In this document: positions 1 to 64,000 of the stretch, piece after piece | How positions within the stretch are numbered: the stretch's first letter is position 1 | Layout of the letters: each line of letters begins with the position of its first letter | From: a virus | Virus record (IMG/VR): IMGVR_UViG_3300009128_001768 | Span: 59,374 to 123,373 of that record | Strand: one strand, 5' to 3' | DNA: 64,000 nt | Program-made: the position numbers and the translations under genes | The notes under the pieces: generated by a model | Databases searched by the model: none | Seen by the model: only the letters and a program-made list of their open reading frames with translations | Told to the model about the DNA's origin: nothing

Positions 1-505
1 GTTTTGTAGATGGAATAGGTAGATTACAAGTTACAAAAAATGTGTGAGAATATGTGCTAACTTTAAAATCATCATTTTCGTCGAGGGGATCACTCGATCG
101 AAGGGGCTGCATATCCTTCAGCGAATCAACACAGTCTGTAAACGCGGTACTAGCACTAGAGACTAACGTGTCGCCAGCCAAAAATGCTGTTCCTCCAGAA
201 GCCCCGGAAAGTACAAGCATCGAACCGTTTGTTAGCTCAAAATCTCCAGCGGGAAATGATATTTGACCATCATCATCGAATTCTGGAATTACTTGGTCTT
301 GTGGCCTATTGTGAGCTTCAAAGAATATACGGTTTGTAGTGTCGGTGGCACGTTTTGGGTCGGTACCATCAGCCTCGTAAAAGGTTGCGTAATCAGAAAA
401 AGTTGCGAAGGAAAAACGTAATTCCCAATGCGCTGACTGACTCCGTCCGACCTGCGTCAGGAACGTATCCATAAATCTTGTTTTGGGATTTAAAATTCCA
501 GCCAT
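1..505 (-). CDS. Partial virion-type protein, N-terminal part (runs off window)
   Basis: An open frame starts at ATG 505 (MAGILNPKTRF...) and stays open for 168 codons to the window edge, so the C-terminus is missing. The start region (GILNPKTR, then FLTQVGRSQ and WELRFSFATFSDYATFYEAD) resembles a family I recall in marine tailed-phage structural clusters, whose role I cannot state. The protein looks soluble, with no signal peptide or membrane segment. It lies 11 bases downstream of the stop of the coiled-coil gene at 517-1038, so it is probably cotranscribed with it. A second ATG at 509 is in another frame and does not give a long product. The coding call is solid; the virion role is inferred from neighbours. 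Confidence 0.75.
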   Translation of the reverse strand, partial: MAGILNPKTRFMDTFLTQVGRSQSAHWELRFSFATFSDYATFYEADGTDPKRATDTTNRIFFEAHNRPQDQVIPEFDDDGQISFPAGDFELTNGSMLVLSGASGGTAFLAGDTLVSSASTAFTDCVDSLKDMQPLRSSDPLDENDDFKVSTYSHTFFVTCNLPIPSTK

Positions 506-516
506 GCATCTAAGTA

Positions 517-1038
517 TTAGCTACCAGATTCCTCAAGCTCAGCTTTTCGCTCTGCCTCCTCAAGCTCAGCTTTTATCTCAGCTTTCGCTTCTCGAATCAC
601 GGCTGTAGTCGGACCTGGGTGTGCACCGACTTCTCGCTTAGTGCTGCTACTTCGTTCTTCAATCGCACCAGAAGCAATTGCTGCTTTCAATTCTTCTTTT
701 CTATTCTTGTCTTCCAGAATACGAGATTCAAAATTTTGCCACTCTGTATTAACGGAAACCCACACACCTAATTCTTGCTTTAAATAAGCTACTTGCTGTA
801 ACGCGTCTGTGAACCCACCTGCAACATACCCGGGAGCTCTGTTCAGAATTGCTACAAGCTGCTCAACAACCTTCTGCTCTCCATCATTAACGTCAATATT
901 TTCTACTGCCTCCTGTAGCACCTCTGTTAGCCTTCGAGAGTGATACTGTGGATTCAGTACTTTAGTATTTTGATTTTTTATTCTTTCTTGAACATCAACC
1001 AATTTTCCCTTGATCACGGCGGCGAAATCATCTTCCAT
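517..1038 (-). CDS. Hypothetical coiled-coil protein
   Basis: The 173-residue product is not recognised. It is charged and soluble. The N-terminal 100 residues look helical. The C-terminal 30 residues are a run of Ala, Glu, Lys and Leu (AEIKAELEEAERKAELEE) typical of a coiled coil or single helix. A 17-base direct repeat (531-547 and 558-574) encodes this run, which suggests growth by local duplication. The ATG has a strong Shine-Dalgarno GGGAGG about six bases upstream. A terminator lies upstream (1083-1117) and a TATAAT-type box lies between the two, so this gene probably starts a new transcript. Chaperone, scaffold or tail-assembly roles are all possible. Confidence 0.7.
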   Translation of the reverse strand: MEDDFAAVIKGKLVDVQERIKNQNTKVLNPQYHSRRLTEVLQEAVENIDVNDGEQKVVEQLVAILNRAPGYVAGGFTDALQQVAYLKQELGVWVSVNTEWQNFESRILEDKNRKEELKAAIASGAIEERSSSTKREVGAHPGPTTAVIREAKAEIKAELEEAERKAELEESGS

Positions 1039-1056
1039 AAATTACCTCCCAGTGGA

Positions 1057-1064
1057 ATATTATA
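1057..1064 (-). promoter_or_regulatory. Possible promoter box TATAATAT
   Basis: On the minus strand TATAATAT lies 18 bases before the ATG of the 517-1038 gene and directly after the terminator of the preceding transcription unit. The remaining leader carries the Shine-Dalgarno GGGAGG. No convincing -35 hexamer is seen at the usual distance. The box resembles a sigma70 -10 element and, more loosely, the T4 late promoter octamer TATAAATA. The same octamer occurs at a similar distance before the gene at 35569-36441. Confidence 0.35.
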
Positions 1065-1082
1065 ACTTAATGTTCGAAGGGT

Positions 1083-1117
1083 AAAAATAAAAAGGGGGGA
1101 CCTCGAAAGGTCCCCCC
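1083..1117 (-). terminator. Rho-independent terminator with UUCG tetraloop
   Basis: Read on the minus strand, a perfect 10-base-pair stem (GGGGGGACCT paired with AGGTCCCCCC, positions 1117-1108 and 1103-1094) closes a TTCG loop. It is followed by TTTTTATTTTT (1093-1083). This is a textbook intrinsic terminator with the extra-stable UUCG tetraloop. It lies 30 bases after the stop of the 918-residue fibre-like gene and ends the long leftward structural transcript. It is the only strong terminator I found in the window. Confidence 0.92.
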
Positions 1118-1146
1118 AGACATAAAAGCTGATTTCAGCTTGTTTC

Positions 1147-3903
1147 TTAAGATCTAAGAACGAATGTCAAAACATCACCGACTTCAAGACCAAACTCGAA
1201 TCGGACGATGCCATTAGTTGTACCCTCGTTATACCAGTCCTTGTTTGATGCAGCAGAAGCTCCAGGCATCAAGAGCTGACCGTTCAGGTATATCTCTCTA
1301 TCAGTAGCGGCGGATATATCAGCTTGTCCCCAAGAGGCTGCATTGATCGTAGGCACAGACACGTTAGCGTCGGCAGCAACGGCCGTACCGACTTCGGTGT
1401 AGCCTTTTGTGGTTTGACCGGAACCGATGAAAGTCTTAAGATCGCTAGCAGGTACCTTCTTCATTGCCCCGCCGTCGTCGACAAGGATTCCATCAGTGTC
1501 GGCAATCGTTATCGAAGCGTCATTGCCAACATCACCGTCCAGCAAACTAAGCTCTGTAGCGGTTGCAGTCACGTTTGTCCCGCCGATATCGAGCGTAGTC
1601 ATAGATACTTCACCCGCAACAGTGAGAATGGCATTCCCAAGAGTTAACAAGTCATGGTCCGAGAGGCTCCCAATCGTGGCGTCGTCCTTGAGCTCTAGCC
1701 CAGCATCACCGATTGTGACTATATCAGTACCGTCGACATCGAAGATGAACCTACCGTCGTCAGCATTAGCTGTGGACGACGCGGTGGCAAACTCGACCTT
1801 TTCAAGGGTCTGAGCACCTGACGCGTAGCTCACTGTTATGCCAAGGCTGTCAGCAGCATCTTTACCTACTCTGATCGAAGGATTACCATCATTTACAGCA
1901 TTGTACATCGTAACATCGCCAGCGGCAATGTTGGTTGTAGCAGCAGCCTTACCGATTGTAGTAAGTTCAACGAGGGAATCAATCGCAGCTTCAATAGTGC
2001 TTTCAGTTGTTGCGTCAATAGCATCAACATTTGACAGCGTCATTGTGCCGCCACTGTCGGACAGAATCGCAGTGCCAGCTACCGCGTAAGCCATGCTTGC
2101 TGATATGCTGACGCCTGCGTCACCGATGGACAGAATATCTGTCCCATCAACATCAAAGACAAATTTACCGTCGTCAGCATTACCTGTGGACGACGCGGTG
2201 GAGAACTCGACCTTTTCAAGGGTCTGAGCACCTGACGCGTAGCTCACTGCGATACCGAGGCTGTCAGCAGCATCTTTACCTACTCTGATTGTGGGGTTAC
2301 CATCGTTTACAGCATTGTACATGGTGAGGTCACCAGCTGCGATATCTGTTGTAGCAGCAGCCTTACCGATTGTAACAAGGTTTGGCATAGCTGTTATCTC
2401 ATCATCATAGTATGCAGCAAGAGACTGTACCGTGACCTGCTTCATTGTGCCGGCGTCGTTGAAGAGCACACCGTCGTTGTCGGCAACAGTAACAGTTGCA
2501 ACATTTGAGCCACCGTCGAGGAGTGCAAACTCCGCAGCAGTAACAGCCGTAGACGCATCAGTAGCTGTATCAGTGATTGCTGGAATGAAGTAGTTACCCG
2601 CAGTCAGCGTTGGCAATGCGAAAGAACAATCAGCAGTTGGTTCAACAACCTTAAGCGTAGTCTCGTGGGCATTGGCAGTAGCACCTTCGAACACGAGGAC
2701 ATCTACTGTACTCTCGATAATCGTCTGGTTGACTGTAGTTGTCGTTCCCTGAACAGTTAGATCACCAGCAATAATTGCCTCGCCCACAATTGTCGTTGTA
2801 GACGCAGAACCAGCGCCGATTGTTACATCAACCTGGCCATCTGTTGCGTGCTCACCCTCTAGTATCAGACCAGCAGTAAGAGTTGTCGTTGTCCCGTTAC
2901 TTTCTGCGACGAACAATGACATTTTACCTGCTTCGTCAGTATCATCAGACTCAGAGACCTCTACCAGAATTTTTCCAAACGCGGTCGCGTTTTGACCAGC
3001 ATCATCACCGAGCCACTCAATGCTACCAACATCATCGCCATCAGCACCTGCGGCGCCCTTATCTTTAACAAACCGAAGACGAGCACCTAAGGCGTCGGAG
3101 TTGGTGTTTTTCAGGATCGCCAGCGGCAAGTTGGAGGTAGAAGACTCGAGATTCAAGCCAGTAAACTGTGGGCTATCCTCAGTTCCAACACCCAAAGCGC
3201 TTGCAGCAGCAGCGGCAGTTGAAGCACCGGTTCCACCATCAGCAATCGCAACGTCTGTTCCACCAGCACGGTAGATGATGTTTCCTTCAATGTTAACATC
3301 GCCAGAACCTTGCCTTGTAAGTGTAGTGTCAGATGCATGACCAAGTTCAATACCTGTAAATTGTGGACTGTCACCAGTACCAACACCAATGCTTGTGCGA
3401 AGTGTTGCTCCGCTTTCAACGGCGGGGTCAGTCGTACCGTCACCAACAAGCATCTCACCATCGGAAAGAACGTTCATCGCCTGAATAGCGCCAGAGCCGT
3501 TACCAAGTAGGATACCACCGTCTGTTAGCGATGTTGCTCCTGTACCACCTTGTTCCACTGTAACAGCGGTGGCGGTTGTCAGGATAGTACCTGTCGATGC
3601 AGGTAACGTGTTTACGCCAGCACCGTCTTCAGCGCGCAGCTTATTCTCGTTACCATCAGCGGAAGAGCCTTCCCAGATGATCTCACCGTTATTGTCTGTG
3701 GTGAGCTTGATATCACCGGCAGTGGCACCATCGGTACCGATAACGACAGGAGCACCAAACTCTGATTGACCTGATACCGTATCAAATCTTAAATATGATT
3801 GATCAGATGCGCCAGAACCATCGACGAATTCAAAAGCAGCAGCATTGTTGCTTGCGAGTCCACCAGAGAGCTGGAGCAATCTCATTTTTGTTTTTTGGGG
3901 CAT
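1147..3903 (-). CDS. Fibre-like virion protein, 918 aa, repeat-containing
   Basis: This long Gly/Ala/Thr/Asp-rich beta protein is typical of marine-phage tail or head fibres. It has the phage motifs GGTGATSLTDGGILLGNGSG and AVEQGGTGA-type linkers. A module of about 138 residues occurs twice, beginning near TIGKAAATTDIAAGD and ending near FDVDGTDILSIGDAG. It is encoded by a direct DNA repeat with an offset of 414 bases. Two further segments share ELSLLDG or FALLDGG followed by IADTDGIL or VADNDGVL. The C-terminus (YLNGQLLMPG ... DWYNEG ... FEFGLEVGDVL) matches in pattern the end of the 787-residue protein at 4276-6639, which suggests a shared terminal cap. The start has a Shine-Dalgarno AAAAGGAAAA. 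Host recognition is inferred; no enzymatic domain is visible. Confidence 0.82.
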   Translation of the reverse strand: MPQKTKMRLLQLSGGLASNNAAAFEFVDGSGASDQSYLRFDTVSGQSEFGAPVVIGTDGATAGDIKLTTDNNGEIIWEGSSADGNENKLRAEDGAGVNTLPASTGTILTTATAVTVEQGGTGATSLTDGGILLGNGSGAIQAMNVLSDGEMLVGDGTTDPAVESGATLRTSIGVGTGDSPQFTGIELGHASDTTLTRQGSGDVNIEGNIIYRAGGTDVAIADGGTGASTAAAAASALGVGTEDSPQFTGLNLESSTSNLPLAILKNTNSDALGARLRFVKDKGAAGADGDDVGSIEWLGDDAGQNATAFGKILVEVSESDDTDEAGKMSLFVAESNGTTTTLTAGLILEGEHATDGQVDVTIGAGSASTTTIVGEAIIAGDLTVQGTTTTVNQTIIESTVDVLVFEGATANAHETTLKVVEPTADCSFALPTLTAGNYFIPAITDTATDASTAVTAAEFALLDGGSNVATVTVADNDGVLFNDAGTMKQVTVQSLAAYYDDEITAMPNLVTIGKAAATTDIAAGDLTMYNAVNDGNPTIRVGKDAADSLGIAVSYASGAQTLEKVEFSTASSTGNADDGKFVFDVDGTDILSIGDAGVSISASMAYAVAGTAILSDSGGTMTLSNVDAIDATTESTIEAAIDSLVELTTIGKAAATTNIAAGDVTMYNAVNDGNPSIRVGKDAADSLGITVSYASGAQTLEKVEFATASSTANADDGRFIFDVDGTDIVTIGDAGLELKDDATIGSLSDHDLLTLGNAILTVAGEVSMTTLDIGGTNVTATATELSLLDGDVGNDASITIADTDGILVDDGGAMKKVPASDLKTFIGSGQTTKGYTEVGTAVAADANVSVPTINAASWGQADISAATDREIYLNGQLLMPGASAASNKDWYNEGTTNGIVRFEFGLEVGDVLTFVLRS
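1729..2374 (-). repeat. Direct DNA repeat pair inside fibre gene (offset 414 bases)
   Basis: Two copies of roughly 230 bases, about 1729-1960 and 2143-2374, are near-identical over long stretches, for example from TGTGGACGACGCGGTGG (1771 and 2185) through the CTGAGCACCTGACGCG segment. They encode a duplicated beta module in the 918-residue protein. The remaining differences are mostly single bases. The high identity, compared with the more diverged modules of the neighbouring fibre genes, suggests a recent duplication or ongoing homogenisation. The copy edges are approximate. Confidence 0.85.
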
Positions 3904-4033
3904 AATTTATTTTCCTTTTTCGAAATTAGTGTTCTACAAACACATAAACGAAGAAATCAACGTAAAAAACATACGGGGAAAACAAACTAATAGGAAACGA
4001 ACGAACTTGCCTCTAACTATACAAGTCTTAGCG

Positions 4034-4252
4034 TTAGTGCACGAGATTTTTCAAGTTTTTTAGTATCGCATCGAAGCGTGAATAATCACTGTTGATGTAC
4101 CCAACAGCGTACTTTGTACACTCAACATTGTCTTTAAACACAAATTTATATCTGTTTTTCTCTCGACCCGCAGAGAGGAGCTCACACCCCTTCAAAAGAA
4201 GAAACGCTGCTAATCCGATATCCGCGGTAATATATTGAGATGTGTCTTGCAT
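4034..4252 (-). CDS. Small protein resembling DUF5659
   Basis: The 72-residue protein has the layout I recall for DUF5659: an opening TADIGLAAFLLLKGCELL, then a basic strand (KNRYKFVFKD), then a helical tail with a Tyr-rich segment and a final LKNLKNLV. The function of that family is unknown to me. It sits alone between two long fibre genes, 23 bases after the 4276-6639 gene upstream, and is followed by a 130-base gap. The ATG at 4252 is the only sensible start. It may be a regulator or assembly helper; the context does not settle this. Confidence 0.65.
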   Translation of the reverse strand: MQDTSQYITADIGLAAFLLLKGCELLSAGREKNRYKFVFKDNVECTKYAVGYINSDYSRFDAILKNLKNLVH

Positions 4253-4275
4253 ACTAATTTAAATTATGGTGTCCA

Positions 4276-6639
4276 CTAGCTTACTACCTTGTATACCATT
4301 ACATCGAGAACATCATCAATTTCAATATCAAACGCAAATTTTAATGATGATGCACCAGTCACATAGTAATCTCGTTCCACAGGATCTGCTGTTACCTGCG
4401 CTGCTGTGCCAGAATGCAATAACTGTCCATTCAATAAAACGTCGATCAAACCAATGTCATAAGATACCGTCGCAAAATTTGTCGATGACACTGGAACATT
4501 CACCCCGGCAGAATACGATTGTGCTAGAAAATAGCTCTGTCTCTGTCTTTCGGATACCCCAGTATTACTAACTTGAACATAACCAGATGATCCGGTGGTT
4601 ATAGAGATACCAGTACCAGACCGAAGATACGACGTACCGTCAACGAGCCGCGTCAATGAACCCGACAATGCGGGCACGCTTAAAGTATTCGTTACCTTAT
4701 TAAACGTGAATGTGCTGTCGCCACCAAAAGTGTTACTATCGTTAAATTGAATCTGCGTATTGCTTCCGCCGGGAGAACCGCTGCCTCCTGTCGAAGAAAT
4801 AGTTATTGAACCATCAGAGGCTGATGTTATAGTAACGTTCGGCCCTTCCCGAAGATATGATGTACCATCGCTAAGTTGTTGTAAAGACGCGGATAGGCCG
4901 GCCAACGCTACAACAGACCCAGAAGCAAGTACATCCCCACCGAAAACAGATGAACCCCCTGTTGATGTCCCAATACTCCCTATACTTCCAGATACAAAGA
5001 AACTAGTATCACCAAAATTAGCGGGGTTGGGATCTGAGGTGCCGCCACCAGATAAAATCAGTATCTGTGTATTGGCACCTGATTCTGTCATTTTTATAAG
5101 ATCGACACCACCAGCTTGAATGTTTATATCATCTGGCTGAAACCGAATAAAAGTGTTGGCATCATTTTTGTGGTAGATGTACTCTCCCACGTCCATATTT
5201 CCGCCAACAGAAAGCTTATAAGAAGGAGTATCAGACCCAATGCCAACTTTACCATCTGATGTAACGGTAAACATGCTACCAACACCCGCCTGACCCCTGT
5301 TGACAGATAACGTTCCGGATACTACAACATCACCACCGAAAACAGAAGTACCTCTCCTTGAAGTATTTCGAGAATCGATAGATCCAGACACGAAGAAATT
5401 AGTGTCAGTGAACGTTCTTGGGTCAGGGTCTGCTGCTGACGAGCCGTGACCAGAAGCATCAGAAAGACTTCCGGAAAATAGAAGTACTTGGTCTGTTTCA
5501 CCGTCTACCTGCAAGGCGCTACTTTTATTTTGGGTTTCTACCCTAAAGTTTTTATCGACTCCGCTCTGGTTTACCACCACAGTTCCGTTAAGATTTACGT
5601 CACCCTGGACATCTAAAAGAGACCCGTTCCACGTAAAGTCAGCATCAGATGTTAGCGTATCTGAATCTGACCAGGTCGCAATTCTGTTTGCTGCTCCAGA
5701 ACCATCAATACCTCCAGTCGATGAAATTGTAATGGCTCCTGAAGAACCTGTCACTATTGTCGTATTACTTCCAGCAATCAAGTAGCTAGTACCATCCTGC
5801 AGATTCGTTAATGAACCGGACAATGCGGGAGCAGAAACTGTTCCTGAAAATGTTGAACCAGTTAAAGTTGCGACAATTGAATCTCTAACTGCGATCGTAT
5901 AGGCAGCACCGGCACCAGAATCAGTAGTCTTTATTCCTGTTCCTGCTGTAAACACACGCTCATTCGATAGCGATGCGGTGGCGGCCAAAACAAGATATTG
6001 TGCAGCAGGATCACCATCTCCTGCACCGCCAGCTGACGCGACAACAGTGTCCAGCATATCACCAATATACAGATAGCCCTCAATAAAGTCAGGATTATCC
6101 GCCTGGTCTCCAGTTCCAGATGGGTCCTGCTGGAAGAACACTCCGTTAAAATAATCTAGATACCAATCTCGAGCGTCCAGTAGCGGAATTAGTGTACCTG
6201 ATCCCTTGGACGAATTACCACCGTAATACGGCTTTGCCTCGTATGATGACGCAAAAGATGGAGGTATAAGTTGTAACGATCCAGACGTTATATTAATGAC
6301 TTGATCATTCTGGAACGGGTACGTACCCGCCTTTGAATTCGATGAATTGGATTCATAATCAGATGGAAGCTTTAATTCAAATCCGTGTCGACCATCCGAT
6401 GTATCGCTACCGGCAATAAACGTTGCGGGAAATCTGAGGTATTCCACCTGTCCCGTGATTGTATATAGCGCGGTGTTGGATGGGCTGGTAGTGACCGATT
6501 CTCCGAATATATTTTCAGAAGTTGTAGTTATACCTGACGGCAGTCCCTCGTTAGAAAGACCCTTATCGTTTGATGTCTGCGCTTTACCCGCTAATTTCTT
6601 AAGCGAAATCAAGCGCTCAGTTTTTGCATCATACGCCAT
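4276..6639 (-). CDS. Modular tail fibre-like protein, 787 aa
   Basis: The first 200 residues look like a conserved anchoring domain (KTERLISLKKLAGK, later LLDARDWYLDYFNGVFFQQDP and GYLYIGDML), a pattern I associate with marine-phage fibres. The rest is a beta-rich array of modules such as SGSLTNLQDGTSYLIAGSN and SGSLTRLVDGTSYLRSGTG. Two further segments resemble each other (FFVSGSI ... SVFGGDV). The C-terminus (LLNGQLLHSG ... DYYVTGASSLKF) resembles the end of the 918-residue protein. The stop of the 6643-11481 gene is three bases upstream of the ATG, so the two are translated together. Receptor binding or fibre-shaft function is inferred. Confidence 0.82.
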   Translation of the reverse strand: MAYDAKTERLISLKKLAGKAQTSNDKGLSNEGLPSGITTTSENIFGESVTTSPSNTALYTITGQVEYLRFPATFIAGSDTSDGRHGFELKLPSDYESNSSNSKAGTYPFQNDQVINITSGSLQLIPPSFASSYEAKPYYGGNSSKGSGTLIPLLDARDWYLDYFNGVFFQQDPSGTGDQADNPDFIEGYLYIGDMLDTVVASAGGAGDGDPAAQYLVLAATASLSNERVFTAGTGIKTTDSGAGAAYTIAVRDSIVATLTGSTFSGTVSAPALSGSLTNLQDGTSYLIAGSNTTIVTGSSGAITISSTGGIDGSGAANRIATWSDSDTLTSDADFTWNGSLLDVQGDVNLNGTVVVNQSGVDKNFRVETQNKSSALQVDGETDQVLLFSGSLSDASGHGSSAADPDPRTFTDTNFFVSGSIDSRNTSRRGTSVFGGDVVVSGTLSVNRGQAGVGSMFTVTSDGKVGIGSDTPSYKLSVGGNMDVGEYIYHKNDANTFIRFQPDDINIQAGGVDLIKMTESGANTQILILSGGGTSDPNPANFGDTSFFVSGSIGSIGTSTGGSSVFGGDVLASGSVVALAGLSASLQQLSDGTSYLREGPNVTITSASDGSITISSTGGSGSPGGSNTQIQFNDSNTFGGDSTFTFNKVTNTLSVPALSGSLTRLVDGTSYLRSGTGISITTGSSGYVQVSNTGVSERQRQSYFLAQSYSAGVNVPVSSTNFATVSYDIGLIDVLLNGQLLHSGTAAQVTADPVERDYYVTGASSLKFAFDIEIDDVLDVMVYKVVS

Positions 6640-6642
6640 AGG

Positions 6643-9600
6643 TTAGCTCCACGAAACGCTCATACTAGAAATGTACCCAGTTGATGAAGCGTCTGCCTCT
6701 ATTTTCACAACTATATATTCATTACTGCCTACTGACTGTGTTCCGAAGGTCGCAGTGTTAGTCGCATTGAGCGATGAGTCTAAGCTTCCATCTAAGCAGC
6801 CGTCGCCGTCGGAGGTTTGTCCCGTCGCGAATGAGATTGCCAAATCCATCCACCCAGTTTCAAAGGCAGCAGTTGTGGTCGGAAGCTTAATCAACACGTG
6901 AAGGTTCGACGTTGTCAATGTAGTCGCTTGAGAAGCGATAGTTCCTGATCCGTTGATAGTAAGATCGAAACCTGTCTTTGAGCCCCCTGATGTGTTCTGA
7001 AAATATCTATAAAACGTTCTTGTGCCTGACGTGATACCGCTATAATTTACATTGCTACTTGGACCGTTTGTTATTGACCCGCCGTCAGAAGTGTTTCTAA
7101 AATCTCCAGAATCTCCTCCTTGGGGCGGCGCGTAAAGTCGGCTATTATAAAAAAGCAAGCCATCAACGCCGGCGAGGCTTGTTGTAGAATCCCAAGCACT
7201 CCCTCCAGCGGTAACGTTAGCTTGAGTATTATAGCTACCTGATATTAATCTATAACTTTCACCCCTGAACGTCTCAGACGTGGCGGTGGATGTATCAGAT
7301 AGATCGTATAACAAAATTCCGCTTATTGACTGTGAGCCGGCGCTGGAAAGATTCGATTTTAGCGGTGCGGGTACATTAGTACTTACAGAAATCGACCCAT
7401 CTAAAATAGGATCGCCTGTAATCGTCGCTGATCCAGTAAGATGCAGAATTTTCGTTTCATCTTCGCCGCCTGCATGATTGATAGATGGAAACGCTTGAGA
7501 CGAGACTGAGCAATTTGTGCCGTTAAAAGATATTGTAGATGTAGAATATACATTACGATACGCATTCAAGACGCGGATCCTATATTCAGCGGTTCCGCCA
7601 GTGTTATATTTCACTCCCGAAAGATTTTTAGTTCCTGTCATGGAAAGCGAATCCATGGCAGAATTATCGGAAGACAATGCATTGGAATCGGGATCGTTCA
7701 CCCACTCCACATAGTTGCATGTTATATCTGCGCCTGCTATTGTGTGCACCACCCTCGCGTAGTTCCACCCGCTCTGCTGATCAGCGGCGGTGATTGTGTA
7801 TGTACCTTGCCGGTGTTGGAAAGTTTCGAAATTGCTGCTATCGCTAAAATGGCCTGGCGTGGTTGCAGAAAGGTTAAACCCAGACCCGTTTCCGTTCAAA
7901 GAATTCCCAGACCCGAATGAACTTAAATCTACAGAGTGTATTGCAGTGGAATTATCATTTACAAAAAGTTTCAAAGTTCCCTGATTACCGTTGCCGAATG
8001 AATAAGCGGCGTAATTTACACCATCTGCTGACACGTCGGCGTTCAGCGTTCCGTTGATCACTGTCGAGCCGCCGAAACAAGCGCGCCGTAAGTCATTACT
8101 TGCGGCAGTTGAATTAAACGTTCCATTAATATCGATATCAGAAAGATTGTCAGTGGGCGTCAACGTGGAAGGTCGTGCATTTGTATAACCGGAAATTGAC
8201 TGCGATGATCCGAAGGAAAGGACAGCCGAAGTACCAGAGTCTGAACAGTTCATATCGTCTAGACCTGGGGCGGCGGAGGGTGCAAGCCCCTTCAAGACCT
8301 CGTTAAACCTATCCACCGCTGTCCCAACTGGTGTTACAGTACTGAAATCGGTGAATAACCCATCAGAATATGAACCGTCTTCAGCATCTCCTATAGACCC
8401 AGTGACTGCGACGACGCCACCGCCCAGATCGCTTATAACTCCAAGCTTAGATAAGTTTAGAGTGCTGATGCTTGAAACGCTAGAAGAACCGGAAACAACT
8501 GATATTTCTCCACCGGACGCAGCTACTGTCACAGCTCCAGAGGAGCCAGTAGTAATGGTCACGTTACTTCCTGCGATCAGGTAAGATGTCCCATCTTGTA
8601 GTTTGGTGAGTGAACCAGAAAGAGCTGGAGCAGTAACCGTGCCTGTGAAGGTCGATCCAGTGATCGTTGCAATAATCGAATCGTCTATAGAGAGCTCTGT
8701 TGAATCAATCACCAACCCAGAGTTGCTCTTAAGATCGACACTGAATTCGGTGCCTGAAAGATCTAGACCATCGCCAGCAGTGTATGTTGTGTCTGTGTCA
8801 GTAGATGATATTGAAATATACCCAGCTGAGGCAGAGGTTATGATAACATTAGCATTACCTGGTCGTAGATAGGAAGTCCCGTCTTGTAGTCTTGTAAGCG
8901 AACCCGAAAGAGCTGGGGCGGTCACGGTACCAGTAAAAGTAGACCCAGTAATCGTCGCTAAAACAGAATCATCAATTGAAAGCTCGGCAGAGTCAATTAC
9001 TAAGCCAGATCCGCTCTTAAGATCGACACTAAATGCGGTACCCGAAAGATCCAGGCCGGAACCAGCTGTGTATGTTGTATCAGTAGAAGACACTGTGACA
9101 TATCCCGCTGAGGAACTTGCTATTGCAATATTCGAGCCCTCGCGGAGGTATGACGTGCCATCAGACAGCGCTTGTAAGGACCCGGAAAGTCCTGCTTGCG
9201 CAACAACATCACCGGAAAAAATCGAGCCAGTTAATGCAGCAAACTCGCTATCTTTCACTCGTAGAGTGTACGCATTACCTGCACCGTCGTCGCTAGATGC
9301 AAGGCCTGTCCCCATTGTAATAACTCTCTCTTGCGCGAGAGAACTAGTCGCGGCCAAAACAAGATATTGTGCATTACCATCCGCGACGCCACCACCACCA
9401 GCGATTGCGCTAATTGTAATCTCACCAGAAGACCCCGTCGTTATCGTGACGTTATCACCCTGCCGGAGATATGACGTACCATCAGGAAGCCGCGTCAACG
9501 ACCCAGACAAACCAGCATTAAAGACAACAGGTCCGCTAAATTGAGACCCAGTTAATGTCGCGACGACAGAATTATCAATACCAACAGTAATACCAGAAGT

Positions 9601-11481
9601 CCCACCATCATAAGTGAACGTTGATATCCCTGTTCCTTGAGCCAAAGAATTTGGAACATTCGCCACGCTTATACCAGAAGAACCCATATCGATTGTGCTG
9701 CCGTCAAGCTTGACCCTTAATTTATCAGAGCTAAATTCTAGGCCTGCGGTTGATGCAAGATCAACCGCCAGGGTTACATCGCCGGAAGCACCGCCACCTG
9801 TCAATCCCTGGCCAGCGGTAACACCAGTAATTTCTGTGCCATCTGTTGAAACGACTATCTGTCCGTTCGATGACGTAACGATGCTTACACCTGTACCGCA
9901 GGCAAGATATGGTACACCAGAAGACACTTCTTGTAGAGAGCCAGTTAAGCCCGCTGTTGTTGATATACCAAACGTATTTTTCCCTGTCCACGTATTGTCG
10001 ACACCCTTTCGAGGAACCACTGCAGTGTCGATTGCAACTGTCTGGGTAGAAGAGCCGTCAAACGAAAATGTATCAATGCCTGTTCCTTGAGAAATTGCAT
10101 ACGGCAAATTTGCAACAGATATCCCGTTATTTCCGATCGAAAGGGTACTGCCATCTAAATCAATAGAAAATAAAGTTGGTAGCTCAGCACCTTGAAAGTT
10201 CAGGTTGATCCCGCCGTTCGAAGCCGCGGCCATCAGCACGGTTCTGTCAACCAGGTCAACCAACGTACCCACAGTAGATTTTGTTATTGTAGTCCCGCCG
10301 TCAGACACAAATAGAGATGAAGACCTTGTACCAGCAGAAGACAACGATGTTGCGTCTAATCCAACTGTTGCTGCACCTGTGCCATTATACGTAAAAGTGC
10401 CAATACCTGACCCGGCGGTAAGATCTCCTCCGGCACCAAGCGAAGCAGCGATTGTTATCTGGCCAGAAGTCGGGGTATCATAAGAAATTGTAACGTTGCT
10501 ACCGCCCACAAGATATGGAACGCCAGAAGACACCTCATCATGCTTCCCCAACAGTGTACCAAATGTATTTGTTCCAGACCATGTATTGCTACTTGCCAAA
10601 AGAGGAACCGTAGATGTATCGATACCGACTGCCACGCTAGCTGTGCCGCCGTCATAACTAAATGATGATATTCCCGTTCCATGTGTTAAAGCATTCGGTA
10701 CTGACGCAACGCTTAGTCCAGACGAATTTACACTTAACGTTGGGCCATCCAGATCGGCTTTTAATTTATTTGAACTAAATTCTAAACCAGAATTTGTCGC
10801 AAGATCTACTGCGATTGTTGCCGCGGCAGTATTATTATATGAGCTTGCGCCAGAAGCAGAATCATAAATTCCGTCTCCAAAAGTAATGGCATTCGCCAAA
10901 GTGCCACCGGCGCCTGCCGCCATTAAGTTGGAGACGGAAACCTTTTTTACATTGCGTGCAGTGGGGTCATCAAGATCGTAGATGAACAGCAAGTCTCCGG
11001 AGGCGGGGGTCACAGCTAATTCTGAGTCTACATCATTTGGATTCAGACCCAGACCACTTGAAGAGAATGTAATTCCTCCGCGGTCATATAAGTCTACCTT
11101 TACTGATGCGTTTCCGCTTCCGTCATAAGTAAAGTCTTGAATTCCGTCCGCCTCTACTCCCGACAGCGTCCCGACCAGCGCGCCTGTACCCGCGGCAATC
11201 GTAACAGCGCCGTCTGAACCAGTTGTAATCGTTACATTGTTCCCTTCGCGTAGATACGTAGTACCATCAGCAAGGCGTGTTAAAGAACCAGACAATGATG
11301 GAGCGTACACCGTTGTGGCCTCAACATTACCATGGACAGCGAGAATCCGATGAAATTCCTTATCATCGAACCCGATCTGGAAGTGCTGGGGAGAAACTAT
11401 CTTTAAGATAGAATCGTCAGTTTTCGATCTTATGACCAAAAAATCAGATTTATTTAAAGATGTCCTTGATTCACGTGCCAT
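6643..11481 (-). CDS. Large modular tail fibre-like protein, 1612 aa
   Basis: This protein has a short N-terminal domain (SDFLVIRSKTDDSILKI, HFQIGFDDKEFHRILAV) and then many copies of a beta module keyed by SGSLTRL.DGTSYLR.G.NVTITTGS.G.ITI. At least seven variants are readable. A second recurring element is the run GLDLSGT.FSVDLKS, followed by SIDDS.ATITGSTFTGTV. The last 550 residues are a different Ser/Asn/Thr-rich beta region without the module. DNA copies of the modules (for example 8600-8880 against 8890-9090) are diverged mainly at silent positions, so the duplications are old and under protein-level selection. A 56-base gap separates it from the 2398-residue gene. A fibre or adhesin role is inferred. 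Confidence 0.82.
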   Translation of the reverse strand: MARESRTSLNKSDFLVIRSKTDDSILKIVSPQHFQIGFDDKEFHRILAVHGNVEATTVYAPSLSGSLTRLADGTTYLREGNNVTITTGSDGAVTIAAGTGALVGTLSGVEADGIQDFTYDGSGNASVKVDLYDRGGITFSSSGLGLNPNDVDSELAVTPASGDLLFIYDLDDPTARNVKKVSVSNLMAAGAGGTLANAITFGDGIYDSASGASSYNNTAAATIAVDLATNSGLEFSSNKLKADLDGPTLSVNSSGLSVASVPNALTHGTGISSFSYDGGTASVAVGIDTSTVPLLASSNTWSGTNTFGTLLGKHDEVSSGVPYLVGGSNVTISYDTPTSGQITIAASLGAGGDLTAGSGIGTFTYNGTGAATVGLDATSLSSAGTRSSSLFVSDGGTTITKSTVGTLVDLVDRTVLMAAASNGGINLNFQGAELPTLFSIDLDGSTLSIGNNGISVANLPYAISQGTGIDTFSFDGSSTQTVAIDTAVVPRKGVDNTWTGKNTFGISTTAGLTGSLQEVSSGVPYLACGTGVSIVTSSNGQIVVSTDGTEITGVTAGQGLTGGGASGDVTLAVDLASTAGLEFSSDKLRVKLDGSTIDMGSSGISVANVPNSLAQGTGISTFTYDGGTSGITVGIDNSVVATLTGSQFSGPVVFNAGLSGSLTRLPDGTSYLRQGDNVTITTGSSGEITISAIAGGGGVADGNAQYLVLAATSSLAQERVITMGTGLASSDDGAGNAYTLRVKDSEFAALTGSIFSGDVVAQAGLSGSLQALSDGTSYLREGSNIAIASSSAGYVTVSSTDTTYTAGSGLDLSGTAFSVDLKSGSGLVIDSAELSIDDSVLATITGSTFTGTVTAPALSGSLTRLQDGTSYLRPGNANVIITSASAGYISISSTDTDTTYTAGDGLDLSGTEFSVDLKSNSGLVIDSTELSIDDSIIATITGSTFTGTVTAPALSGSLTKLQDGTSYLIAGSNVTITTGSSGAVTVAASGGEISVVSGSSSVSSISTLNLSKLGVISDLGGGVVAVTGSIGDAEDGSYSDGLFTDFSTVTPVGTAVDRFNEVLKGLAPSAAPGLDDMNCSDSGTSAVLSFGSSQSISGYTNARPSTLTPTDNLSDIDINGTFNSTAASNDLRRACFGGSTVINGTLNADVSADGVNYAAYSFGNGNQGTLKLFVNDNSTAIHSVDLSSFGSGNSLNGNGSGFNLSATTPGHFSDSSNFETFQHRQGTYTITAADQQSGWNYARVVHTIAGADITCNYVEWVNDPDSNALSSDNSAMDSLSMTGTKNLSGVKYNTGGTAEYRIRVLNAYRNVYSTSTISFNGTNCSVSSQAFPSINHAGGEDETKILHLTGSATITGDPILDGSISVSTNVPAPLKSNLSSAGSQSISGILLYDLSDTSTATSETFRGESYRLISGSYNTQANVTAGGSAWDSTTSLAGVDGLLFYNSRLYAPPQGGDSGDFRNTSDGGSITNGPSSNVNYSGITSGTRTFYRYFQNTSGGSKTGFDLTINGSGTIASQATTLTTSNLHVLIKLPTTTAAFETGWMDLAISFATGQTSDGDGCLDGSLDSSLNATNTATFGTQSVGSNEYIVVKIEADASSTGYISSMSVSWS

Positions 11482-11537
11482 TCAACATTCCCGTTACGTA
11501 ACACTAAATATTACGAAAAGCAACGTGGTAGCCGGTA

Positions 11538-14500
11538 TTATCTAAGCGTCGTTCGAGAAACCATATTACCGATATCGATAGACACGAATGGGTTTGTTGT
11601 AGGAGTCCGTTGGGCCTCACCCTCAAAATACGGGATGGAAGAAGTCATAAACGTGCTTATGTTCTGGCATGATGTTTTGCTAGCATCATCTATAGGATTA
11701 CCGTCAGCATCAACAAAAATACAAGAAACAGCGGCGTCACCTGTCCCTCGAGGCGTCTCATCGTCTCCTGTGTTGAAGAACTTCGTATAACGTCGTTGCT
11801 CTAACATGTCCCTCAGCTGGCCGTATCTATCCGGTCGAAAAACTGCGTTTGTGTAAGACCAAACATAATTCTTAAGGCCATACTTGACACCTTCTGGATG
11901 GTCAAGACGCATGGAGAAGGCCTGCTGGCTGGAGGGGATGGCGTATGTATTTAAGCTTTTGCGGTTCCAGGTAAATCCATTTGTGGTACCTCCGGTGGAA
12001 GAAAGATAGCCCGAGCCATCATAGAAATATGCGCCACCAGTTGTTGCGAATCCAAATAGAGCGGCAGCCATTGCCTTGTCTGCTGTGTCTTCTGATTGTC
12101 GACACTCCAGAGTCGGGTACGTGAGGAGCTTCCCCCTCGACGCGTAAGCCGCTCGCACCAGCGGGCTTTGGAGATAAGCAGTAAGACTTCGGGGCGGACC
12201 GAGACGTGCCCATCCCCACCTAAAAGGCCTGGGGATGAGCTGGGCCCAGCCGTAGTTCAGCCCTGGTTGCGGAATGGTGCGGTAGCTCGATTGGTCGGCG
12301 GGGTCTTTCAATACTCTATCCACGTCATCATATCTACTCTCAAAAGGAAATGCGCCGACCCACCCATTATTTACAGCGGCAAGCCCTTCGCTGCTGCTAG
12401 GATCGGAATACCGAGTCGAGGCCTGGAGTCTATAGAACAGATTCTGACCAGATGTGTCGGGAGTCTTCCCGTCAATTTTCCAGATCTGTGATACAGTGGG
12501 CAGAACGGAGTCCCAATACACTTCACTTTGGTCTGGCAAGACCACAAATCGTTGCAATGACTTGTTAAAAGACAGGTTTCCATCCCAGCCAGTGGCTGCC
12601 ACCTTCCGGACGTAGATATTACGATCACCCGAAAAGGGGTTGTCCTTCTTATCGTCCTGTGGTATGTATCGAGCGCTACCTGTTATATATTGATCCAGGT
12701 AAGAACCGCTGTATGCTGTCTTGTCATCGACCAAGAACTGGTCCATGACCGGGTTATCGAAGTGAAGGGCCTCGTGTACGGCGTTTGTGACCAGGGGCTG
12801 GTTCAACTCCGCGGGATGAGGTTTATTATCACGTAACAGAGTACCGTACAAGACAAGTCGCGCTTTACCGGCTTTCAAGACAGTTTGACGGATCTGCTCA
12901 GACAGGTTCCTTCGATTGACCCCAGGTCGGAACTCATTCGGTACATAATTTGGGGTGCTCTGGTCGTTCTTTGCGCTGAAATCGTTGCCCTCGACACCCT
13001 GATACCCTTTCTCGTCAGCTCTAGAAAATGGCCCAGAAATACTGTTCAACGGCTTAGGAGCACCCTCATTCATTCCACCGATCGCCGGCTGGAAGCCAAG
13101 CACCAGTTTATCTCCAGGCTCTAGTACATAAGGAGAATTATACGTATATGTACGAGCTAGGGTACCTGTCGTTTGGGTCATCGCACCGATACAAAACGGC
13201 CAGTTCGTTACCGCATTTGCAGCGACGAAATAACCAGAATTGTTTGTAGAAGCCGACTTCAGTGCTTCGAAAGTGGTCGACCATTCTTCAGAGTCTGCGC
13301 CTGGGGCATACGGCAGTGATTGGTTCAAGTGATACTGTGAAACGGCCACCCAGTCGCTATACGCTTGATTACCCTGCTGGGTTAGTGTAGATCTTAGGTT
13401 AGAAAAATCAATCGGTTGAAAGCTGGACGTCTGGACAAAATGAGCCGAGCCAATCGGACCGGTCCACCCATAGTCCCCCCAAAAAGATCGCGGATCCCAT
13501 GACTCGAGAAAGTCGCTATATGCACCCGTCACTACCCCCTTCACGGAGGGCACATACGATAATTTTTGTGATGTGGGTACATCCCCCGGGACGGACTTGA
13601 CGATTGATCTTCCAGACGATAGGCCGACACTCCTGAACACATGACTTACGCTGGTGAATTCGTCAATTTGATGGACATAACTACTTTCTCTCGGGTAGAA
13701 GACGCCTTCTTCGCTATCGTTTATATTCTGGGGTACGACAGGAGTAACATAAGAACCGACAGTGGTGCCCGGCGTCCAGCGAGCATCATATTGGTAAAAG
13801 AGAGTGTTGAAAGTTCCTCCAGCGACGGCGCCGGCGGCGTTGGAATTCTTGATGTCAGTTAACATCGTAAATGTTCCTGAGCTCAAGATATTCTGGCTAG
13901 CAGTATGATAATATTGGACATTGGTTGGCCACGGCTCCCGACTCGCCGTCGCGACGAGATACGCGGAGGAAGGCTTGAGCTTATACCATGGTGTCGAGAC
14001 CAGGTCGCCGGTGGCTGGATCCCAAACTCCGCGCGGGACACCACCCCGCCACCCTAATACGCCAGGTGTGGGATCAGCAGCCCACAGCTTAACGAATCGC
14101 TCACCGTGATCCAATCTGATCGAAGTCTCACGGCGAAGACCAGCTTCGAGAAGAGTCTGTCCCGTCAAGGATCCAGTAATCCCAAAACCGCCCCACGTAA
14201 AAAAATCATTCGCGCCGTGGCCGATGGTGGCATTCTCTTCATTCAATCCTACTGCCGCTGCTTCAGAAACGAATAACAGCGGATTCGAAACAAAAGAACC
14301 ACCTCCCGCTTCGTACGATCCAGAGTGCGGCTGACCTACAAAAATTGTGGGAAGACCTTGGAGGTTAGCAGAAGGCGCGCCCCCCTTGCCCGTGGCGAGA
14401 TTCGCTGTATCTATACCAAGCGTATTGTAGCGCGCCTGGAATGGATAATAAGCATTCGAGAAATTGAGACCGACGTACTCCGACTTGATCGCTGGGTTCT

Positions 14501-17500
14501 GCATGTCTTTTGTGGGATGTCGCGAACCACCGCGGAGGTCGGCGTAAGGGAGACCTGACGAATCTGGGGACCGGTATCCAAGCCCCATCGGATCGAGGTA
14601 TTGTTGTTTGACCGTCGTGAAGAGTGAGTGCGGAAACCCCGACCTCGGAGAGGCGCCCACATTATAGAACTTGTTGGTTGACCCAGACATACCGCTGCGC
14701 AAGACGTGAGTTTCTTGCCAGGATGAACCACTCTTGAATGCCTGACAGTCGGACGTAGAACGAGTGTAGCCGTAATGAGCTATCTGACCGTACGTTATCA
14801 ATTCTCTAATTTTATCGGTTGAGACGGAAGTGATTGGAAACTTGTCGGGAACAACAGGATCCCAATCTTTCTTCCGGCCTTCCATTGGCCACTGCCGCGA
14901 GCGTTGAGGAGACGCTAATGTCGAGTACTGCGCTTTTTGTGGGCTTGAGCGATCGACAGTGCCCTTTGCTTGTCTCATTAGAAAGAACGTATCACATCTC
15001 CAGAAAGGTACTCCGCCAGGGGTTTGAACAGACATAGTTGGTATCAATTCACGAATAGCTCCGTTGAACGTCGTCTTAGGCGCTTGGGTGGCGGGGGTCC
15101 CGCCGGCGAACATTGGATTTTGTACGACCTTGTAAAATCCGTCATCCGATGGTAACAACATCCCCTTACCGAGATTGCTGAGGTGACTATTGGCTTGGTC
15201 GCCGTGCTGACCACCCATACCACCCATAAGCGGAAATCGGCCATACGAGAAAACGTCATGGGAAAGTACTCCCGGCGCCTTCGGACTATATTTTGACGGT
15301 GCTTCCATGTACCATTCTGGTAACGTAGTTCCTAATCTGTTGCGCGCACCGGTGACGCCCAGGTCGTTATTCTGGAAAAAACGTAGAGATCCGGAGAGAT
15401 TGGTGTCCGTGTCGCCTGTGTGTGGGATGCACCCTTCCTCCATCTTCCATACCTGGAAATCGGCAAGTTGGCCATTGAAGCCGCGCGCTCCGTCGTTACG
15501 GTTACCTATCACACAGTCATGGTTAGCGTCCTCGAAACCGGCCCAATATATCGAGCCGTAATCAGACGGATCGATTGTCGCAGTCATCGCCTTGTAAGTG
15601 CCCCATTGTGCCGGCACGGTTTCGGCGTCTTCTCCTTCTATGGTGACACCAGGGAGGTCGCTTGTTATCCATGCCTGGCAGGACGCGGGGTTTCCAGTAC
15701 CGGTGTACTCACCGCGAGAAGCGGACTGAGCGAACTCCCCAGGGTGGAACCTAAGCACAAGATGGTACCATGCCCCATTGCTTGGATCGATCACCACATC
15801 ATTTGTGCCCCACTGGGCTTCATGCATGCTGCCTGCGGAAGACGTCAGCGCTGGCTGGTAATAATTGGCATTAAAATAAAGTTTTGGGCCCGGCCCGGCG
15901 TCATAGAAGAAAGCAGCCATATTACCGAGACCTGTGTTGCTATCGTCGCCAAAGTGGAATAGCCGACCGTAGCTGCCGCCGCCGGCGCCGAGGTACCTGA
16001 ACCACATCGAAAACCATATATCGCCGTAAGCGAGAGCTTGACCATTATTACCGCGATATGGATTATGGGGACCGATATACGAATTCATCTGAGAACCACT
16101 TCCGATAACAAACCCATTCGTACCGCCATTGAAGGCGTAAGAACAACCCTGTAGTCCTCTACTCGGCGTTTGGTTACGATCGAGAGTCGGCATGGTGAGA
16201 GCGGCGCTCGGCGCGACGGCGCGGAGAAATCCATCCCAAGGCGTTCGACCTAACTGATCGAACGCGAAGAGGGTTTCGCCGAGGCCGATGTCGGCGGAAT
16301 CACGGCAGCCCTCAGGATGGCTATCGTATATTTTGCCGGAAAAGTTAGGATCGTGATCCATTCGGTACCGGAGCCACGGCCCCCGAGGGTTAGTGTACCG
16401 TCGCTGGCCACCTTGTGGTCCGGTGAGACAAGAGGCAGACTCAGGAGGCACATGGGCGCCCGGGTACTCATTGCCATTCTTGTCTGTCAGGTTCTGAAGG
16501 CTTGTGTCACCGCACAGTACTGTTCCTATACCTTCACCGCCATGACCTGGGACATGTCCCAGGTCTCCCTGGAGGTCATTAGTTGTTACCAATGTAGTGC
16601 CGGCCCCTCTATCGGCACGCGCTCGACCGGGGATCGCTTTACTGGAATCCGAAGATGAAACCGCAAGGAGCGTCCCGGGATCGCTACCGTCTCTTACGAC
16701 GTATCCGAGCCCATCATCACCCGACTCTATAAATTCCATATCATGGGTGATCTCCATCTTTTCCAACAAAAATGGAGCAGATATATACTTCGACATATCA
16801 AGAAGCTGGCTATCGGAAGCATCCCACTTTTGATCGAACGGAAATCCGAACCAATCAGTCGGCCGGCCGCGGGCTGCCAGAGGAAGGAGAGGCTCTGCTT
16901 CATCAGGAGATATCGCAAAACCTGTCGTTGCGGCGAAGGCAATCGACGTACTCGCCATCAGGAAAGAACCTGATGCACCAGTGCCTGGGACCTCAACTCC
17001 GCCGGAGGGTGCTGAACCTACCTCATCTAGCGAAACTGTCCCAGTGACATCCCAACCCTTGGTATTGAAATTATAATAGCATATACTATTGATGCTCGCA
17101 GGGTCGGGATGGCGGACGGTGTCCTGGCTAAGAGGATATGGATATGAATCGTACGGGCCCTCGGAATTGGGTGATATCAAAAGCGTTGACCTATGACCCA
17201 TTGTGGTGTCTGTCTCGCTACTGAGGTCTATAACGATCGCGATCCTATCTCCCAGTTTTTGATCGAACCCCAGCATCGTTTCTTTGGCAGTCGCTATTGT
17301 CGCTGTTGTCAGAGACGTATCGATACGACTATCGTCGAATGGCGCCATGGTGCCTTCAACCCCACCGCGCAGCCCAGCGTCAGCAGTGCTACCAGACATG
17401 TTCATAATGAAGACTTCTTTATTCATCAAACCCGGACGAACGCGGTGGGAAAGATCTGCTGACGCAGTTATACGTGTCTCTATACGATGATCATCTCCCG

Positions 17501-18734
17501 AACGATCGCCGGAGCCCGAATGATAAGATCTAAGGTGGCCTTGACGAGTTGACTCATAAAGATATGTGGGTAGCATATCTGGAAACATAACGGGCGTGTC
17601 TGTGGTAAACACAAGCGTGTCTTCATCACTAAACGGAGTTACCGGCTCATTTCCAAGCCGTCCCTGATCACCGGTTCTGCTAATCGACGGGTATGTCCGG
17701 AGCTCATTATCCATACGCTTAAGAACGGTGCGCGGACCTCGGTTATCCAGTCCGGATGTATGCCGATTAAATCTAGCAGTGTGTGAAGTTGTGGTACCGG
17801 GGGAGCCGTCACTCCAGCCGGAACCTATTGCTTGTGACAATTCATCAGATATCCATCCATCGAATATCGCCAATTCACTAATTCTAGAGCATTGCCCCCA
17901 ATCGTTGCTGTCATTAAAGCTTGAATTGGGAGATGAATTATAGTCACCGTAACCGACAAATATCTGTGGGTTCGTTAACGTAACAGGAATTCCGCTTATG
18001 CTTTGCGCGTTCTTGGGACGTTGCGAGCCATCAGCTTCCTTCCATGCTTCAAGACTCGTGGAACCATCTTTTACACACCCAACGATCGTGTACCATTCTT
18101 GTTGGGTTATACTAACGTTGGCAGCAGTTTCGGACTGGTTGGTAAAAACTCGTAATTCGATTGTGGGAACCCCAGAAGTGCTAGTAACAGAAAAAGACAC
18201 TTGTGTGGTGTTCAATTGAGATATAGAGAAAATCAGCTCGTTAAAGGTACTGGTGGAGGATTTTGCGAATTTAAAACGAAAAACGAATGTACACCCCTTG
18301 GTACTTACTGGATCTATACCTTGTAAACCTTCCTGAAGAAGAAACCGGCCGCCTCGAGTAGAAAAATCAAACGTGCGTTTCGGATACGGACGGATGGCTC
18401 GTCGATCTGTACCGGGAATCAATTCAGCCGAGTATACGGTAGATGGATCCCCCCTGTTGTCAGTGAACATCTCCCGATCGAGAGAAAGTTCTGGAGGAAG
18501 GGCTGGAAGCATACTGCCCAATGTAATGCTCCCCGTCACAACATTCATCCCGCCCTGTTTCCCCGACCTGTCGGGAATTATCGCGGCGGAGTCGTCACCG
18601 CCATCAACATACTCGTTAAAGCGATAGTGCGCTAGACAGCTGCTGGACAGATCCCACCTCTTACCGTGTGCACCTTCCGACGAAATAAAACGCGAAAGGT
18701 CTGGAATAAACGGTGTTTTCTTCCCTCTAAACAT
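11538..18734 (-). CDS. Giant LamG-type virion protein, 2398 aa
   Basis: This is the largest gene in the window. Two LamG/concanavalin-like regions are recognisable: about residues 30-290 (HYRFNEYVDGG, FVFRFKFA, EWYTIVGCV, ISELAIFDGW) and about residues 860-1100 (CSYAFNGGTNG, IWFSMWFRYLG, GAWYHLVLRFHPG, GQLADFQVWKMEEG). The remaining 1300 residues carry no motif I can name. The ATG overlaps the TAA of the upstream LamG gene (TAATG). DNA composition is distinctly GC-rich: the line at 16381-16440 has 38 G+C of 60, against 20 of 60 at 43021-43080. LamG folds often bind glycans or proteins, so a peripheral tail or baseplate adhesin is likely. No catalytic motif was found. Confidence 0.82.
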   Translation of the reverse strand: MFRGKKTPFIPDLSRFISSEGAHGKRWDLSSSCLAHYRFNEYVDGGDDSAAIIPDRSGKQGGMNVVTGSITLGSMLPALPPELSLDREMFTDNRGDPSTVYSAELIPGTDRRAIRPYPKRTFDFSTRGGRFLLQEGLQGIDPVSTKGCTFVFRFKFAKSSTSTFNELIFSISQLNTTQVSFSVTSTSGVPTIELRVFTNQSETAANVSITQQEWYTIVGCVKDGSTSLEAWKEADGSQRPKNAQSISGIPVTLTNPQIFVGYGDYNSSPNSSFNDSNDWGQCSRISELAIFDGWISDELSQAIGSGWSDGSPGTTTSHTARFNRHTSGLDNRGPRTVLKRMDNELRTYPSISRTGDQGRLGNEPVTPFSDEDTLVFTTDTPVMFPDMLPTYLYESTRQGHLRSYHSGSGDRSGDDHRIETRITASADLSHRVRPGLMNKEVFIMNMSGSTADAGLRGGVEGTMAPFDDSRIDTSLTTATIATAKETMLGFDQKLGDRIAIVIDLSSETDTTMGHRSTLLISPNSEGPYDSYPYPLSQDTVRHPDPASINSICYYNFNTKGWDVTGTVSLDEVGSAPSGGVEVPGTGASGSFLMASTSIAFAATTGFAISPDEAEPLLPLAARGRPTDWFGFPFDQKWDASDSQLLDMSKYISAPFLLEKMEITHDMEFIESGDDGLGYVVRDGSDPGTLLAVSSSDSSKAIPGRARADRGAGTTLVTTNDLQGDLGHVPGHGGEGIGTVLCGDTSLQNLTDKNGNEYPGAHVPPESASCLTGPQGGQRRYTNPRGPWLRYRMDHDPNFSGKIYDSHPEGCRDSADIGLGETLFAFDQLGRTPWDGFLRAVAPSAALTMPTLDRNQTPSRGLQGCSYAFNGGTNGFVIGSGSQMNSYIGPHNPYRGNNGQALAYGDIWFSMWFRYLGAGGGSYGRLFHFGDDSNTGLGNMAAFFYDAGPGPKLYFNANYYQPALTSSAGSMHEAQWGTNDVVIDPSNGAWYHLVLRFHPGEFAQSASRGEYTGTGNPASCQAWITSDLPGVTIEGEDAETVPAQWGTYKAMTATIDPSDYGSIYWAGFEDANHDCVIGNRNDGARGFNGQLADFQVWKMEEGCIPHTGDTDTNLSGSLRFFQNNDLGVTGARNRLGTTLPEWYMEAPSKYSPKAPGVLSHDVFSYGRFPLMGGMGGQHGDQANSHLSNLGKGMLLPSDDGFYKVVQNPMFAGGTPATQAPKTTFNGAIRELIPTMSVQTPGGVPFWRCDTFFLMRQAKGTVDRSSPQKAQYSTLASPQRSRQWPMEGRKKDWDPVVPDKFPITSVSTDKIRELITYGQIAHYGYTRSTSDCQAFKSGSSWQETHVLRSGMSGSTNKFYNVGASPRSGFPHSLFTTVKQQYLDPMGLGYRSPDSSGLPYADLRGGSRHPTKDMQNPAIKSEYVGLNFSNAYYPFQARYNTLGIDTANLATGKGGAPSANLQGLPTIFVGQPHSGSYEAGGGSFVSNPLLFVSEAAAVGLNEENATIGHGANDFFTWGGFGITGSLTGQTLLEAGLRRETSIRLDHGERFVKLWAADPTPGVLGWRGGVPRGVWDPATGDLVSTPWYKLKPSSAYLVATASREPWPTNVQYYHTASQNILSSGTFTMLTDIKNSNAAGAVAGGTFNTLFYQYDARWTPGTTVGSYVTPVVPQNINDSEEGVFYPRESSYVHQIDEFTSVSHVFRSVGLSSGRSIVKSVPGDVPTSQKLSYVPSVKGVVTGAYSDFLESWDPRSFWGDYGWTGPIGSAHFVQTSSFQPIDFSNLRSTLTQQGNQAYSDWVAVSQYHLNQSLPYAPGADSEEWSTTFEALKSASTNNSGYFVAANAVTNWPFCIGAMTQTTGTLARTYTYNSPYVLEPGDKLVLGFQPAIGGMNEGAPKPLNSISGPFSRADEKGYQGVEGNDFSAKNDQSTPNYVPNEFRPGVNRRNLSEQIRQTVLKAGKARLVLYGTLLRDNKPHPAELNQPLVTNAVHEALHFDNPVMDQFLVDDKTAYSGSYLDQYITGSARYIPQDDKKDNPFSGDRNIYVRKVAATGWDGNLSFNKSLQRFVVLPDQSEVYWDSVLPTVSQIWKIDGKTPDTSGQNLFYRLQASTRYSDPSSSEGLAAVNNGWVGAFPFESRYDDVDRVLKDPADQSSYRTIPQPGLNYGWAQLIPRPFRWGWARLGPPRSLTAYLQSPLVRAAYASRGKLLTYPTLECRQSEDTADKAMAAALFGFATTGGAYFYDGSGYLSSTGGTTNGFTWNRKSLNTYAIPSSQQAFSMRLDHPEGVKYGLKNYVWSYTNAVFRPDRYGQLRDMLEQRRYTKFFNTGDDETPRGTGDAAVSCIFVDADGNPIDDASKTSCQNISTFMTSSIPYFEGEAQRTPTTNPFVSIDIGNMVSRTTLR

Positions 18735-21400
18735 TACAAGTCTCCGTACGTAATTGAACCAGCATTTTTGTCAAAGTAAAATCCATGATTTGCCCGCTCT
18801 TCTGTCGGGTCGGCGGTAGCTTGAGATCCTGTGTTCATCAAACGCATCGCCGCTATTAAATTATCTTCAGCTAAAGAGTCCTCGTACGTGCCGAAACGTG
18901 CGTTGTATATCGCACGTACCTCGCTCGGCTTTAAGTCATGATGACTCCACACAGCAAGATCCGATATGATACCCGAGAATGTCTTCACACGAGTGCCGGA
19001 TGTACTCACAATAAGCCCGTAGGAGTTGATGGCGTCTGGAGTTCCATTGCCGGGCGTGTCTTCTGTAATAGGAACAATTCTACCATTGATATACATCGTC
19101 GGGTCAAACAAGAACGGGTAGTCGGAAGTTAAGTACGTAATCGCGAGGTGGACCCATTCTTTCTCGGGGACTGGATTTCTCGATTCCCACTTACCAACCT
19201 GGCTTGTGTAAATTCTCTTAAATGTTAGATAGCCAGTGGTATCGTCAATATAGAGCCTAACATTACCGTTTCCGATTGTAACAATAGACGACTCTTCGTT
19301 CACTCCCGTGTTTATCACTCGTGAGGTAGGAGCATCCCACCAGACCCAAACCGATATAGAACAATATCCACCGCCACTTCCCCAAGATGTGGCCTCCCAG
19401 TCAGCGGCGTTAGAGGAAATTACACGACAAGGATCGTCCCCCCCCCACGCAAATCCAGCGCTTCCTGTCTGGATCAATGCTGATGGAGAAGAGGTGGATG
19501 ACGAAGGACCATCAGGGTCTTGCCACTCAAAGAAGACCGGGTGGTCATACGAGTTTTGCATGGAACCATCTCTACCATTTCCGCTACTGTCCACCACGTC
19601 GCCGGAGGGATCGGTAGCGTATGAGTTGTCTTCATTGAACCTAAACCAAAGAGCAAGCCTATTGGAAGCCGGAAAACGATATCTCATGGCGTGGAAGTCC
19701 GAGTTTGCGAGGTCCATAGAGAATATTGCATCTGTATCGACAAGATCGTAAGGTGCTGACATCCCACTGCTCATTAATTGATTGTTCAAAAATAATACAC
19801 CGTTTGTGGCATCAAATGCTGTCGTGTCAAAAAAAGCAGTGTCAGATTCCTGAGTGATATTTGAGTACGCTCCTACGGGTATCGTCCCCCAATTTAGCGG
19901 AGCATCTAAAAAATGGGCAACTTTTGTATCTGAGGTCTTCCACGTATCAACGATCTGCTTACTTCCGAAGTATGTCTCAGCAGCGCCCCCCGTCAAGCCA
20001 CCTCTCACGGCGTGGCCCTCATAACGATGGTCGGACATGCCCAGTATTTCTGGTCTAACATCTAGCGGCTCAATGATACCATCAAATTCGTGATCGAGCA
20101 ATGAACCAAGATTAAAAAGATGCACAGGCCACATCGTCTCTTCCGATGCTTGCAAATAGGCAACTGGATCGTAGCGTTGCGTCTCGACATAGGGCATGCC
20201 CTGCTGGACGGTCGGTGCCTGTCCGAAATCTAATTTCTCCATATCAAAATCAATACGTTGATTTATTTTCACATCATTTTCGCCGCGCATATCATTTGGG
20301 TCTGGATTCATTTGTAGCGTATCGTCAAAATACGTGTCAGGGAGCTTGTCTCCATTTCGCCATAACGACATTGGAGCGCCCTGTCTGATCCTTGGAAGGA
20401 GGCTTGGGTAGTAGATGCCATCTTTCTGTGCGTCAAGGCCCTGCAGGGACATCTCGTACTGCGAACCGGTAGGAGATAGCCTTTCGCCATAGCCGATGAG
20501 GTCATAATTTCGATACGTATAATAAAAGGAGCCACCGGTGGCGTTATATAGCGCTGTCACATCAGCTTCAGATAATACAACTCCCCAGATCGCAACATCG
20601 GCCATATTTCCGTTGTAATAATTTACAGTTTGTCTCGCACCCACATAAAGAGACTCGGCGGAATTCTCCATCGCAACATAAGATGAAGCAAGAGTAGAAT
20701 CATCAGACAGGGATTGCGCGACGCCATCAATATAAATTGACATGCAGCCCGTCGCATCGCCGCCTGCAGCGATTGTCTCTGCCCCGGTCCCGTCATATGT
20801 CGCGACTATATGGTGCCAGCTACCTCCTGTTAATGAAGCAGCTGGAGTTTGTGCTAGCAGGTTTGCATTTACGCTATCATCACCAACCTTAAATCGTATT
20901 CTAGAATTTCCGTCGCCATTGGCATCATACAAGACCAGCTGGTACTCCAAATTAACACCACTCTGCTCACCTTTGTGGATTATAGTGTCATATGTCAGAG
21001 ATCCGGTTCCAGTACGGTAAACCCAAGCGCTTACAGAAAATGGTGTGTCGGTAGCGCCGTCACCGAACGAAAGCGCAGTTGCATCAGCGGGTACCGCAAC
21101 TGTGACGACGTCAGAAGATCCGTCAAATAAACATGTCCTCATTTGGATATTCGATGACGGTGTTGATATCGAAAAGCTCGGTCGTTCGGTGAGAGCTGCA
21201 AACGAGCCGGGGAGTCCCATTCCGCTTGCATCAGTAATAGAACCAGCAGCGGAAACGTCTTCATTTAACCGCCACCATCCAGCTAATGAACTATGCGCAG
21301 TATATTGTGCAACTGGAGGTGGACCACCAACGTACATCGATGCAGTAAGATTATAATATGCAGTATTATTGACTGGCGTCGTTATGACATATTTTGGCAT
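18734..21400 (-). CDS. LamG-domain virion protein, 888 aa
   Basis: A first LamG domain spans about residues 36-288 (LAGWWRLNEDVS, FSVSAWVYRTG, SWHHIVATYDGTG, MSIYIDGVAQ, MADVAIWGVVLSE). A second spans about residues 583-833 (LALWFRFNEDN, CSISVWVWWD, EWVHLAITYL, ISDLAVWSHHDLKPSE). Both have the WYH..VATYDG-type strand and the terminal DVAIW...L strand diagnostic of the fold. Between them lies a region with NGVLFLNNQLMSSG, resembling the NGQLL motif at the ends of the fibre proteins. The ATG overlaps the TGA of the gene upstream (TGATG), and its own stop overlaps the ATG of the 2398-residue gene. A peripheral baseplate or adhesin role is inferred. Confidence 0.87.
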   Translation of the reverse strand: MPKYVITTPVNNTAYYNLTASMYVGGPPPVAQYTAHSSLAGWWRLNEDVSAAGSITDASGMGLPGSFAALTERPSFSISTPSSNIQMRTCLFDGSSDVVTVAVPADATALSFGDGATDTPFSVSAWVYRTGTGSLTYDTIIHKGEQSGVNLEYQLVLYDANGDGNSRIRFKVGDDSVNANLLAQTPAASLTGGSWHHIVATYDGTGAETIAAGGDATGCMSIYIDGVAQSLSDDSTLASSYVAMENSAESLYVGARQTVNYYNGNMADVAIWGVVLSEADVTALYNATGGSFYYTYRNYDLIGYGERLSPTGSQYEMSLQGLDAQKDGIYYPSLLPRIRQGAPMSLWRNGDKLPDTYFDDTLQMNPDPNDMRGENDVKINQRIDFDMEKLDFGQAPTVQQGMPYVETQRYDPVAYLQASEETMWPVHLFNLGSLLDHEFDGIIEPLDVRPEILGMSDHRYEGHAVRGGLTGGAAETYFGSKQIVDTWKTSDTKVAHFLDAPLNWGTIPVGAYSNITQESDTAFFDTTAFDATNGVLFLNNQLMSSGMSAPYDLVDTDAIFSMDLANSDFHAMRYRFPASNRLALWFRFNEDNSYATDPSGDVVDSSGNGRDGSMQNSYDHPVFFEWQDPDGPSSSTSSPSALIQTGSAGFAWGGDDPCRVISSNAADWEATSWGSGGGYCSISVWVWWDAPTSRVINTGVNEESSIVTIGNGNVRLYIDDTTGYLTFKRIYTSQVGKWESRNPVPEKEWVHLAITYLTSDYPFLFDPTMYINGRIVPITEDTPGNGTPDAINSYGLIVSTSGTRVKTFSGIISDLAVWSHHDLKPSEVRAIYNARFGTYEDSLAEDNLIAAMRLMNTGSQATADPTEERANHGFYFDKNAGSITYGDL

Positions 21401-24400
21401 CAGTACTTCCTCATATCACCAACAAGTTGTCGGAGTAGTATTATCCCCTTAAGATTTCTACGAGTACTCTCGCCGAGATATACATCACCAGAACCATACG
21501 CGACCTTCGGTCGCTCGAGGCCATGGCCCTCAATTATAAAATTGAACCCCAGATAATTTGTCTTTCGAGGAATAAGGCTCTCAATAATCACATCAAATGA
21601 ATCATCAAGCCATCTAAAGAAATCAAACAGCTTTTTGTAATTAATGGACTCTGTTAAGCGATTAAAATATATTTTTCTTAATCTAGCAAGATCTGGATAC
21701 TCTTCTGCAAACATCAGCTCTGGGGCGCCTAACGCGAGATCAAGTGCGTCGAGAGTCGCATAGATGTTCATTATGTCTTCGTCAAGGGCTTGCATTATAG
21801 AAAATTCAATCATAAACCGGGTGTCATCAACTGGTTCAGCGGATTTAACGATCTCATAAACTGGGGCTGGATTACCGCCCAGCTCAAAAAGATTTTTTCC
21901 TTGAGTGAACCCGGCCACTCGAACCTTATTCTGTTCTGGCATCTCATCGTAATTTGGGGATAAAAAGCTAAAATCAAAACGCTCGGGCTGTATAATACGT
22001 TTTTTGGCTTCAAATCCAAATGCCGTTGCGCCGCTAGCATTGCCACCGGCGGAAACAGGATTGAAGTTTTGCGAAAAATCAACCAGCGGTAAAGTACCCA
22101 ATTCATTGCTTTCTGTGCTAGGCTGATCTGTCGAAACATCAATACGAAGCTTCTCAAATGAACCCGTTACATCTGACGAAAAGCCAAAGTTAACAAGCGG
22201 GTCCTTCACGCCAAGCGACTTGAAATTTAAAATATGTTCTTTCGATTCATCTTCATCGAGCGCTTTTGACCAGAACCTGCAATGCCCCCAAAGGCCGTCA
22301 AAACGAGTTGTTCTTGCAGTGTTGCTTATAGCACTATCGTTTAATTGGTAAAAGCCGGTGCCAGTGTGGATATTTTGAGTACCAACCACTATAAACGAGC
22401 CGCTAGCATTAAGGATCGGATCAGACACTGCATTTTTTCGTTGAAATAAATTTTCACCGGGAAGATCAGAATAATCGTTTTCAGCAAAGTGCGAAGAAGT
22501 TACATAATACTCAGAAACGTCTCCATACTCTTGGCGGCCAGCTCTTATAAAATAGCTCGAAGACACATACGATCCAGCATGCTCTGATCGAATTCGACCA
22601 CAAGAAATATACCAAGTTTTGCCATCAAAAATATCGGCGCCGGTTAACGGAAGAGCAAGCAAAGGTGCTGATGAATTGAAACCTGGTCGACAATACAATG
22701 TGAGCTGCTCGCCTGTTTTCTCGGCGTATACAGCACGAGATATTGGCGGAGTCGCAACGAGGTTCAGTAATACCCTGTGAGAATTATCAGCAGCGCTGGG
22801 ATTACCCTCGTCCTCTGACGCAGTTACGTGGAGGCGAAATAAGCTCTGGTTCCAGGTGATGTCTCGCGCCATTGGAAACTTCACTCGAGTTTCGATCGTC
22901 CAGCTGCCTGACGTTAATAAGCCGTCTCGGGCGGCGTCTGAATATGTACCTCCGTCGGGATGTGCAACAAAATCGCCTGATATGTTCGGGTATCCCCTCT
23001 CAACACGTGATGCAGACAGAAACACGCTTTGCACGGCTGGCTTCACGCTATAAAAACCATGCGCATCTTCAACACCCGTCATATTCGCCATACTCCCAGA
23101 AAAATCTAGTAACGTAGACACTTCTGTTGCTTTTTCTCTTGCAAGACCCAAGCGTTGTGTCGAAGTGCCACCATATTCGACAAATCTGAATATGCGATTG
23201 GGGTCTATACCAGAGGCCCTAAAGACAGCCTTCATGGCATGTTTTGTACCTTTCGAAATTATAATTTCGCGGATGTTCGTTAAAAGACGTCGCCAAATCT
23301 CGTTTTGAACAAACTGCAGACTTTTTGTTATCTTCCCATCAACAATTTCTTCGCCAGCAAAAAATTGATTCATTTTTGCGTTTCTAAACATATTTGGCAG
23401 CTCGATACCATAATGATGCGCCAGAACTGGTAAAAATTGATCAGCAATTGATTCTTCTGTATCATATTCTGCGAACACTAAATTACTAGCATGATCAAGC
23501 ATCGATTTGATCAAGTCAAACTCTCTTGCCCACACAAAAAGAAGCGAAGAAATAATCTGGGGTTGTCCCAACTGCGCGCCGCCAGGTGCGCTGTAGTCGA
23601 CGGAAGTAGTTGATGATAAGCCGTCCATCAACGAACCATCAGGGTCAGACGACACATCAAGCGTCGCCGCGGCCTCTGCCAAATAATGTTCTGGAATCAA
23701 CTTTGTAATTAAGTTAGGATTGTTTGTATCGTATGATGAGGCAGTCAATAATAATTGTTCGTTGAGCGTTAATACGGTGGGGTACGATGGAAAAAGCACA
23801 GGATGCTTTACAGACGCCTCAAATAGCATTGGCGGAATGTTATCAGTATCAACAGTCCGCATCGAAGCGGCAAAATTGCTTATCCGTGAATGTAAGCTCA
23901 TCCCAGAGTGGTCTAAAACAACATCGTTGTTCGTATACGATCCTGTTGGTTCATTAAAACGTAATGACAGCCTAAGACCGTCTTTCGCGAACATCGTTCG
24001 CTGGTTGTAATACTCTATGTCTTCCGTAGTACGTACATCAGAAAACACTCTGAATTCGTCAATGGATCCGCTAAATGTTTCAGCTGGAATAAATTCTGAC
24101 CCTCCCAGTTGTAATGTGCTACCAGTCGCTATAAAAAAAGAGGCTCCGCGGGTAGACAACGATCCAAACTTAAAGCGTCGAGACTTAGCTGTTATCGCAG
24201 AACTGCTCATTATAGCTGCAAATTTCTTGCCTGGCCTCTTGTCATAAACGAAATTTAGAAAATGAAATTGGTCTTTTGGTAAAGAATAAGATGCAGAAAT
24301 ATGATCAGACCCGCTAATGACAGCAAAGTTTATATTAGCAGCCGATGCATCGCCTGAATCTAGAAAGGCAGCATAGCCCACCCCTCCATCACTCATATGA

Positions 24401-24975
24401 CTAAAAATTATCTGATTATCATTCGCTATGGGAGGCAAAAAAAGACGACACTCTACCGAAAAAGAGCGATCTAAAGGATCTAATATTGTTTTTGCAGAGC
24501 GGATTCTAGAAAGTGCTGGAAAAAGAACACCTGCTCTATCTTTTATTTCGATATATTGCTTTAAAGAACTTGAGAAGGTGAGATACCCAGTATAGCTTGG
24601 GAAAGAATCTAAGACATGTTTCTCAAATCCTGTCAGGTCATCCAAGAAGTCTTCATACTCCTCACGCGTTCCGTCGAACGGAAATTGATTTATTATCTTC
24701 TCAAATGCGATATTAACGTTTGATTCAGCAGAAGCAAAAAATGTATGGTTTTCAAATTTTGAAAAATCTAATGGAAGCTGCTGAGATGACTTAAGGGGTG
24801 ATCCCGGAGGGTCATATCGAAACGAACCTGTTGTAGAGGACGGTGCAGATCCAGAAAGCGAGGCGGCGCTCTGGTGCTTTAACACCCCCGAAGAGTCTGT
24901 ATACCTTCGGATCACCTGCGGGGTGAAAAGTCGCTGGTTTTCAAAAACCCGCCTTATCTTGGGTCCCTTAGCCAT
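21400..24975 (-). CDS. Baseplate-type protein with LamG regions and gpI-like segment, 1191 aa
   Basis: The N-terminus (KIRRVFENQRLFTPQVIRRY) is followed by a LamG-like region at about residues 145-320 (FSVECRLFLPP, FHFLNFVYDK, GSIDEFRVFSD). A second LamG-like region lies at about 690-905 (SWTIETRVKFP, LWGHCRFWSKALDEDE). Between them, at about 475-590, sits a helical stretch with SLLFVWAREFDLIK, LPVLAHHYGIELP, then RLLTNIREIIISKGTKHAMK. The KGT..A......G pattern recalls P2 gpI-type baseplate proteins. The gene follows the gp25-like and gp6/J-like genes, as gpI does in P2, which supports this reading. It may link the wedge to the adhesins. The LamG call is firm; the gpI link is tentative. Confidence 0.75.
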   Translation of the reverse strand: MAKGPKIRRVFENQRLFTPQVIRRYTDSSGVLKHQSAASLSGSAPSSTTGSFRYDPPGSPLKSSQQLPLDFSKFENHTFFASAESNVNIAFEKIINQFPFDGTREEYEDFLDDLTGFEKHVLDSFPSYTGYLTFSSSLKQYIEIKDRAGVLFPALSRIRSAKTILDPLDRSFSVECRLFLPPIANDNQIIFSHMSDGGVGYAAFLDSGDASAANINFAVISGSDHISASYSLPKDQFHFLNFVYDKRPGKKFAAIMSSSAITAKSRRFKFGSLSTRGASFFIATGSTLQLGGSEFIPAETFSGSIDEFRVFSDVRTTEDIEYYNQRTMFAKDGLRLSLRFNEPTGSYTNNDVVLDHSGMSLHSRISNFAASMRTVDTDNIPPMLFEASVKHPVLFPSYPTVLTLNEQLLLTASSYDTNNPNLITKLIPEHYLAEAAATLDVSSDPDGSLMDGLSSTTSVDYSAPGGAQLGQPQIISSLLFVWAREFDLIKSMLDHASNLVFAEYDTEESIADQFLPVLAHHYGIELPNMFRNAKMNQFFAGEEIVDGKITKSLQFVQNEIWRRLLTNIREIIISKGTKHAMKAVFRASGIDPNRIFRFVEYGGTSTQRLGLAREKATEVSTLLDFSGSMANMTGVEDAHGFYSVKPAVQSVFLSASRVERGYPNISGDFVAHPDGGTYSDAARDGLLTSGSWTIETRVKFPMARDITWNQSLFRLHVTASEDEGNPSAADNSHRVLLNLVATPPISRAVYAEKTGEQLTLYCRPGFNSSAPLLALPLTGADIFDGKTWYISCGRIRSEHAGSYVSSSYFIRAGRQEYGDVSEYYVTSSHFAENDYSDLPGENLFQRKNAVSDPILNASGSFIVVGTQNIHTGTGFYQLNDSAISNTARTTRFDGLWGHCRFWSKALDEDESKEHILNFKSLGVKDPLVNFGFSSDVTGSFEKLRIDVSTDQPSTESNELGTLPLVDFSQNFNPVSAGGNASGATAFGFEAKKRIIQPERFDFSFLSPNYDEMPEQNKVRVAGFTQGKNLFELGGNPAPVYEIVKSAEPVDDTRFMIEFSIMQALDEDIMNIYATLDALDLALGAPELMFAEEYPDLARLRKIYFNRLTESINYKKLFDFFRWLDDSFDVIIESLIPRKTNYLGFNFIIEGHGLERPKVAYGSGDVYLGESTRRNLKGIILLRQLVGDMRKY

Positions 24976-26528
24976 TAAGAAACAACCTTAAAAGAAATAT
25001 CCCTAAGCTCCACAATTTCCGAAACCCCGCTATCCTTCACAAGCAAGTCTATAGTATAGCTTCTATTTAATGGAAGACCAGCAGTTAATAAATCAATATA
25101 CATTCCAGCAGCATCAGTACAAAGCCTTGTCGAATCCGTTACGTCATCGAATGGTATAATAACCGTATTCGTTTCAATATCTCTTATCCTATAATATACT
25201 CTATCAACCACAGCTGTCTTTAATTTTCGTGGTAGCTTGTAAGCTTTGTCTTTTAATTGCGCGTCGATATCTTCTATAAAGAGACGAATTTTCGCGGTCG
25301 AGTATTGCTTATACTCTGGCTGCGCATTCAGCGCAGAGAACACCAAGCTTCTATTAACAAAATTATCAGTTCCGACTGCGGACTTCTTCACTGTAATAGA
25401 ACTTGTCAGATATCCAATAGTTCTATCGATAGAAGACCAAATCTCTTTCAAGACAAGCTCATCCTGACTTCTCAAGGTCTTAAAAAATGTAGAATCAAAC
25501 CTGTTAAGGGAAAATGAGGCAGAGTACACTCCAGTCATTCCCGCACCAGTTGCGGACCCGGTATGTTGAGATCCTGTTACAAAAATTGATTTAGCAGTTG
25601 GTCCAGACCCACTGATCAACGTCAGTAGTATGCAATTCTGACCTGTCAGTGCCGTATCAGATGCACCAGATCTAATGTTAGTTGCAGTTCCCCCAACAAT
25701 ATTTTTTAGGAACAAGCTCGCAGTAGAATTAAATATGAAGCTTTGATGACTGTCTTTTATGGTATTATTCCATGTTACAAGAATTCGGGGTGCCAATATT
25801 TTGTTTCTAACGTGGCGAGAGGCGAACCTTTTAGCGAACCTTGTTTTTGAATCTGTTTCGTATGACCCGCTAAAAGAAATTCTAAAGCCGTGGTTTGATA
25901 AATCACCAGCCAATGATGAAGAAACAACCTTTGTTACGTCAAGTGATATTTTCCCAGGCCCATCACTGAAATATTGAGACGCTCCGAAGTCAGTTATGGA
26001 AGATCCCAGGACGCCAGTTGTGATATAATCAATTCCCGAATCCCCCATAAACCCAGCTTTACCAGAGCCCGACAGACTCCATAATACCGGTGAGCCGGAA
26101 GAAGAATAGGATGCCGTCAAAAAATTTGCGGCGTCGACATCTAGAAAGCGGTTAACATCACGACCAGAGCCTTCAGAAAAAGCTTTAGCCAGTGGATAAG
26201 CAACAACCCAAAAATTTCTAGGAACTGGTGATCCTGTTTCTACCTCAGTTAATTCAAGCGTTGCTCTGAAGCTCGAGTTCGTAAAATCTAGAGAAGAACT
26301 CGCGAGTGTGGATAGCGTGCTGTAATCGAATTTTACTAATAAGCGTGACAGCTCACTAACAGATGACGTAACCCTAGTAGACCCAGAAGTATACGTAGAC
26401 TCATCGTAGAGCTTAAACAAATCCAGTGTACCAGCCCTTCCAACATTCGTGTCGGTGGCTCTAAAACTATTATCAATAATTTTATTTGTGATGTATGTAT
26501 CAGCGCTAGCCGTTAAGATATAAAACAT
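24975..26528 (-). CDS. Virion protein with DNRLRE-like N-terminal domain, 517 aa
   Basis: The opening LTASADTYITNKIIDN ... TNVGRAGTLDLFKLYDE, then SRLLVKFDYS, a RATLELTEVETG strand and FSEGSGRDVNRFLDVD, matches the general layout of DNRLRE-type beta-sandwich domains. These occur in phage virion proteins and surface proteins. The C-terminal half, ending in a jelly-roll-like segment (NRSYTIDLLVKDSG ... ISFKVVS), is not recognised. It lies seven bases after the gp6-like gene and its TAA overlaps the ATG of the 1191-residue gene (TAATG). The ATG has a Shine-Dalgarno AAGGTGA. A structural part of the baseplate periphery is likely. Confidence 0.72.
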   Translation of the reverse strand: MFYILTASADTYITNKIIDNSFRATDTNVGRAGTLDLFKLYDESTYTSGSTRVTSSVSELSRLLVKFDYSTLSTLASSSLDFTNSSFRATLELTEVETGSPVPRNFWVVAYPLAKAFSEGSGRDVNRFLDVDAANFLTASYSSSGSPVLWSLSGSGKAGFMGDSGIDYITTGVLGSSITDFGASQYFSDGPGKISLDVTKVVSSSLAGDLSNHGFRISFSGSYETDSKTRFAKRFASRHVRNKILAPRILVTWNNTIKDSHQSFIFNSTASLFLKNIVGGTATNIRSGASDTALTGQNCILLTLISGSGPTAKSIFVTGSQHTGSATGAGMTGVYSASFSLNRFDSTFFKTLRSQDELVLKEIWSSIDRTIGYLTSSITVKKSAVGTDNFVNRSLVFSALNAQPEYKQYSTAKIRLFIEDIDAQLKDKAYKLPRKLKTAVVDRVYYRIRDIETNTVIIPFDDVTDSTRLCTDAAGMYIDLLTAGLPLNRSYTIDLLVKDSGVSEIVELRDISFKVVS

Positions 26529-26535
26529 GTTGAAA

Positions 26536-28380
26536 TCACCTTACGGAAATCTTGATATCGGTATCTGGATATTTTAATTCAAAGATTGAACCATCTGGCC
26601 CTATTACCATTTGTTGAAATGTGTTCGCGTCGACGTTGAACGATACATCGCTATAAACTCTTTCCTCTACAGTCCCCGTAACATTCGTTACTTTGAGATC
26701 GACCAATGAAATTACTCCTTGCGTGTTCAGTACTACATTCGTAATATCCGACAACGCTATTGGCATATCAATTTGGAAGTTTTTTGTGTCTAATATTCTT
26801 GTCAAAGCCTTGATACACGACTGGGCGACTTGTGTCTTGTTTGATGTTGGATGCGCAACTATTTCCAAGCTTACAGCAAAATTAACAACTTGCGCATCTA
26901 AAATATCAAATGCATCACTTACGGCCCGAAATTCGTTTAGATATTTCCGTAGGTTCTTCTTTAGCGTATCTGGAGTTAGGCCCAGCTTTTTATCTTTGTC
27001 TCGAGACACAACAAATATCTGTGATGCCAATGAATTAATTGGGTTCGGACGAACACCAACACGGTACACTCTCCCAAATTTATTGGGTAAAGTGTATATT
27101 CTAGAAACCAAATCTTCTTTCGTGATAATTCTGTTCTGCGCTTGTCGGGAGGCAGGAATCTGAACTCGAAGTTCTTCTAGCGTAGGGGCGTTATCAGCAC
27201 CGGAAGCGGGATCGTCATTCAGCACATCCACTGACGCTCGGACTGCAGCTGCACCAGATGCCGGCGCCCTGCTATCAAACGTCAGTATTAGCGAGTCGAC
27301 AGTCTTAATTGTCGATGCAGCAACATTATGGTTCAATCCACCGCCGAAACGATACGTAATTTTTAGTGTAGTATTCTTTGGTGCTATACCAAGAGTGTGA
27401 GTTTGAAGCAACGAATTGGGGTCAATCGTAAATTTACCAAACGTCTTCTTACCATATAGCGGCAACGCTAGTTCAGCAGGGTCCGGAACAATATCATTGT
27501 CCAGCGTTGAGGCATCACCGGCGCCGAACCTTAATTTAGTTAATTTTGTGTTGTAATCATAAGTCGTTGTGAATCTGTAGGGCGCAGGAATTATTTCAAT
27601 ATTATTAGGAACTTGATCAGCATCTTCAGTAGTATTTGCAACCACCTCAAAAACGGTGTCTTGTGTTAGGTTGTTCACTTCATAGTACACGTTCTCTTCT
27701 ACATCTTTCACGCTTATTATTTCTGTTATATTTTCAGACGCTAATGTTAGTGTTCTATAGGGTTTATGAACATTTGGAATTTTTATCGACTCCGTTTTTT
27801 CTTCACCAGAAAGACAAATTCCTAACCTAGTAACAACATAACTGACTGGATTCCCAGAGTCATCGGCCTCTACAAGGACTGCATTGTAAAGATAGTTTCC
27901 GAGATAATCTTTCTCTGTAAAATCCAGATCTTCTACCAGAGAAAATGGAACACCCTTAGCAGAGGCTAGCCTTGTACCCTGTCCAACTTTTGGTAGCAGC
28001 GTTGGAGAAGGCTCATACTCGCTACCCACAAGCTCGGCTGGGATTTCAAAATAAAATGTAACCCCGCAAACAGCCGGCGCTGCGCCCCGGACTTTAACAC
28101 CCGCGCTTTTTAAGTGTTTTTGTACATTTTTGCTCTCGATGGCAGTAGCCCAATTCAATTCGTTAAATTGGTGGTCCAAATAAAACGCCATCGAATCACC
28201 GACAAACGCAGCCATATCAAGCAGCAACCCTCCTAAGCTAGCTTCAGTGAAATCTCTTATCTTATCAGGAAAGTAAACCCTCGCATGCGTTAATAATTCT
28301 GCTCGAAAAGAATTGAAATCTTTTGCAAGATAACTTCGCTGTAATTCTTTCTTAAGGTCTTTTTTGATGTCTGATGCCAT
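26536..28380 (-). CDS. Baseplate wedge protein, T4 gp6 / baseplate J-like
   Basis: The N-terminus (DIKKDLKKELQRSYL, DFNSFRAELLTHARVYFPDKI, FTEASLGGLLLDMAAFVGD) is characteristic of gp6/J-type wedge proteins of contractile tails. The middle carries the J-like features ELRVQIPASRQAQNRIITKEDLVSRIY and PNKFGRVYRVGVRP, and the C-terminal half is a mixed alpha/beta domain. The length of about 614 residues is close to T4 gp6. An ATG at 28380 is preferred to the in-frame TTG at 28386 because it begins MASDIKKDLK. Either start couples it to the TGA of the gp25-like gene. It should form the wedge ring around the hub and drive sheath contraction. Confidence 0.85.
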   Translation of the reverse strand: MASDIKKDLKKELQRSYLAKDFNSFRAELLTHARVYFPDKIRDFTEASLGGLLLDMAAFVGDSMAFYLDHQFNELNWATAIESKNVQKHLKSAGVKVRGAAPAVCGVTFYFEIPAELVGSEYEPSPTLLPKVGQGTRLASAKGVPFSLVEDLDFTEKDYLGNYLYNAVLVEADDSGNPVSYVVTRLGICLSGEEKTESIKIPNVHKPYRTLTLASENITEIISVKDVEENVYYEVNNLTQDTVFEVVANTTEDADQVPNNIEIIPAPYRFTTTYDYNTKLTKLRFGAGDASTLDNDIVPDPAELALPLYGKKTFGKFTIDPNSLLQTHTLGIAPKNTTLKITYRFGGGLNHNVAASTIKTVDSLILTFDSRAPASGAAAVRASVDVLNDDPASGADNAPTLEELRVQIPASRQAQNRIITKEDLVSRIYTLPNKFGRVYRVGVRPNPINSLASQIFVVSRDKDKKLGLTPDTLKKNLRKYLNEFRAVSDAFDILDAQVVNFAVSLEIVAHPTSNKTQVAQSCIKALTRILDTKNFQIDMPIALSDITNVVLNTQGVISLVDLKVTNVTGTVEERVYSDVSFNVDANTFQQMVIGPDGSIFELKYPDTDIKISVR

Positions 28381-28382
28381 TG

Positions 28383-28880
28383 TCAACTCGCGCTATAGAT
28401 TATTACTTCAAGAATCCTGTTCTGGACGTTTAACTTCGGAACACTATAAGTGATTCTAACACCGACTTTTGCGACGTTCTTGTTGTCAAAATACTCAGTA
28501 ATGGGTTCGAATGTGGATGGAATCACATAGGGCATGTATTTACCGACGGCGCGACTTATCCTATTTATCGCCTCAGTTTGCCCATCTTCGCTTTGAAGCT
28601 CAAACGACAACTCCATTAAGTTCGCACCGAAATCAGGAAACCCCAACCGTTCACCGTGATTTGTGAGGATTAAGTTCTTAAAATTATCGCTAACTTGATC
28701 AGCCATAGAATAATTCATTTTAATAAACTCAGTTCCCTCCGACGACAGCGCCACGGGGGTTTTAATCCCAAAAGCTATATTCCTTTTTTGCTCTTTCTGT
28801 CGAAGCTTCCGGGCCTCGGCTTGTTCACCAACAGACCTAAAAGAGTAAACTTGTCTATCTCCTAATTTCGTTAACGCCAT
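28383..28880 (-). CDS. Baseplate wedge protein, gp25/gpW family
   Basis: The 165-residue protein has the compact gpW/gp25 fold pattern: VSDNFKNLILTNHGERLGFPDFGANLMEL (in pieces: NFKNLILTNHGERL, FPDFGANLMELSFE), a regulatory helix, then EAINRISRAVGKYMPYV and a final beta strand pair. T4 gp25 and P2 gpW nucleate the sheath at the baseplate. It is directly upstream of and overlaps the gp6-like gene, as in most contractile phages. The N-terminal 45 residues are a charged extension. Little doubt about the family. Confidence 0.9.
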   Translation of the reverse strand: MALTKLGDRQVYSFRSVGEQAEARKLRQKEQKRNIAFGIKTPVALSSEGTEFIKMNYSMADQVSDNFKNLILTNHGERLGFPDFGANLMELSFELQSEDGQTEAINRISRAVGKYMPYVIPSTFEPITEYFDNKNVAKVGVRITYSVPKLNVQNRILEVIIYSAS

Positions 28881-28924
28881 ACAACCACCTGGGGTTAATT
28901 ATCAACTTCTATAAATTCACCACG

Positions 28925-29944
28925 CTATACGAAGTTTATTCCATTTTCTAGCATTAATAAGATAGCGTCCATGTTCACCATCTTTGCCTCAGCACCATCA
29001 TCAACATACCCATCATGAACAAAATTATCCCCGTAGTCAACAACTCTCTTTATTCCACCATAAAAATTAAGTAAAGGAACAACGTTAACGCCAAGCATCA
29101 TGTCAGCTGAGTCAAGTGTATACGATCCCTGGGCATTTCCGCCTTCTACCGTTGTGGTCAGAGCAACATTCGGAGACCCCACCGCCGCGGAAGCGGCAGC
29201 GTTTGTTCCAAACGTAGTTAGTTCGGACAGCAACTTGATGTAGTTATCATCTGGTAAAGACACTTTAATGATCGCTCTCCTCACAAATTTTTCAACCGCC
29301 AAAGCAATATAAGCTGCTAGAATTTTACCTGGAGCTTCTGGATCTTCTGCTCCTGCAGCCATCCCAGATCGTCGGAAAGCGTATGCTATCTCATCGAATA
29401 ATTGCATTCTTGCAATTGAGGGTACAACACTCGTTATGAAATTACCATCATACGGAATTGGTGGCACAGTGTCCTTGTCATCTATACCAGCATCGCTAAT
29501 GGCCTTATCGGCAGCTTCGTATATGGCAAGGACAGCTGGATCGTCTTCGGCTCTGATACCATTCAGGATCGGATCTAGCGTTTGAAAAACAGCGTCACCC
29601 ATCGAAGCTTGTGCATCGGAAGATGCCTGTAATGCGTTAAAGGTCTCAATTGTTTCTTCATCTCCCTCTACGTCAGCACTACTCCCGCTTTTAGCAGGCA
29701 ACGCGATTTCGGGGACATCGACGTCAAATGCCAGCGGTAGTGTTAACGCCAGGGCGCCACCAAGAGTAGCGGCGGCGCCAACTGCGGCGGCGGAAATCGT
29801 AACCTCTTCCGCAGTGGGTTCAACAAAGGAATCGAGAAGTGCTGCTGTCGCCGCGGCCAGCTGGGCGTCTTCGTCTATTTGTAATTTGCCGAGCGAAAAT
29901 GACCAGCTAGATTGACCAATTCCACTACCTGATTCTTTAGACAT
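28925..29944 (-). CDS. Unknown virion-cluster protein, 339 aa
   Basis: Not recognised. It has an Ala-rich N-terminal third with a possible hydrophobic segment at about residues 50-75 (ISAAAVGAAATLGGALALTLPLAF), an acidic linker and a helical C-terminal half ending MDAILLMLENGINFV. It sits between the spike/hub gene (stop three bases upstream) and the gp25-like gene 44 bases downstream. A baseplate or tail-tube-end role is therefore likely. The hydrophobic stretch could also be a buried helix rather than a membrane segment. No enzymatic motif is visible. Confidence 0.7.
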   Translation of the reverse strand: MSKESGSGIGQSSWSFSLGKLQIDEDAQLAAATAALLDSFVEPTAEEVTISAAAVGAAATLGGALALTLPLAFDVDVPEIALPAKSGSSADVEGDEETIETFNALQASSDAQASMGDAVFQTLDPILNGIRAEDDPAVLAIYEAADKAISDAGIDDKDTVPPIPYDGNFITSVVPSIARMQLFDEIAYAFRRSGMAAGAEDPEAPGKILAAYIALAVEKFVRRAIIKVSLPDDNYIKLLSELTTFGTNAAASAAVGSPNVALTTTVEGGNAQGSYTLDSADMMLGVNVVPLLNFYGGIKRVVDYGDNFVHDGYVDDGAEAKMVNMDAILLMLENGINFV

Positions 29945-29947
29945 ACA

Positions 29948-31699
29948 TTATTCTCCCCAAATTCTTGTTGACGCCAACTGATCGAAATCTTCTGTTCTTG
30001 TTTTATGAATTTTAAGTAGTGCCTGTAGCTGCGTGGAGGCTGCTGTAACTTGAGGGTTTGGCCCCCAAAGAGGGCATTGATTGGATTGAAGCGTCGTACA
30101 AAAATCATCTAACGCTTCGTACAACTGCGTAAACAACTTCTTCAAATCAGAAAACCTCACCCACGGTTCAGTGCCGTTGGGACCCATTGGGTCTCCACCA
30201 TCTCCCATAGCGTAGATAGACGAACGTTCAGACTGATCACTTGACTTTCTTCCTATCAATATCTGCTTTCCACTGATCTGAATCGTGCCATCAGGTAAGA
30301 GGTATATAGCGCATGCGTCATCGCTGATATCACCTTCCTTGATCAATCTTATACTGCCATTTATCTCTGGGGCTCCAGAGACGGGATCATCTGACTCTTT
30401 TCTTCTGGCAATCAAACGAATCTCATCAGACTTTGCAACAATAGCAGCAGGAAACTCAATAGAAGACTCATCTTCTGCGGGAGCTATGTTACCATCAATT
30501 GCAGATGGGATTGTATCACCCTCCTTATCGATGTGGAAACTTTTGTCGACCTGCATTGCCATCGCCACGTACAGCCGCGCTGCGTCGTTCTCCAAATCGG
30601 GATCGCCCTCTGCTGGAGTATCAAGCCGATTCACGTCGGCAGTGTCGTCTCCAACAGGATTTTTATTTGTTTCATCATACGCGTCTCGGCCACCTTCTTC
30701 GGGCGGAACATTCTTAACCGACCTGGAAGCCGTCAACTCGGGTTCCGCATCGACACTTCCGCCAAGGACTCTGAAATCGTAACGGCCGCGGCCGGCAACG
30801 ATATCGATGCAGCCAGTGCTTATCGAAGCGTCCAGCGTGGTATCACCATCTTCCAATGTCGCGTTAGAGGTTTCTGCACCGCCAGCGTCTGTACGTGTAA
30901 CACTGCTGTCTGGGTGGGTCCATCCACGATCTTGACCAAGACATATCAAAGCGTTGTTTGAGCCTTGAATAACAAGATCTCCCGGGCGCTTCGTAAAACG
31001 TGGAACTGGCTCGGGAATAAATGAAAGATACGACAGCGACGCGTTAACGATTTCTTCGTATGCCAGCTCAGTGTTTAAAGAAAATGCGTCTTCCGTGCCG
31101 GGACCGTTTGGAAAGCCAAAAATCTCAGCGTCTGCGTCTAACTCCTCGCCCTGAGCCGATGCGGACTTTTCCGAGGAACTCTTCTCACCTGTTGATCCGA
31201 CAAACTTCCTATCTCCGTGAGTGTAATTGACACCATCGATATGGTCTGGCTCTGGAATCCTACACATCCAATAAGACACCCCCGCAGTAACATCAGGGGA
31301 ATCGTTAATCACCCATACCTGCTCCCCGGGCTTTATAGGGAAACACAGGTGGGGAGGGAAAAATGGGTAACACAGAATGCCTACTGTGCCCTTCTCCTCG
31401 TTGGATTCTTCATCTGTTTCTACAGTCGCTCTTTTGTCTGCTCCCGCGGTCACAGAACGAGCGATCACAGAATTTCGAGGGGCAGAAGCCAGCAAATCTG
31501 GAGTAGACACAAGCTCCTGTAGCTCTGTGAATTCTTCTTCAGTAAACGCAGCTAAATCATATAGGATTTCCACGACCACTGCACGTTGCAGTACTTGCGT
31601 CGGGCCTGCTGTTCCAGCTTCTTCAACGACATCGCCGACATCGCTGGTGGGATTATTGATCTTTGCAACTGCATCTGTTCCCGAACCCTTTGCCATCAC
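29948..31699 (-). CDS. Baseplate hub / spike protein, gp5/gpV-like
   Basis: The N-terminal 200 residues look like an OB-fold region: KGTVGILCYPFFPPHLCFPIKPGEQVWVI, in pieces GILCYPFFPPH and PIKPGEQVWVIND, then YWMCRIPEPDH. The middle is acidic and irregular. The C-terminal part has IQISGKQILIGRK and a helical PWVRFSDLKKLFTQLYEALDDF tail seen in marine-phage gp5-like proteins. No lysozyme domain of the T4 gp5 type is present in the 583 residues, and no repeated beta-helix array is obvious. It overlaps the coiled-coil gene by four bases. It probably pierces the outer membrane at the tail tip. Confidence 0.72.
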   Translation of the reverse strand: MMAKGSGTDAVAKINNPTSDVGDVVEEAGTAGPTQVLQRAVVVEILYDLAAFTEEEFTELQELVSTPDLLASAPRNSVIARSVTAGADKRATVETDEESNEEKGTVGILCYPFFPPHLCFPIKPGEQVWVINDSPDVTAGVSYWMCRIPEPDHIDGVNYTHGDRKFVGSTGEKSSSEKSASAQGEELDADAEIFGFPNGPGTEDAFSLNTELAYEEIVNASLSYLSFIPEPVPRFTKRPGDLVIQGSNNALICLGQDRGWTHPDSSVTRTDAGGAETSNATLEDGDTTLDASISTGCIDIVAGRGRYDFRVLGGSVDAEPELTASRSVKNVPPEEGGRDAYDETNKNPVGDDTADVNRLDTPAEGDPDLENDAARLYVAMAMQVDKSFHIDKEGDTIPSAIDGNIAPAEDESSIEFPAAIVAKSDEIRLIARRKESDDPVSGAPEINGSIRLIKEGDISDDACAIYLLPDGTIQISGKQILIGRKSSDQSERSSIYAMGDGGDPMGPNGTEPWVRFSDLKKLFTQLYEALDDFCTTLQSNQCPLWGPNPQVTAASTQLQALLKIHKTRTEDFDQLASTRIWGE

Positions 31700-32067
31700 T
31701 CATCCTGTATTTGAGAAAATAATTCGTCAGCATTTATTGCATTATGTGCAGCTTCAGACTTCGATATCAAATCTGCTAATTTCAGTAATTGCTCGTTGGA
31801 CTTTCCCATGCGCTCTAAATATTTTGCCAAAGTGCTACCGAGACTGACATGTTCTGATGCACTTTGCGTCATGCATGTGTATGCCTCGACAAATAAAATG
31901 TGGGCATTCTGACGATCTATTAACGCGTTGTCATATATCTCTTTCCAGAGTATTCTTTTCTTTTCATCAGCATGCTTTATCTTTTTTAAGACTCCCTCGA
32001 AGTCTTTCATCTTCTTCTTTGTTTGCTCTAGATCCTGTAAGCTTTTTTCGACTTTATCACCCATCAT
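31696..32067 (-). CDS. Hypothetical coiled-coil protein, 123 aa
   Basis: Not recognised. It is highly charged and almost wholly helical: residues 5-45 (VEKSLQDLEQTKKKMKDFEGVLKK) form a coiled coil, and the C-terminus is a second helical pair. There is no membrane segment. It lies seven bases after the sigma-factor gene and overlaps the hub gene by four bases (ATGA). It may be an assembly chaperone or a small baseplate component. Confidence 0.7.
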   Translation of the reverse strand: MMGDKVEKSLQDLEQTKKKMKDFEGVLKKIKHADEKKRILWKEIYDNALIDRQNAHILFVEAYTCMTQSASEHVSLGSTLAKYLERMGKSNEQLLKLADLISKSEAAHNAINADELFSQIQDE

Positions 32068-32073
32068 TCATCC

Positions 32074-32805
32074 TTAAAGCAAATCCACGATTCGAGAATC
32101 ATGCACAATATCTTTGTAATGCTTTCGTATCTTCGACATCGCAACGGAAAGCTGCTTCGATGTCAATCCCGAAATTTCCCTCACATAAACGTAAATAGCA
32201 CGCTTGTTTAAAAAGTCCAAATTATCAATGTTCTGAAAAACTGTTCGAATGGCCTGCACACAGATTTTTTCATTCTCTTTCGTAATACGTTTGTCAATTT
32301 CATCGATAACCCTTACTATATTGTCACGAAGCTCTCCCAATTCCATAATCTCCTGGGGGGAGGGAGCAACACTGCTGTTTGCAACAGTATGTTTATCTCT
32401 TGACGACATAGTTGTTAGATCGGACATCGAAACATGTCTTCTGTCTTCTTTTTTCGCATTTCGACAACGAATAATCAACCAATTTTTTGCTACAACGTTA
32501 AAATAAGAAAAAGCCTTTGTGCCGCGAGCAGGATCCCATTTGTGAATTGTCTCGTATAAGAACGTAACGCAGTCTGACTTCAACGCATGAAACCCATCGT
32601 ACGGAGAATTAAATCCGTAAACAAAAATCAAGCTCTCTGCTAATTGATCGAATGCCGGAAGGATCTTCTCTTTATAGACTGTCTCTCTTTTCTTTGAGTC
32701 GTCTTCGTTCTGATATTCTTCAATCGATGCTTGAGTATCTTTATTGAAATACATGTTCCTCGGCTTACCGGGGTTTCTACGTATTTTCTTTCGTGCCATC
32801 CTCAT
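32074..32805 (-). CDS. Late-transcription sigma factor, T4 gp55-like
   Basis: The 243-residue protein has a sigma70 region 2-like core: LKSDCVTFLYETIHKWDP, RGTKAFSYFNVVAKNWLIIRCRNAKKED (pieces TKAFSYFNVVAKNWLI and RNAKKED). This is the segment that contacts RNA polymerase and the -10 box in sigma proteins. T4 gp55 directs the host polymerase to late promoters. The C-terminal third is a helical domain (LTSKQLSVAMSKIRKHY) longer than in T4 gp55 and resembling a region 4-like helix-turn-helix. It is placed among the late genes it would control. The alternative is a diverged host-type sigma factor. Confidence 0.8.
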   Translation of the reverse strand: MRMARKKIRRNPGKPRNMYFNKDTQASIEEYQNEDDSKKRETVYKEKILPAFDQLAESLIFVYGFNSPYDGFHALKSDCVTFLYETIHKWDPARGTKAFSYFNVVAKNWLIIRCRNAKKEDRRHVSMSDLTTMSSRDKHTVANSSVAPSPQEIMELGELRDNIVRVIDEIDKRITKENEKICVQAIRTVFQNIDNLDFLNKRAIYVYVREISGLTSKQLSVAMSKIRKHYKDIVHDSRIVDLL

Positions 32806-33103
32806 TGTCCTTCAAACGACTAAAATCGTCCGTTAAAGTGTTGGCTATTAAAAGAATAGCTTCTCTAGAACGCACCAGGTCTGTATGGACCTGACGGATC
32901 TGTGGACTGTCTGAAAACAATGGTATTTCGACAATCTCTGTTATTGATGTGTAGCGCTCATCTAAAATATCTAAACTCTCTTCAAGCGCATCTTCGACTC
33001 GCAAGATTAGTAAAGCAAATTTAACAGCAAATGAAATTGCAATAATGGCAATAACTGTTGCTAAAACAAGCCCACAGACTAGTGCTGTTTCAAGAGTCGT
33101 CAA
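32777..33103 (-). CDS. Small membrane protein with N-terminal TM helix
   Basis: One transmembrane helix at about residues 5-33 (ALVCGLVLATVIAIIAISFAVKF) is followed by a charged cytoplasmic helical tail with EDALEESLDILDERY and a final acidic stretch. It is the only clear membrane protein in the window. No ATG precedes the helix. A TTG at 33103 is chosen because GGAG lies seven bases upstream; the gene thereby overlaps the end of the glycosyltransferase gene by 14 bases. It ends 29 bases inside the sigma-factor gene. The role is unknown; I recall similar small proteins in marine T4-like phages. Confidence 0.72.
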   Translation of the reverse strand: MTTLETALVCGLVLATVIAIIAISFAVKFALLILRVEDALEESLDILDERYTSITEIVEIPLFSDSPQIRQVHTDLVRSREAILLIANTLTDDFSRLKDNEDGTKENT

Positions 33104-34250
33104 CTATACGCTCCATAAATGCGTCATACTGCTCTTTTATGGCGTCTAGCGAAAATTTTTCCCTTAATATTCCTGAGCCAGTTTGTGCCCAGCGCTGGGG
33201 AAGAGAGGGTGCCTTCCTGAATTTTTTGACTCTGGCCTTGAAAGACCCTTCTTTTACATCTGCCCATGCGGTACCCTCTATAAAGACACGGCCGTCATGA
33301 CGGGACGGATGAACAGGAACCATGTCATAATCTAGTGAAAGAAATTTAATGTGCTTCAAAAAGTCTAAATGGCCAGAATAATCTGTTGCGATAACGGGAA
33401 GACCTGCCGCGGCGGCATCTAAAATGGGTAGACCCCAACCCTCTCCGCGGGTTGGTGCCAACAACGCTTTTACGTTTTCATTTTTATACAGCGTAGAAAT
33501 TTCTCCCTCATCCAGCATACCATGAGCCAAATAAAAGCGCGGATAGGGCCCTTGTTTTATTTCATTTATTAGCTGCTTAAACATCACCACCGACCTTTCT
33601 CTATCAGCAGTGGTAAAACGTCCCAAGTTGGTCTTCACGATAATTCCAACATCCTTATCGCTCTTAAACGTTTCCGCTAACCACTTCAGCGCATAAAATG
33701 TATTTTTTCGATCATTCTCTGGATTATTTCCAGTTACTTGCCCAAACATCAAAAAATTAAATGATGTAGGCAAATCGCTCAGCTGCTTATCTAGCTTTAG
33801 TGAAATTTCGTCGCTGTAGCTATGCGCCTCTGGTATCACAGCAATCTTGTGTTCTGGTACACCAGAGTCAACAAACGTCTTCTTTGTAAATGTGCTTGGA
33901 ACAATTACCATGTGCATTTTCTTACACGCTTCGACCCAAGACTGTGAACATAGGTTTGTCTCAACACCGGCAGTCACACCGATATTCACTCGTGCAAGAC
34001 CCGGATCCCACTCATCAGGTAATTGAACCTGAAACGAAAGATCAGGATCTTGAACAGGCGCGGATCGGTCCATGACCTTACCTATCAAACCATCTAAAGC
34101 AGTTGGGTCGAGGTAATACGTGCATATCCCCCACGGCACAATCGAAGCGTATACATCCCAATTTTTTGATAATGCCCAAGAAAAAACTTGACGAGCGTGT
34201 ACGCCGTATCCTGTTACACTCAGCAGTGGCGCCCTTATTATTACTTTCAT
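33090..34250 (-). CDS. Glycosyltransferase, GT4 type
   Basis: GT-B fold enzyme of about 386 residues. The N-terminus MKVIIRAPLLSVTGYGVH.RQVF has the Gly-rich acceptor loop. The donor-binding half shows NFLMFGQVTGNNPENDRKN, DVGIIVKTN and PTRGEGWGLPILDAAAAGLPV, the GT4 nucleotide-sugar motif with Glu, then Asp in the usual EX7E place. A TTG eight codons further upstream is open, but ATG 34250, directly after the stop of the preceding glycosyltransferase, begins the conserved sequence and is preferred. Donor and acceptor are unknown. It is the leftmost glycan gene and links region B to the structural operon. Confidence 0.85.
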   Translation of the reverse strand: MKVIIRAPLLSVTGYGVHARQVFSWALSKNWDVYASIVPWGICTYYLDPTALDGLIGKVMDRSAPVQDPDLSFQVQLPDEWDPGLARVNIGVTAGVETNLCSQSWVEACKKMHMVIVPSTFTKKTFVDSGVPEHKIAVIPEAHSYSDEISLKLDKQLSDLPTSFNFLMFGQVTGNNPENDRKNTFYALKWLAETFKSDKDVGIIVKTNLGRFTTADRERSVVMFKQLINEIKQGPYPRFYLAHGMLDEGEISTLYKNENVKALLAPTRGEGWGLPILDAAAAGLPVIATDYSGHLDFLKHIKFLSLDYDMVPVHPSRHDGRVFIEGTAWADVKEGSFKARVKKFRKAPSLPQRWAQTGSGILREKFSLDAIKEQYDAFMERIVDDS

Positions 34251-34251
34251 G

Positions 34252-35505
34252 TTAGTCCGATGCTCCCATTTCAATCACTTCAAAACGTGGGGTCATTCGC
34301 TCTCCAGCTTGCCATTTTTCAACAAGATTTAATAGCGTACCATGCCAATCATCAATTGTCGTTTGCAAATCAAATTCTTTGGAAGCGTATTCTTTACATT
34401 TTTCGCTTAGAGCGGCTCTCTCACTTTCATCCATCGAATATAGTTTATAAAAACCATCTGCGACATCGTGCACGTCAGCATAGTCCTCATATATGAAGGG
34501 TACGTTTTGCGAACCCACTAATGTCGTATGCTTAACGTCTAAGGCAACTCCGTTCTCAGTACCATCACGATGATTAACAACTTGACGTGTTAAGCCGCCA
34601 GTCTTAACTGCGACCACTGGGTTTCCCACTTGCATCGCTTCCAGCGTAGATAACCCGAACCCTTCAGCATATGCAATATTCACACAGCAATCAGAGATAT
34701 TGTGAAGTATGTTCATTTTTGTGAAGTCTACTCTTTCTGGGGAAAACAACACCGAGTGTTGAACACCCAACATCTCCGCTACTGCCACTAAATCTGGGCC
34801 CTCCTGATCATGGGGGTCCGTATGCATCAAAAGTGTGGCATCAGTGATATTATGCTTCTCGAGAAACAAGCTCCATGCCCACAAAACATCGGCTGGCCTC
34901 TTCCGCTTTGCGTTCCGATTAATCCACAACACAACAAAGTCATCTTTCTTTTGATACCCCAAAATATCTTGGCGCCATCGTTTCTTTTCAAGCTCTGGAA
35001 GTGGAAAAAACACATCGGTAGGTAAAGCATGAGGAATAAAATTCGTTCTTTCGGGAAATTTTTCACTCACAATTTCATACGTTGGGTATGAATGACAATT
35101 TATTAAGTCTGTTGCAGCGTAATACTTGTCGTTGAACGTCGGGCGGGGACGATTGTCCCATACATGCCAATATGCAATGGGACACAACTGGTGAACTTCA
35201 TCTTCCATTTCCCACAACCAAGTAAAAAATCTTGGGTCAGTAAAAAGTAATACGACGTCCGGACGCTCTGTTGCTAATGCAATTCTAAGCATATCTGGAT
35301 TTCCAAATCCGTCTATTGGCTTAATAACAAAGTCTTCAGAGACTTGCACAACGTCGTAATTGTTATGCTTCAATGCTGCCCCGAACTGTCTTACAGTCCA
35401 GCAACCCTTCTCAATCAATCCATTAATAAGAAACCTTGACTGACATCCAACACCCGATGTTGAAAGAGCGTGGTCAGACAGCATTAGTATTTTATATTTC
35501 TTCAT
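34252..35505 (-). CDS. Glycosyltransferase, GT4 type
   Basis: A 417-residue GT-B enzyme. It starts KYKILMLSDHALSTSGVGCQ, the acceptor-side Rossmann strand and loop. It also has FVVLWINRNAKRKRP (donor-site beta strand and basic loop), TLLMHTDPHDQ, and AYAEGFGLSTLEAMQVGNPVV, a full EX7E motif. It is 63 bases downstream of the nuclease gene and immediately precedes the second GT4 gene, so the pair may add successive sugars. Similar paired GT4 genes occur in phage genomes with T4-like structural modules. Substrates cannot be deduced. Confidence 0.87.
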   Translation of the reverse strand: MKKYKILMLSDHALSTSGVGCQSRFLINGLIEKGCWTVRQFGAALKHNNYDVVQVSEDFVIKPIDGFGNPDMLRIALATERPDVVLLFTDPRFFTWLWEMEDEVHQLCPIAYWHVWDNRPRPTFNDKYYAATDLINCHSYPTYEIVSEKFPERTNFIPHALPTDVFFPLPELEKKRWRQDILGYQKKDDFVVLWINRNAKRKRPADVLWAWSLFLEKHNITDATLLMHTDPHDQEGPDLVAVAEMLGVQHSVLFSPERVDFTKMNILHNISDCCVNIAYAEGFGLSTLEAMQVGNPVVAVKTGGLTRQVVNHRDGTENGVALDVKHTTLVGSQNVPFIYEDYADVHDVADGFYKLYSMDESERAALSEKCKEYASKEFDLQTTIDDWHGTLLNLVEKWQAGERMTPRFEVIEMGASD

Positions 35506-35568
35506 ACACGTACCTCATCGAGATAATCATAAATGACAAGGGCTTATCGTATATGCTACATAATGCTT

Positions 35569-36441
35569 TTAGCCGCCAGGGCAATTAGAAGTGTTCTTAA
35601 ATTCACAAAACAAGCACGAATTTCTATTTTTCAAAAAAATACCCCTGCGCACTGTTTTTACCATACTTCGTAAAATGCTCATCGACTTTTCTTCTGCTTT
35701 AGGACCAACAGATACGTTCACAAATTCGCACACATTTTCGAAAGGTGCGCCTCGTTTCAGGAGAACAAAGCCACACCGAACCTGTTTCGTACCAAGCCCA
35801 AGTTTGTTTCTCCAAAAAGTCTTATAAAGCGCAATCTGAGCCCAGGTCAAAATATCTTGGCGCTTATCCCTAAACCACCCCTTGTCGCCCGCGGTCTTCC
35901 AATCAATGACGTAATAAACATCTTTACCACGAACGCTTGTTTTAATAAGCGCATCGATAAAACCCTTGAAAAAGATATCAGAATCTGCATAATACTCGTA
36001 CAGCTCTTCTTCAGCAGAGACTATTTCGTATTTCCCGAACGTTTCAGTTAAAAATTCTGGTAATCTAGAAAGGGCTGTTTCTGCGTATTCTTTCCATTCG
36101 ACGAGGGGCGGGTGTGGTTTAGGTTTCCACCCTTGTGACTTTCGATACGCAGCATGATTATCAATAAAGGCCTGGGATTCGAACCCATGTTTTTCCCACT
36201 CACTTTCTATCATCGTAACAGCAATAGAAGCGTCCATTTTGCCTGTATTCAGAAAGTTTTCGATTGCCTCATGTACAGCAGTACCATAAGAAAGATATGG
36301 AGAGGGCTCATCAGTGCCAAGCTTGTCAATATAAAGAAGCTTATGTCGATAGGCGCACTCTTTCCAGCAGCGCACTTCAGAAAACGATACGTGGGGCTTT
36401 CCGGTACGAAATTCTATCTCTTCTGGTAACCTAATATGCAT
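35569..36441 (-). CDS. PD-(D/E)XK nuclease, Cas4/RecB-like with probable Fe-S cluster
   Basis: The 290-residue enzyme has the RecB-family order: SFSEVRCWKECAYRHKLLY, then YGTAVHEAIENF (motif with His), FKGFIDALI (metal Asp), YVIDWKTAGDKG (D-x-K) and QIALYKTFW (motif with Gln and Tyr). Cysteines near the N-terminus (CWKEC) and at the C-terminus (CLFCEF...C) are arranged as in Cas4/AddB-type nucleases that hold a 4Fe-4S cluster. It should cut or resect DNA during phage recombination or replication. It is the only non-glycan gene inside the island. A TATAATAT box and AGGAAG precede the ATG, so it may have its own promoter. Confidence 0.85.
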   Translation of the reverse strand: MHIRLPEEIEFRTGKPHVSFSEVRCWKECAYRHKLLYIDKLGTDEPSPYLSYGTAVHEAIENFLNTGKMDASIAVTMIESEWEKHGFESQAFIDNHAAYRKSQGWKPKPHPPLVEWKEYAETALSRLPEFLTETFGKYEIVSAEEELYEYYADSDIFFKGFIDALIKTSVRGKDVYYVIDWKTAGDKGWFRDKRQDILTWAQIALYKTFWRNKLGLGTKQVRCGFVLLKRGAPFENVCEFVNVSVGPKAEEKSMSILRSMVKTVRRGIFLKNRNSCLFCEFKNTSNCPGG

Positions 36442-36457
36442 ATAAACTTCCTATGAT

Positions 36458-36465
36458 ATATTATA
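36458..36465 (-). promoter_or_regulatory. Possible promoter box TATAATAT
   Basis: On the minus strand TATAATAT lies 16 bases before the ATG of the nuclease gene, in a 41-base gap. The leader carries the Shine-Dalgarno AGGAAG. Neither a -35 hexamer nor a good MotA-type box is clear. The octamer and its distance to the start match the box at 1057-1064, which argues for a common element recognised by host sigma or by the gp55-like factor. Confidence 0.33.
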
Positions 36466-36482
36466 GAAGTTGTGATATGCAT

Positions 36483-37535
36483 TTACTCTATTTTTTTAAA
36501 ACCTCGAAATGGTATTTTCTGACCATCCATCAAGCCTTGAAGCTTTAAATCACGACCTGCGGCTCGAAGGTCTCTTTCGGCCTCCAGTCGATCAGCCTGG
36601 TACATTAGCTTTGCTAATTGTTGAAATTTCATCTTTGGTTCCCACCCAAGCTTTTCCTTAGCCTTAGACGGATCACCCAGCAGCAAGGGTACTTCATGTG
36701 GTCTAAACAAGCGATGATCGATCTCTACGTTCCCATCGATCGGTAACCCAGCTTCCTTAAAGACTGCCTCGAGCCAATCTCTAACAGAGTGAGTTTCTCC
36801 TGTTGCAATTACATAATCGTCAGGGTTGTCCTGTTGTAGCATTAACCACATCATCTCCACATAGTCACCTGCATATCCCCAGTCACGCTTTGCGTCTAAA
36901 TTCCCGAGATATAATTTTTCTTGTAGCCCCAGCTTAATTCTGGCCGCGGCGCGGGTTATCTTCTTTGTTACAAACGTTTCTCCCCGACGCGGTGATTCAT
37001 GATTAAAAAGAATTCCGCTAGAAATATGCATGCCATATCCTTCACGATAATTCCGGCACAGATTATGTGCAAATAATTTAGCGCAAGCGTAAGGGCTGAC
37101 AGGCATAAATGTCGTACTCTCATTCTGGGGATGGGTAGGATTATCACCGTACATCTCTGAAGATGAAGCCTGATATATTTTTATTTCTTTATCTACATGA
37201 CGAATCGCTTCAAAAATGCGCAATGTACCCATTGCAATCGAGTCTACAGTCTCAATGGGGACGTCAAAAGAAACACGCACATGAGATTGAGCAGCAAGGT
37301 TATAAAATTCAGAGGGTCTGTATTCTTCTAGCAACCGATATAATGTTGTGGGATCATGCAGAGAGTAATATCGCAATTCAAAATTTGGATTATCATAAAT
37401 TTCATTCACTCGGTCTGTTGTAATTAGACTTGTTCTTCTCTTCAACCCAATAACACGATACCCCTTTTCAAGCAAAAATTCGGCAAGATATGATCCGTCT
37501 TGGCCTGTTACCCCCGTGATCATTGCTATTTTCAT
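36483..37535 (-). CDS. gmd: GDP-mannose 4,6-dehydratase-like
   Basis: An extended SDR enzyme of 350 residues that should convert GDP-mannose to GDP-4-keto-6-deoxymannose. Features: MITGVTGQDGSYLAEFLLEKGY (in pieces TGVTGQDGSYL), SSSEMYG, the catalytic YACAK, IETVDSIAMGTLRI, and the Gmd-typical end HEVPLLLGDPSKAKEKLGW. ATG 37535 is preferred over an upstream GTG at 37547, because it overlaps the previous stop as ATGA. Together with the Fcl-like gene at 40387-41313 it can make GDP-L-fucose for the fucosyltransferase at 58930-59730. It might instead act on GDP-heptose, like Campylobacter DmhA. Confidence 0.9.
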   Translation of the reverse strand: MKIAMITGVTGQDGSYLAEFLLEKGYRVIGLKRRTSLITTDRVNEIYDNPNFELRYYSLHDPTTLYRLLEEYRPSEFYNLAAQSHVRVSFDVPIETVDSIAMGTLRIFEAIRHVDKEIKIYQASSSEMYGDNPTHPQNESTTFMPVSPYACAKLFAHNLCRNYREGYGMHISSGILFNHESPRRGETFVTKKITRAAARIKLGLQEKLYLGNLDAKRDWGYAGDYVEMMWLMLQQDNPDDYVIATGETHSVRDWLEAVFKEAGLPIDGNVEIDHRLFRPHEVPLLLGDPSKAKEKLGWEPKMKFQQLAKLMYQADRLEAERDLRAAGRDLKLQGLMDGQKIPFRGFKKIE

Positions 37536-38542
37536 AAAACGCCCCACGTCGGATTGTCCAGATACCAGCGTATCGTTTCCTCAAGGCCTTGTTCCAAACT
37601 TGTTTGCTGCCTCCACCCCATTTTTTGTAATTTTTCCCCGCACACAGAATACCTAAAATCGTTTCCTGGTCTTGTGCGCTCTGGGTACTTCAACTCATAC
37701 CTTAACTCTTTTCCCATAATGGAAGCGATCATCTTCGCAAGCGTTAAATTATCTGTTTCAGCATCCGCTCGAACGTTATATTTTTCCCCAATGGTATGCG
37801 TCAGCATTAAAAATCTTACAGCTTCAGCAACGTCTCTAGAAAAAAGGTAGCGACGGCTCGAAGGTCTTGTACCTCCTCGGTCTGAGTGAATCACAATACT
37901 TTCATTATTTTGTAACTTCTTTATTACTATAGGAATAAATTTCTCGAGATGCTGTCGTGGGCCATATGCGTTCATTGTATGCGTGACGATAACAGGAAGT
38001 TTATACGTGTTTGCATATGCATTACACAGCTCCTCGGCCGCTGCTTTTGTTGCAGCGTAGGGATTTTTAGCATTATACCTGTCGTTTTCTTTGAACGTGG
38101 TTCCTGGCGGTGCTGGACCAAAAACCTCATCAGTGCTGAAATATAAAAACAGTTTTAACGTTTCACAGCGTTCCTTCGCGTAGTTCAGTAAATTACAAGT
38201 ACCAACCACATTGTCCATCACAAACTCAAGAGGATATTGTATACTACGATTTACATGAGAACCTGCTGCAAGATGCAAGATGTAGTCTATTCTCCCCAGC
38301 TTGTGTATAACATGGTCGCTCAAAGGCGCTTTGAGATCGTGCCAAATTACATGAGTGCGTCGGCGCCACGATGGGTTTTTCGCAATAACATCACTTATCC
38401 TGTCTAGACATCCAGATGTATCCAGCCGATCAAGCGATACAATATCAAAATCGGTAGTCCTTAATAAGTGCTCTATTATCGCGTGGCCAATAAATCCCGC
38501 GCCCCCTGTTATTAGAACAGTCTCTTTTTTTGTGTTTTCCAT
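37532..38542 (-). CDS. NAD-dependent nucleotide-sugar epimerase/dehydratase, RmlB-like
   Basis: An extended SDR enzyme of 336 residues. Visible are VLITGGAGFIGHAIIEHLL, YFSTDEVFGPAP (the S-T-D-E of 4,6-dehydratases), catalytic YAATK, NAYGPRQHLEKFIP, and TRPGNDFRYS near the C-terminus. The TDE triad points to dTDP-glucose or UDP-sugar 4,6-dehydratase rather than a simple 4-epimerase. The exact nucleotide-sugar is not certain. No other rml-type gene is present in the window. Its stop overlaps the ATG of the gmd-like gene. It precedes a 45-base AT-rich gap. Confidence 0.87.
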   Translation of the reverse strand: MENTKKETVLITGGAGFIGHAIIEHLLRTTDFDIVSLDRLDTSGCLDRISDVIAKNPSWRRRTHVIWHDLKAPLSDHVIHKLGRIDYILHLAAGSHVNRSIQYPLEFVMDNVVGTCNLLNYAKERCETLKLFLYFSTDEVFGPAPPGTTFKENDRYNAKNPYAATKAAAEELCNAYANTYKLPVIVTHTMNAYGPRQHLEKFIPIVIKKLQNNESIVIHSDRGGTRPSSRRYLFSRDVAEAVRFLMLTHTIGEKYNVRADAETDNLTLAKMIASIMGKELRYELKYPERTRPGNDFRYSVCGEKLQKMGWRQQTSLEQGLEETIRWYLDNPTWGVL

Positions 38543-38587
38543 ATAAACAAAATAATATTAGAATTTTAGAAGATGTTTTAGCATACA

Positions 38588-39046
38588 CTACCCGCTGTAC
38601 ATTGAAGCAACATAATCGCTGCAAATACCTGCACATATCGATAATTGCTCAGAGGAATATGACGCTGTTTCTGGCATCACACATATACACTTATCGTTTA
38701 ATTCGCTACCGGGATACGCCCATATATATCCGGAAGATGTCATGGTGTATGCGTCGTTTTGATGCCAGAAAACATGCCACACTTGATTATCACTTAGAAA
38801 ATAAGCATACGTGCTTAAGTCTTTAGCATGAATAAACAATTTTTCTCTGCGCTGGAGGAACCAAGAAATATCTAATTGGTATTCACCAAAATCATGACCC
38901 ACAATAAACGTTTCGGAACTTTCACCCTGCCGAACATCGACCTCAGCATAGAAACCTGCCTGTAGCGCTTTATCAATATAGTCTGGATTATTTTCTAAGG
39001 ACGGCACGGGGCCGTTGGTGTTTCCTCGATGAGCAATAAAAATCAT
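38588..39046 (-). CDS. Glycerophosphodiesterase-like (PLC fold) small enzyme
   Basis: The 152-residue protein starts MIFIAHRGNTNGPVPSLENNP, with the HRG and E-N pattern of GDPD/PLC-like phosphodiesterases, then AEVDVRQG and VGHDFGEYQ, which carry the Glu-Asp and His of the metal site. It is much shorter than a full GDPD (about 240 residues), so it is a minimal version or has another role. Small proteins of this type occur in capsule clusters beside sugar nucleotidyltransferases and HAD phosphatases, as here: its ATG overlaps the HAD stop (ATGA). A phosphodiester-linked substituent on a glycan is one possible target. Confidence 0.7.
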   Translation of the reverse strand: MIFIAHRGNTNGPVPSLENNPDYIDKALQAGFYAEVDVRQGESSETFIVGHDFGEYQLDISWFLQRREKLFIHAKDLSTYAYFLSDNQVWHVFWHQNDAYTMTSSGYIWAYPGSELNDKCICVMPETASYSSEQLSICAGICSDYVASMYSG

Positions 39047-39675
39047 TTGTAATTTCCCGCTATTATTTCTTCCATCAATTGGGTATTTACATCTCTAAAA
39101 TTGCTGATCTCGTAAACAGTTGCGCCTGAGCCGCGAGCCGAGGCTAAACCTGTTACAGAGTCTTCGAATATTATGAAGTCCTCAATTGAGCCGCCTAATT
39201 GAAGCATCGCCCTAACATATGGTTCGGCGTGTGGCTTTGTGTTCTTTACATCATTATTCGTTATTAACACATCTAGGTACTTCATAAAACCAAGATTATT
39301 TAGTAGTGTAACTGTCGAAGCACGGTTCGCATTCGTTACTACCGCTATGTTTTTATTTTCTCGTCGTAAAAATTCAAACATTTCAATTTTGTCTTGATAG
39401 TCTTCAGAGTCTAACATACTCATCATTTTATTTGTGATTATTTTTTTTCTTTCGTATACAGCGTCTACTTTATTAAGAGTAAAGTACCCCTTTTGACAAA
39501 GCTTTATGAGCTTATCACGAGTAGTTATAGTTGACTTAAGGACAGAAATATCTTCTTGAGTTGTTAGCTTTAAATTCAAGACCTCGTCAATTGCTGCTAG
39601 CGTTGCTTTAACTTGTAGCTCAGTGGTGTCTACAAGCACCCCGTCATTGTCAAAAATAAAAGACGTATATCCCAA
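39043..39675 (-). CDS. HAD-superfamily phosphatase/phosphoglucomutase-like
   Basis: A subclass I HAD enzyme of about 210 residues: SFIFDNDGVLVDTTE (nucleophile Asp and D+2), AVVTNANRAS (motif II), NTKPHAEPY (motif III Lys) and FIIFEDSVTGLASA (motif IV). The open frame reaches back to 39765 inside the previous gene, but the likely start is a TTG at 39675, just after that gene's TAG, with GGAG ten bases upstream. This gives a normal HAD length. It may remove a phosphate from the product of the neighbouring nucleotidyltransferase pathway or serve as a GmhB substitute in heptose synthesis. Both are inference. Confidence 0.8.
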   Translation of the reverse strand: MGYTSFIFDNDGVLVDTTELQVKATLAAIDEVLNLKLTTQEDISVLKSTITTRDKLIKLCQKGYFTLNKVDAVYERKKIITNKMMSMLDSEDYQDKIEMFEFLRRENKNIAVVTNANRASTVTLLNNLGFMKYLDVLITNNDVKNTKPHAEPYVRAMLQLGGSIEDFIIFEDSVTGLASARGSGATVYEISNFRDVNTQLMEEIIAGNYK

Positions 39676-39676
39676 A

Positions 39677-40384
39677 CTAGTGATGCTCCAAATAATATTG
39701 TAAGTCTTCTGGCGTTCCAAGTCCCCACATCTTCTCGACGTATGACACTGTAACGTAGCCACCATTATTGATTAACTCATTGTATACTGGACAGACATAG
39801 AATTCGTTATTAGTCCTTATATCTTTTTCTATCATTTGACTTGCTGCTTGTACGTAATCAGAGCCTCTTGCCCAAAAATATGCTCCAGCAGTGGCTATAT
39901 CGCTGATGGGCTTTTTTTCAGCTACTTCCGTTACTCGGCCTGTTTCGTCCGTCTTCGCGAAGCTCCATTTTGGGTTCGTACCGTTAAATACAAGAATACA
40001 CCCATCAACGCCGGGTTGCGTTGCGTCTCTTAAGAATGCCATGTTGTCCCAATCGAATACATTGTCAGAATTAACAATCAGTAGCGAGTCATTATTAGCG
40101 ATATAGTCTCTAGCCAAAAGTGTTGTACACGCTGCTCCCTCTGTCATTCCGTCTACCAAGACTATTTTACACCCTGGAGCTATAGATTCCAAAAAACTTG
40201 CAAGACCATATTCGTGGTAATGCGAAGCCTGAACGACAAAAATATAAGTTGCATCATAACCGAGATTTTCAACAACAGTTTGTATCATTGGAGTACCATC
40301 AACGTCGATTAATGGCTTTGGTAGAACGTAGCCCGCAGACATAAATCGACTGCCCGCGCCAGCCATTGGAACTAAGACATTCAT
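39677..40384 (-). CDS. Sugar-phosphate nucleotidyltransferase
   Basis: The 235-residue enzyme has the NTP-transferase signature NVLVPMAGAGSRFMSAGYVLPKPLIDVDGTPMI (pieces GAGSRF and PKPLIDVDG), a metal Asp in LLIVNSDNVFDWD, and a C-terminal EKMWGLGTPEDLQYYL. It resembles the stand-alone capsule nucleotidyltransferases related to RmlA and Campylobacter Cj1416; the base used (CTP, UTP, GTP) cannot be read. ATG 40384 is preferred over TTG 40390, because GGGGAG lies seven bases upstream. It heads a trio with the HAD and GDPD-like genes. Confidence 0.85.
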   Translation of the reverse strand: MNVLVPMAGAGSRFMSAGYVLPKPLIDVDGTPMIQTVVENLGYDATYIFVVQASHYHEYGLASFLESIAPGCKIVLVDGMTEGAACTTLLARDYIANNDSLLIVNSDNVFDWDNMAFLRDATQPGVDGCILVFNGTNPKWSFAKTDETGRVTEVAEKKPISDIATAGAYFWARGSDYVQAASQMIEKDIRTNNEFYVCPVYNELINNGGYVTVSYVEKMWGLGTPEDLQYYLEHH

Positions 40385-40386
40385 TT

Positions 40387-41313
40387 TCAAACTCCCCTTA
40401 CATTTGGATAGCTTTCCTTAAACCATTTGCATGTCAATTGTATACCCTTCCGCAGAGGCGTATACGAGGCAGATGGCCAACCAAGAGAAAGAAAGCGCTT
40501 ATTAGAGCTTGGTTTCTTAAATTGACCGCTTGGCTTTGTAATATCCCAAACAATTTCTCCGTCGTATTCTAAACTTTCACAAATCATGCTCACTATGTTT
40601 TTGATGCTTACCTCGTTTGTCGTGCCTATATTCACAGGAGCAGCCAAATCATAATTTTCTAATAAAAAAAGCAACGCAATTGCAATATCTCTTGAGTACG
40701 TAAATTCCCTTAATGGAGACCCATCGCCCCAAAGAACAGGTGGATTTCCCGTTTGCTTTGCTTCCCACACCTTTCTTATTATCGATGGTATGACATGCCC
40801 ATTTTCTAAATCAAAATTATCATAAGGACCGTACAGATTGTTTGGCACTGCGCAGATGAAGTTACATCCATATTGCTGACGAAGGGCCCTTGAGTGTACG
40901 TCCAGCATCCTCTTAGCGTACGCATAACCAAAGTTGCTGGGGTGCGGCTCACCGTCATGAATCTGCTCTTCTGTTAGAGGATACACAACTGCATCAGGGT
41001 ATACGCAAGTTGATAACAAAGAAACAACCTTCCCTACTCCAAGCTTATGTGCAACCGACAAGACGTTTGTATTTATCCGAATATTATCAGAAAAAAAGTC
41101 CGCGACAAAATCAGAGTTGCCCTTTACTCCGCCCACCCTGGCAGCAAGATGTATTATTGCTTCAGGACAGTGGTCCCTCACCATACATCGAGTATCATCA
41201 AGATATCTTAAGTCATAATCTTTCGAGCCAACAAATATAAGTTCATGCTCTGTCTCTATGCTTCGAAATCCAGCTCCGACCATCCCTGTTCCGCCTGTGA
41301 TTACAACCCTCAT
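40387..41313 (-). CDS. fcl: GDP-L-fucose synthase-like epimerase/reductase
   Basis: An SDR enzyme of 308 residues. MRVVITGGTGMVGAGF binds NADP(H); HLAARVGGV, LLSTCVYPD, the catalytic pair in YAYAKRMLD and VPNNLYGPYDNFD are those of GDP-4-keto-6-deoxymannose 3,5-epimerase/4-reductase. With Gmd it completes GDP-L-fucose synthesis from GDP-mannose. The two genes are about 3 kb apart and separated by the RmlB-like, GDPD-like, HAD and nucleotidyltransferase genes. A role on a heptose (as in Campylobacter 6-deoxyheptose) cannot be excluded. ATG 41313 overlaps the preceding stop as ATGA. Confidence 0.86.
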   Translation of the reverse strand: MRVVITGGTGMVGAGFRSIETEHELIFVGSKDYDLRYLDDTRCMVRDHCPEAIIHLAARVGGVKGNSDFVADFFSDNIRINTNVLSVAHKLGVGKVVSLLSTCVYPDAVVYPLTEEQIHDGEPHPSNFGYAYAKRMLDVHSRALRQQYGCNFICAVPNNLYGPYDNFDLENGHVIPSIIRKVWEAKQTGNPPVLWGDGSPLREFTYSRDIAIALLFLLENYDLAAPVNIGTTNEVSIKNIVSMICESLEYDGEIVWDITKPSGQFKKPSSNKRFLSLGWPSASYTPLRKGIQLTCKWFKESYPNVRGV

Positions 41314-41969
41314 ATCTCCATAACCTCATAATAGTGACCAATAAGAAATTTGTTTCCTTTGCTTAGCGAAGTTAAGCGATAATTTGAGTTATAGTCTTCT
41401 GGCATCATGATCCTAAAATCGAAACTCACCCTGGTAACGCCAGTCTTGTTAGGGAGGTTTCCATGAGTGCACTGGTTTCCATTAAAGCGCACAATCTGAC
41501 CAGGCATTAATTCAAGCTGATGAAAATCCATCTTCCCCGGCTCGCTTTCCGCAATAGTTGTATTACTCTCGAACATAGGAGTTAATGCAAGTATAAAATT
41601 TGTCTCCCCAAGAGGGTGATTGTAGTCGCTATCCTTATGCCATCCGCCCACTGCTACGTTATTTGGGAGGTGTACCCGAAATGTAGGCCACTTTTGATAT
41701 ATGAGTTGGTCTTTCGCATTAGTAATGGGAGCTATAAATTCTCTAATAAATTTTTGATATAATTCAAGAAATTCTGGCCAGCCAGATCTCATTTTGTTAT
41801 AAAACTTTTGATGGAATATGGTATCCGAATCTTTTCCCGGCTTATCAAAAAACTCATATTCGTCAATGTGCATTTCATGCAGATACTGTAAATTACCACA
41901 ATCAAATAAACCAGATATGGCTTCGACGAATTGATAATCGTCAACGCTGTAATCGTAATACTTTTCCAT
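41310..41969 (-). CDS. 2-oxoglutarate/Fe(II) oxygenase-like, StrG/phytanoyl type
   Basis: The 219-residue protein has GGWHKDSDY (His and Asp of the iron triad), TLAL-type strand LALTPMFESNTT, and CTHGNLPNKTGVTRVSFDFRIM, giving the distal His and the Arg that binds 2-oxoglutarate. This combination fits the double-stranded beta-helix oxygenases used in sugar and antibiotic tailoring, close in pattern to StrG-like proteins. It should hydroxylate or oxidise a sugar or nucleotide-sugar. It overlaps the HldD-like gene by 29 bases, so it may act on the heptose product. An ATG at 41969 is the only clear start. Confidence 0.8.
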   Translation of the reverse strand: MEKYYDYSVDDYQFVEAISGLFDCGNLQYLHEMHIDEYEFFDKPGKDSDTIFHQKFYNKMRSGWPEFLELYQKFIREFIAPITNAKDQLIYQKWPTFRVHLPNNVAVGGWHKDSDYNHPLGETNFILALTPMFESNTTIAESEPGKMDFHQLELMPGQIVRFNGNQCTHGNLPNKTGVTRVSFDFRIMMPEDYNSNYRLTSLSKGNKFLIGHYYEVMEI

Positions 41970-42759
41970 AATCCTCGATTCCTGCTTCGAGCTGATACTC
42001 TGGGGCCCAGCCCGGTAGCCACTTTTCTTTATCGCTGCAGGTGAAAAATTGATAGCCCTCTGGAATCGTGTGAGTGGAGTGATAAGAATATTCGATTTCT
42101 AGCAAATCAAGAATATCCTCAAATGCCCTTGATTGACCGCTACCAACATCGTAGTATGATCCTCTTAACGATTCGTAATTCTTGTAAGCATGAATGTTTG
42201 CAGACACAACATCTTTCACATACACAAAATCTCGAAGAGGTCGTTTTGGAAATAACTTGCACTCCAAATTTCCTTGGTGCCTTTTGTACATCTGATACAC
42301 AATCGACGCCATCTTCCCCTTGCGTTCCTCCCCCGGGCCATACACATTAAAATAACGTAATGCGATGCCAGAATTACTCACCACATAATCTTCTGCGACG
42401 TACTTACTCCATCCATATAAGTTCGATGGATAGTCTTCAGTCACTCCATAGCTTGCAGCAGAAGAAGAGTAAATCATTGGAACGCTATTGTTGACGCACC
42501 AATCCATTAGAAACTTTGTTGTCTCATAATTTCGATGCATCATAAAATTAACGTTTTGTTCTAATGTGTCGGAACACGCGCCGACATGAAAAATGACAGC
42601 AGGAGACGCCTCTTCCAGAAAATGGTTCCACACGTCTTTCCATCTAGCGTCATCCAAATTGTCTTCAGACAAACAAAAAATTTGCGCTTCTTCTTTTAGG
42701 GTTGCGGCAAGATTCTTCCCAATAAAACCGTCAGCTCCTGTGACTAATACACGTTGCAT
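41941..42759 (-). CDS. hldD: ADP-heptose 6-epimerase-like, HldD family
   Basis: An SDR enzyme of 272 residues with VLVTGADGFIGKNLA, the HldD hallmark GACSDT, the catalytic YGWSKYVAE and ALRYFNVYGPGEE. These point to epimerisation of ADP-D-glycero-D-manno-heptose to the L-glycero form, the precursor of LPS core heptose. It is 40-60 residues shorter than usual HldD. The loss seems spread over the C-terminal half and not one clean deletion. It overlaps the HldA-like kinase gene by 16 bases and completes the heptose set. Confidence 0.87.
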   Translation of the reverse strand: MQRVLVTGADGFIGKNLAATLKEEAQIFCLSEDNLDDARWKDVWNHFLEEASPAVIFHVGACSDTLEQNVNFMMHRNYETTKFLMDWCVNNSVPMIYSSSAASYGVTEDYPSNLYGWSKYVAEDYVVSNSGIALRYFNVYGPGEERKGKMASIVYQMYKRHQGNLECKLFPKRPLRDFVYVKDVVSANIHAYKNYESLRGSYYDVGSGQSRAFEDILDLLEIEYSYHSTHTIPEGYQFFTCSDKEKWLPGWAPEYQLEAGIEDYGKVLRLQR

Positions 42760-43487
42760 TGTATCGTTGAAACCCCCCTCTTTGTAACAATTTCAGAAGC
42801 GCACTTATTTGCAAATTTTATACTTTCTATTATATCAGAATTTTCTAAAAACTTTACCACAAGAGCCGCTAGAAAACTATCGCCCGCGCCCGATACATCT
42901 TTTACCTCAGCCTTGTTGACTGGATAGACCACTTCCCTATATACACACCCTCTTGGGCCTTCAGTCCGAATAATTTTTTCGAACATTGTTTTATCAATAT
43001 AGCTTTTCGAGCGCTGGTATTCTGTATGATTGATCTTGATATATCTAGCATCATGAACCCACGTCCCTAAAATTTTCTTAGAATCAATAAATACGTTATT
43101 ATGGTTTGAGCATATTATTTTTATATCTGCTTCAGTCAAGAAACCCTTATCATAGTCTGATATTACAATCAGGTCATAATCATATGATATCACGCTTAAG
43201 TCTATTCTTTCTATTTCGTCTACCGAATCGGCCCTAAAGAACATGTGATTACTCTCTTCATGAACGTACCGTTTTTTAGTAATATCCCCCCAGTTATCGT
43301 TTGTAATAATATCGCTTGTCACACCCAAGGCGTGAATGTTTCGATGAACATTAGCAGCCATACCCGGGTTGTCAGTCCGATATTTTTCATTTAGAACAGG
43401 AACAGGAATATCTGGACATAAGCGGCTTGCATTACAATAGACAAAAATATCCTGACAACTTTCTCCTATGACCAATATCTTTTTCAT
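42744..43487 (-). CDS. hldA: Heptose-7-phosphate kinase-like, PfkB family (HldA domain)
   Basis: The enzyme is a PfkB-type sugar kinase of about 247 residues: KKILVIGESCQDIFVYC, CPDIPVPVLN, NPGMAANVHRNI, LIVISDYDKGFLTE, and the catalytic DVSGAGDSFLAAL with the general-base Asp of GAGD. The substrate-loop words (PDIPVPVLNEKYRTDNPGMAANV, in pieces) match the kinase half of bifunctional HldE. It is compact, since HldE kinase domains are nearer 320 residues. ATG 43487 is preferred to an in-frame GTG at 43493. It should make heptose 1,7-bisphosphate. The nucleotidyltransferase half of HldE is a separate gene at 47583-47981. Confidence 0.85.
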   Translation of the reverse strand: MKKILVIGESCQDIFVYCNASRLCPDIPVPVLNEKYRTDNPGMAANVHRNIHALGVTSDIITNDNWGDITKKRYVHEESNHMFFRADSVDEIERIDLSVISYDYDLIVISDYDKGFLTEADIKIICSNHNNVFIDSKKILGTWVHDARYIKINHTEYQRSKSYIDKTMFEKIIRTEGPRGCVYREVVYPVNKAEVKDVSGAGDSFLAALVVKFLENSDIIESIKFANKCASEIVTKRGVSTIQCNVY

Positions 43488-43507
43488 TCTCACGCTTAAC
43501 TTAAATT

Positions 43508-43990
43508 TTAGAAAAAGGGAAGACCGTCTCTCTTAATGCAGATAATCGCTGGTTCAGCCATAAGATATGCGTCGATCATTGCTTTTTCAGTTTCCTGTTG
43601 ATTTCTGGGGAAATACCCAATTGTATTTTTTAAAAGCCCAATCAGCCCCTCTGGGTTTAATGGGCGGTGTGTCGGTCCATGGGTCGGATAATCAGCTTGT
43701 CCTACCAGCATTACAGGTAACTTCTGCTCATCGATGTCTATTTTGATCTGCTCAAACGGTCTCTCAATAAGAAAGGGGGTAATAGAATAGACAACTGGAC
43801 GTAAGCCCTCCAGAGCCATTCCTGCAACCATACTGATCATTGATTGCTCACAGAGCCCAGCGTTCAAATATCGTTCTGGCCATCGATCTTTGAATTCCTC
43901 CATCTCTTGTTCAACATCTCCAGTCACTAAAACAATGTTCTCATCTTTTTCAGCCAACTTCACAATTACTCTTCCAAAAGCACGTCTCAT
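43508..43990 (-). CDS. Transketolase, pyrimidine-binding subunit (no C-terminal domain)
   Basis: The 160-residue protein is the PYR domain of a transketolase: RRAFGRVIVKLAEKDENIVLVTGD, YLNAGLCEQSMISMVAGMALEGLRPVVY (pieces NAGLCEQSM and GMALEGLRPVVY, with the cofactor-activating Glu), FLIERPFEQIKID, and PTHGPTHRPL. It ends at CIKRDGLPFF, where the third (TKC) domain normally begins, so that domain is absent. Its ATG overlaps the stop of the TPP subunit (ATGA), and the two form one enzyme. It should supply sedoheptulose 7-phosphate, the entry point of nucleotide-heptose synthesis. A sugar-branching or acyloin role is an alternative. Confidence 0.88.
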   Translation of the reverse strand: MRRAFGRVIVKLAEKDENIVLVTGDVEQEMEEFKDRWPERYLNAGLCEQSMISMVAGMALEGLRPVVYSITPFLIERPFEQIKIDIDEQKLPVMLVGQADYPTHGPTHRPLNPEGLIGLLKNTIGYFPRNQQETEKAMIDAYLMAEPAIICIKRDGLPFF

Positions 43991-44727
43991 TCTTCACAAT
44001 CCTCCAGCTCTTTCATCGCCTGTTCTTCATAATCAGGGGCCGGCCACTGAGCGTGCCAACATGGTTGGTTCTCCATATAGCTGACTCCTTTCCCCTTTAT
44101 CGTATTAGCTATTATAAATCTGGGCTTATCTTTTTCGTGTTCCTCTAGAGCAGCCAAGATTTCAGCATAAGAATGTCCATCAACTTGTGAAACATGCCAT
44201 CCAAGAAGCGCTGTAACTTTTTCCATATTCGGAATAGGCAAAATGTCTTTCGTATATCCAGATCCCTGTATCCCGTTCCAGTCAGCTATTATGACAAGAT
44301 TGTCTAGCTTGTAATGCGCTGCTAGCAGCAACGATTCCCATGTCGTTCCCTCCTGACACTCTCCATCGCCTACAATCACGTATATTTTCCCGGGCTTGTT
44401 TTTCATTTTTCTAGCTAGCGCCATTCCTATCGCGGCTGGAAAACCATGCCCCTCACTACCGGTGGTATAATGAATTCCGTTCTTTTCGTCTAGTGTGGGG
44501 TGACCCTGTAACCTTGGATTGAATCCCCTCTCTCTCAATAAAACATAATAGGGCCAGCAAGCATGACCCTTACTTAAGATAAATTTGTCGTTGTCTGTTA
44601 ACACATAATCGTATAAAGAAACCAACAATTCAACAGCGGAAAAACAACCACCGTAATGATAGCCACCGTTTGCTTTGGATAGCTTTATGGTTTCGCGTCT
44701 TATCTGTTTTGATCTTTTGTTCAGCAT
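43987..44727 (-). CDS. Transketolase, thiamine-diphosphate-binding subunit
   Basis: The 246-residue protein is the N-terminal TPP domain: GCFSAVELLVSLYDYVL, KFILSKGHACWPYYVLL, GSEGHGFPAAIGMALARK, and the TPP motif GDGECQEGTTWESLLLAAHYKLDNLVIIADWNG (GDGECQEG ... NLVIIADWNG). It has the expected length for the split bacterial transketolase type. GAGGGG lies six bases before the ATG, a strong ribosome site. It forms an operon with the PYR subunit, the HldA-like kinase and the HldD-like epimerase. Phage-encoded transaldolase is known in cyanophages; a split transketolase beside heptose genes is a different arrangement. Confidence 0.9.
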   Translation of the reverse strand: MLNKRSKQIRRETIKLSKANGGYHYGGCFSAVELLVSLYDYVLTDNDKFILSKGHACWPYYVLLRERGFNPRLQGHPTLDEKNGIHYTTGSEGHGFPAAIGMALARKMKNKPGKIYVIVGDGECQEGTTWESLLLAAHYKLDNLVIIADWNGIQGSGYTKDILPIPNMEKVTALLGWHVSQVDGHSYAEILAALEEHEKDKPRFIIANTIKGKGVSYMENQPCWHAQWPAPDYEEQAMKELEDCEE

Positions 44728-44736
44728 TCTTTCCCC

Positions 44737-45549
44737 TCAAGCTAATGGATAATAATCTTGAATTTCTTTTTTGTAAGGTTTATTTGGAAAATCTAATCCC
44801 GATATAGGAAAATTACACGTTGAAGCGCTGACATCTTTTACCAGCGCTTTTCTCACAAAACTTACTTCAATAAGCGGAGGAAAACAATGCCCATCGACGT
44901 TAATCTTTCCCAAAGAATTATTTGGGTGGATATGAAAAGCGTAAAAATTTTCATTAAGGGTCTTCATCACATCGTAATACATGTCAAACAATCCAACATT
45001 TATCTTCTGATAAACTGATCTATAAAATGAATCAAAATAAGGAGTTAGCCCGTAGTCATCGTTGGGATTGGCAATAAATTTTTCATCAGTGTCCACAGCG
45101 ATTAAATGAAATTCAACTAATAACTGATCAATCTTTTTCAATTGCTTGCTACTAAGAGATGCTAGCGTTGCCCATTCATCCCACTCAATATCCATCTTAA
45201 TAGTCAAACCACCGACCTCAGAATCAATCATGTCTGACAATGCTAAAAATTGATCTGACTTTTTTGCGGCAATTCCTTTTTTAATAAAAGCAAAATTGGG
45301 GTGTTCTGCTGGTAGCCTATCGACTGTGTGGTCGAATAATTTCACAGCTGTGTGTGGGAACTTATCTACAAAATCCTGTTCAAACGTAATATTATCCTCT
45401 ACGCCGAAAGCGTATAGTGTTCTGGTATTTTCACAGATTTCATGAAGAGCAACATATCCACCGTCTGACTTGTTTCCGATTCTTATTTTTTGAAACCCGC
45501 AATCATAAATCTTAATTTCTTCTAAAAATCTTTGAACGCTACCACTCAC
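44737..45549 (-). CDS. SAM-dependent methyltransferase-like, METTL24/FkbM type
   Basis: The 270-residue protein has KIRIGNKSDGGYVAL, TLYAFGVEDNITFEQDF, VKLFDHTVDRLP, and LTIKMDIEWDEWATL, the layout of the METTL24-like branch of FkbM-type methyltransferases (SAM loop with FGVEDN, acidic residue, DIEW at the end of strand 4). It probably O-methylates a sugar. The start is GTG 45549, overlapping the TGA of the dehydrogenase gene as GTGA. The C-terminal region with FHIHPNNSLGKIN and PPLIEVSFVRK is typical of this group. Confidence 0.75.
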   Translation of the reverse strand: MSGSVQRFLEEIKIYDCGFQKIRIGNKSDGGYVALHEICENTRTLYAFGVEDNITFEQDFVDKFPHTAVKLFDHTVDRLPAEHPNFAFIKKGIAAKKSDQFLALSDMIDSEVGGLTIKMDIEWDEWATLASLSSKQLKKIDQLLVEFHLIAVDTDEKFIANPNDDYGLTPYFDSFYRSVYQKINVGLFDMYYDVMKTLNENFYAFHIHPNNSLGKINVDGHCFPPLIEVSFVRKALVKDVSASTCNFPISGLDFPNKPYKKEIQDYYPLA

Positions 45550-46556
45550 ATCTTCACCATAATTCGACCAGCAGTACCCGTTTGCAAAAGATCAAACGCT
45601 TCATTGACTTGCTCTAGCGTAAATGTATGAGTAACAATTTTATCAACGTCTAGGAGACCTGCATCGTGCATCTTAACATACCGAGGTATATCTTCAGCTG
45701 GATTAGTTTTTCCACCCTGGCTAGCTTTAATAGATTTTCCAGAGCCACCAAAAAGAGTAACGCCATTAGGGATAGTTAGTTCTTCTTCTGGGGAGGGCTG
45801 TCCCACAAGAACAATTCTACCGTTTTTAGAAAGATGATGAACCATAGAGCCAATCACCCTTGAATTTCCTGTTGTGTCTATAATGACATCGACAGAAATA
45901 GCAGTCATATCATCTTTAAGCGGATTAATAAAGGTTGATGCACCGACCTCGAGGGTTTTTATACGCTTATCTTCGGAAACGTCAACAGCGATAATTGGAT
46001 AAGCGCTCTTTAGCTTTGCACCTTGTATTAGGTTCAGCCCCACACCTCCGCATCCAACAACCAGTACACTTTCGCCCATTTTAAGATCTATTTCGTTGTC
46101 TATAATTCCAAGCGCTGTTGTCAATCCACACCCAAGCAAAGCGCAAAAATTATCGGGAGTGTCTGGAGGAACAACAGTCAATCTGTTTTCAGAAACAATC
46201 GAGTATTCGCTTAACGTTGTTACCTTTCCGCTGCTTATTTTTTTTCCATTAAGGATGTATTCAGGGAATGGCGCTTCGATACCTGTACTGGGCCTCCAGT
46301 GCATCACCACCTTATCACCCGGGGAAACTGTTGTCACACCGCTACCGATGCTCTCAACAATACCACAGCCCTCGTGTCCCATTAAGTGCGGTAGAAATTT
46401 TGCGTTACCCTTGTGTCCCCTTATTTCGTGCAACTGCGCGCCACATAACCCGCTTACTAATATCCTAACCAGCACTTGACCAACCTTCAAGGGGGTTAGT
46501 TCAACCTCTCTGATGGTCAGTGGAGAATTAAGCTTTTCTAAAATTGCTGCTCTCAT
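45546..46556 (-). CDS. Zinc-type alcohol dehydrogenase-like oxidoreductase (MDR)
   Basis: The 336-residue protein has the MDR layout: a GroES-like domain with SGLCGAQLHEIRGH and HLMGHEGCGIVESIG (Cys, His and Glu of the catalytic zinc) and a Rossmann domain with VLVVGCGGVGLNLIQ. The four-cysteine structural-zinc lobe is replaced by HWRPSTGIEAPFPEY, as in several sugar dehydrogenases of surface-glycan clusters. The N-terminus could be ATG 46562 or ATG 46556; the latter has AAGGAA six bases upstream and begins MRAAILEK. It probably oxidises or reduces a sugar alcohol, deoxysugar or nucleotide-sugar intermediate. Confidence 0.83.
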   Translation of the reverse strand: MRAAILEKLNSPLTIREVELTPLKVGQVLVRILVSGLCGAQLHEIRGHKGNAKFLPHLMGHEGCGIVESIGSGVTTVSPGDKVVMHWRPSTGIEAPFPEYILNGKKISSGKVTTLSEYSIVSENRLTVVPPDTPDNFCALLGCGLTTALGIIDNEIDLKMGESVLVVGCGGVGLNLIQGAKLKSAYPIIAVDVSEDKRIKTLEVGASTFINPLKDDMTAISVDVIIDTTGNSRVIGSMVHHLSKNGRIVLVGQPSPEEELTIPNGVTLFGGSGKSIKASQGGKTNPAEDIPRYVKMHDAGLLDVDKIVTHTFTLEQVNEAFDLLQTGTAGRIMVKM

Positions 46557-46566
46557 AATCATTTCC

Positions 46567-47220
46567 TTACTTTCCTGACAAAAATCGACGAATTATCGTT
46601 TCTGTCGGAAGAATTGTAGTTCTTTCTTTTAAGACAATATTAACAATCGTTTCTGCGACTTCGTCCGGGTCCATGAGGTCGTCATAATTGCTTCTGTTTT
46701 TGCACATGCCAGTTTTCATTGCTCCTGGATAAAAATCAAGAATCTTTATATCGGTTCCAATCGACTCGATTTGCAAAGACTCAGAAAACCCTCTTAGACC
46801 GTATTTGCTTGCGCAATACACCGTTTCGTTGGCAGACGGACCTCGCCCGGCAAGAGAATTAATATTGACTATTGTGCCTTTATTACGCTTTTTAAAAATC
46901 CTATATACACGTTGTATCATCAATATTTGAGACACTAAATTTGTGTTCAAAACATCCTTGATATCTGCTTCACTATATTCTAGAAAAGCGCGAGGGCTGT
47001 GGATAGCAGCATTGTTCACAAAAACCTCAATTTGGTTGGCCTCCACGAATGCTTCCAAATTATCACAAAAATTATCAGCGTTTATATCACCCGCTAACTG
47101 GTTTTTTCCGCTTAGAGGCTGTCGAGTATGCCTAAAAACTTCACAATCATTTAAATCAAAATGATTCATGAGGTGTTTTCCAAGACCCCTGCTACAACCG
47201 GTAATCAAAACTCTGCGCAT
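46567..47220 (-). CDS. Short-chain dehydrogenase/reductase
   Basis: A classical SDR of 217 residues: VLITGCSRGLGKHL (cofactor loop), VNNAAIHSPRA (NNAG-type motif), IVNINSLAGRGPS (catalytic Ser) and VYCASKYGLRG (catalytic Tyr and Lys). The C-terminal substrate loop is short. It sits in an unbroken run between the cupin and the MDR gene: its ATG follows the TGA of the cupin gene directly. It probably reduces a keto-sugar; substrate unknown. No coenzyme preference can be assigned safely. Confidence 0.85.
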   Translation of the reverse strand: MRRVLITGCSRGLGKHLMNHFDLNDCEVFRHTRQPLSGKNQLAGDINADNFCDNLEAFVEANQIEVFVNNAAIHSPRAFLEYSEADIKDVLNTNLVSQILMIQRVYRIFKKRNKGTIVNINSLAGRGPSANETVYCASKYGLRGFSESLQIESIGTDIKILDFYPGAMKTGMCKNRSNYDDLMDPDEVAETIVNIVLKERTTILPTETIIRRFLSGK

Positions 47221-47580
47221 TCAGTCACCCTTTTCAATCCTAAGACTATCACTATCAAAATGTTGCGTAGAAAATTCAAAAAGCTCTGTGTCTTCTAAAG
47301 CTATCACTCTGTGGCGAAGACCCCTATAGACATGAAAATTTTGGCCAGGGCCCAGAACAACTTCATCTGCTTCATTTATGTCATCACCCTCAGAGTACTT
47401 GACTAAAACTCGGCCCGACTGGACATAAAACACCTCGTCTTTTAACTCATGGTAATGCCAAGAACAACACTTCCCCCTAACGAAATACAGGAGCTTTCCG
47501 CAATACTCATCGCAATTAACAATCCACTTCTCAAATCCCCACCCTTTCGGTACAAATTTGATCTCTAATGAAGTTGACAA
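47221..47580 (-). CDS. Cupin-domain protein
   Basis: The 119-residue protein is a single cupin with VPKGWGFEKWIVN, KCCSWHYHELKDEVFYVQSGRV (metal ligands HYH...E) and GPGQNFHVYRGLRHRV (third His). It resembles the small mannose-6-phosphate isomerase/dTDP-sugar cupins of polysaccharide clusters. It may isomerise a sugar phosphate or a keto-deoxysugar. The start is a TTG at 47580, supported by GAGAGG seven bases upstream; no ATG precedes the domain. It follows the HldC-like gene by two bases. Confidence 0.8.
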   Translation of the reverse strand: MSTSLEIKFVPKGWGFEKWIVNCDEYCGKLLYFVRGKCCSWHYHELKDEVFYVQSGRVLVKYSEGDDINEADEVVLGPGQNFHVYRGLRHRVIALEDTELFEFSTQHFDSDSLRIEKGD

Positions 47581-47582
47581 CT

Positions 47583-47981
47583 CTAACCTCTCTCTAGAAT
47601 TTTTGTTGTAGAATAACCACCGATAAATTTGAATATCTTAACTTCACATACTTCACTCCCGGCGACTTCTTCTGGCGCGTAATCACCGCCCTTAACCATC
47701 ACATCGGGTGAAATATTTTTTACCATCTCTAATGGCGTATCACCGTCAAAAATACGGACTTCGTCTACGTATCTACATGCCTCAAGCATGAATTTTCGAT
47801 CGTCTTGAGAAAAAAAAGGTCGTCCATTACCTTTCAACTTCTTCACGCTAGTATCACTATTTAACCCAACAATAACGTACCCCAAAGAGTTACAATAGCG
47901 TAGGAGCTCTATATGTCCCCTGTGCAAAATATCGAAACACCCATTTGTAAAAACAACCTTTCTTGAAATATGTCTGTCCAA
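47583..47981 (-). CDS. hldC: Heptose-1-phosphate nucleotidyltransferase-like (HldC / HldE C-terminal domain)
   Basis: The protein is a cytidylyltransferase-fold enzyme of about 132 residues. KVVFTNGCFDILHRGHIELL holds the HxGH motif, GLNSDTSVKKLKG is the nucleotide loop, and GDTPLEMVKNISPDVMVKGGDYAPEEVAG is the domain found in the C-terminal half of HldE (pieces PDVMVKGGDY and EEVAGSE). It should activate heptose 1-phosphate with ATP (or, less likely, another NTP). No ATG precedes the conserved part. Of two TTG codons, 47981 has AGG seven bases upstream and is preferred to 47996. It lies about 3.5 kb from its partner kinase gene. Confidence 0.87.
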   Translation of the reverse strand: MDRHISRKVVFTNGCFDILHRGHIELLRYCNSLGYVIVGLNSDTSVKKLKGNGRPFFSQDDRKFMLEACRYVDEVRIFDGDTPLEMVKNISPDVMVKGGDYAPEEVAGSEVCEVKIFKFIGGYSTTKILERG

Positions 47982-47985
47982 TTTA

Positions 47986-48807
47986 TTACCTGGCAATTAC
48001 AGAGTATTTGATATTATCGAATAAAAAGAATCCACGAGGAATGCAGTAATCATAATCGACTTTTCGAATTATAGAGTGAACCTCTAAATCGCTGTTATAT
48101 TCTTTGATCGCACTAGAAACTGCATGACCCCCTGAATGAAGCGTGATAAAAACATCACTAGAATAAATCATATCGCAATATTCGAATATCGAATTCACCA
48201 CAATCTTTTCACTTTCAAAATCATTGTACAAAAATCTTTGATTATTTGGACTACTCCATGGTTCTTGTATTTTATTGCTTGCTGGAGGGTTGTTCAAAGA
48301 GTTGTGAAATGTCAATTGGTATATGCTTCTTCCAGGATACATAGAAACCAGTTTATCCACGGCTTCCGACACGGAATAGCCTCGATAATCACCAGATATT
48401 GATGTTAAGTCTAGCAAAATAGAATTTCTAGCCTTGCTTGTATCTTTTGGCTCGTAATATATTTTTGGGTATTTGTTTGTTGGCTTGAACCCAAACAACG
48501 TTTCCCAGTTAGAGATAACATTACCAGATAAATTTTCATACTTTAGCCCGGGGATGTCTCCAGCATTCCATTGTCCTGCTCTCTCTCCCTTCACAAAAGG
48601 ATTACAGTCCCACACAAGCTCTTTTATCTCAGGATTTCTGAAGTATGCTTTGTCCCAAACATAAACATCGTGTCCCGCTTCAGAAAATAGTTCTGGAAGC
48701 GTCGAAAATTGCAGGCTGTCACCCAGTCCACCAAAATACGCGGCTATGCGTATGTCTTCCAAAGCGTTCGCTATCTTATAATTCCGTCCCATACATTGTG
48801 TAACCAT
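47986..48807 (-). CDS. Putative glycosyltransferase, GT9/heptosyltransferase-like
   Basis: The 273-residue protein is only weakly recognisable. RIAAYFGGLGDSLQFSTLPELFSEAGHDVYVWD has the GLGD...F.TLP pattern of the acceptor domain of heptosyltransferase-like (GT9) enzymes. SSDVFITLHSGGHAVSSAI resembles the donor-side Gly-rich strand. The protein is shorter than true heptosyltransferases (about 320-350). It is upstream of the HldC-like gene, which fits use of a heptose nucleotide. Start ATG 48807 is chosen for GGAAAA just upstream; ATG 48792 is possible. Confidence 0.6.
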   Translation of the reverse strand: MVTQCMGRNYKIANALEDIRIAAYFGGLGDSLQFSTLPELFSEAGHDVYVWDKAYFRNPEIKELVWDCNPFVKGERAGQWNAGDIPGLKYENLSGNVISNWETLFGFKPTNKYPKIYYEPKDTSKARNSILLDLTSISGDYRGYSVSEAVDKLVSMYPGRSIYQLTFHNSLNNPPASNKIQEPWSSPNNQRFLYNDFESEKIVVNSIFEYCDMIYSSDVFITLHSGGHAVSSAIKEYNSDLEVHSIIRKVDYDYCIPRGFFLFDNIKYSVIAR

Positions 48808-49559
48808 TTTTCCGGATCGTACCTATCAAAAAGTTCATAATCTTGTCTATATCCAAACTCTAACAAAATATCCAATGACTCTTTTGTCAAGCGGGGCCAT
48901 CCGAAATTCCGTTTCTCGCGAGGTTGTCCAAAGCGATCATCGCTGAGCTTTTTTAATGGACGGGCATTTGCATGAACAAACTTAAAATTATCATCACGTA
49001 TAACGCTGCTTATGTAATGTGAAGCTGAATCCATATCATCTAAGTGCCCTATATAGTCGATGCGCGCCGAGACGTTGGCTAAAATTTTGTGCTGCGGTAC
49101 TATATGACCATCCTCTCGAAATTTATGCAAATTTATTTTTTTGTGGCCCACGGTCGAAAGTAAACCATCTTCATATAAGAAATGATTTGTAATATACTCG
49201 TTAATATCCGAGTATAAAAATGGTCTATCTGCGTTGGAATAGAATGCAGAAACAAACCTCTCGATTGGTTCTCTTGCAATAGTAAACACAGTCCAATCAT
49301 CACCTAAAGACTGGACTCTGTTCCATTGCCCGGCCCACGTAAAATACTCATCATGAATCGATGTTCCGTAATTGTAATCAACACCGTCTATATTGGGCTT
49401 ATATTTTTGGTGATGGCCTAACCCCCCAGCAATTTCAAGAAGATAATTCGCAAGGGAGGTCTTGACAGTCGTGCAACCGGCTTTTTTTATCTCTATATAA
49501 GCAATTTTAAGCTCATCTAGATAATAGACTATAGTGGGGCCCCAAGTCACAGCTTCCAC
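48771..49559 (-). CDS. Sulfotransferase-family protein
   Basis: The 262-residue protein has a P-loop-like 5'-PSB in YIEIKKAGCTTVKTSL and a 3'-PB in FTIAREPIERFVSAFYS. These are the two PAPS-binding motifs of carbohydrate sulfotransferases (Sulfotransfer_2 type). The rest has many aromatic residues and histidines. It should transfer sulfate to a glycan hydroxyl; no PAPS-synthesis gene is in the window, so the donor would come from the host. The start appears to be GTG 49559, overlapping the stop of the methyltransferase gene; no good Shine-Dalgarno decides it. It overlaps the next gene by 37 bases. Confidence 0.8.
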   Translation of the reverse strand: MEAVTWGPTIVYYLDELKIAYIEIKKAGCTTVKTSLANYLLEIAGGLGHHQKYKPNIDGVDYNYGTSIHDEYFTWAGQWNRVQSLGDDWTVFTIAREPIERFVSAFYSNADRPFLYSDINEYITNHFLYEDGLLSTVGHKKINLHKFREDGHIVPQHKILANVSARIDYIGHLDDMDSASHYISSVIRDDNFKFVHANARPLKKLSDDRFGQPREKRNFGWPRLTKESLDILLEFGYRQDYELFDRYDPEKWLHNVWDGIIR

Positions 49560-50191
49560 CCAATCTGGTATCCTTCAAAAAGCAGCTCCGCGCCTATATT
49601 ACACATGAAGTCTTTTACATAAGAGCCTTTTCCTATTTTACCCTCTGGCGAAGACTCATCATCAACGACGTTATGATCATCAACCACAATTAAAGCACCT
49701 GGATTTAAATTTTTCATAACAGCGCAAAGCTCCTTCACATGATGAAGCATCGAAGGGTGGGGGTCTTCAGCGGAAAAATCAAAAGAATCGAGATAAAGAA
49801 AATCAATCTTAAAGTCAACGGGTAAAGACCATAACATCTCAACAGAATCTTGACAGAATACCTTCGTTTTCTCAGATGTCAGAGCATTAGAGTACCGACA
49901 ATTTTTTTCATCGATATCAACAGACAATACTTCCCCATCATAATGGTTTACAAATTTATCAAAAATGTAAGTACCGCACCCATCATCACCAAAACACAAG
50001 TGTCCATGGTCAGGACGAGTTGTACCCGTTTCTACTATACGAAAATAATTTTGACCATTACTCTTTTTTTCATCTAGTAACTCAAATATCTTCAATAAAC
50101 AACTCGCTCTATCACGCGGCACAGTTGCAGGGTGATTCGGACTAAGCAGCCTGTTATAAAACTCTTTCTTGAAATACTCAGCAAAGCTCAT
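49547..50191 (-). CDS. Class I methyltransferase-like protein, paralogue of 56554-57951 N-terminal half
   Basis: The 214-residue protein has FRIVETGTTRPDHGHLCFG (SAM-binding loop with E-T-G-T), GEVLSVDIDEKNCRY (acidic ribose-binding residue) and KIDFLYLDSFDF (motif IV), then ALIVVDDHNVV. The layout fits Methyltransf_24-like small-molecule methyltransferases. About three quarters of its residues, by eye, match the first 214 residues of the gene at 56554-57951, so they are recent paralogues. AGGAG lies six bases upstream of the ATG. The substrate is unknown, probably a sugar. Confidence 0.8.
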   Translation of the reverse strand: MSFAEYFKKEFYNRLLSPNHPATVPRDRASCLLKIFELLDEKKSNGQNYFRIVETGTTRPDHGHLCFGDDGCGTYIFDKFVNHYDGEVLSVDIDEKNCRYSNALTSEKTKVFCQDSVEMLWSLPVDFKIDFLYLDSFDFSAEDPHPSMLHHVKELCAVMKNLNPGALIVVDDHNVVDDESSPEGKIGKGSYVKDFMCNIGAELLFEGYQIGWKL

Positions 50192-50221
50192 TTTATTCTC
50201 CTATTCTCAACAATCCAATGA

Positions 50222-50959
50222 TTATTTAGCATGTCGTTTGTCTTCAAATTCAAACCCAAAAAAATCAATGTCTTCTTTAAATCTTTTTGCAATAAAATCT
50301 ATTGACTCTTGATCATAATAATAGCTGTAATGTCGTCGTGCATTACCTCTTTCGTCTAATTTCCTATTTGGAGCCCTAATTGGTCCGCCTATATCTGGAA
50401 ATAAATCTTTTAAGGGAGCATCTTGTATACCCAGTATTCCACACACTTTTTGATAATCTTCGTCCAGATTATCAAACCCTATATAAAAATTTAGGTCATC
50501 TTTCCCAAACCAATTAAGGAATGGTGCCCAGTGGCGGTGGTCGAACAATGGGTCGTTTAAATCATGAACATTCCAATCTTTGCTCCCCAAAAGAAATTCT
50601 TTAAATGAGGGCCCTGCTTTCACACCGCTTTTGCAAATCTCGAGCCACTGGTTCCAAGGCCTTGCTTCATGTCTATATTTCGCAACCATTCTATCCCATG
50701 GGTTTCTTATGACTGTAAACTTAAACAAGCTATCGAATTTAGCGTATATATCTGGTACCAAATGCTTACCAATTGGGCCAGGTCGGGAGGCTCGAACCAA
50801 ATACCAGCGTTTAATTTCAGAATATGTAAGGTGCTGTGTAGCGCCTTTGTTATCCCAGGGGACCAGCTCGGTCGATGGAGCACGTAAGGAGTATTCTATA
50901 CTTGTCCCTGCACAATTACCAATGTGAATAAAGACAAATCCTCTGGTTAGATCAATCAT
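50222..50959 (-). CDS. Sulfotransferase-family protein
   Basis: The 245-residue protein has FVFIHIGNCAGTSIEYSL, the 5'-phosphosulfate-binding loop, and FTVIRNPWDRMVAKYRHE, the 3'-phosphate motif RNPWDR. It is a typical Sulfotransfer_2 family member with predicted transfer of sulfate from PAPS to a carbohydrate. It is more canonical than the one at 48771-49559 and not a close copy of it. No transmembrane anchor is present, unlike eukaryotic Golgi relatives. Its neighbours are a GT2 enzyme upstream and the methyltransferase downstream. Confidence 0.87.
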   Translation of the reverse strand: MIDLTRGFVFIHIGNCAGTSIEYSLRAPSTELVPWDNKGATQHLTYSEIKRWYLVRASRPGPIGKHLVPDIYAKFDSLFKFTVIRNPWDRMVAKYRHEARPWNQWLEICKSGVKAGPSFKEFLLGSKDWNVHDLNDPLFDHRHWAPFLNWFGKDDLNFYIGFDNLDEDYQKVCGILGIQDAPLKDLFPDIGGPIRAPNRKLDERGNARRHYSYYYDQESIDFIAKRFKEDIDFFGFEFEDKRHAK

Positions 50960-50983
50960 GGTCTATAAATCCTTGCTCCATTT

Positions 50984-51835
50984 TTAATGAGTAATTCTAC
51001 GATTTTCCACAATACGACGTTCAGTCAGGACATCTTTGTTTCTACTATAAAAAATTCTACAATTTTTGTGATGAGATCGTAGCGCCCATGGCGGTACAGA
51101 TCCGCTGACTGTCGACCCACTCCAGGCTGGTTTTGACTCAACACCAATTCGATAACCGCCGCAAATTTTCCCAAGTTGTTTGTACGCTCTAAACATTAAG
51201 TCATGATCGTCCATATCACAAGGAGCGAACTCATCATCGAGATAATTCATACTTCTTAAATCTTTATGATTGATCATCAAGGGTCCTCGGTTAACTGTCC
51301 CTCTCACAGCAAATTCATCTCTTTTATAATTTGTCATCTGTATAGGATACCCATAAGCATGATCTGTCGCTAGAAAAATATCACACCAACAATTGTCTAA
51401 AATCGTATCTGTTCCAAAATGTTTGCTATTAGGATTCAAAATCCAATTGTGCGCTGTTCTGGCAGTTACTGCGAAGACATCATCAAATACGTCAAATGGT
51501 TCTTGCATCCGCCGGTTCCATCCGGGCTCTGTCACAATTTGATCATCCTGAACGACTATGACATACTCACCTTTCGACGCTTTAAATCCAACGTTATTTG
51601 TTCGAAGCTCATATATGTCTGGTGTGATAATTGCACGAATGTCTAAGTGCTTACTCGAATCAATATATTTTTCAACAATTAATTCTGAACCGTCGGTACA
51701 TCCATCCAGCATACATAATAATTCATAATCGCCCACCGAATTATTGATGAGACCATCTAGCACTCTTTCCAGTAATATTTCGCCATCAGCCATACGTCTC
51801 GCGCCATTATGGATGGTCAATATAATACTGTGCAC
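50984..51835 (-). CDS. Glycosyltransferase, GT2 type
   Basis: A GT-A enzyme of 283 residues: HSIILTIHNGARRM, ELLCMLDGCTDGSELIVEKY (the D-G-C-T-D-G of family 2) and YVIVVQDDQIVTEPGWNRRM (metal-binding DDQ). DDEFAPCDMDDHDLMFRAY is a plausible acceptor loop with Asp catalytic base. The start is GTG 51835, with GAGG seven bases upstream. The upstream gene is the nucleotide-sugar dehydrogenase. The sugar transferred is unknown. Confidence 0.86.
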   Translation of the reverse strand: MHSIILTIHNGARRMADGEILLERVLDGLINNSVGDYELLCMLDGCTDGSELIVEKYIDSSKHLDIRAIITPDIYELRTNNVGFKASKGEYVIVVQDDQIVTEPGWNRRMQEPFDVFDDVFAVTARTAHNWILNPNSKHFGTDTILDNCWCDIFLATDHAYGYPIQMTNYKRDEFAVRGTVNRGPLMINHKDLRSMNYLDDEFAPCDMDDHDLMFRAYKQLGKICGGYRIGVESKPAWSGSTVSGSVPPWALRSHHKNCRIFYSRNKDVLTERRIVENRRITH

Positions 51836-51844
51836 GATTCATCC

Positions 51845-53074
51845 TCACTCATTACCAATACCCCAAACGTCGATAATTTTGGTATCAAAAAATGATAATC
51901 CATTATATCTCAAATCATAGTGCATTACAACTGCTACGTCAGAACAATCGACACATGCCTGTGGGCTTTTGCATGCTGTCACTTCATCATCTAAATTTTC
52001 GTATGTTTCCAAAAGTGGGTCGAATGTATAAACTTGCTTCCCAAGTTTTTTGAGGTCCTTTATCAATCGAACGGACGGTGACCCAATCGTAACTGGTGAA
52101 TTTGGTTTAAACGACAATCCCAAAATTCCTATGCGCTCAAATCTCGATGCTTTCTTCAAGATGTCTTGGTAAACCATTTCATTAACTTCATCGGCAAATA
52201 TTAAATTTTTCGCTTGATAACCACGGTCTTGGGCAAATCTTATAAAGGCCCATGTATCACGTGGGAAGCATGTTCCGCCATATGGCGCTCCCGATCGAAA
52301 GAAAAACGGAGAAATTCTACGATCATTTCCAATTGCTTCGGTAATATTATGAATATCAACATTTTCTAAATCATCGCATAACCGGCCAAGAAAATTTGCA
52401 AATGTAATTTTGCTAACAATAAAAGCGTTTAATCCCACTTTCGCAATCTCTGCTTCTTCAAGTGTCAACTTGTAGTTTGGAGGATCATTTTCATGTAAGC
52501 CTTCAAAAATCTCTTTTGTTACGTTATAATCATAATCACAATTCGCACCTATCAAGAAAAATTCTGGATTTCTAAAATCTTGAATAACAGCGCCTAACCG
52601 CACAAAATCTGGAACGTATGAGAAACCGAAACCTTCTTTATACTTTCTTTTAGAAATTTTCTCTACTAGAGGAATTAGCTTTGTCTTGATTGTACTGGGT
52701 AATATTGTAGAAGACAGTACGATTGTATGATACGGCTTATCGCTCATTCGAAGATTTAAAGCAATATCGGAAAGTGCGGACTCCACAAAGTCAGATGCAT
52801 ATCCATCATCGCCCAATTGTGTGTTCACTAAAATTATTGTCGCATTTGTCTCATTGATTGCTCGAAAATATGAATCAGTAAAGCCTATTATATTTGGACT
52901 CACCTCAAGCAAAAGCTCTTCTAATCCAGGCTCAAAAAAAGGAAGCGTCTTACGATTTAATTTGTCTAATACATGTTCATTTTTATCAACACACAGCACT
53001 CTGTTTTTTGACTTGGCAAGACAGCATGCCAAGGGTAGCCCTAGCTTCCCAAGACCTATAAAAGAAATATCCAC
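51845..53074 (-). CDS. UDP-glucose/GDP-mannose-type 6-dehydrogenase
   Basis: The 409-residue protein has ISFIGLGKLGLPLACCLA (NAD-binding), PFFEPGLEELLLEV, TIVLSSTILPSTIKTKL, AEIAKVGLNAFIVSKITFAN (catalytic Lys in the helix) and GGTCFPRDTWAFIRF with the nucleophilic Cys. IGILGLSFKPNSPVTIGSPSVRLI (GLSFKPN and SPS) is the C-terminal NAD(UDP)-binding domain. It oxidises the C6 of a nucleotide-sugar to the uronic acid, so charged residues are likely in the glycan. The GTG start overlaps the preceding TAG (TAGTG), with CGGAG six bases upstream. Confidence 0.9.
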   Translation of the reverse strand: MDISFIGLGKLGLPLACCLAKSKNRVLCVDKNEHVLDKLNRKTLPFFEPGLEELLLEVSPNIIGFTDSYFRAINETNATIILVNTQLGDDGYASDFVESALSDIALNLRMSDKPYHTIVLSSTILPSTIKTKLIPLVEKISKRKYKEGFGFSYVPDFVRLGAVIQDFRNPEFFLIGANCDYDYNVTKEIFEGLHENDPPNYKLTLEEAEIAKVGLNAFIVSKITFANFLGRLCDDLENVDIHNITEAIGNDRRISPFFFRSGAPYGGTCFPRDTWAFIRFAQDRGYQAKNLIFADEVNEMVYQDILKKASRFERIGILGLSFKPNSPVTIGSPSVRLIKDLKKLGKQVYTFDPLLETYENLDDEVTACKSPQACVDCSDVAVVMHYDLRYNGLSFFDTKIIDVWGIGNE

Positions 53075-54132
53075 TATGTGCTCCGCTCTATTATATTCAA
53101 AATGTTATCCACATGAACCAATGATCCAATAGTGATTCTAACACAATTTTCTAAATTTGTTATATAGCTGCGATCACGAACTACAATCTTGTTTTGTGTC
53201 ATGGTGTCAATAAAAGAAGAAACATCTGGTACTCGAAGTAAAACAAAATTCGCTTCACTTTCTAAGGCATAAAAACCTGGAAACCTGTTTACTCCTTCGA
53301 TGAACGCTCTTTTTGATTCCTTTATTTCACTAACACGAGCATGGAGATATGATAAGTCCTCCAAACAAGCTATACCAGCCACTTGAGAAAGTGCATTAAC
53401 GCTCTTCCCATTTTTAATTTTTCTTAACAAGAACAAAGAAGAAGGATGTCCAAGCACATACCCTAACCTAAGGGCTGCTAAGCCGAATGCCTTAGAAAAC
53501 GTTCTTATTACTAAAAGATTTTCATGCTCTAAAACCAAGTCTGAACATGAAATACCTGAATATTCGTAATACGCTTCGTCTACTACAAACAAAGTCTCTC
53601 TATATTTTTCCACTAATGAAGTAATCACGGAAAGTGAAATCGTCTTTCCAGTGGGATTGTTGGGAGTTACAAGATACACCACGTCGTAATTTGCACAGTG
53701 ACTAAAGTCATAAACATGATTGCCTAAAGGGTCTTCGATTTGTACCTGCGTATAATGCTCTGTATTGAGAACAATAAAGGTATCCACCTGAGTGTATGAG
53801 GGTTGATAGGATAGGACCCGTGTTTCTTCATCTACGAAAACCGCAAAAATATCCCTTAGTGCAGCGTCAGACCCATTATAGGCCTCAATATGACTTGTGG
53901 GTAAATTCACATAAAGAGAAAGTTCTTCCTTTAAACGCTTATTTGAAATATCCGGATATTTTTCCATCTTGCCACTTTTCATGAACTCTTCAATAGCATT
54001 ACGAACATGAGGAGTTGGAGGAAATGCAGATTCATTCCAATCAAAGCATTCCCACCCAACGGGTAATTCAAATCGTTTTCCGACGTTGTAGGGCTCTAAA
54101 GACATCACCCGCTTTTTAGCTTTCACACTCAT
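53074..54132 (-). CDS. PLP-dependent aminotransferase, HisC/CobD-like
   Basis: The 352-residue fold-type I enzyme has NESAFPPTPHVRNAIEEF, IEAYNGSDAALRDIF, VYLVTPNNPTGKTIS (cofactor ring), FVVDEAYYEYSG (cofactor Asp and Tyr) and IRTFSKAFGLAALRLGY (Schiff-base Lys). The layout is that of histidinol-phosphate aminotransferase and threonine-phosphate decarboxylase. No histidine or cobalamin gene is near. Relatives in Campylobacter capsule loci make serinol- or ethanolamine-phosphate, which would suit the neighbouring phosphatase and CapK-like gene. Its role here is inference. It overlaps the CapK-like gene by 17 bases. Confidence 0.85.
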   Translation of the reverse strand: MSVKAKKRVMSLEPYNVGKRFELPVGWECFDWNESAFPPTPHVRNAIEEFMKSGKMEKYPDISNKRLKEELSLYVNLPTSHIEAYNGSDAALRDIFAVFVDEETRVLSYQPSYTQVDTFIVLNTEHYTQVQIEDPLGNHVYDFSHCANYDVVYLVTPNNPTGKTISLSVITSLVEKYRETLFVVDEAYYEYSGISCSDLVLEHENLLVIRTFSKAFGLAALRLGYVLGHPSSLFLLRKIKNGKSVNALSQVAGIACLEDLSYLHARVSEIKESKRAFIEGVNRFPGFYALESEANFVLLRVPDVSSFIDTMTQNKIVVRDRSYITNLENCVRITIGSLVHVDNILNIIERST

Positions 54133-55453
54133 TGAATATGCACCTGATTTTGCCAGTATCGTGGCTTCTTTTGATTTTCTCGACTACTTGAACACTAATA
54201 TCTAAATTTCCTAATCTCTGTTTTAAGCCTGTTGTTATTTCTAATATCGTTTCCTCTGTGTAGTGTTCATTGGGCACTAAAAGAAATTCGATTGTTTCCC
54301 TGGTCTTCTGAATAATCTGGAACATTTTTACACCGTCAATCTTGTACATCATCGTATAAAAATTAACACCAGGAAGGCGGGCACCATTTTTTGAAACAAG
54401 AATATCGTCACATCTTCCATCGATATCTAACATACGATAGGGGGCCCCATCCGGGTTCAGTATCCCCACATCACTTGTGCGATATCGAATAAAAGGCATA
54501 TAGTAATTTAAAAATCCTGTACCTACAATAACATTTTGACCTTCGGTATTATCAAATTCAGTAATGCCATACTCAAAATTTTCGATATAAGCAGTCGAAT
54601 GCGACGTCTGATGGTGCAATACAACTTTTTCCTGCATACCATAATGAGCCTTTGGAATTATCCCAAAAACTTCTTCGATTTTGTCTTTCCATTTATCCAG
54701 CATTTTTTCTGATGCTACATGGATTGCCTCTATACCGGCCGGATATAAGCCTGATTCTTCGCACATACATGCAAAAATATAGATGCTTGACGGGTAGCCA
54801 ACTAAAGTGTGATATTTCTTTCGATTAATCTCTGTGACATAATCCTTGATGGTATCAGAATTGATATTGTAAGCAGACATGTATAGGCGCCTGAGCTCAT
54901 GATCGTAATACCAAAGCGGAGAGTTATTGTTCTTAGGAACGTACCTTCGTATCCACACACTGGGCTTATCGTACATCGTCGCACCGTGGGAGCGAAAAGC
55001 CCTTAAAATAAACGCGGCTTCTTTTTTATAAAGATCGTCAGTGCCATAGAATACTAACTTCTTTCCTGTTGAGCCGCTTGTTCTAAACTCGACCGGGCGA
55101 TCATTCATGTTTGTTGCGATTAGATCTTGAATATTGTCTCTAATAATTTCTTTAGTAAGATACGGCAGCAAATGAAGGTCTTCGATGGTTCGAAACGAAT
55201 CAATAGTAAGACCCCTTTCATTCATTAAACGCCTATAATATGGAACGTTCTTATACACATGAGAAATGAGTAGCTTAAATTGGACGTGTTGATAATCTAG
55301 AAGTCTCTGCAAAGTCCATGACTCAGACTCGCATAAGAACTTGTAAGTCTTATCGAAAGCGCTTCCGTATCGTCTCTCAAAAGGAACTAAACCATAATAG
55401 GTCTTTTTGAAAAGTGGTATGTGCCTATTCGAAGCTGCTATCTCGGCGGCCAC
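54116..55453 (-). CDS. Adenylate-forming enzyme, CapK/PaaK-like
   Basis: The 445-residue protein resembles phenylacetate-CoA ligase/CapK proteins: VPYYRRLMNERGL, PYLTKEIIRDNIQDL, EFRTSGSTGKKLVFYGTDD (ATP-binding P-loop), KAHYGMQEKV (adenylate motif) and FIRYRTSDVGIL. DGRCDDILVSKNGARLPG is the hinge. CapK-like proteins occur in polysaccharide loci, probably activating a carboxylic acid for attachment to an amino sugar. No carrier protein gene is seen in the window. GTG 55453 overlaps the previous TAG and has AGAGGAG eight bases upstream. Confidence 0.83.
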   Translation of the reverse strand: MAAEIAASNRHIPLFKKTYYGLVPFERRYGSAFDKTYKFLCESESWTLQRLLDYQHVQFKLLISHVYKNVPYYRRLMNERGLTIDSFRTIEDLHLLPYLTKEIIRDNIQDLIATNMNDRPVEFRTSGSTGKKLVFYGTDDLYKKEAAFILRAFRSHGATMYDKPSVWIRRYVPKNNNSPLWYYDHELRRLYMSAYNINSDTIKDYVTEINRKKYHTLVGYPSSIYIFACMCEESGLYPAGIEAIHVASEKMLDKWKDKIEEVFGIIPKAHYGMQEKVVLHHQTSHSTAYIENFEYGITEFDNTEGQNVIVGTGFLNYYMPFIRYRTSDVGILNPDGAPYRMLDIDGRCDDILVSKNGARLPGVNFYTMMYKIDGVKMFQIIQKTRETIEFLLVPNEHYTEETILEITTGLKQRLGNLDISVQVVEKIKRSHDTGKIRCIFNECES

Positions 55454-55779
55454 TAAAAAAACTCCTCTGAATTTATTGCCTTGTCATCAATAAAATAGTC
55501 GGCAGCAAATTTTACGCCCGTTCTTAACTGATGGAATTTCAGGCCCCACGACGTTAATTGCTCATGGGTCTGGATATACCAATTAACCTTGGAAAACGAG
55601 CCACGAGCTGTCTCTATAATGATTGTGTGACCTTGTTGAAACAGCTCATTTACTCTCTCTATTCTGTCGAGATGTGGCTTAGAGTCTAAATACCCCCACG
55701 CTGTATCATCAGCGTTTCGCTTCGTGTCGCATAGCGTATTATCCAAATCAAACACATATGTCTTTTTATCACTACTCAT
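55453..55779 (-). CDS. Small HAD phosphatase, capsule-type
   Basis: The 108-residue protein has YVFDLDNTLCDTK (nucleophile Asp, DxD), HTIIIETARGSFSK (motif II) and KFAADYFIDDKAIN (motif IV with two Asp). Such very short HAD proteins lie in capsule and LPS clusters. The cap domain is absent. The ATG 55779 overlaps the stop of the preceding gene as ATGA and has GGAGAG seven bases upstream; a GTG at 55794 is open but less likely. It should dephosphorylate a sugar-phosphate or other small phosphate. Confidence 0.83.
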   Translation of the reverse strand: MSSDKKTYVFDLDNTLCDTKRNADDTAWGYLDSKPHLDRIERVNELFQQGHTIIIETARGSFSKVNWYIQTHEQLTSWGLKFHQLRTGVKFAADYFIDDKAINSEEFF

Positions 55780-56561
55780 TCTTCTGCTCTCCACTCCCCA
55801 CGATTATTCCAATGGGAAAATATCCCAGATGTCCCAATACTAGACCCGCCATTTGCGTACTTGTGACCCTTTTTGTGCATATTAACGTTAAACCCCACGT
55901 ATCCTCTATGCTTAGAAGATGTTTGGATATTATATTTTACTTGTAAAAGTGACAAAATACTTTGATCATGACGATGATCTATAAACTCATCAAAATTAGA
56001 GACGCCGAGCTGGTTTGGAATATCTGTTAGTATTCTCTCATCCTTACAATATTCTAGCCACTCCCGAATAAAAGCAATATTACTTGTAGTTTTCTTTGCT
56101 GCAAAGAAACCCGCCTCGACTTGAATAGCGTTATAATATTTTTCTTCTTCACAATCCATTAAAATAAAGGTGTCTCTTTTCGTCATTTGACGATTTTTGT
56201 TTCCGCCCAACGTAATTAATAAATCGTTATTTTTCATCCATTTTTTTACATAATCCGAAATACCCTTGTTGGGCACATCACCCACGTCCATATAAACAAC
56301 AATCTGGTTTTCTTTTGCTTTCTCTAAAACGTCTAAAATAATAAACGGTTTCCATAGCATATACCCAGCTAAGCGCTCTCTATCTAAAATGGACTTATTT
56401 TCTTTATAAAATTCTGTCGTCACAAGCCATTCCCTTGTGTAGTCACAAACGTAATCGAATATACCGTTTTCAATCACATGGTTCACCATGTTTCTTTGAT
56501 GATGCTCATAATTTTCATCAGCGTAATTGCAATATATCGTTTCAAATTCCATATTACTCAT
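55776..56561 (-). CDS. Putative glycosyltransferase, GT-A type
   Basis: The 261-residue protein has RERLAGYMLWKPFIILDVLEKAKENQIVVYMDVGD (pieces YMLWKPFIILD and VVYMDVGD), where DVGD is a DxD-like metal motif, and QVEAGFFAAKKT, then DHRHDQSILSLLQ. These are found in proteins annotated as glycosyltransferases near capsule genes, GT8-like in spirit. The family is not certain and no experimental function comes to mind. It overlaps the bidomain methyltransferase by eight bases at ATG 56561; ATG 56552 is an alternative. Confidence 0.65.
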   Translation of the reverse strand: MSNMEFETIYCNYADENYEHHQRNMVNHVIENGIFDYVCDYTREWLVTTEFYKENKSILDRERLAGYMLWKPFIILDVLEKAKENQIVVYMDVGDVPNKGISDYVKKWMKNNDLLITLGGNKNRQMTKRDTFILMDCEEEKYYNAIQVEAGFFAAKKTTSNIAFIREWLEYCKDERILTDIPNQLGVSNFDEFIDHRHDQSILSLLQVKYNIQTSSKHRGYVGFNVNMHKKGHKYANGGSSIGTSGIFSHWNNRGEWRAEE

Positions 56562-57951
56562 TCTTTATGGCAAAACAACCATATTCTAGTGTATGCTCTA
56601 AATTCCCAACAACGACTGGTCTTATAATTTCAAAGCCCAAATTCTTGATATAGCTCTCTAAATCTTCAGGATTATGAGTTATGTCTATATGACCAACATC
56701 CCCACCATCGAGGTGTGCTATTTCAGTCCACAATAACAAATAACAACCCTTTTTAGCATACCGACCAATATTGTCTAAAATTGCCCAGGGATTCTTGGTG
56801 TGATCAAGACAATTTCTAGTATAAATGCACCCATCAATTCTATCTTCGAGCTCAGATATAAATTCTTCGGCACAAACTGGATACTCGATTACATCCTTGT
56901 ACCAGGAGTCGCGGCCTTGGAGCGCTTTCTCAAGGAAAGGATTAATCTTCGGTAACAACGGCTCAATATGTATACGAGTCTTTATAAAGCTCCATCTAGC
57001 CACTGTTCCAAAACAAGACCCCCCAATTTCCAACAAAGTCTTATCCTGAATTTCTTTTGCAAATTTTAACCAAACATCTTCATCATTAAGAAAAAATTGA
57101 TTTAGGTTGGCCATTTCACCCGATTCACCGCACCAATATTCTGTATCATTCCTCTCCTCGACCCAATGATTCAAAGTAGGAAGAGCATGTCCTACCCAGT
57201 CAACTGTCGCAGCCCATTCGTATTCTTGAGCCGCGGCATGACGAGTCTCAGTCATTACAGACATATCGACGTTTTTATTCGTACTGGTATCTTTTTCGTC
57301 TATATTGGTGTCGTCACTTTCGAAAATCCACCCAATTTGATAATCTTCAAAAAGTAGATCTGCTTTTATATCACTCATAAAGTTCTTGACGTACAAGCTC
57401 TTGCACATCTTTCCTCCCGTAAAGAGCGGATCATGAGAATCGATAATGACTATGGACTCAGGTCTTAAATTTTTCATAGCAGCACAAAGCTCTTTCATAC
57501 ATTGAGACATAGAAGGATACGGATTTTCAGGATCAAAATCAATGGTGTCCAAATAAAGAAGGTCCACCTTGTCGGCTTCTGGCATTGACCAAAGCATCTC
57601 CACGGAGTCTTGATGGTATAATACTGTTTTCTGTGAAGTAATAGAGGTGGAATACCGACAATTTTTTTCATTGATATCAACGGATAATACTTCACCATCA
57701 TAATGATTCACAAACTTATCAAAAATGTAAGTACAGCATCCGTCACCGCCAAAGCACAAATGGCCATGGTCTGCTCTAGCAGTACCCGTTTCTACAATGC
57801 GAAAAAAATCTTGGCCATTCTTACTTCTTTCGTCCAGAATTTCGAATACCTTTAACAAAGAATCTGCTCTATTGCGAGGTCTCGTTGCTGGCAATTGGGG
57901 TTGAAACAACCTTTTATAAAACACTTCCTTGAAATAATCAGCAAAACTCAT
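56554..57951 (-). CDS. Two-domain methyltransferase fusion
   Basis: The 465-residue protein joins two SAM-dependent domains. Residues 1-214 match the whole gene at 49547-50191 (FRIVETGTARADHGHLCFG, GEVLSVDINEKNCRY). After a Ser/Thr/Asp-rich linker (about 215-240), residues 285-465 are a second type 11-like methyltransferase: LLEIGGSCFGTVARW, IHIEPLLPKINPF, GCIYTRNCLDHTKNPWAIL and GCYLLLWTEI. The second domain lacks an obvious full GxGxG loop, having EIGGSCFG. Two sequential methylations, or one active and one regulatory half, are possible. The Asp-rich linker is not seen in the stand-alone paralogue. Confidence 0.8.
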   Translation of the reverse strand: MSFADYFKEVFYKRLFQPQLPATRPRNRADSLLKVFEILDERSKNGQDFFRIVETGTARADHGHLCFGGDGCCTYIFDKFVNHYDGEVLSVDINEKNCRYSTSITSQKTVLYHQDSVEMLWSMPEADKVDLLYLDTIDFDPENPYPSMSQCMKELCAAMKNLRPESIVIIDSHDPLFTGGKMCKSLYVKNFMSDIKADLLFEDYQIGWIFESDDTNIDEKDTSTNKNVDMSVMTETRHAAAQEYEWAATVDWVGHALPTLNHWVEERNDTEYWCGESGEMANLNQFFLNDEDVWLKFAKEIQDKTLLEIGGSCFGTVARWSFIKTRIHIEPLLPKINPFLEKALQGRDSWYKDVIEYPVCAEEFISELEDRIDGCIYTRNCLDHTKNPWAILDNIGRYAKKGCYLLLWTEIAHLDGGDVGHIDITHNPEDLESYIKNLGFEIIRPVVVGNLEHTLEYGCFAIKNE

Positions 57952-57955
57952 TTTA

Positions 57956-58921
57956 TTACCAACCGCGATTCTTTAGGTAGCCACACTTGCTGTAATATTC
58001 AATCAATTCGTCTTTGCTCATTTTTTGAAGCGTTTCCCACAGCTGTTCATTGTGTCGAAATGCTGGATTTGTCACACCAGAATCAGGACCTCGTGGGTGC
58101 TCTAAGTGATAAACGATAGATGGTAGCCTTAAAACATTATACTCTAGCTTCATAAACCTTACAAACCGTTCAACATCTTCGGCACCCCACGAAATAAATT
58201 CCTCATTTTCTCCGCCAGCTTGTTTGTACTTCTCTGTATTCGCAAATATCGCCTGGCCGTAGGCTGCGCCCCACCTAAGACCGCGGTCGTTTAATATACC
58301 ACCAAAATCAGAATGGATAATAGCGTCTACAATCTTTCTATCAGATGACATGTCATCTTCAATAAAAAGACGAAGCTGGTTCTTACCATGACCATACGGA
58401 TAAACAAAGTCAGCATTTTCATCTCTAAGTGCCAATGCAGAAACTGCCATTGTTCCCAATGGAAGCAATATGTCTGCATCGAAATTTACGACATACGGTG
58501 TATCTACGACTGCCAACATTTCATTCAAATAGCGTGTACGATGGAACGGTTGATCAGTCGAACGAGTAGCACTTATTATTTTTACTCTTTCAATAAATTT
58601 TTGGAGAAATTCATTTGTAATATTCGGTGTGTACAAGCCTTGTAACCCAGCAACTAAATTTTGTTCTATATTGAGAGTTGGGTCTTCTGCTGCGAAAATC
58701 AGTATATTGGCAGATGTATGAATTCGCAGGTATAAAACGCTGGTTACAAGATTCCATAATCTTACATAAGAATCTGTTGCATATGGAATAATAAATGTGT
58801 GATCGCTCAAGTCGAGTTTTTTCTCATCAGGACGGTACAGCAATTTGTATAACGTACTCTCTGTATCGAGCTCTACGTTACCCCACTCAGCATTTTTCAT
58901 ATCATCTGGAAACCAAGACAT
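57956..58921 (-). CDS. Glycosyltransferase, GT-A type (GT2/GT7-like), paralogue of 59742-60884
   Basis: The 321-residue protein has HTFIIPYATDSYVRLWNLV, QPFHRTRYLNEMLAVVDTPYVVNFDADILLP (FDAD metal motif) and GGENEEFISWGAEDVERFVRFMKL, the G..E...WG.ED motif of galactosyltransferase-type enzymes. LEHPRGPDSGVTNP follows. ATG 58921 is chosen because AGGAG lies five bases upstream and it falls after the stop of the fucosyltransferase gene; the open frame reaches 58945. It is related to the gene at 59742-60884 in all these motifs. Confidence 0.86.
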   Translation of the reverse strand: MSWFPDDMKNAEWGNVELDTESTLYKLLYRPDEKKLDLSDHTFIIPYATDSYVRLWNLVTSVLYLRIHTSANILIFAAEDPTLNIEQNLVAGLQGLYTPNITNEFLQKFIERVKIISATRSTDQPFHRTRYLNEMLAVVDTPYVVNFDADILLPLGTMAVSALALRDENADFVYPYGHGKNQLRLFIEDDMSSDRKIVDAIIHSDFGGILNDRGLRWGAAYGQAIFANTEKYKQAGGENEEFISWGAEDVERFVRFMKLEYNVLRLPSIVYHLEHPRGPDSGVTNPAFRHNEQLWETLQKMSKDELIEYYSKCGYLKNRGW

Positions 58922-58929
58922 TATTTCTC

Positions 58930-59730
58930 CTACAGCAAGCCCCATCCCGGTGGGTAAATTGTACTCCAGTCTTTCGGCCCCTCAGGACCAAACCAGCGCT
59001 GGGGCGCGATAACAAGATTAGTACTTGTTGATAACCAAGCCCCCCACCAGCTAAACGAAGAATTAGCGATTACGTGAGCGTCACATTTAGTCATCATACA
59101 CATATCTTCGAATTGGTTTTCACCTGGGGAAGCCAAAATCTCTGGGGGCAAAGTCTCTTGAAGCCACTCAGCATCATCTGAAAACGCTACAAATTTAATG
59201 TCAGGAAATTTATTTAGCATAATCGAGATTGCCGTGTTGTAGTATTCTGCTTCTAGATTAGTGTGAAAATTTGGGAACTCTAGATAATCGGAGCGCCTGA
59301 AATGTACGGCACATACAAGAGAATCAGAAGATCGAATATCATCTATTTTTCCTTGAGCAACAGAATCTATATCTCTGCTAAATTGAAACTCTTCTCTCAA
59401 CTCCTCCTGGAATTTAGAGAAGTAAAGGGGAGACTGGAAGTAACCATGAATATCACAATTGTCCATTAACAAAAACAGGTTTGGTGAAAATAAAAAGCTC
59501 TCTTCTTGATATTGCCCTTTAGCCTCAATGTCGTCTATTTTTTTCGCGGACAAATTGGGGAAGGCCTCAACAATACTAAGCGGCTTTGTAGTATTCTTAA
59601 ACACCTCAACTGCAGCGGCAGGTATACCAATGTCAATTTGTCTATTTTTGCCCAACGCAAAAAGCGTGGCATATTGGAACATTTGATTTCCAATCCTTCC
59701 ATTTTTTCCTAATTCAGAATAAAAAAACAT
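58930..59730 (-). CDS. Alpha-1,2-fucosyltransferase-like, GT11
   Basis: The 266-residue enzyme has GRIGNQMFQYATLFALG at the start, VCAVHFRRSDYLEFP (the HxRRxD GDP-fucose motif) and HVIANSSFSWWGAWLS. These are the three classical GT11 motifs. The dIHGYFQSPLYF segment is typical too. It should transfer fucose from GDP-fucose to a galactose or similar residue. The GDP-fucose donor can be made by the Gmd-like and Fcl-like proteins of the same phage. The ATG is preceded by AGGTGA at a good distance. No membrane anchor is present. Confidence 0.93.
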   Translation of the reverse strand: MFFYSELGKNGRIGNQMFQYATLFALGKNRQIDIGIPAAAVEVFKNTTKPLSIVEAFPNLSAKKIDDIEAKGQYQEESFLFSPNLFLLMDNCDIHGYFQSPLYFSKFQEELREEFQFSRDIDSVAQGKIDDIRSSDSLVCAVHFRRSDYLEFPNFHTNLEAEYYNTAISIMLNKFPDIKFVAFSDDAEWLQETLPPEILASPGENQFEDMCMMTKCDAHVIANSSFSWWGAWLSTSTNLVIAPQRWFGPEGPKDWSTIYPPGWGLL

Positions 59731-59741
59731 CTAATTTTCAC

Positions 59742-60884
59742 CTATTGCCATTTAAATAATTCACCCATGTCCAGGCTCTTCCATTTTCGAGCTTTGTAAT
59801 ATTCACAATTTTCATAATAATTCTTGATCCAATCAACATCTTTGTCTTGTAGCGAAACCCACAAGTCTTCATTCGATTGAAAATGCGGATTAGACTTTCC
59901 AGAATCAAGACCTCGAGGATGCTCGAGATGTACAACAGGATAAGGAAATCTCATAACTTTAAACCCAAGCTTCGAAAACCTAGTAAACCTCTCTATATCT
60001 TCAGCACCCCACGAAACAAAATTCTCATTCTCTCCGTACGCCCTCAAATAAGCTTCTGTCTTCGCAAAAAATATGTGACCAAAGGCCGATGACCAGGGAA
60101 CACTCACTACGTCTAATATTGTATTTTGATAATATAACAAATCAATATTGTCTTTTGCAATCAATTCAATGATTGCATATGCCAACTCCGCTGAAGCTGC
60201 TTCTTCAGCTTCGCGGTGGCCGTCGGGGGCGCTTGAGGTCTCAAGCTGGTGCTTTGCCCATACCCTTAAAGAATACTGGCCATGACCGTATGGATAAATA
60301 AAATCAGCAACGCCATCTCCATCCAGTGTGGTGCTTAACATAGTCTGTGCCAGCCTGATCGTCGATGCGTCGATTAAGACGTCGGCGTCTAAATTTGCGA
60401 CATATCGAGTTGTAACTTGCTCAAGCATATCATTAAGATAAAGTGTTCGATGAAATGGTTCTCCAGGTTTCCGGGGTCGTAATATTACAGTGAGCCGACC
60501 AAGCGCTACCTTTTCAAAGGTGTCGCCACCCCACCATTGAGCAAGCGTAGCAAAAAAATAACCCTCGTAATTCCAGTTTCTACCGTTGTTACCAAGTCTC
60601 GGGTTATTTTGTAATTCATCCAGTGTGTAATTTACGTCTGCTATTGTAAGAAGAATCTTTGAACTGGTGTTCATCAATAAGTGCGATACAACAAGACATA
60701 AATTGATTACCCGTGATAAAGAATCTGCAGCGAAAGGTATCATAAAAGTGAGCTCTGGATTGGAACGTGTGCACCTATCCAGCAACCGACCCTGTCCTAA
60801 GAGTCGCCAATCGATTTCAGGAGCAGTACCATCGAAATTGATCATATCTTTTAGCGCTTTGGGTGCCCATTGACTATCGCTCAT
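59742..60884 (-). CDS. Glycosyltransferase, GT-A type (GT2/GT7-like), paralogue of 57956-58921
   Basis: The 380-residue protein has LTFMIPFAADSLSRVINLC, EPFHRTLYLNDMLEQVTTRYVANLDADVLID (metal-binding DAD) and YGENENFVSWGAEDIERFTRFSKLGFKV, then LEHPRGLDSGKSNPHF. It is clearly related to the gene at 57956-58921 but longer, with a 60-residue central insert containing a polar Glu/Ala-rich helix. ATG 60884 is chosen over TTG 60896 because AAAGGAA lies closely upstream. It is sandwiched between the fucosyltransferase and a GT2 enzyme, so the run may build one oligosaccharide. Confidence 0.86.
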   Translation of the reverse strand: MSDSQWAPKALKDMINFDGTAPEIDWRLLGQGRLLDRCTRSNPELTFMIPFAADSLSRVINLCLVVSHLLMNTSSKILLTIADVNYTLDELQNNPRLGNNGRNWNYEGYFFATLAQWWGGDTFEKVALGRLTVILRPRKPGEPFHRTLYLNDMLEQVTTRYVANLDADVLIDASTIRLAQTMLSTTLDGDGVADFIYPYGHGQYSLRVWAKHQLETSSAPDGHREAEEAASAELAYAIIELIAKDNIDLLYYQNTILDVVSVPWSSAFGHIFFAKTEAYLRAYGENENFVSWGAEDIERFTRFSKLGFKVMRFPYPVVHLEHPRGLDSGKSNPHFQSNEDLWVSLQDKDVDWIKNYYENCEYYKARKWKSLDMGELFKWQ

Positions 60885-61656
60885 ATTTCCTTTCAATCTC
60901 CCAATCGTAAATCACTTCCTGCCTATCACCAGAAATTACACCCTGAAGTTTGTATAGTTGGTAATACATCGTCGACAAAACTCTGACAACTCTCGGATCA
61001 TATTTTTGATTGTCCCAGTCGGTCGGTGCCTGAGTGTAATCAACTAATACTTCTGGTAAATTTGCAAAGGCGAAATATGGTATAGCCTTTAACCATAAAT
61101 GCATATCTTGCGCTAGTGGAAAATGCTCACTATAACCACCAGCTATTAGCGGCACCTCTCGTCTCATGACAACAGAAGAATGACAAAAAGCGTTCTGCCC
61201 TTGGATCAAAAAATACTTGATATTGTGATCATCAGGCGGGTACACAACTGGGCGCCCCATTGATCCAAGCTCTTCTTCTTCGCCGGCCGCATTCACTAAT
61301 CGTATTCGAGTTCCCAGAACACCTACTTCTGGATTTGAATCTAAAAATGCGACCTGCTTCTCTAGCTTACTTGGATACCAATAGTCATCATCGTCTTGTC
61401 GAGCGATATAAGGAGAATCGCTGTTGTATATCCCAGTGTTTAAAGCTGCTGGATGGCCAGGAGTCTTGCACTTAACAACTCGTATGTTCGCAGTCTCAGA
61501 ATATTCTTTTGCTATCTCAAGTGTATTATCAGTACAATTGTTGTCCACTAAAATTGTTTCAAAATCCCGATACGTCTGCTCAGCAACGGACTTAAGTGCT
61601 CGACCGATCGTTTTTCCGCCATTGTGAACTGCTAGTACAATACTGACCTTAGCCAT
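60874..61656 (-). CDS. Glycosyltransferase, GT2 type
   Basis: A GT-A enzyme of 260 residues: VSIVLAVHNGGKTIGRALKSVAEQTYRDF, in pieces VLAVHNGGKTI and VDNNCTDNT, then PYIARQDDDDYWYPSKLEKQ with the metal-binding DDD. MRREVPLIAGGYSEHFPLAQDMHLW is the catalytic-base region (Q-D-M). It is a standard family 2 transferase. It overlaps the GT-A gene downstream by 11 bases and follows the 640-residue enzyme by 14 bases. The sugar is unknown. Confidence 0.88.
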   Translation of the reverse strand: MAKVSIVLAVHNGGKTIGRALKSVAEQTYRDFETILVDNNCTDNTLEIAKEYSETANIRVVKCKTPGHPAALNTGIYNSDSPYIARQDDDDYWYPSKLEKQVAFLDSNPEVGVLGTRIRLVNAAGEEEELGSMGRPVVYPPDDHNIKYFLIQGQNAFCHSSVVMRREVPLIAGGYSEHFPLAQDMHLWLKAIPYFAFANLPEVLVDYTQAPTDWDNQKYDPRVVRVLSTMYYQLYKLQGVISGDRQEVIYDWEIERKYER

Positions 61657-61670
61657 TGAATCCTTCCTGG

Positions 61671-63593
61671 CTAATCTGAGTGCTTCTTAAGAAATGCAAC
61701 GGGATGTTCTCTATTAATCGTTATGTGTGGTGTCGGTTCAGAAAAATCAATCTTTCTGTGAAATATCCACCCACCAAGTTGATCAGCCAATCGAACTGCC
61801 AAATTATCAATATCGTTATCCGTCACTTCCTCCCACGGCTTATCAAACATGACGTTGTTCTCGGCGGTGTCCTCAGCATCATGACGATATTGGCTTTTCC
61901 AAAACGCCCCCCAGTGCTTCTTATATTGCTTTATCTTATTACCAATGTCAAACCATGAATAATGGTGTACGCCGGGGAGATGATCGACAACGGCGTTAAA
62001 CCACTCTTCGTATGCTTCTAAAGCATCTGCGTTCCCTGACAGCGACGCAGCCCTCATTTCATGTACATCCTGAGAGTAAAATGACCAAAACTGTAGTCTC
62101 TCCCGTGATTCGGCATGGATGTAATCGCACGTGTCAGTGCCAAATGCAGCGTACTCATTACCATCATCATCAAACCGACGCAAATCTGCTGGTATACCTT
62201 GTGTGATGTGTGGCAGGTTCCTGCTCAAACGCCATTTCCAAGGATTCACATCAACCCTAACTTTCTCAATCGACCCCCAATACTCAATAATAGGTAACGC
62301 AATAACATCGATAAGCTTCGGAAATGACATTAAGATTTGATGAATTTTTGCATAGTCTGTTTCATGCACAATTTCATCAGCGTCCATTTGCCAACAATAG
62401 TCGCTAGTGCATAGCTCTCTTGCGCGAGCCTTTAATTTACCATCAGATTCATATGCAAAGCTTGGGTGTGTCGGATCAATTGCGAAACGCTTAACGACTA
62501 ATCGCGATTCATCTCTTGAATACGCTTCCAGCTCCTCCCAAGTGTTGTCGGTTGAACCACCGTCTACAACAACAACCTCATTACAAAATCCGAGCATTGA
62601 CTCTATACAAGCCTTCCATGGATATCCCATATCATTTGCATTTCTAACAGTCACATATCCACTAAGCGTTGGAACATAGTTCATTGTATTTTTAATCGTG
62701 CTCCAGAATCGATTACGAGCTGCGTACAAATACGACAATGTGTCTATAATCGAAGAAGAAGTAAACCATTCTTCGTCCTTATGTTGAACGTGGTCATTCA
62801 ATACTAGCTCACATCCCAAAAGCTTTGCCTCAATTACCATTCGCGGACATGTATCACCACCCTCTGGAAGGTAAACGAATCCTTGTGCAACAGCTAGCTT
62901 CTGAAGAATATCTTGATACGGAATATTCCAAACAACCTCATACTCTAAATTGTTTTCCTGACAATAGGCTTCTGCAGCGCCGGCACCCTTAATCCAAGAA
63001 TCAGAACCGAGGACAATCCATCCTTTCTTTTCTGTGTCTTTATTTTGCTCAGTCAATACCTTGATAGCAGCAAAGAAACTTTCATCAAATACGCTGCTAA
63101 GAACAACCCTTGTATTTTCTGACAAGAAAGGAAATCTCTCTAAATATCTTTGTTCTTGTTCTTCGCTCATCCACCAGATAGACTGGGCACCGTGGAAGAA
63201 AGATGATATAATTTTACCATGAATTTGATCATGACAGTTACATTCATTTCCTGTTTCAAACTTGTGTTTTTCTATTGAACGATATGCACAGAACTTATAG
63301 TCATATTCTAGAATAGAATATTTCATATTCCCCACTATACTAGGAATTAGTTCTGGATTAAGCGAACTGAAATTTCCAAATATCCAATATTTTTCCACTC
63401 CAGCGGCCAACAGTTCCATTGTGACATGTGCTGCATGTAATTTCTGTACATTCAAGCCTGAGGAAGATGCTAACGCTTCTGTGGTTAATTCAGCTCCACC
63501 TACGTAATCTTCAACAAACATGTCTGCAACGAATACAACATCAGCAGATTGATCAATTGTTACTGTGTTGGTTTCAAACGGACTACTAAACAT
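61671..63593 (-). CDS. Two-domain glycosyltransferase, GT-B-like N-half plus GT2 C-half
   Basis: The 640-residue protein begins with a Rossmann-type half: VVFVADMFVEDYVGGAELTTEAL, then GWIVLGSDSWIKGAGAA and FVYLPEGGDTCPRMVIEAKLLGC, which resembles the GT4 donor site (the E..L..C part). A GT2 domain follows from about residue 310: GYVTVRNANDMGYPWKACIESM, EVVVVDGGSTDNTWEEL and YCWQMDADEIVHETD. Such fusions can add two sugars in one protein. It is the first gene of the island in the direction of transcription. GAGG lies seven bases upstream of the ATG. The GT2 half is firm; the N-terminal half is less certain. Confidence 0.85.
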   Translation of the reverse strand: MFSSPFETNTVTIDQSADVVFVADMFVEDYVGGAELTTEALASSSGLNVQKLHAAHVTMELLAAGVEKYWIFGNFSSLNPELIPSIVGNMKYSILEYDYKFCAYRSIEKHKFETGNECNCHDQIHGKIISSFFHGAQSIWWMSEEQEQRYLERFPFLSENTRVVLSSVFDESFFAAIKVLTEQNKDTEKKGWIVLGSDSWIKGAGAAEAYCQENNLEYEVVWNIPYQDILQKLAVAQGFVYLPEGGDTCPRMVIEAKLLGCELVLNDHVQHKDEEWFTSSSIIDTLSYLYAARNRFWSTIKNTMNYVPTLSGYVTVRNANDMGYPWKACIESMLGFCNEVVVVDGGSTDNTWEELEAYSRDESRLVVKRFAIDPTHPSFAYESDGKLKARARELCTSDYCWQMDADEIVHETDYAKIHQILMSFPKLIDVIALPIIEYWGSIEKVRVDVNPWKWRLSRNLPHITQGIPADLRRFDDDGNEYAAFGTDTCDYIHAESRERLQFWSFYSQDVHEMRAASLSGNADALEAYEEWFNAVVDHLPGVHHYSWFDIGNKIKQYKKHWGAFWKSQYRHDAEDTAENNVMFDKPWEEVTDNDIDNLAVRLADQLGGWIFHRKIDFSEPTPHITINREHPVAFLKKHSD

Positions 63594-63773
63594 TCAGGTA
63601 CCTCACCAGAATAATAACCCCTGGCGGGCCACTGTATAAAGAAAAGAAATTGAATTATTTTCCTGTACAAATTTTACAGAGCTATTATTCTAATTCTGAA
63701 TTCAGCTCCTCAGTAATCCAGTATATCTGTTTTCTTTAGTAAATTTTTCTAATTTAATAATTTAATTGATCAA
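63594..63773. other. AT-rich intergenic gap upstream of glycan island
   Basis: This 180-base gap separates the partial virion gene from the first glycan gene. It holds a perfect 16-base palindrome TTAATTGATCAATTAA at 63762-63777, which runs into the stop codon of the upstream gene, and several AT-rich inverted segments near 63650-63700. No clear terminator, promoter or RNA gene was recognised. It is the most likely place for the promoter of the island and is larger than nearly all other gaps in the window. Confidence 0.5.
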
Positions 63774-64000
63774 TTAACCAATTTTTCTAATACTAATTGT
63801 CGACCCGGTATTGACAGTACCGCCAGAAGTGTCATCTATATAAATCTGGATGTAGTCATTAGCATTCAGGTGAAATATTCCTGTGAGGGTTCTCTCCACT
63901 GGATCGACTGATGTGTGGACTTGGGTTGTCGCCGTTATTTCTGCAGTGGTGTTGACATATAGGAGAAGACTGCAGTCTGTGGACTGCGCTTCTAGGATAC
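63774..64000 (-). CDS. Partial virion-type protein, C-terminal end (C1q/TNF-like fold)
   Basis: The frame enters from the window edge and ends with a stop at 63776-63774, giving the last 75 residues. The sequence ...TLTGIFHLNANDYIQIYIDDTSGGT...STISIRKIG is the closing strand pattern of C1q/TNF-like jelly-roll domains common at the ends of phage head or tail fibres. The HLNANDYIQIYI core is typical. The N-terminal part and function lie outside. It shows that structural genes continue on the far side of the glycan island. Confidence 0.75.
   Translation of the reverse strand, partial: ILEAQSTDCSLLLYVNTTAEITATTQVHTSVDPVERTLTGIFHLNANDYIQIYIDDTSGGTVNTGSTISIRKIG

Follow-up and report, generated by a model that had tools for sequence, protein, structure and literature searches.

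The locus described here raises the question of why a virus should carry a two-gene transketolase amongst genes for a nucleotide-activated heptose, and what sugar such a cassette may build. The window, meaning the whole stretch of DNA analysed, comprises 64,000 nt (positions 59,374-123,373 of IMGVR_UViG_3300009128_001768), and coordinates below are window positions. A preliminary description had read these genes as a pathway from sedoheptulose 7-phosphate (S7P), boosted by transketolase, to ADP-L,D-heptose; the nucleotide-heptose set of kinase, HldC and HldD is supported, whereas the evidence set out below speaks against the transketolase as a supplier of S7P. Every named ORF is present on the minus strand at its coordinates, several with alternative upstream starts. 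From 48807 down to 40387 the intergenic gaps are just -29 to +20 bases, so these genes apparently form one operon, the main members of which are as follows.

47986..48807, minus strand, GT9-type heptosyltransferase-fold protein, 273 aa (predicted-structure matches)
47583..47981, minus strand, HldC-like nucleotidyltransferase, 132 aa (TIGR02199)
47221..47580, minus strand, cupin, frequent in phage heptose cassettes (Cupin_2, phrog_7851)
46567..47220, minus strand, short-chain dehydrogenase/reductase (SDR), putative ketone reductase (adh_short)
45546..46562, minus strand, zinc alcohol dehydrogenase (ZnADH), putative keto-group maker (ADH_N and ADH_zinc_N)
44737..45549, minus strand, methyltransferase-like protein, METTL24/FkbM type (Pfam matches of family members)
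43987..44727, minus strand, split transketolase PP (ThDP-binding) subunit, TktN, 246 aa (Transketolase_N)
43508..43990, minus strand, split transketolase PYR subunit, TktC, 160 aa (Transket_pyr)
42744..43487, minus strand, compact PfkB kinase, HldA/HldE-kinase type, 247 aa (TIGR02198, phrog_8133, fold)
41941..42759, minus strand, HldD-like ADP-heptose 6-epimerase, 272 aa (TIGR02197)
41310..41969, minus strand, putative 2OG/Fe(II) oxygenase (HxD...H, by eye)

The methyltransferase-like, ZnADH, SDR and cupin genes are additions to the earlier gene list, and they prove central. The cassette is not a chance assembly, since many viral contigs carry these genes in a conserved order and two contigs of Pelagibacteraceae (L055, L056) carry them in another. 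A 254,743-base record encodes cassette proteins 100% identical to those of the window and was taken to be the same phage.

The kinase, HldC-like, HldD-like and GT9-like proteins are supported as heptose-type proteins that make up a nucleotide-heptose set. The kinase matches PfkB in Pfam and phrog_8133 (290 bits), and its top NCBIfam match is the heptose kinase model TIGR02198; a structural check of its family, proposed in the preliminary description, was carried out on a structural model (pLDDT 93.2), for which the top seven PDB fold matches were all HldA. The HldC-like protein matches TIGR02199 and phrog_7878, with 5x9q as its closest PDB match (89.6 bits), and the HldD-like protein matches TIGR02197 and is closest to 1eq2, an HldD. 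None of the three reaches the curated equivalog cut-off of its model (114 bits against 345 for TIGR02198, 146 against 181.5 for TIGR02199 and 202 against 274.6 for TIGR02197), and the transferase and epimerase assignments made earlier are upheld at that sub-threshold level. Tyr140 and Lys178, which we take to be the HldD acid/base pair, are conserved in the alignment to 1eq2, and a KGxMAS-type motif is found in several relatives.

The product of 47986-48807, earlier called GT9-like, has no Pfam match, and at E<=0.01 PF01075 matched nothing across the 254.7-kb record. Its AlphaFold model (pLDDT 86.5) nevertheless supports a GT9-type heptosyltransferase fold: all 28 Foldseek matches in the PDB at E<=0.001 were heptosyltransferases or GT9 proteins (TibC, WaaC, WaaF, 3tov), and VIA-align ranks 1-8 were likewise all of this kind (Z 12.9-14.0, rmsd 3.6-4.4, 216-235 residues aligned), with a drop to Z 11.0 in the next row. 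The protein would thus share its fold with TibC and other heptosyltransferases at approximately 9-15% identity, although it is shorter.

The cassette has its kinase, nucleotidyltransferase and epimerase families in common with the ADP-L,D-heptose pathway (GmhA-HldE-GmhB-HldD), but differs in its short phage kinase of phrog_8133, in its extra ThDP, ZnADH and SDR genes, and in that GmhA and GmhB were not found. As anticipated for GmhA, the GmhA-type SIS_2 domain was absent from the window's record at E<=1, where controls were detected in 14 of 14 cases, and also from the 254,743-base record; it was present in two of 42 viral records searched, and GmhA is encoded in the same run by a phage contig (L166) and by L056. 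TIGR01656, which we take to be the GmhB family, was found in none of 12 phage records searched, the 254.7-kb record included (controls 14/14), which agrees with the earlier statement that GmhB is missing. The suggestion that a HAD protein (39043-39675) replaces it is not borne out, the protein being beta-phosphoglucomutase-like by its best match (TIGR02009, 85.8 bits; cut-off 153.35) rather than GmhB-like.

The two transketolase subunits were correctly recognised at the outset, with TktN matching Transketolase_N (102 bits) and TktC matching Transket_pyr (75 bits). TktC ends at 160 aa without the transketolase C-terminal domain, and such short PYR subunits are usual in the family, with 53 of 55 complete bacterial relatives at 157-168 aa and 48 complete viral ones at 158-224 aa. 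On alignment to E. coli TktA, the ThDP/Mg motif, catalytic Glu, active-site His and C2-unit residues appear to be kept (H26, H66, H100, D155, N185, H261, E411 and H473 are retained). Amongst the residues that we take to contact acceptor or phosphate (R358, S385, H461, D469 and R520), R358 and R520 are aligned, whereas S385 falls in a gap, H461 becomes Val and D469 becomes His, in what is a short gapped alignment. The closest PDB match of TktN is 6yak (183 bits), the N-terminal component of the Carboxydothermus split transketolase, which is likewise of two chains, but the C-terminal chain of that enzyme has 341 residues in the PDB entry compared with 160 here. According to the part of PMC7661550 cited here, the Carboxydothermus enzyme was assayed with hydroxypyruvate and aldehydes.

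Loss of the equivalents of S385, H461 and D469 bears on the earlier account of the locus, namely that a conventional split transketolase raises the S7P pool for phage ADP-heptose, with ZnADH and SDR serving something else. The presence of transketolase, kinase, HldC and HldD in a single operon, with GmhA added in L056 and L166, favours this account, as do bacterial transketolase neighbourhoods: amongst 52 non-redundant bacterial loci, 25 have a PfkB-type kinase within 6.5 kb and 27 have an HldC-like domain, whilst GmhA and ZnADH occur in just 12 each, which fits ketose-phosphate supply at least as well as two-carbon branching. The viral loci speak against it. No such kinase lies within 6.5 kb in 27 of 36 non-redundant viral transketolase loci (11 of 20 when only loci flanked on each side by 6 kb or more are counted), and 25 of 37 records, many of which are fragments, lack a TIGR02198 match. 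Across kinase cassettes, also counted without redundancy, ZnADH lies near 32 of 37 with a ThDP enzyme as against one of 19 without, whilst HldC lies near 28 of 37 and 12 of 19, respectively; the ThDP enzyme tracks ZnADH, not HldC.

A further contrast with S7P supply comes from the slot between ZnADH and the kinase. A split transketolase fills it in 41 loci, of which 12 are non-redundant, and a PDH-E1-like ThDP enzyme does so in 31, of which 25 are non-redundant. GDG is retained in every one of the 31 full-length E1-like ORFs, a count that takes in near-copies. In otherwise similar cassettes no slot holds both. Outside the slot, three loci have both a transketolase and an E1-like match (L046, where they lie 2.6 kb apart, L059 and L062), and so the two enzymes are not strictly exclusive. 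With the long-branch row L057 excluded, parsimony gives six switches on the kinase tree and eight on the ZnADH tree; when only well-supported branches are considered, at least four are still forced in each. Enzyme type on the ZnADH tree shows no more clustering than after shuffling, which makes the forks of that tree a noisy guide. The ThDP enzyme has been exchanged repeatedly in this slot. We therefore consider addition of a two-carbon piece to a sugar, given that relatives hold a different thiamine enzyme in the same place, and regard carboligation by the split transketolase as more likely than feeding of the heptose pathway; conventional S7P supply seems to us improbable.

The counts also allow that one operon makes two unrelated products: ADP-heptose on the one hand and, on the other, some small unit or sugar which ZnADH, the ThDP enzyme and the SDR produce and which never touches heptose. 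The submodules do occur apart, with HldC in 12 of 19 ThDP-less kinase cassettes and no kinase nearby in 27 of 36 viral transketolase loci; the 36 loci taken together have ZnADH in 28 cases, SDR in 26 (within 6.5 kb of TktN), the kinase in nine and HldC in five. Against this, the submodules are interleaved, their order is conserved in many phages, they stand together in Pelagibacteraceae, and in L020 one ORF fuses GT9, FkbM methyltransferase and SDR directly upstream of ZnADH-TktN-TktC-kinase. We consider separate products unlikely, if a little less so than conventional supply. The linked oxidoreductase and reductase genes at viral transketolase loci (ZnADH 28/36, SDR 26/36) are what would be expected of enzymes that branch keto-sugars, to which we return below.

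The methyltransferase-like protein has no Pfam match itself, but of 20 aligned members of its family ten match Methyltransf_22 and seven match Methyltransf_21 at E<=0.05. ZnADH (ADH_N and ADH_zinc_N) also matches phrog_2640, and the SDR matches adh_short with 119 bits. Of the 56 non-redundant kinase loci, 36 have the cupin (phrog_7851, 190 bits) close by. Membership of the oxygenase is uncertain: its gene overlaps hldD by 29 bases and in pairwise comparison it weakly resembles (E 2e-4) a bacterial ORF adjoining transketolase in L092, but a Pfam search of it gave no match, and it was not found at the corresponding place in the sister phage L006.

The earlier remark that no phage operon of this combination was known does not stand, since the E1 version of the cassette is already known in isolates. 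Cyanophages P-TIM68 (NC_028955.1) and S-SM2 (NC_015279.1) have largely collinear cassettes, annotated as 'transketolase central region-containing protein', carbohydrate kinase, nucleotide-sugar epimerase and HldE/HldC-type transferase. They share the order ZnADH, ThDP enzyme, compact kinase, HldD, HldC, with the SDR before and the cupin after in P-TIM68, but where the window has a split transketolase they have a PDH-E1-like protein of one chain (381 and 402 aa). What is annotated there as 'phosphoheptose isomerase' lacks a SIS domain and matches HAD weakly. Phage heptose genes are also already in print, as the cited part of PMC7378029 describes.

Antibiotic pathways offer a precedent for such branching. 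In the sections cited here of a 2025 review (PMC12247030), ketone acceptors are given as known for only three of nine ThDP superfamilies (DC, TK and alphaKADH2); split-gene TKs are proposed in the miharamycin and amipurimycin pathways after an oxidoreductase step, the proposed source of the ketone, and the E1-like alphaKADH2 enzymes of aldgamycin and kibdelomycin add two-carbon branches that are in some cases then reduced. According to its section 2.3, the branching role of the split TK itself has not yet been shown in vitro. Those are antibiotic pathways, whereas here a phage cassette has heptose enzymes and a PYR subunit without the C-terminal domain. By analogy with the carboligases proposed there (PMC12247030), the best reading of ZnADH, the ThDP enzyme and the SDR would be a carboligase-dehydrogenase-reductase submodule. 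Published accounts of YerE in yersiniose formation describe a similar step towards a surface glycan, in which ThDP-dependent carboligation joins a two-carbon unit to a keto-sugar and reduction of the ketone is proposed to follow; YerE, however, is a decarboxylase-class flavoprotein with a CDP-sugar as substrate, and that pathway has no heptose enzymes. Given that the ketone-using E1-like enzyme KbDH is described in its source as confined to pyruvate as donor, the units added by the two slot-fillers may differ.

Gene content, families, folds, synteny and the repeated exchange of the ThDP enzyme were computed; each reaction, the order of steps and the exact sugar are what we infer. The kinase is predicted to form heptose 1,7-bisphosphate, HldC would adenylate the heptose and HldD would epimerise C6, with the GmhA and GmhB steps supplied by the host or, in some relatives, by extra phage genes. 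ZnADH would form a carbonyl on the sugar, onto which TktN and TktC would move a hydroxyacetyl unit; the SDR may then reduce the newly formed ketone, the methyltransferase may decorate the sugar, and the GT9-type enzyme would transfer it. We give about an even chance to the proposal that what the cassette makes and transfers is an activated sugar of heptose type, bearing a two-carbon unit or extended by one.

As to where such a sugar would be placed, a likely though weakly inferred target is a glycan of the tail fibres or of some other protein of cytoplasmic origin, since a crude membrane scan found no flippase-like protein: amongst 299 ORFs of the 254,743-base record none had more than three hydrophobic windows except one 1,552-aa ORF (a control protein had eight), and a second scan of that record across piece joints found no ORF with at least four. 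Compatible with any of the accounts above is that the heptose genes alter host LPS, for example to block superinfection, rather than virion proteins, with the ThDP part tailoring the heptose. Such a target is proposed for the 24 LPS genes of P-SSM2 in the cited part of PMC2984593, and GT9 includes the LPS heptosyltransferases WaaC and WaaF, whose Z scores with the model of 47986-48807 tie with or exceed that of TibC. The failure to find a flippase-like protein in the record counts against LPS, though host export would be usable, and so do the very long ORFs, fibre-like by eye, that flank the cassette; we hold an LPS target to be possible at somewhat less than even chance.

More broadly, we tentatively propose that phages have a modular system for carbon branching of a heptose-type glycan. 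Two minimal ThDP carboligases of different class, a PYR-only split transketolase and a fused E1-like enzyme, would replace one another repeatedly in a single operon slot, and each replacement would probably alter the glycan by exchanging hydroxyacetyl and acetyl branches. Transketolases free of the C-terminal domain would form a subclass acting on ketones or sugar nucleotides. If so, no earlier viral system for ThDP-dependent sugar branching is known to us. The analysis also corrects the attractive but weakly supported idea of a phage transketolase that drives flux into heptose. The small size of the phage pair (246 and 160 aa) would make the question of branching by split transketolases, as raised in section 2.3 of PMC12247030, directly testable. 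If our proposal is true, the natural and repeated swap of two enzyme classes in one operon would offer a ready test of donors and acceptors, and viruses would harbour a stock of ThDP carboligases for making branched or higher-carbon sugars.

Two ThDP enzymes, both able to carry a two-carbon unit and differing in their donors, replace each other in phage cassettes of this type, next to a dehydrogenase and in many cases also a reductase. The window covers bases 59,374-123,373 of its source virus record, which has 123,373 bases; in window positions, the cassette lies in a minus-strand gene run that extends from 48,807 to 40,387 without a break, neighbouring genes being separated by between -29 and +20 bases, in this order:

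47986-48807, minus strand: GT9-fold protein
next, minus strand: HldC
47221-47580, minus strand: cupin
next, minus strand: SDR
next, minus strand: ZnADH
next, minus strand: methyltransferase-like gene
next, minus strand: TktN, transketolase PP subunit
next, minus strand: TktC, transketolase PYR subunit
next, minus strand: PfkB-type heptose kinase
next, minus strand: HldD
next, minus strand: putative 2OG oxygenase
last, ending the run, minus strand: epimerase/dehydratase-family gene, which we take to be Fcl-like

An ORF check and Pfam and NCBIfam searches bore out the coordinates and family assignments of the preliminary description, which had left four interleaved genes undiscussed (cupin, SDR, ZnADH and methyltransferase). 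Cassette proteins that are 100% identical occur in four other IMG/VR records (L002-L005), of which L003, from the same phage, has 254,743 bases. The cupin matches phrog_7851, labelled cysteine dioxygenase; of 56 non-redundant loci of the phage kinase, drawn from the best 80 of 393 relatives plus two isolates, 36 have a cupin close to the kinase.

Across the 78 loci in which the kinase follows ZnADH within 4.5 kb, the slot between them is filled 41 times by the split transketolase (12 non-redundant loci), 31 times by a single-chain ThDP enzyme (25 non-redundant) and 6 times by something else (2 non-redundant), and in none of the 78 are both enzymes found together. Both are present outside the slot in three loci (L046, L059 and L062). 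The single-chain enzyme combines E1_dh and Transket_pyr domains, is nearest to pyruvate dehydrogenase E1 and has 381 and 402 aa in two isolates; GDG is kept in 31/31 full-length copies and the TPxxE pattern in 29/31. Its similarity to transketolase is remote, confined to short stretches with pairwise BLAST E values of ~1e-3 to 1e-5. Trees of 33 kinases and 32 ZnADHs were compared, with near-copies dropped at identity cut-offs, the long branch L057 left out and, for ZnADH, L176 dropped for length. Without L057, the ThDP type switches at least six times on the kinase tree and at least eight times on the ZnADH tree; well-supported branches alone force four switches per tree without L057 and five with it. 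ThDP type is clustered on the kinase tree, where, without L057, 5 (E1-like) and 1 (transketolase) of 500 shuffles were as low, so the type is partly inherited. On the ZnADH tree, again without L057, no such clustering is seen: 200 and 189 of the 500 shuffles did equally well.

A 2025 review of ThDP enzymes (PMC12247030) gives ketone acceptors as known in only three of nine superfamilies, namely decarboxylases (YerE), TK and alphaKADH2 (E1-like), and notes a proposal that split-gene TKs place a hydroxyacetyl unit onto a keto-sugar formed by an oxidoreductase. The phage slot enzymes are of the TK and E1-like kinds, two of the three ketone-using superfamilies in that review. Given this precedent and the exchange in the slot, we propose a scheme of oxidation, C2 transfer and reduction. 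ZnADH would oxidise a heptose-type sugar or its nucleotide, the ThDP enzyme would transfer a C2 unit to the oxidised sugar or nucleotide, and the SDR would then reduce the product; methylation and, finally, transfer of the sugar by the GT9 protein would follow. We infer all of the reactions of the cassette. The preliminary description had the transketolase supplying sedoheptulose 7-phosphate for ADP-heptose. By our own chemical argument, an E1-like enzyme that uses pyruvate could not feed GmhA in such a supply, because isomerisation of a 1-deoxy ketose to an aldose is impossible.

The company that the genes keep bears on both readings. Absences from the viral records are weak evidence, since many of these records are only fragments. 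In 56 non-redundant kinase cassettes from the best 80 of 393 relatives plus two isolates (10 with the transketolase, 27 with the E1-like enzyme, 19 with neither), ZnADH lies near the kinase in 9/10, 23/27 and 1/19 respectively and HldC in 8/10, 20/27 and 12/19, so ZnADH tracks the ThDP enzyme whereas HldC does not. The 42 cassettes with fuller flanks, also from the best 80 of 393 plus two isolates, give 6/7, 21/23 and 0/12 for ZnADH. When same-strand genes up to 6.5 kb away are counted, 28 of 36 non-redundant viral transketolase loci carry ZnADH, 26 SDR, 9 the kinase, 5 HldC and 5 HldD; where both flanks reach at least 6 kb (20 loci), the counts are ZnADH 16, SDR 15, kinase 9 and HldC 5. Of 52 non-redundant bacterial transketolase loci, 12 have ZnADH nearby, 25 a PfkB-type kinase, 27 an HldC-like domain and 12 GmhA. 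These distant relatives therefore resemble a route from ketose phosphate to nucleotide sugar, which argues against C2 addition. In phage L020 (L020:5242-7989), a 915-aa ORF fusing GT9, an FkbM methyltransferase and an SDR directly precedes ZnADH, TktN, TktC and the kinase. BLAST of 44737-45549 and 47986-48807 against this fusion gave nothing significant and the window SDR was the sole matching part (E 5e-8), so the argument from the fusion rests on domain names.

GmhA, reported as missing in the preliminary description, was indeed found neither in the window's record nor in the 254.7-kb record. For GmhB, a TIGR01656 search of 12 phage records, the 254.7-kb one among them, gave zero matches, and the HAD gene at 39043-39675, earlier offered as its replacement, proved beta-PGM-like and was rejected. 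A SIS_2 domain occurs in 2/42 viral transketolase records, and in phage L166 the run with the split transketolase, kinase, HldD and HldC also encodes a SIS protein that is GmhA-like (TIGR00441, 52 bits vs a cut-off of 209). A Pelagibacteraceae contig (L056) carries, in order, GT9, GmhA, methyltransferase, kinase, ZnADH, TktN, TktC, SDR, HldC and HldD, its HldD scoring above the HldD cut-off (341.9 vs 274.6) and its kinase close to the kinase cut-off (300 vs 345). The annotation 'phosphoheptose isomerase' in phages P-TIM68 (L201:11193-11531) and S-SM2 (L202:14419-14730) was not upheld: these proteins have no SIS domain and weakly match HAD-type phosphatase models (EcbF/BcbF; PNKP for S-SM2). 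The label is likely a misannotation, and the HAD-like proteins could possibly substitute for GmhB.

The window's TktN and TktC were aligned with E. coli TktA, the roles of whose compared residues we assume. H26, H66, H100, D155, N185, H261, E411 and H473 are kept and R358 and R520 align with Arg; in an alignment gapped around S385/H461/D469, S385 falls in a gap, H461 becomes Val and D469 becomes His. The PYR subunit is without the C-terminal domain and is much shorter than the C-chain entry of the Carboxydothermus split transketolase (341 residues); complete PYR ORFs, near-copies included, span 158-224 aa in 48 viral cases and 157-168 aa in 53/55 bacterial ones. A broad family of PYR-only split transketolases occurs in sugar gene clusters, both bacterial and from archaeal MAGs (L053-L109; Pelagibacteraceae, Chlorobium, Anaerolineales, Pacearchaeota); a nucleotidyltransferase-PfkB fusion is a frequent neighbour and GmhA an occasional one. 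At L055:1809-6048, the opposite strand encodes another split transketolase, only distantly similar, in a run that also has a dehydratase-like gene and an ORF resembling, by eye, an RfbF-like sugar-1-phosphate nucleotidyltransferase. Several short unannotated phage-collection records ('Listeria phage LM 4-14-1' and similar) also give transketolase-type matches, all of them distant, and may be host contamination.

Heptose models are the top NCBIfam matches for the kinase, HldC and HldD, with every score below the curated cut-off. Among phage families, the kinase matches phrog_8133 (246 positions, annotated as of unknown function), and its 393 relatives, of which the best 80 were kept, came from pattern-matched stretches of viral contigs; HldA chains are the seven top PDB matches of its model (pLDDT 93.2). 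In the HldD alignment, the E. coli residues Tyr140 and Lys178, to which we presumptively assign functional roles, are conserved. Pfam GT9 is present in 17/41 viral records and does not match the 47986-48807 protein, which has no Pfam match, so a fold comparison was needed. All 28 Foldseek matches of its model at E<=0.001 are heptosyltransferases/GT9, as are ranks 1-8 in VIA-align (Z 12.9-14.0, against 11.0 for the row that follows; rmsd 3.6-4.4, 216-235 aligned), and the protein is thus predicted to fold like heptosyltransferases.

What the sugar is attached to was approached through L003. In a crude hydropathy scan of its first 254,000 bases (299 ORFs of at least 60 aa; a polytopic control protein scores 8), no ORF had more than 3 hydrophobic windows except one of 1,552 aa (19 windows), perhaps tape-measure-like; a further scan, of 560 open stretches spanning the piece joints and the end of L003, found none with at least 4. 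The two scans therefore yielded no flippase or polymerase candidate in L003 and, as the cassette is flanked by very long ORFs that look fibre-gene-like by eye, a protein target is mildly favoured. Alternatively, the phage heptose genes may alter host LPS, a change proposed for P-SSM2 (PMC2984593). Two sulfotransferase-family genes (48771-49559 and 50222-50959) adjoin the cassette, which suggests a sulfated glycan. The baseplate protein at 26536-28386 matched 6 phage records at ~29-31% identity (Microcystis phage Mel-JY01, four Flavobacterium phage records and one uncultured phage). The 254.7-kb record also holds a 527-aa ORF (L216, G002:C1:218576-220159) whose start looks GroEL chaperonin-like by eye.

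Phage heptose genes have been described before: heptose kinase, isomerase and epimerase genes are reported in Cyanophage SynMITS9220M01 (PMC7378029), and gmhA counts as one of the well-characterised auxiliary metabolic genes (PMC9238414). The E1-type version of the cassette is present in P-TIM68 (Haifavirus) and S-SM2 (Nilusvirus), where 'transketolase central region-containing protein' is the annotation of the ThDP enzyme, whereas the window phage has the split transketolase. In the titles and passages retrieved by full-text searches of open-licence PMC papers, we found no phage sugar cassette with a split transketolase, no exchange of ThDP enzymes and no branching role in phages. As the E1-type cassette and phage heptose genes are already known, what appears to be new here is the split-transketolase version, the exchange of ThDP enzymes and, as a proposal, a branching role for them in phages.
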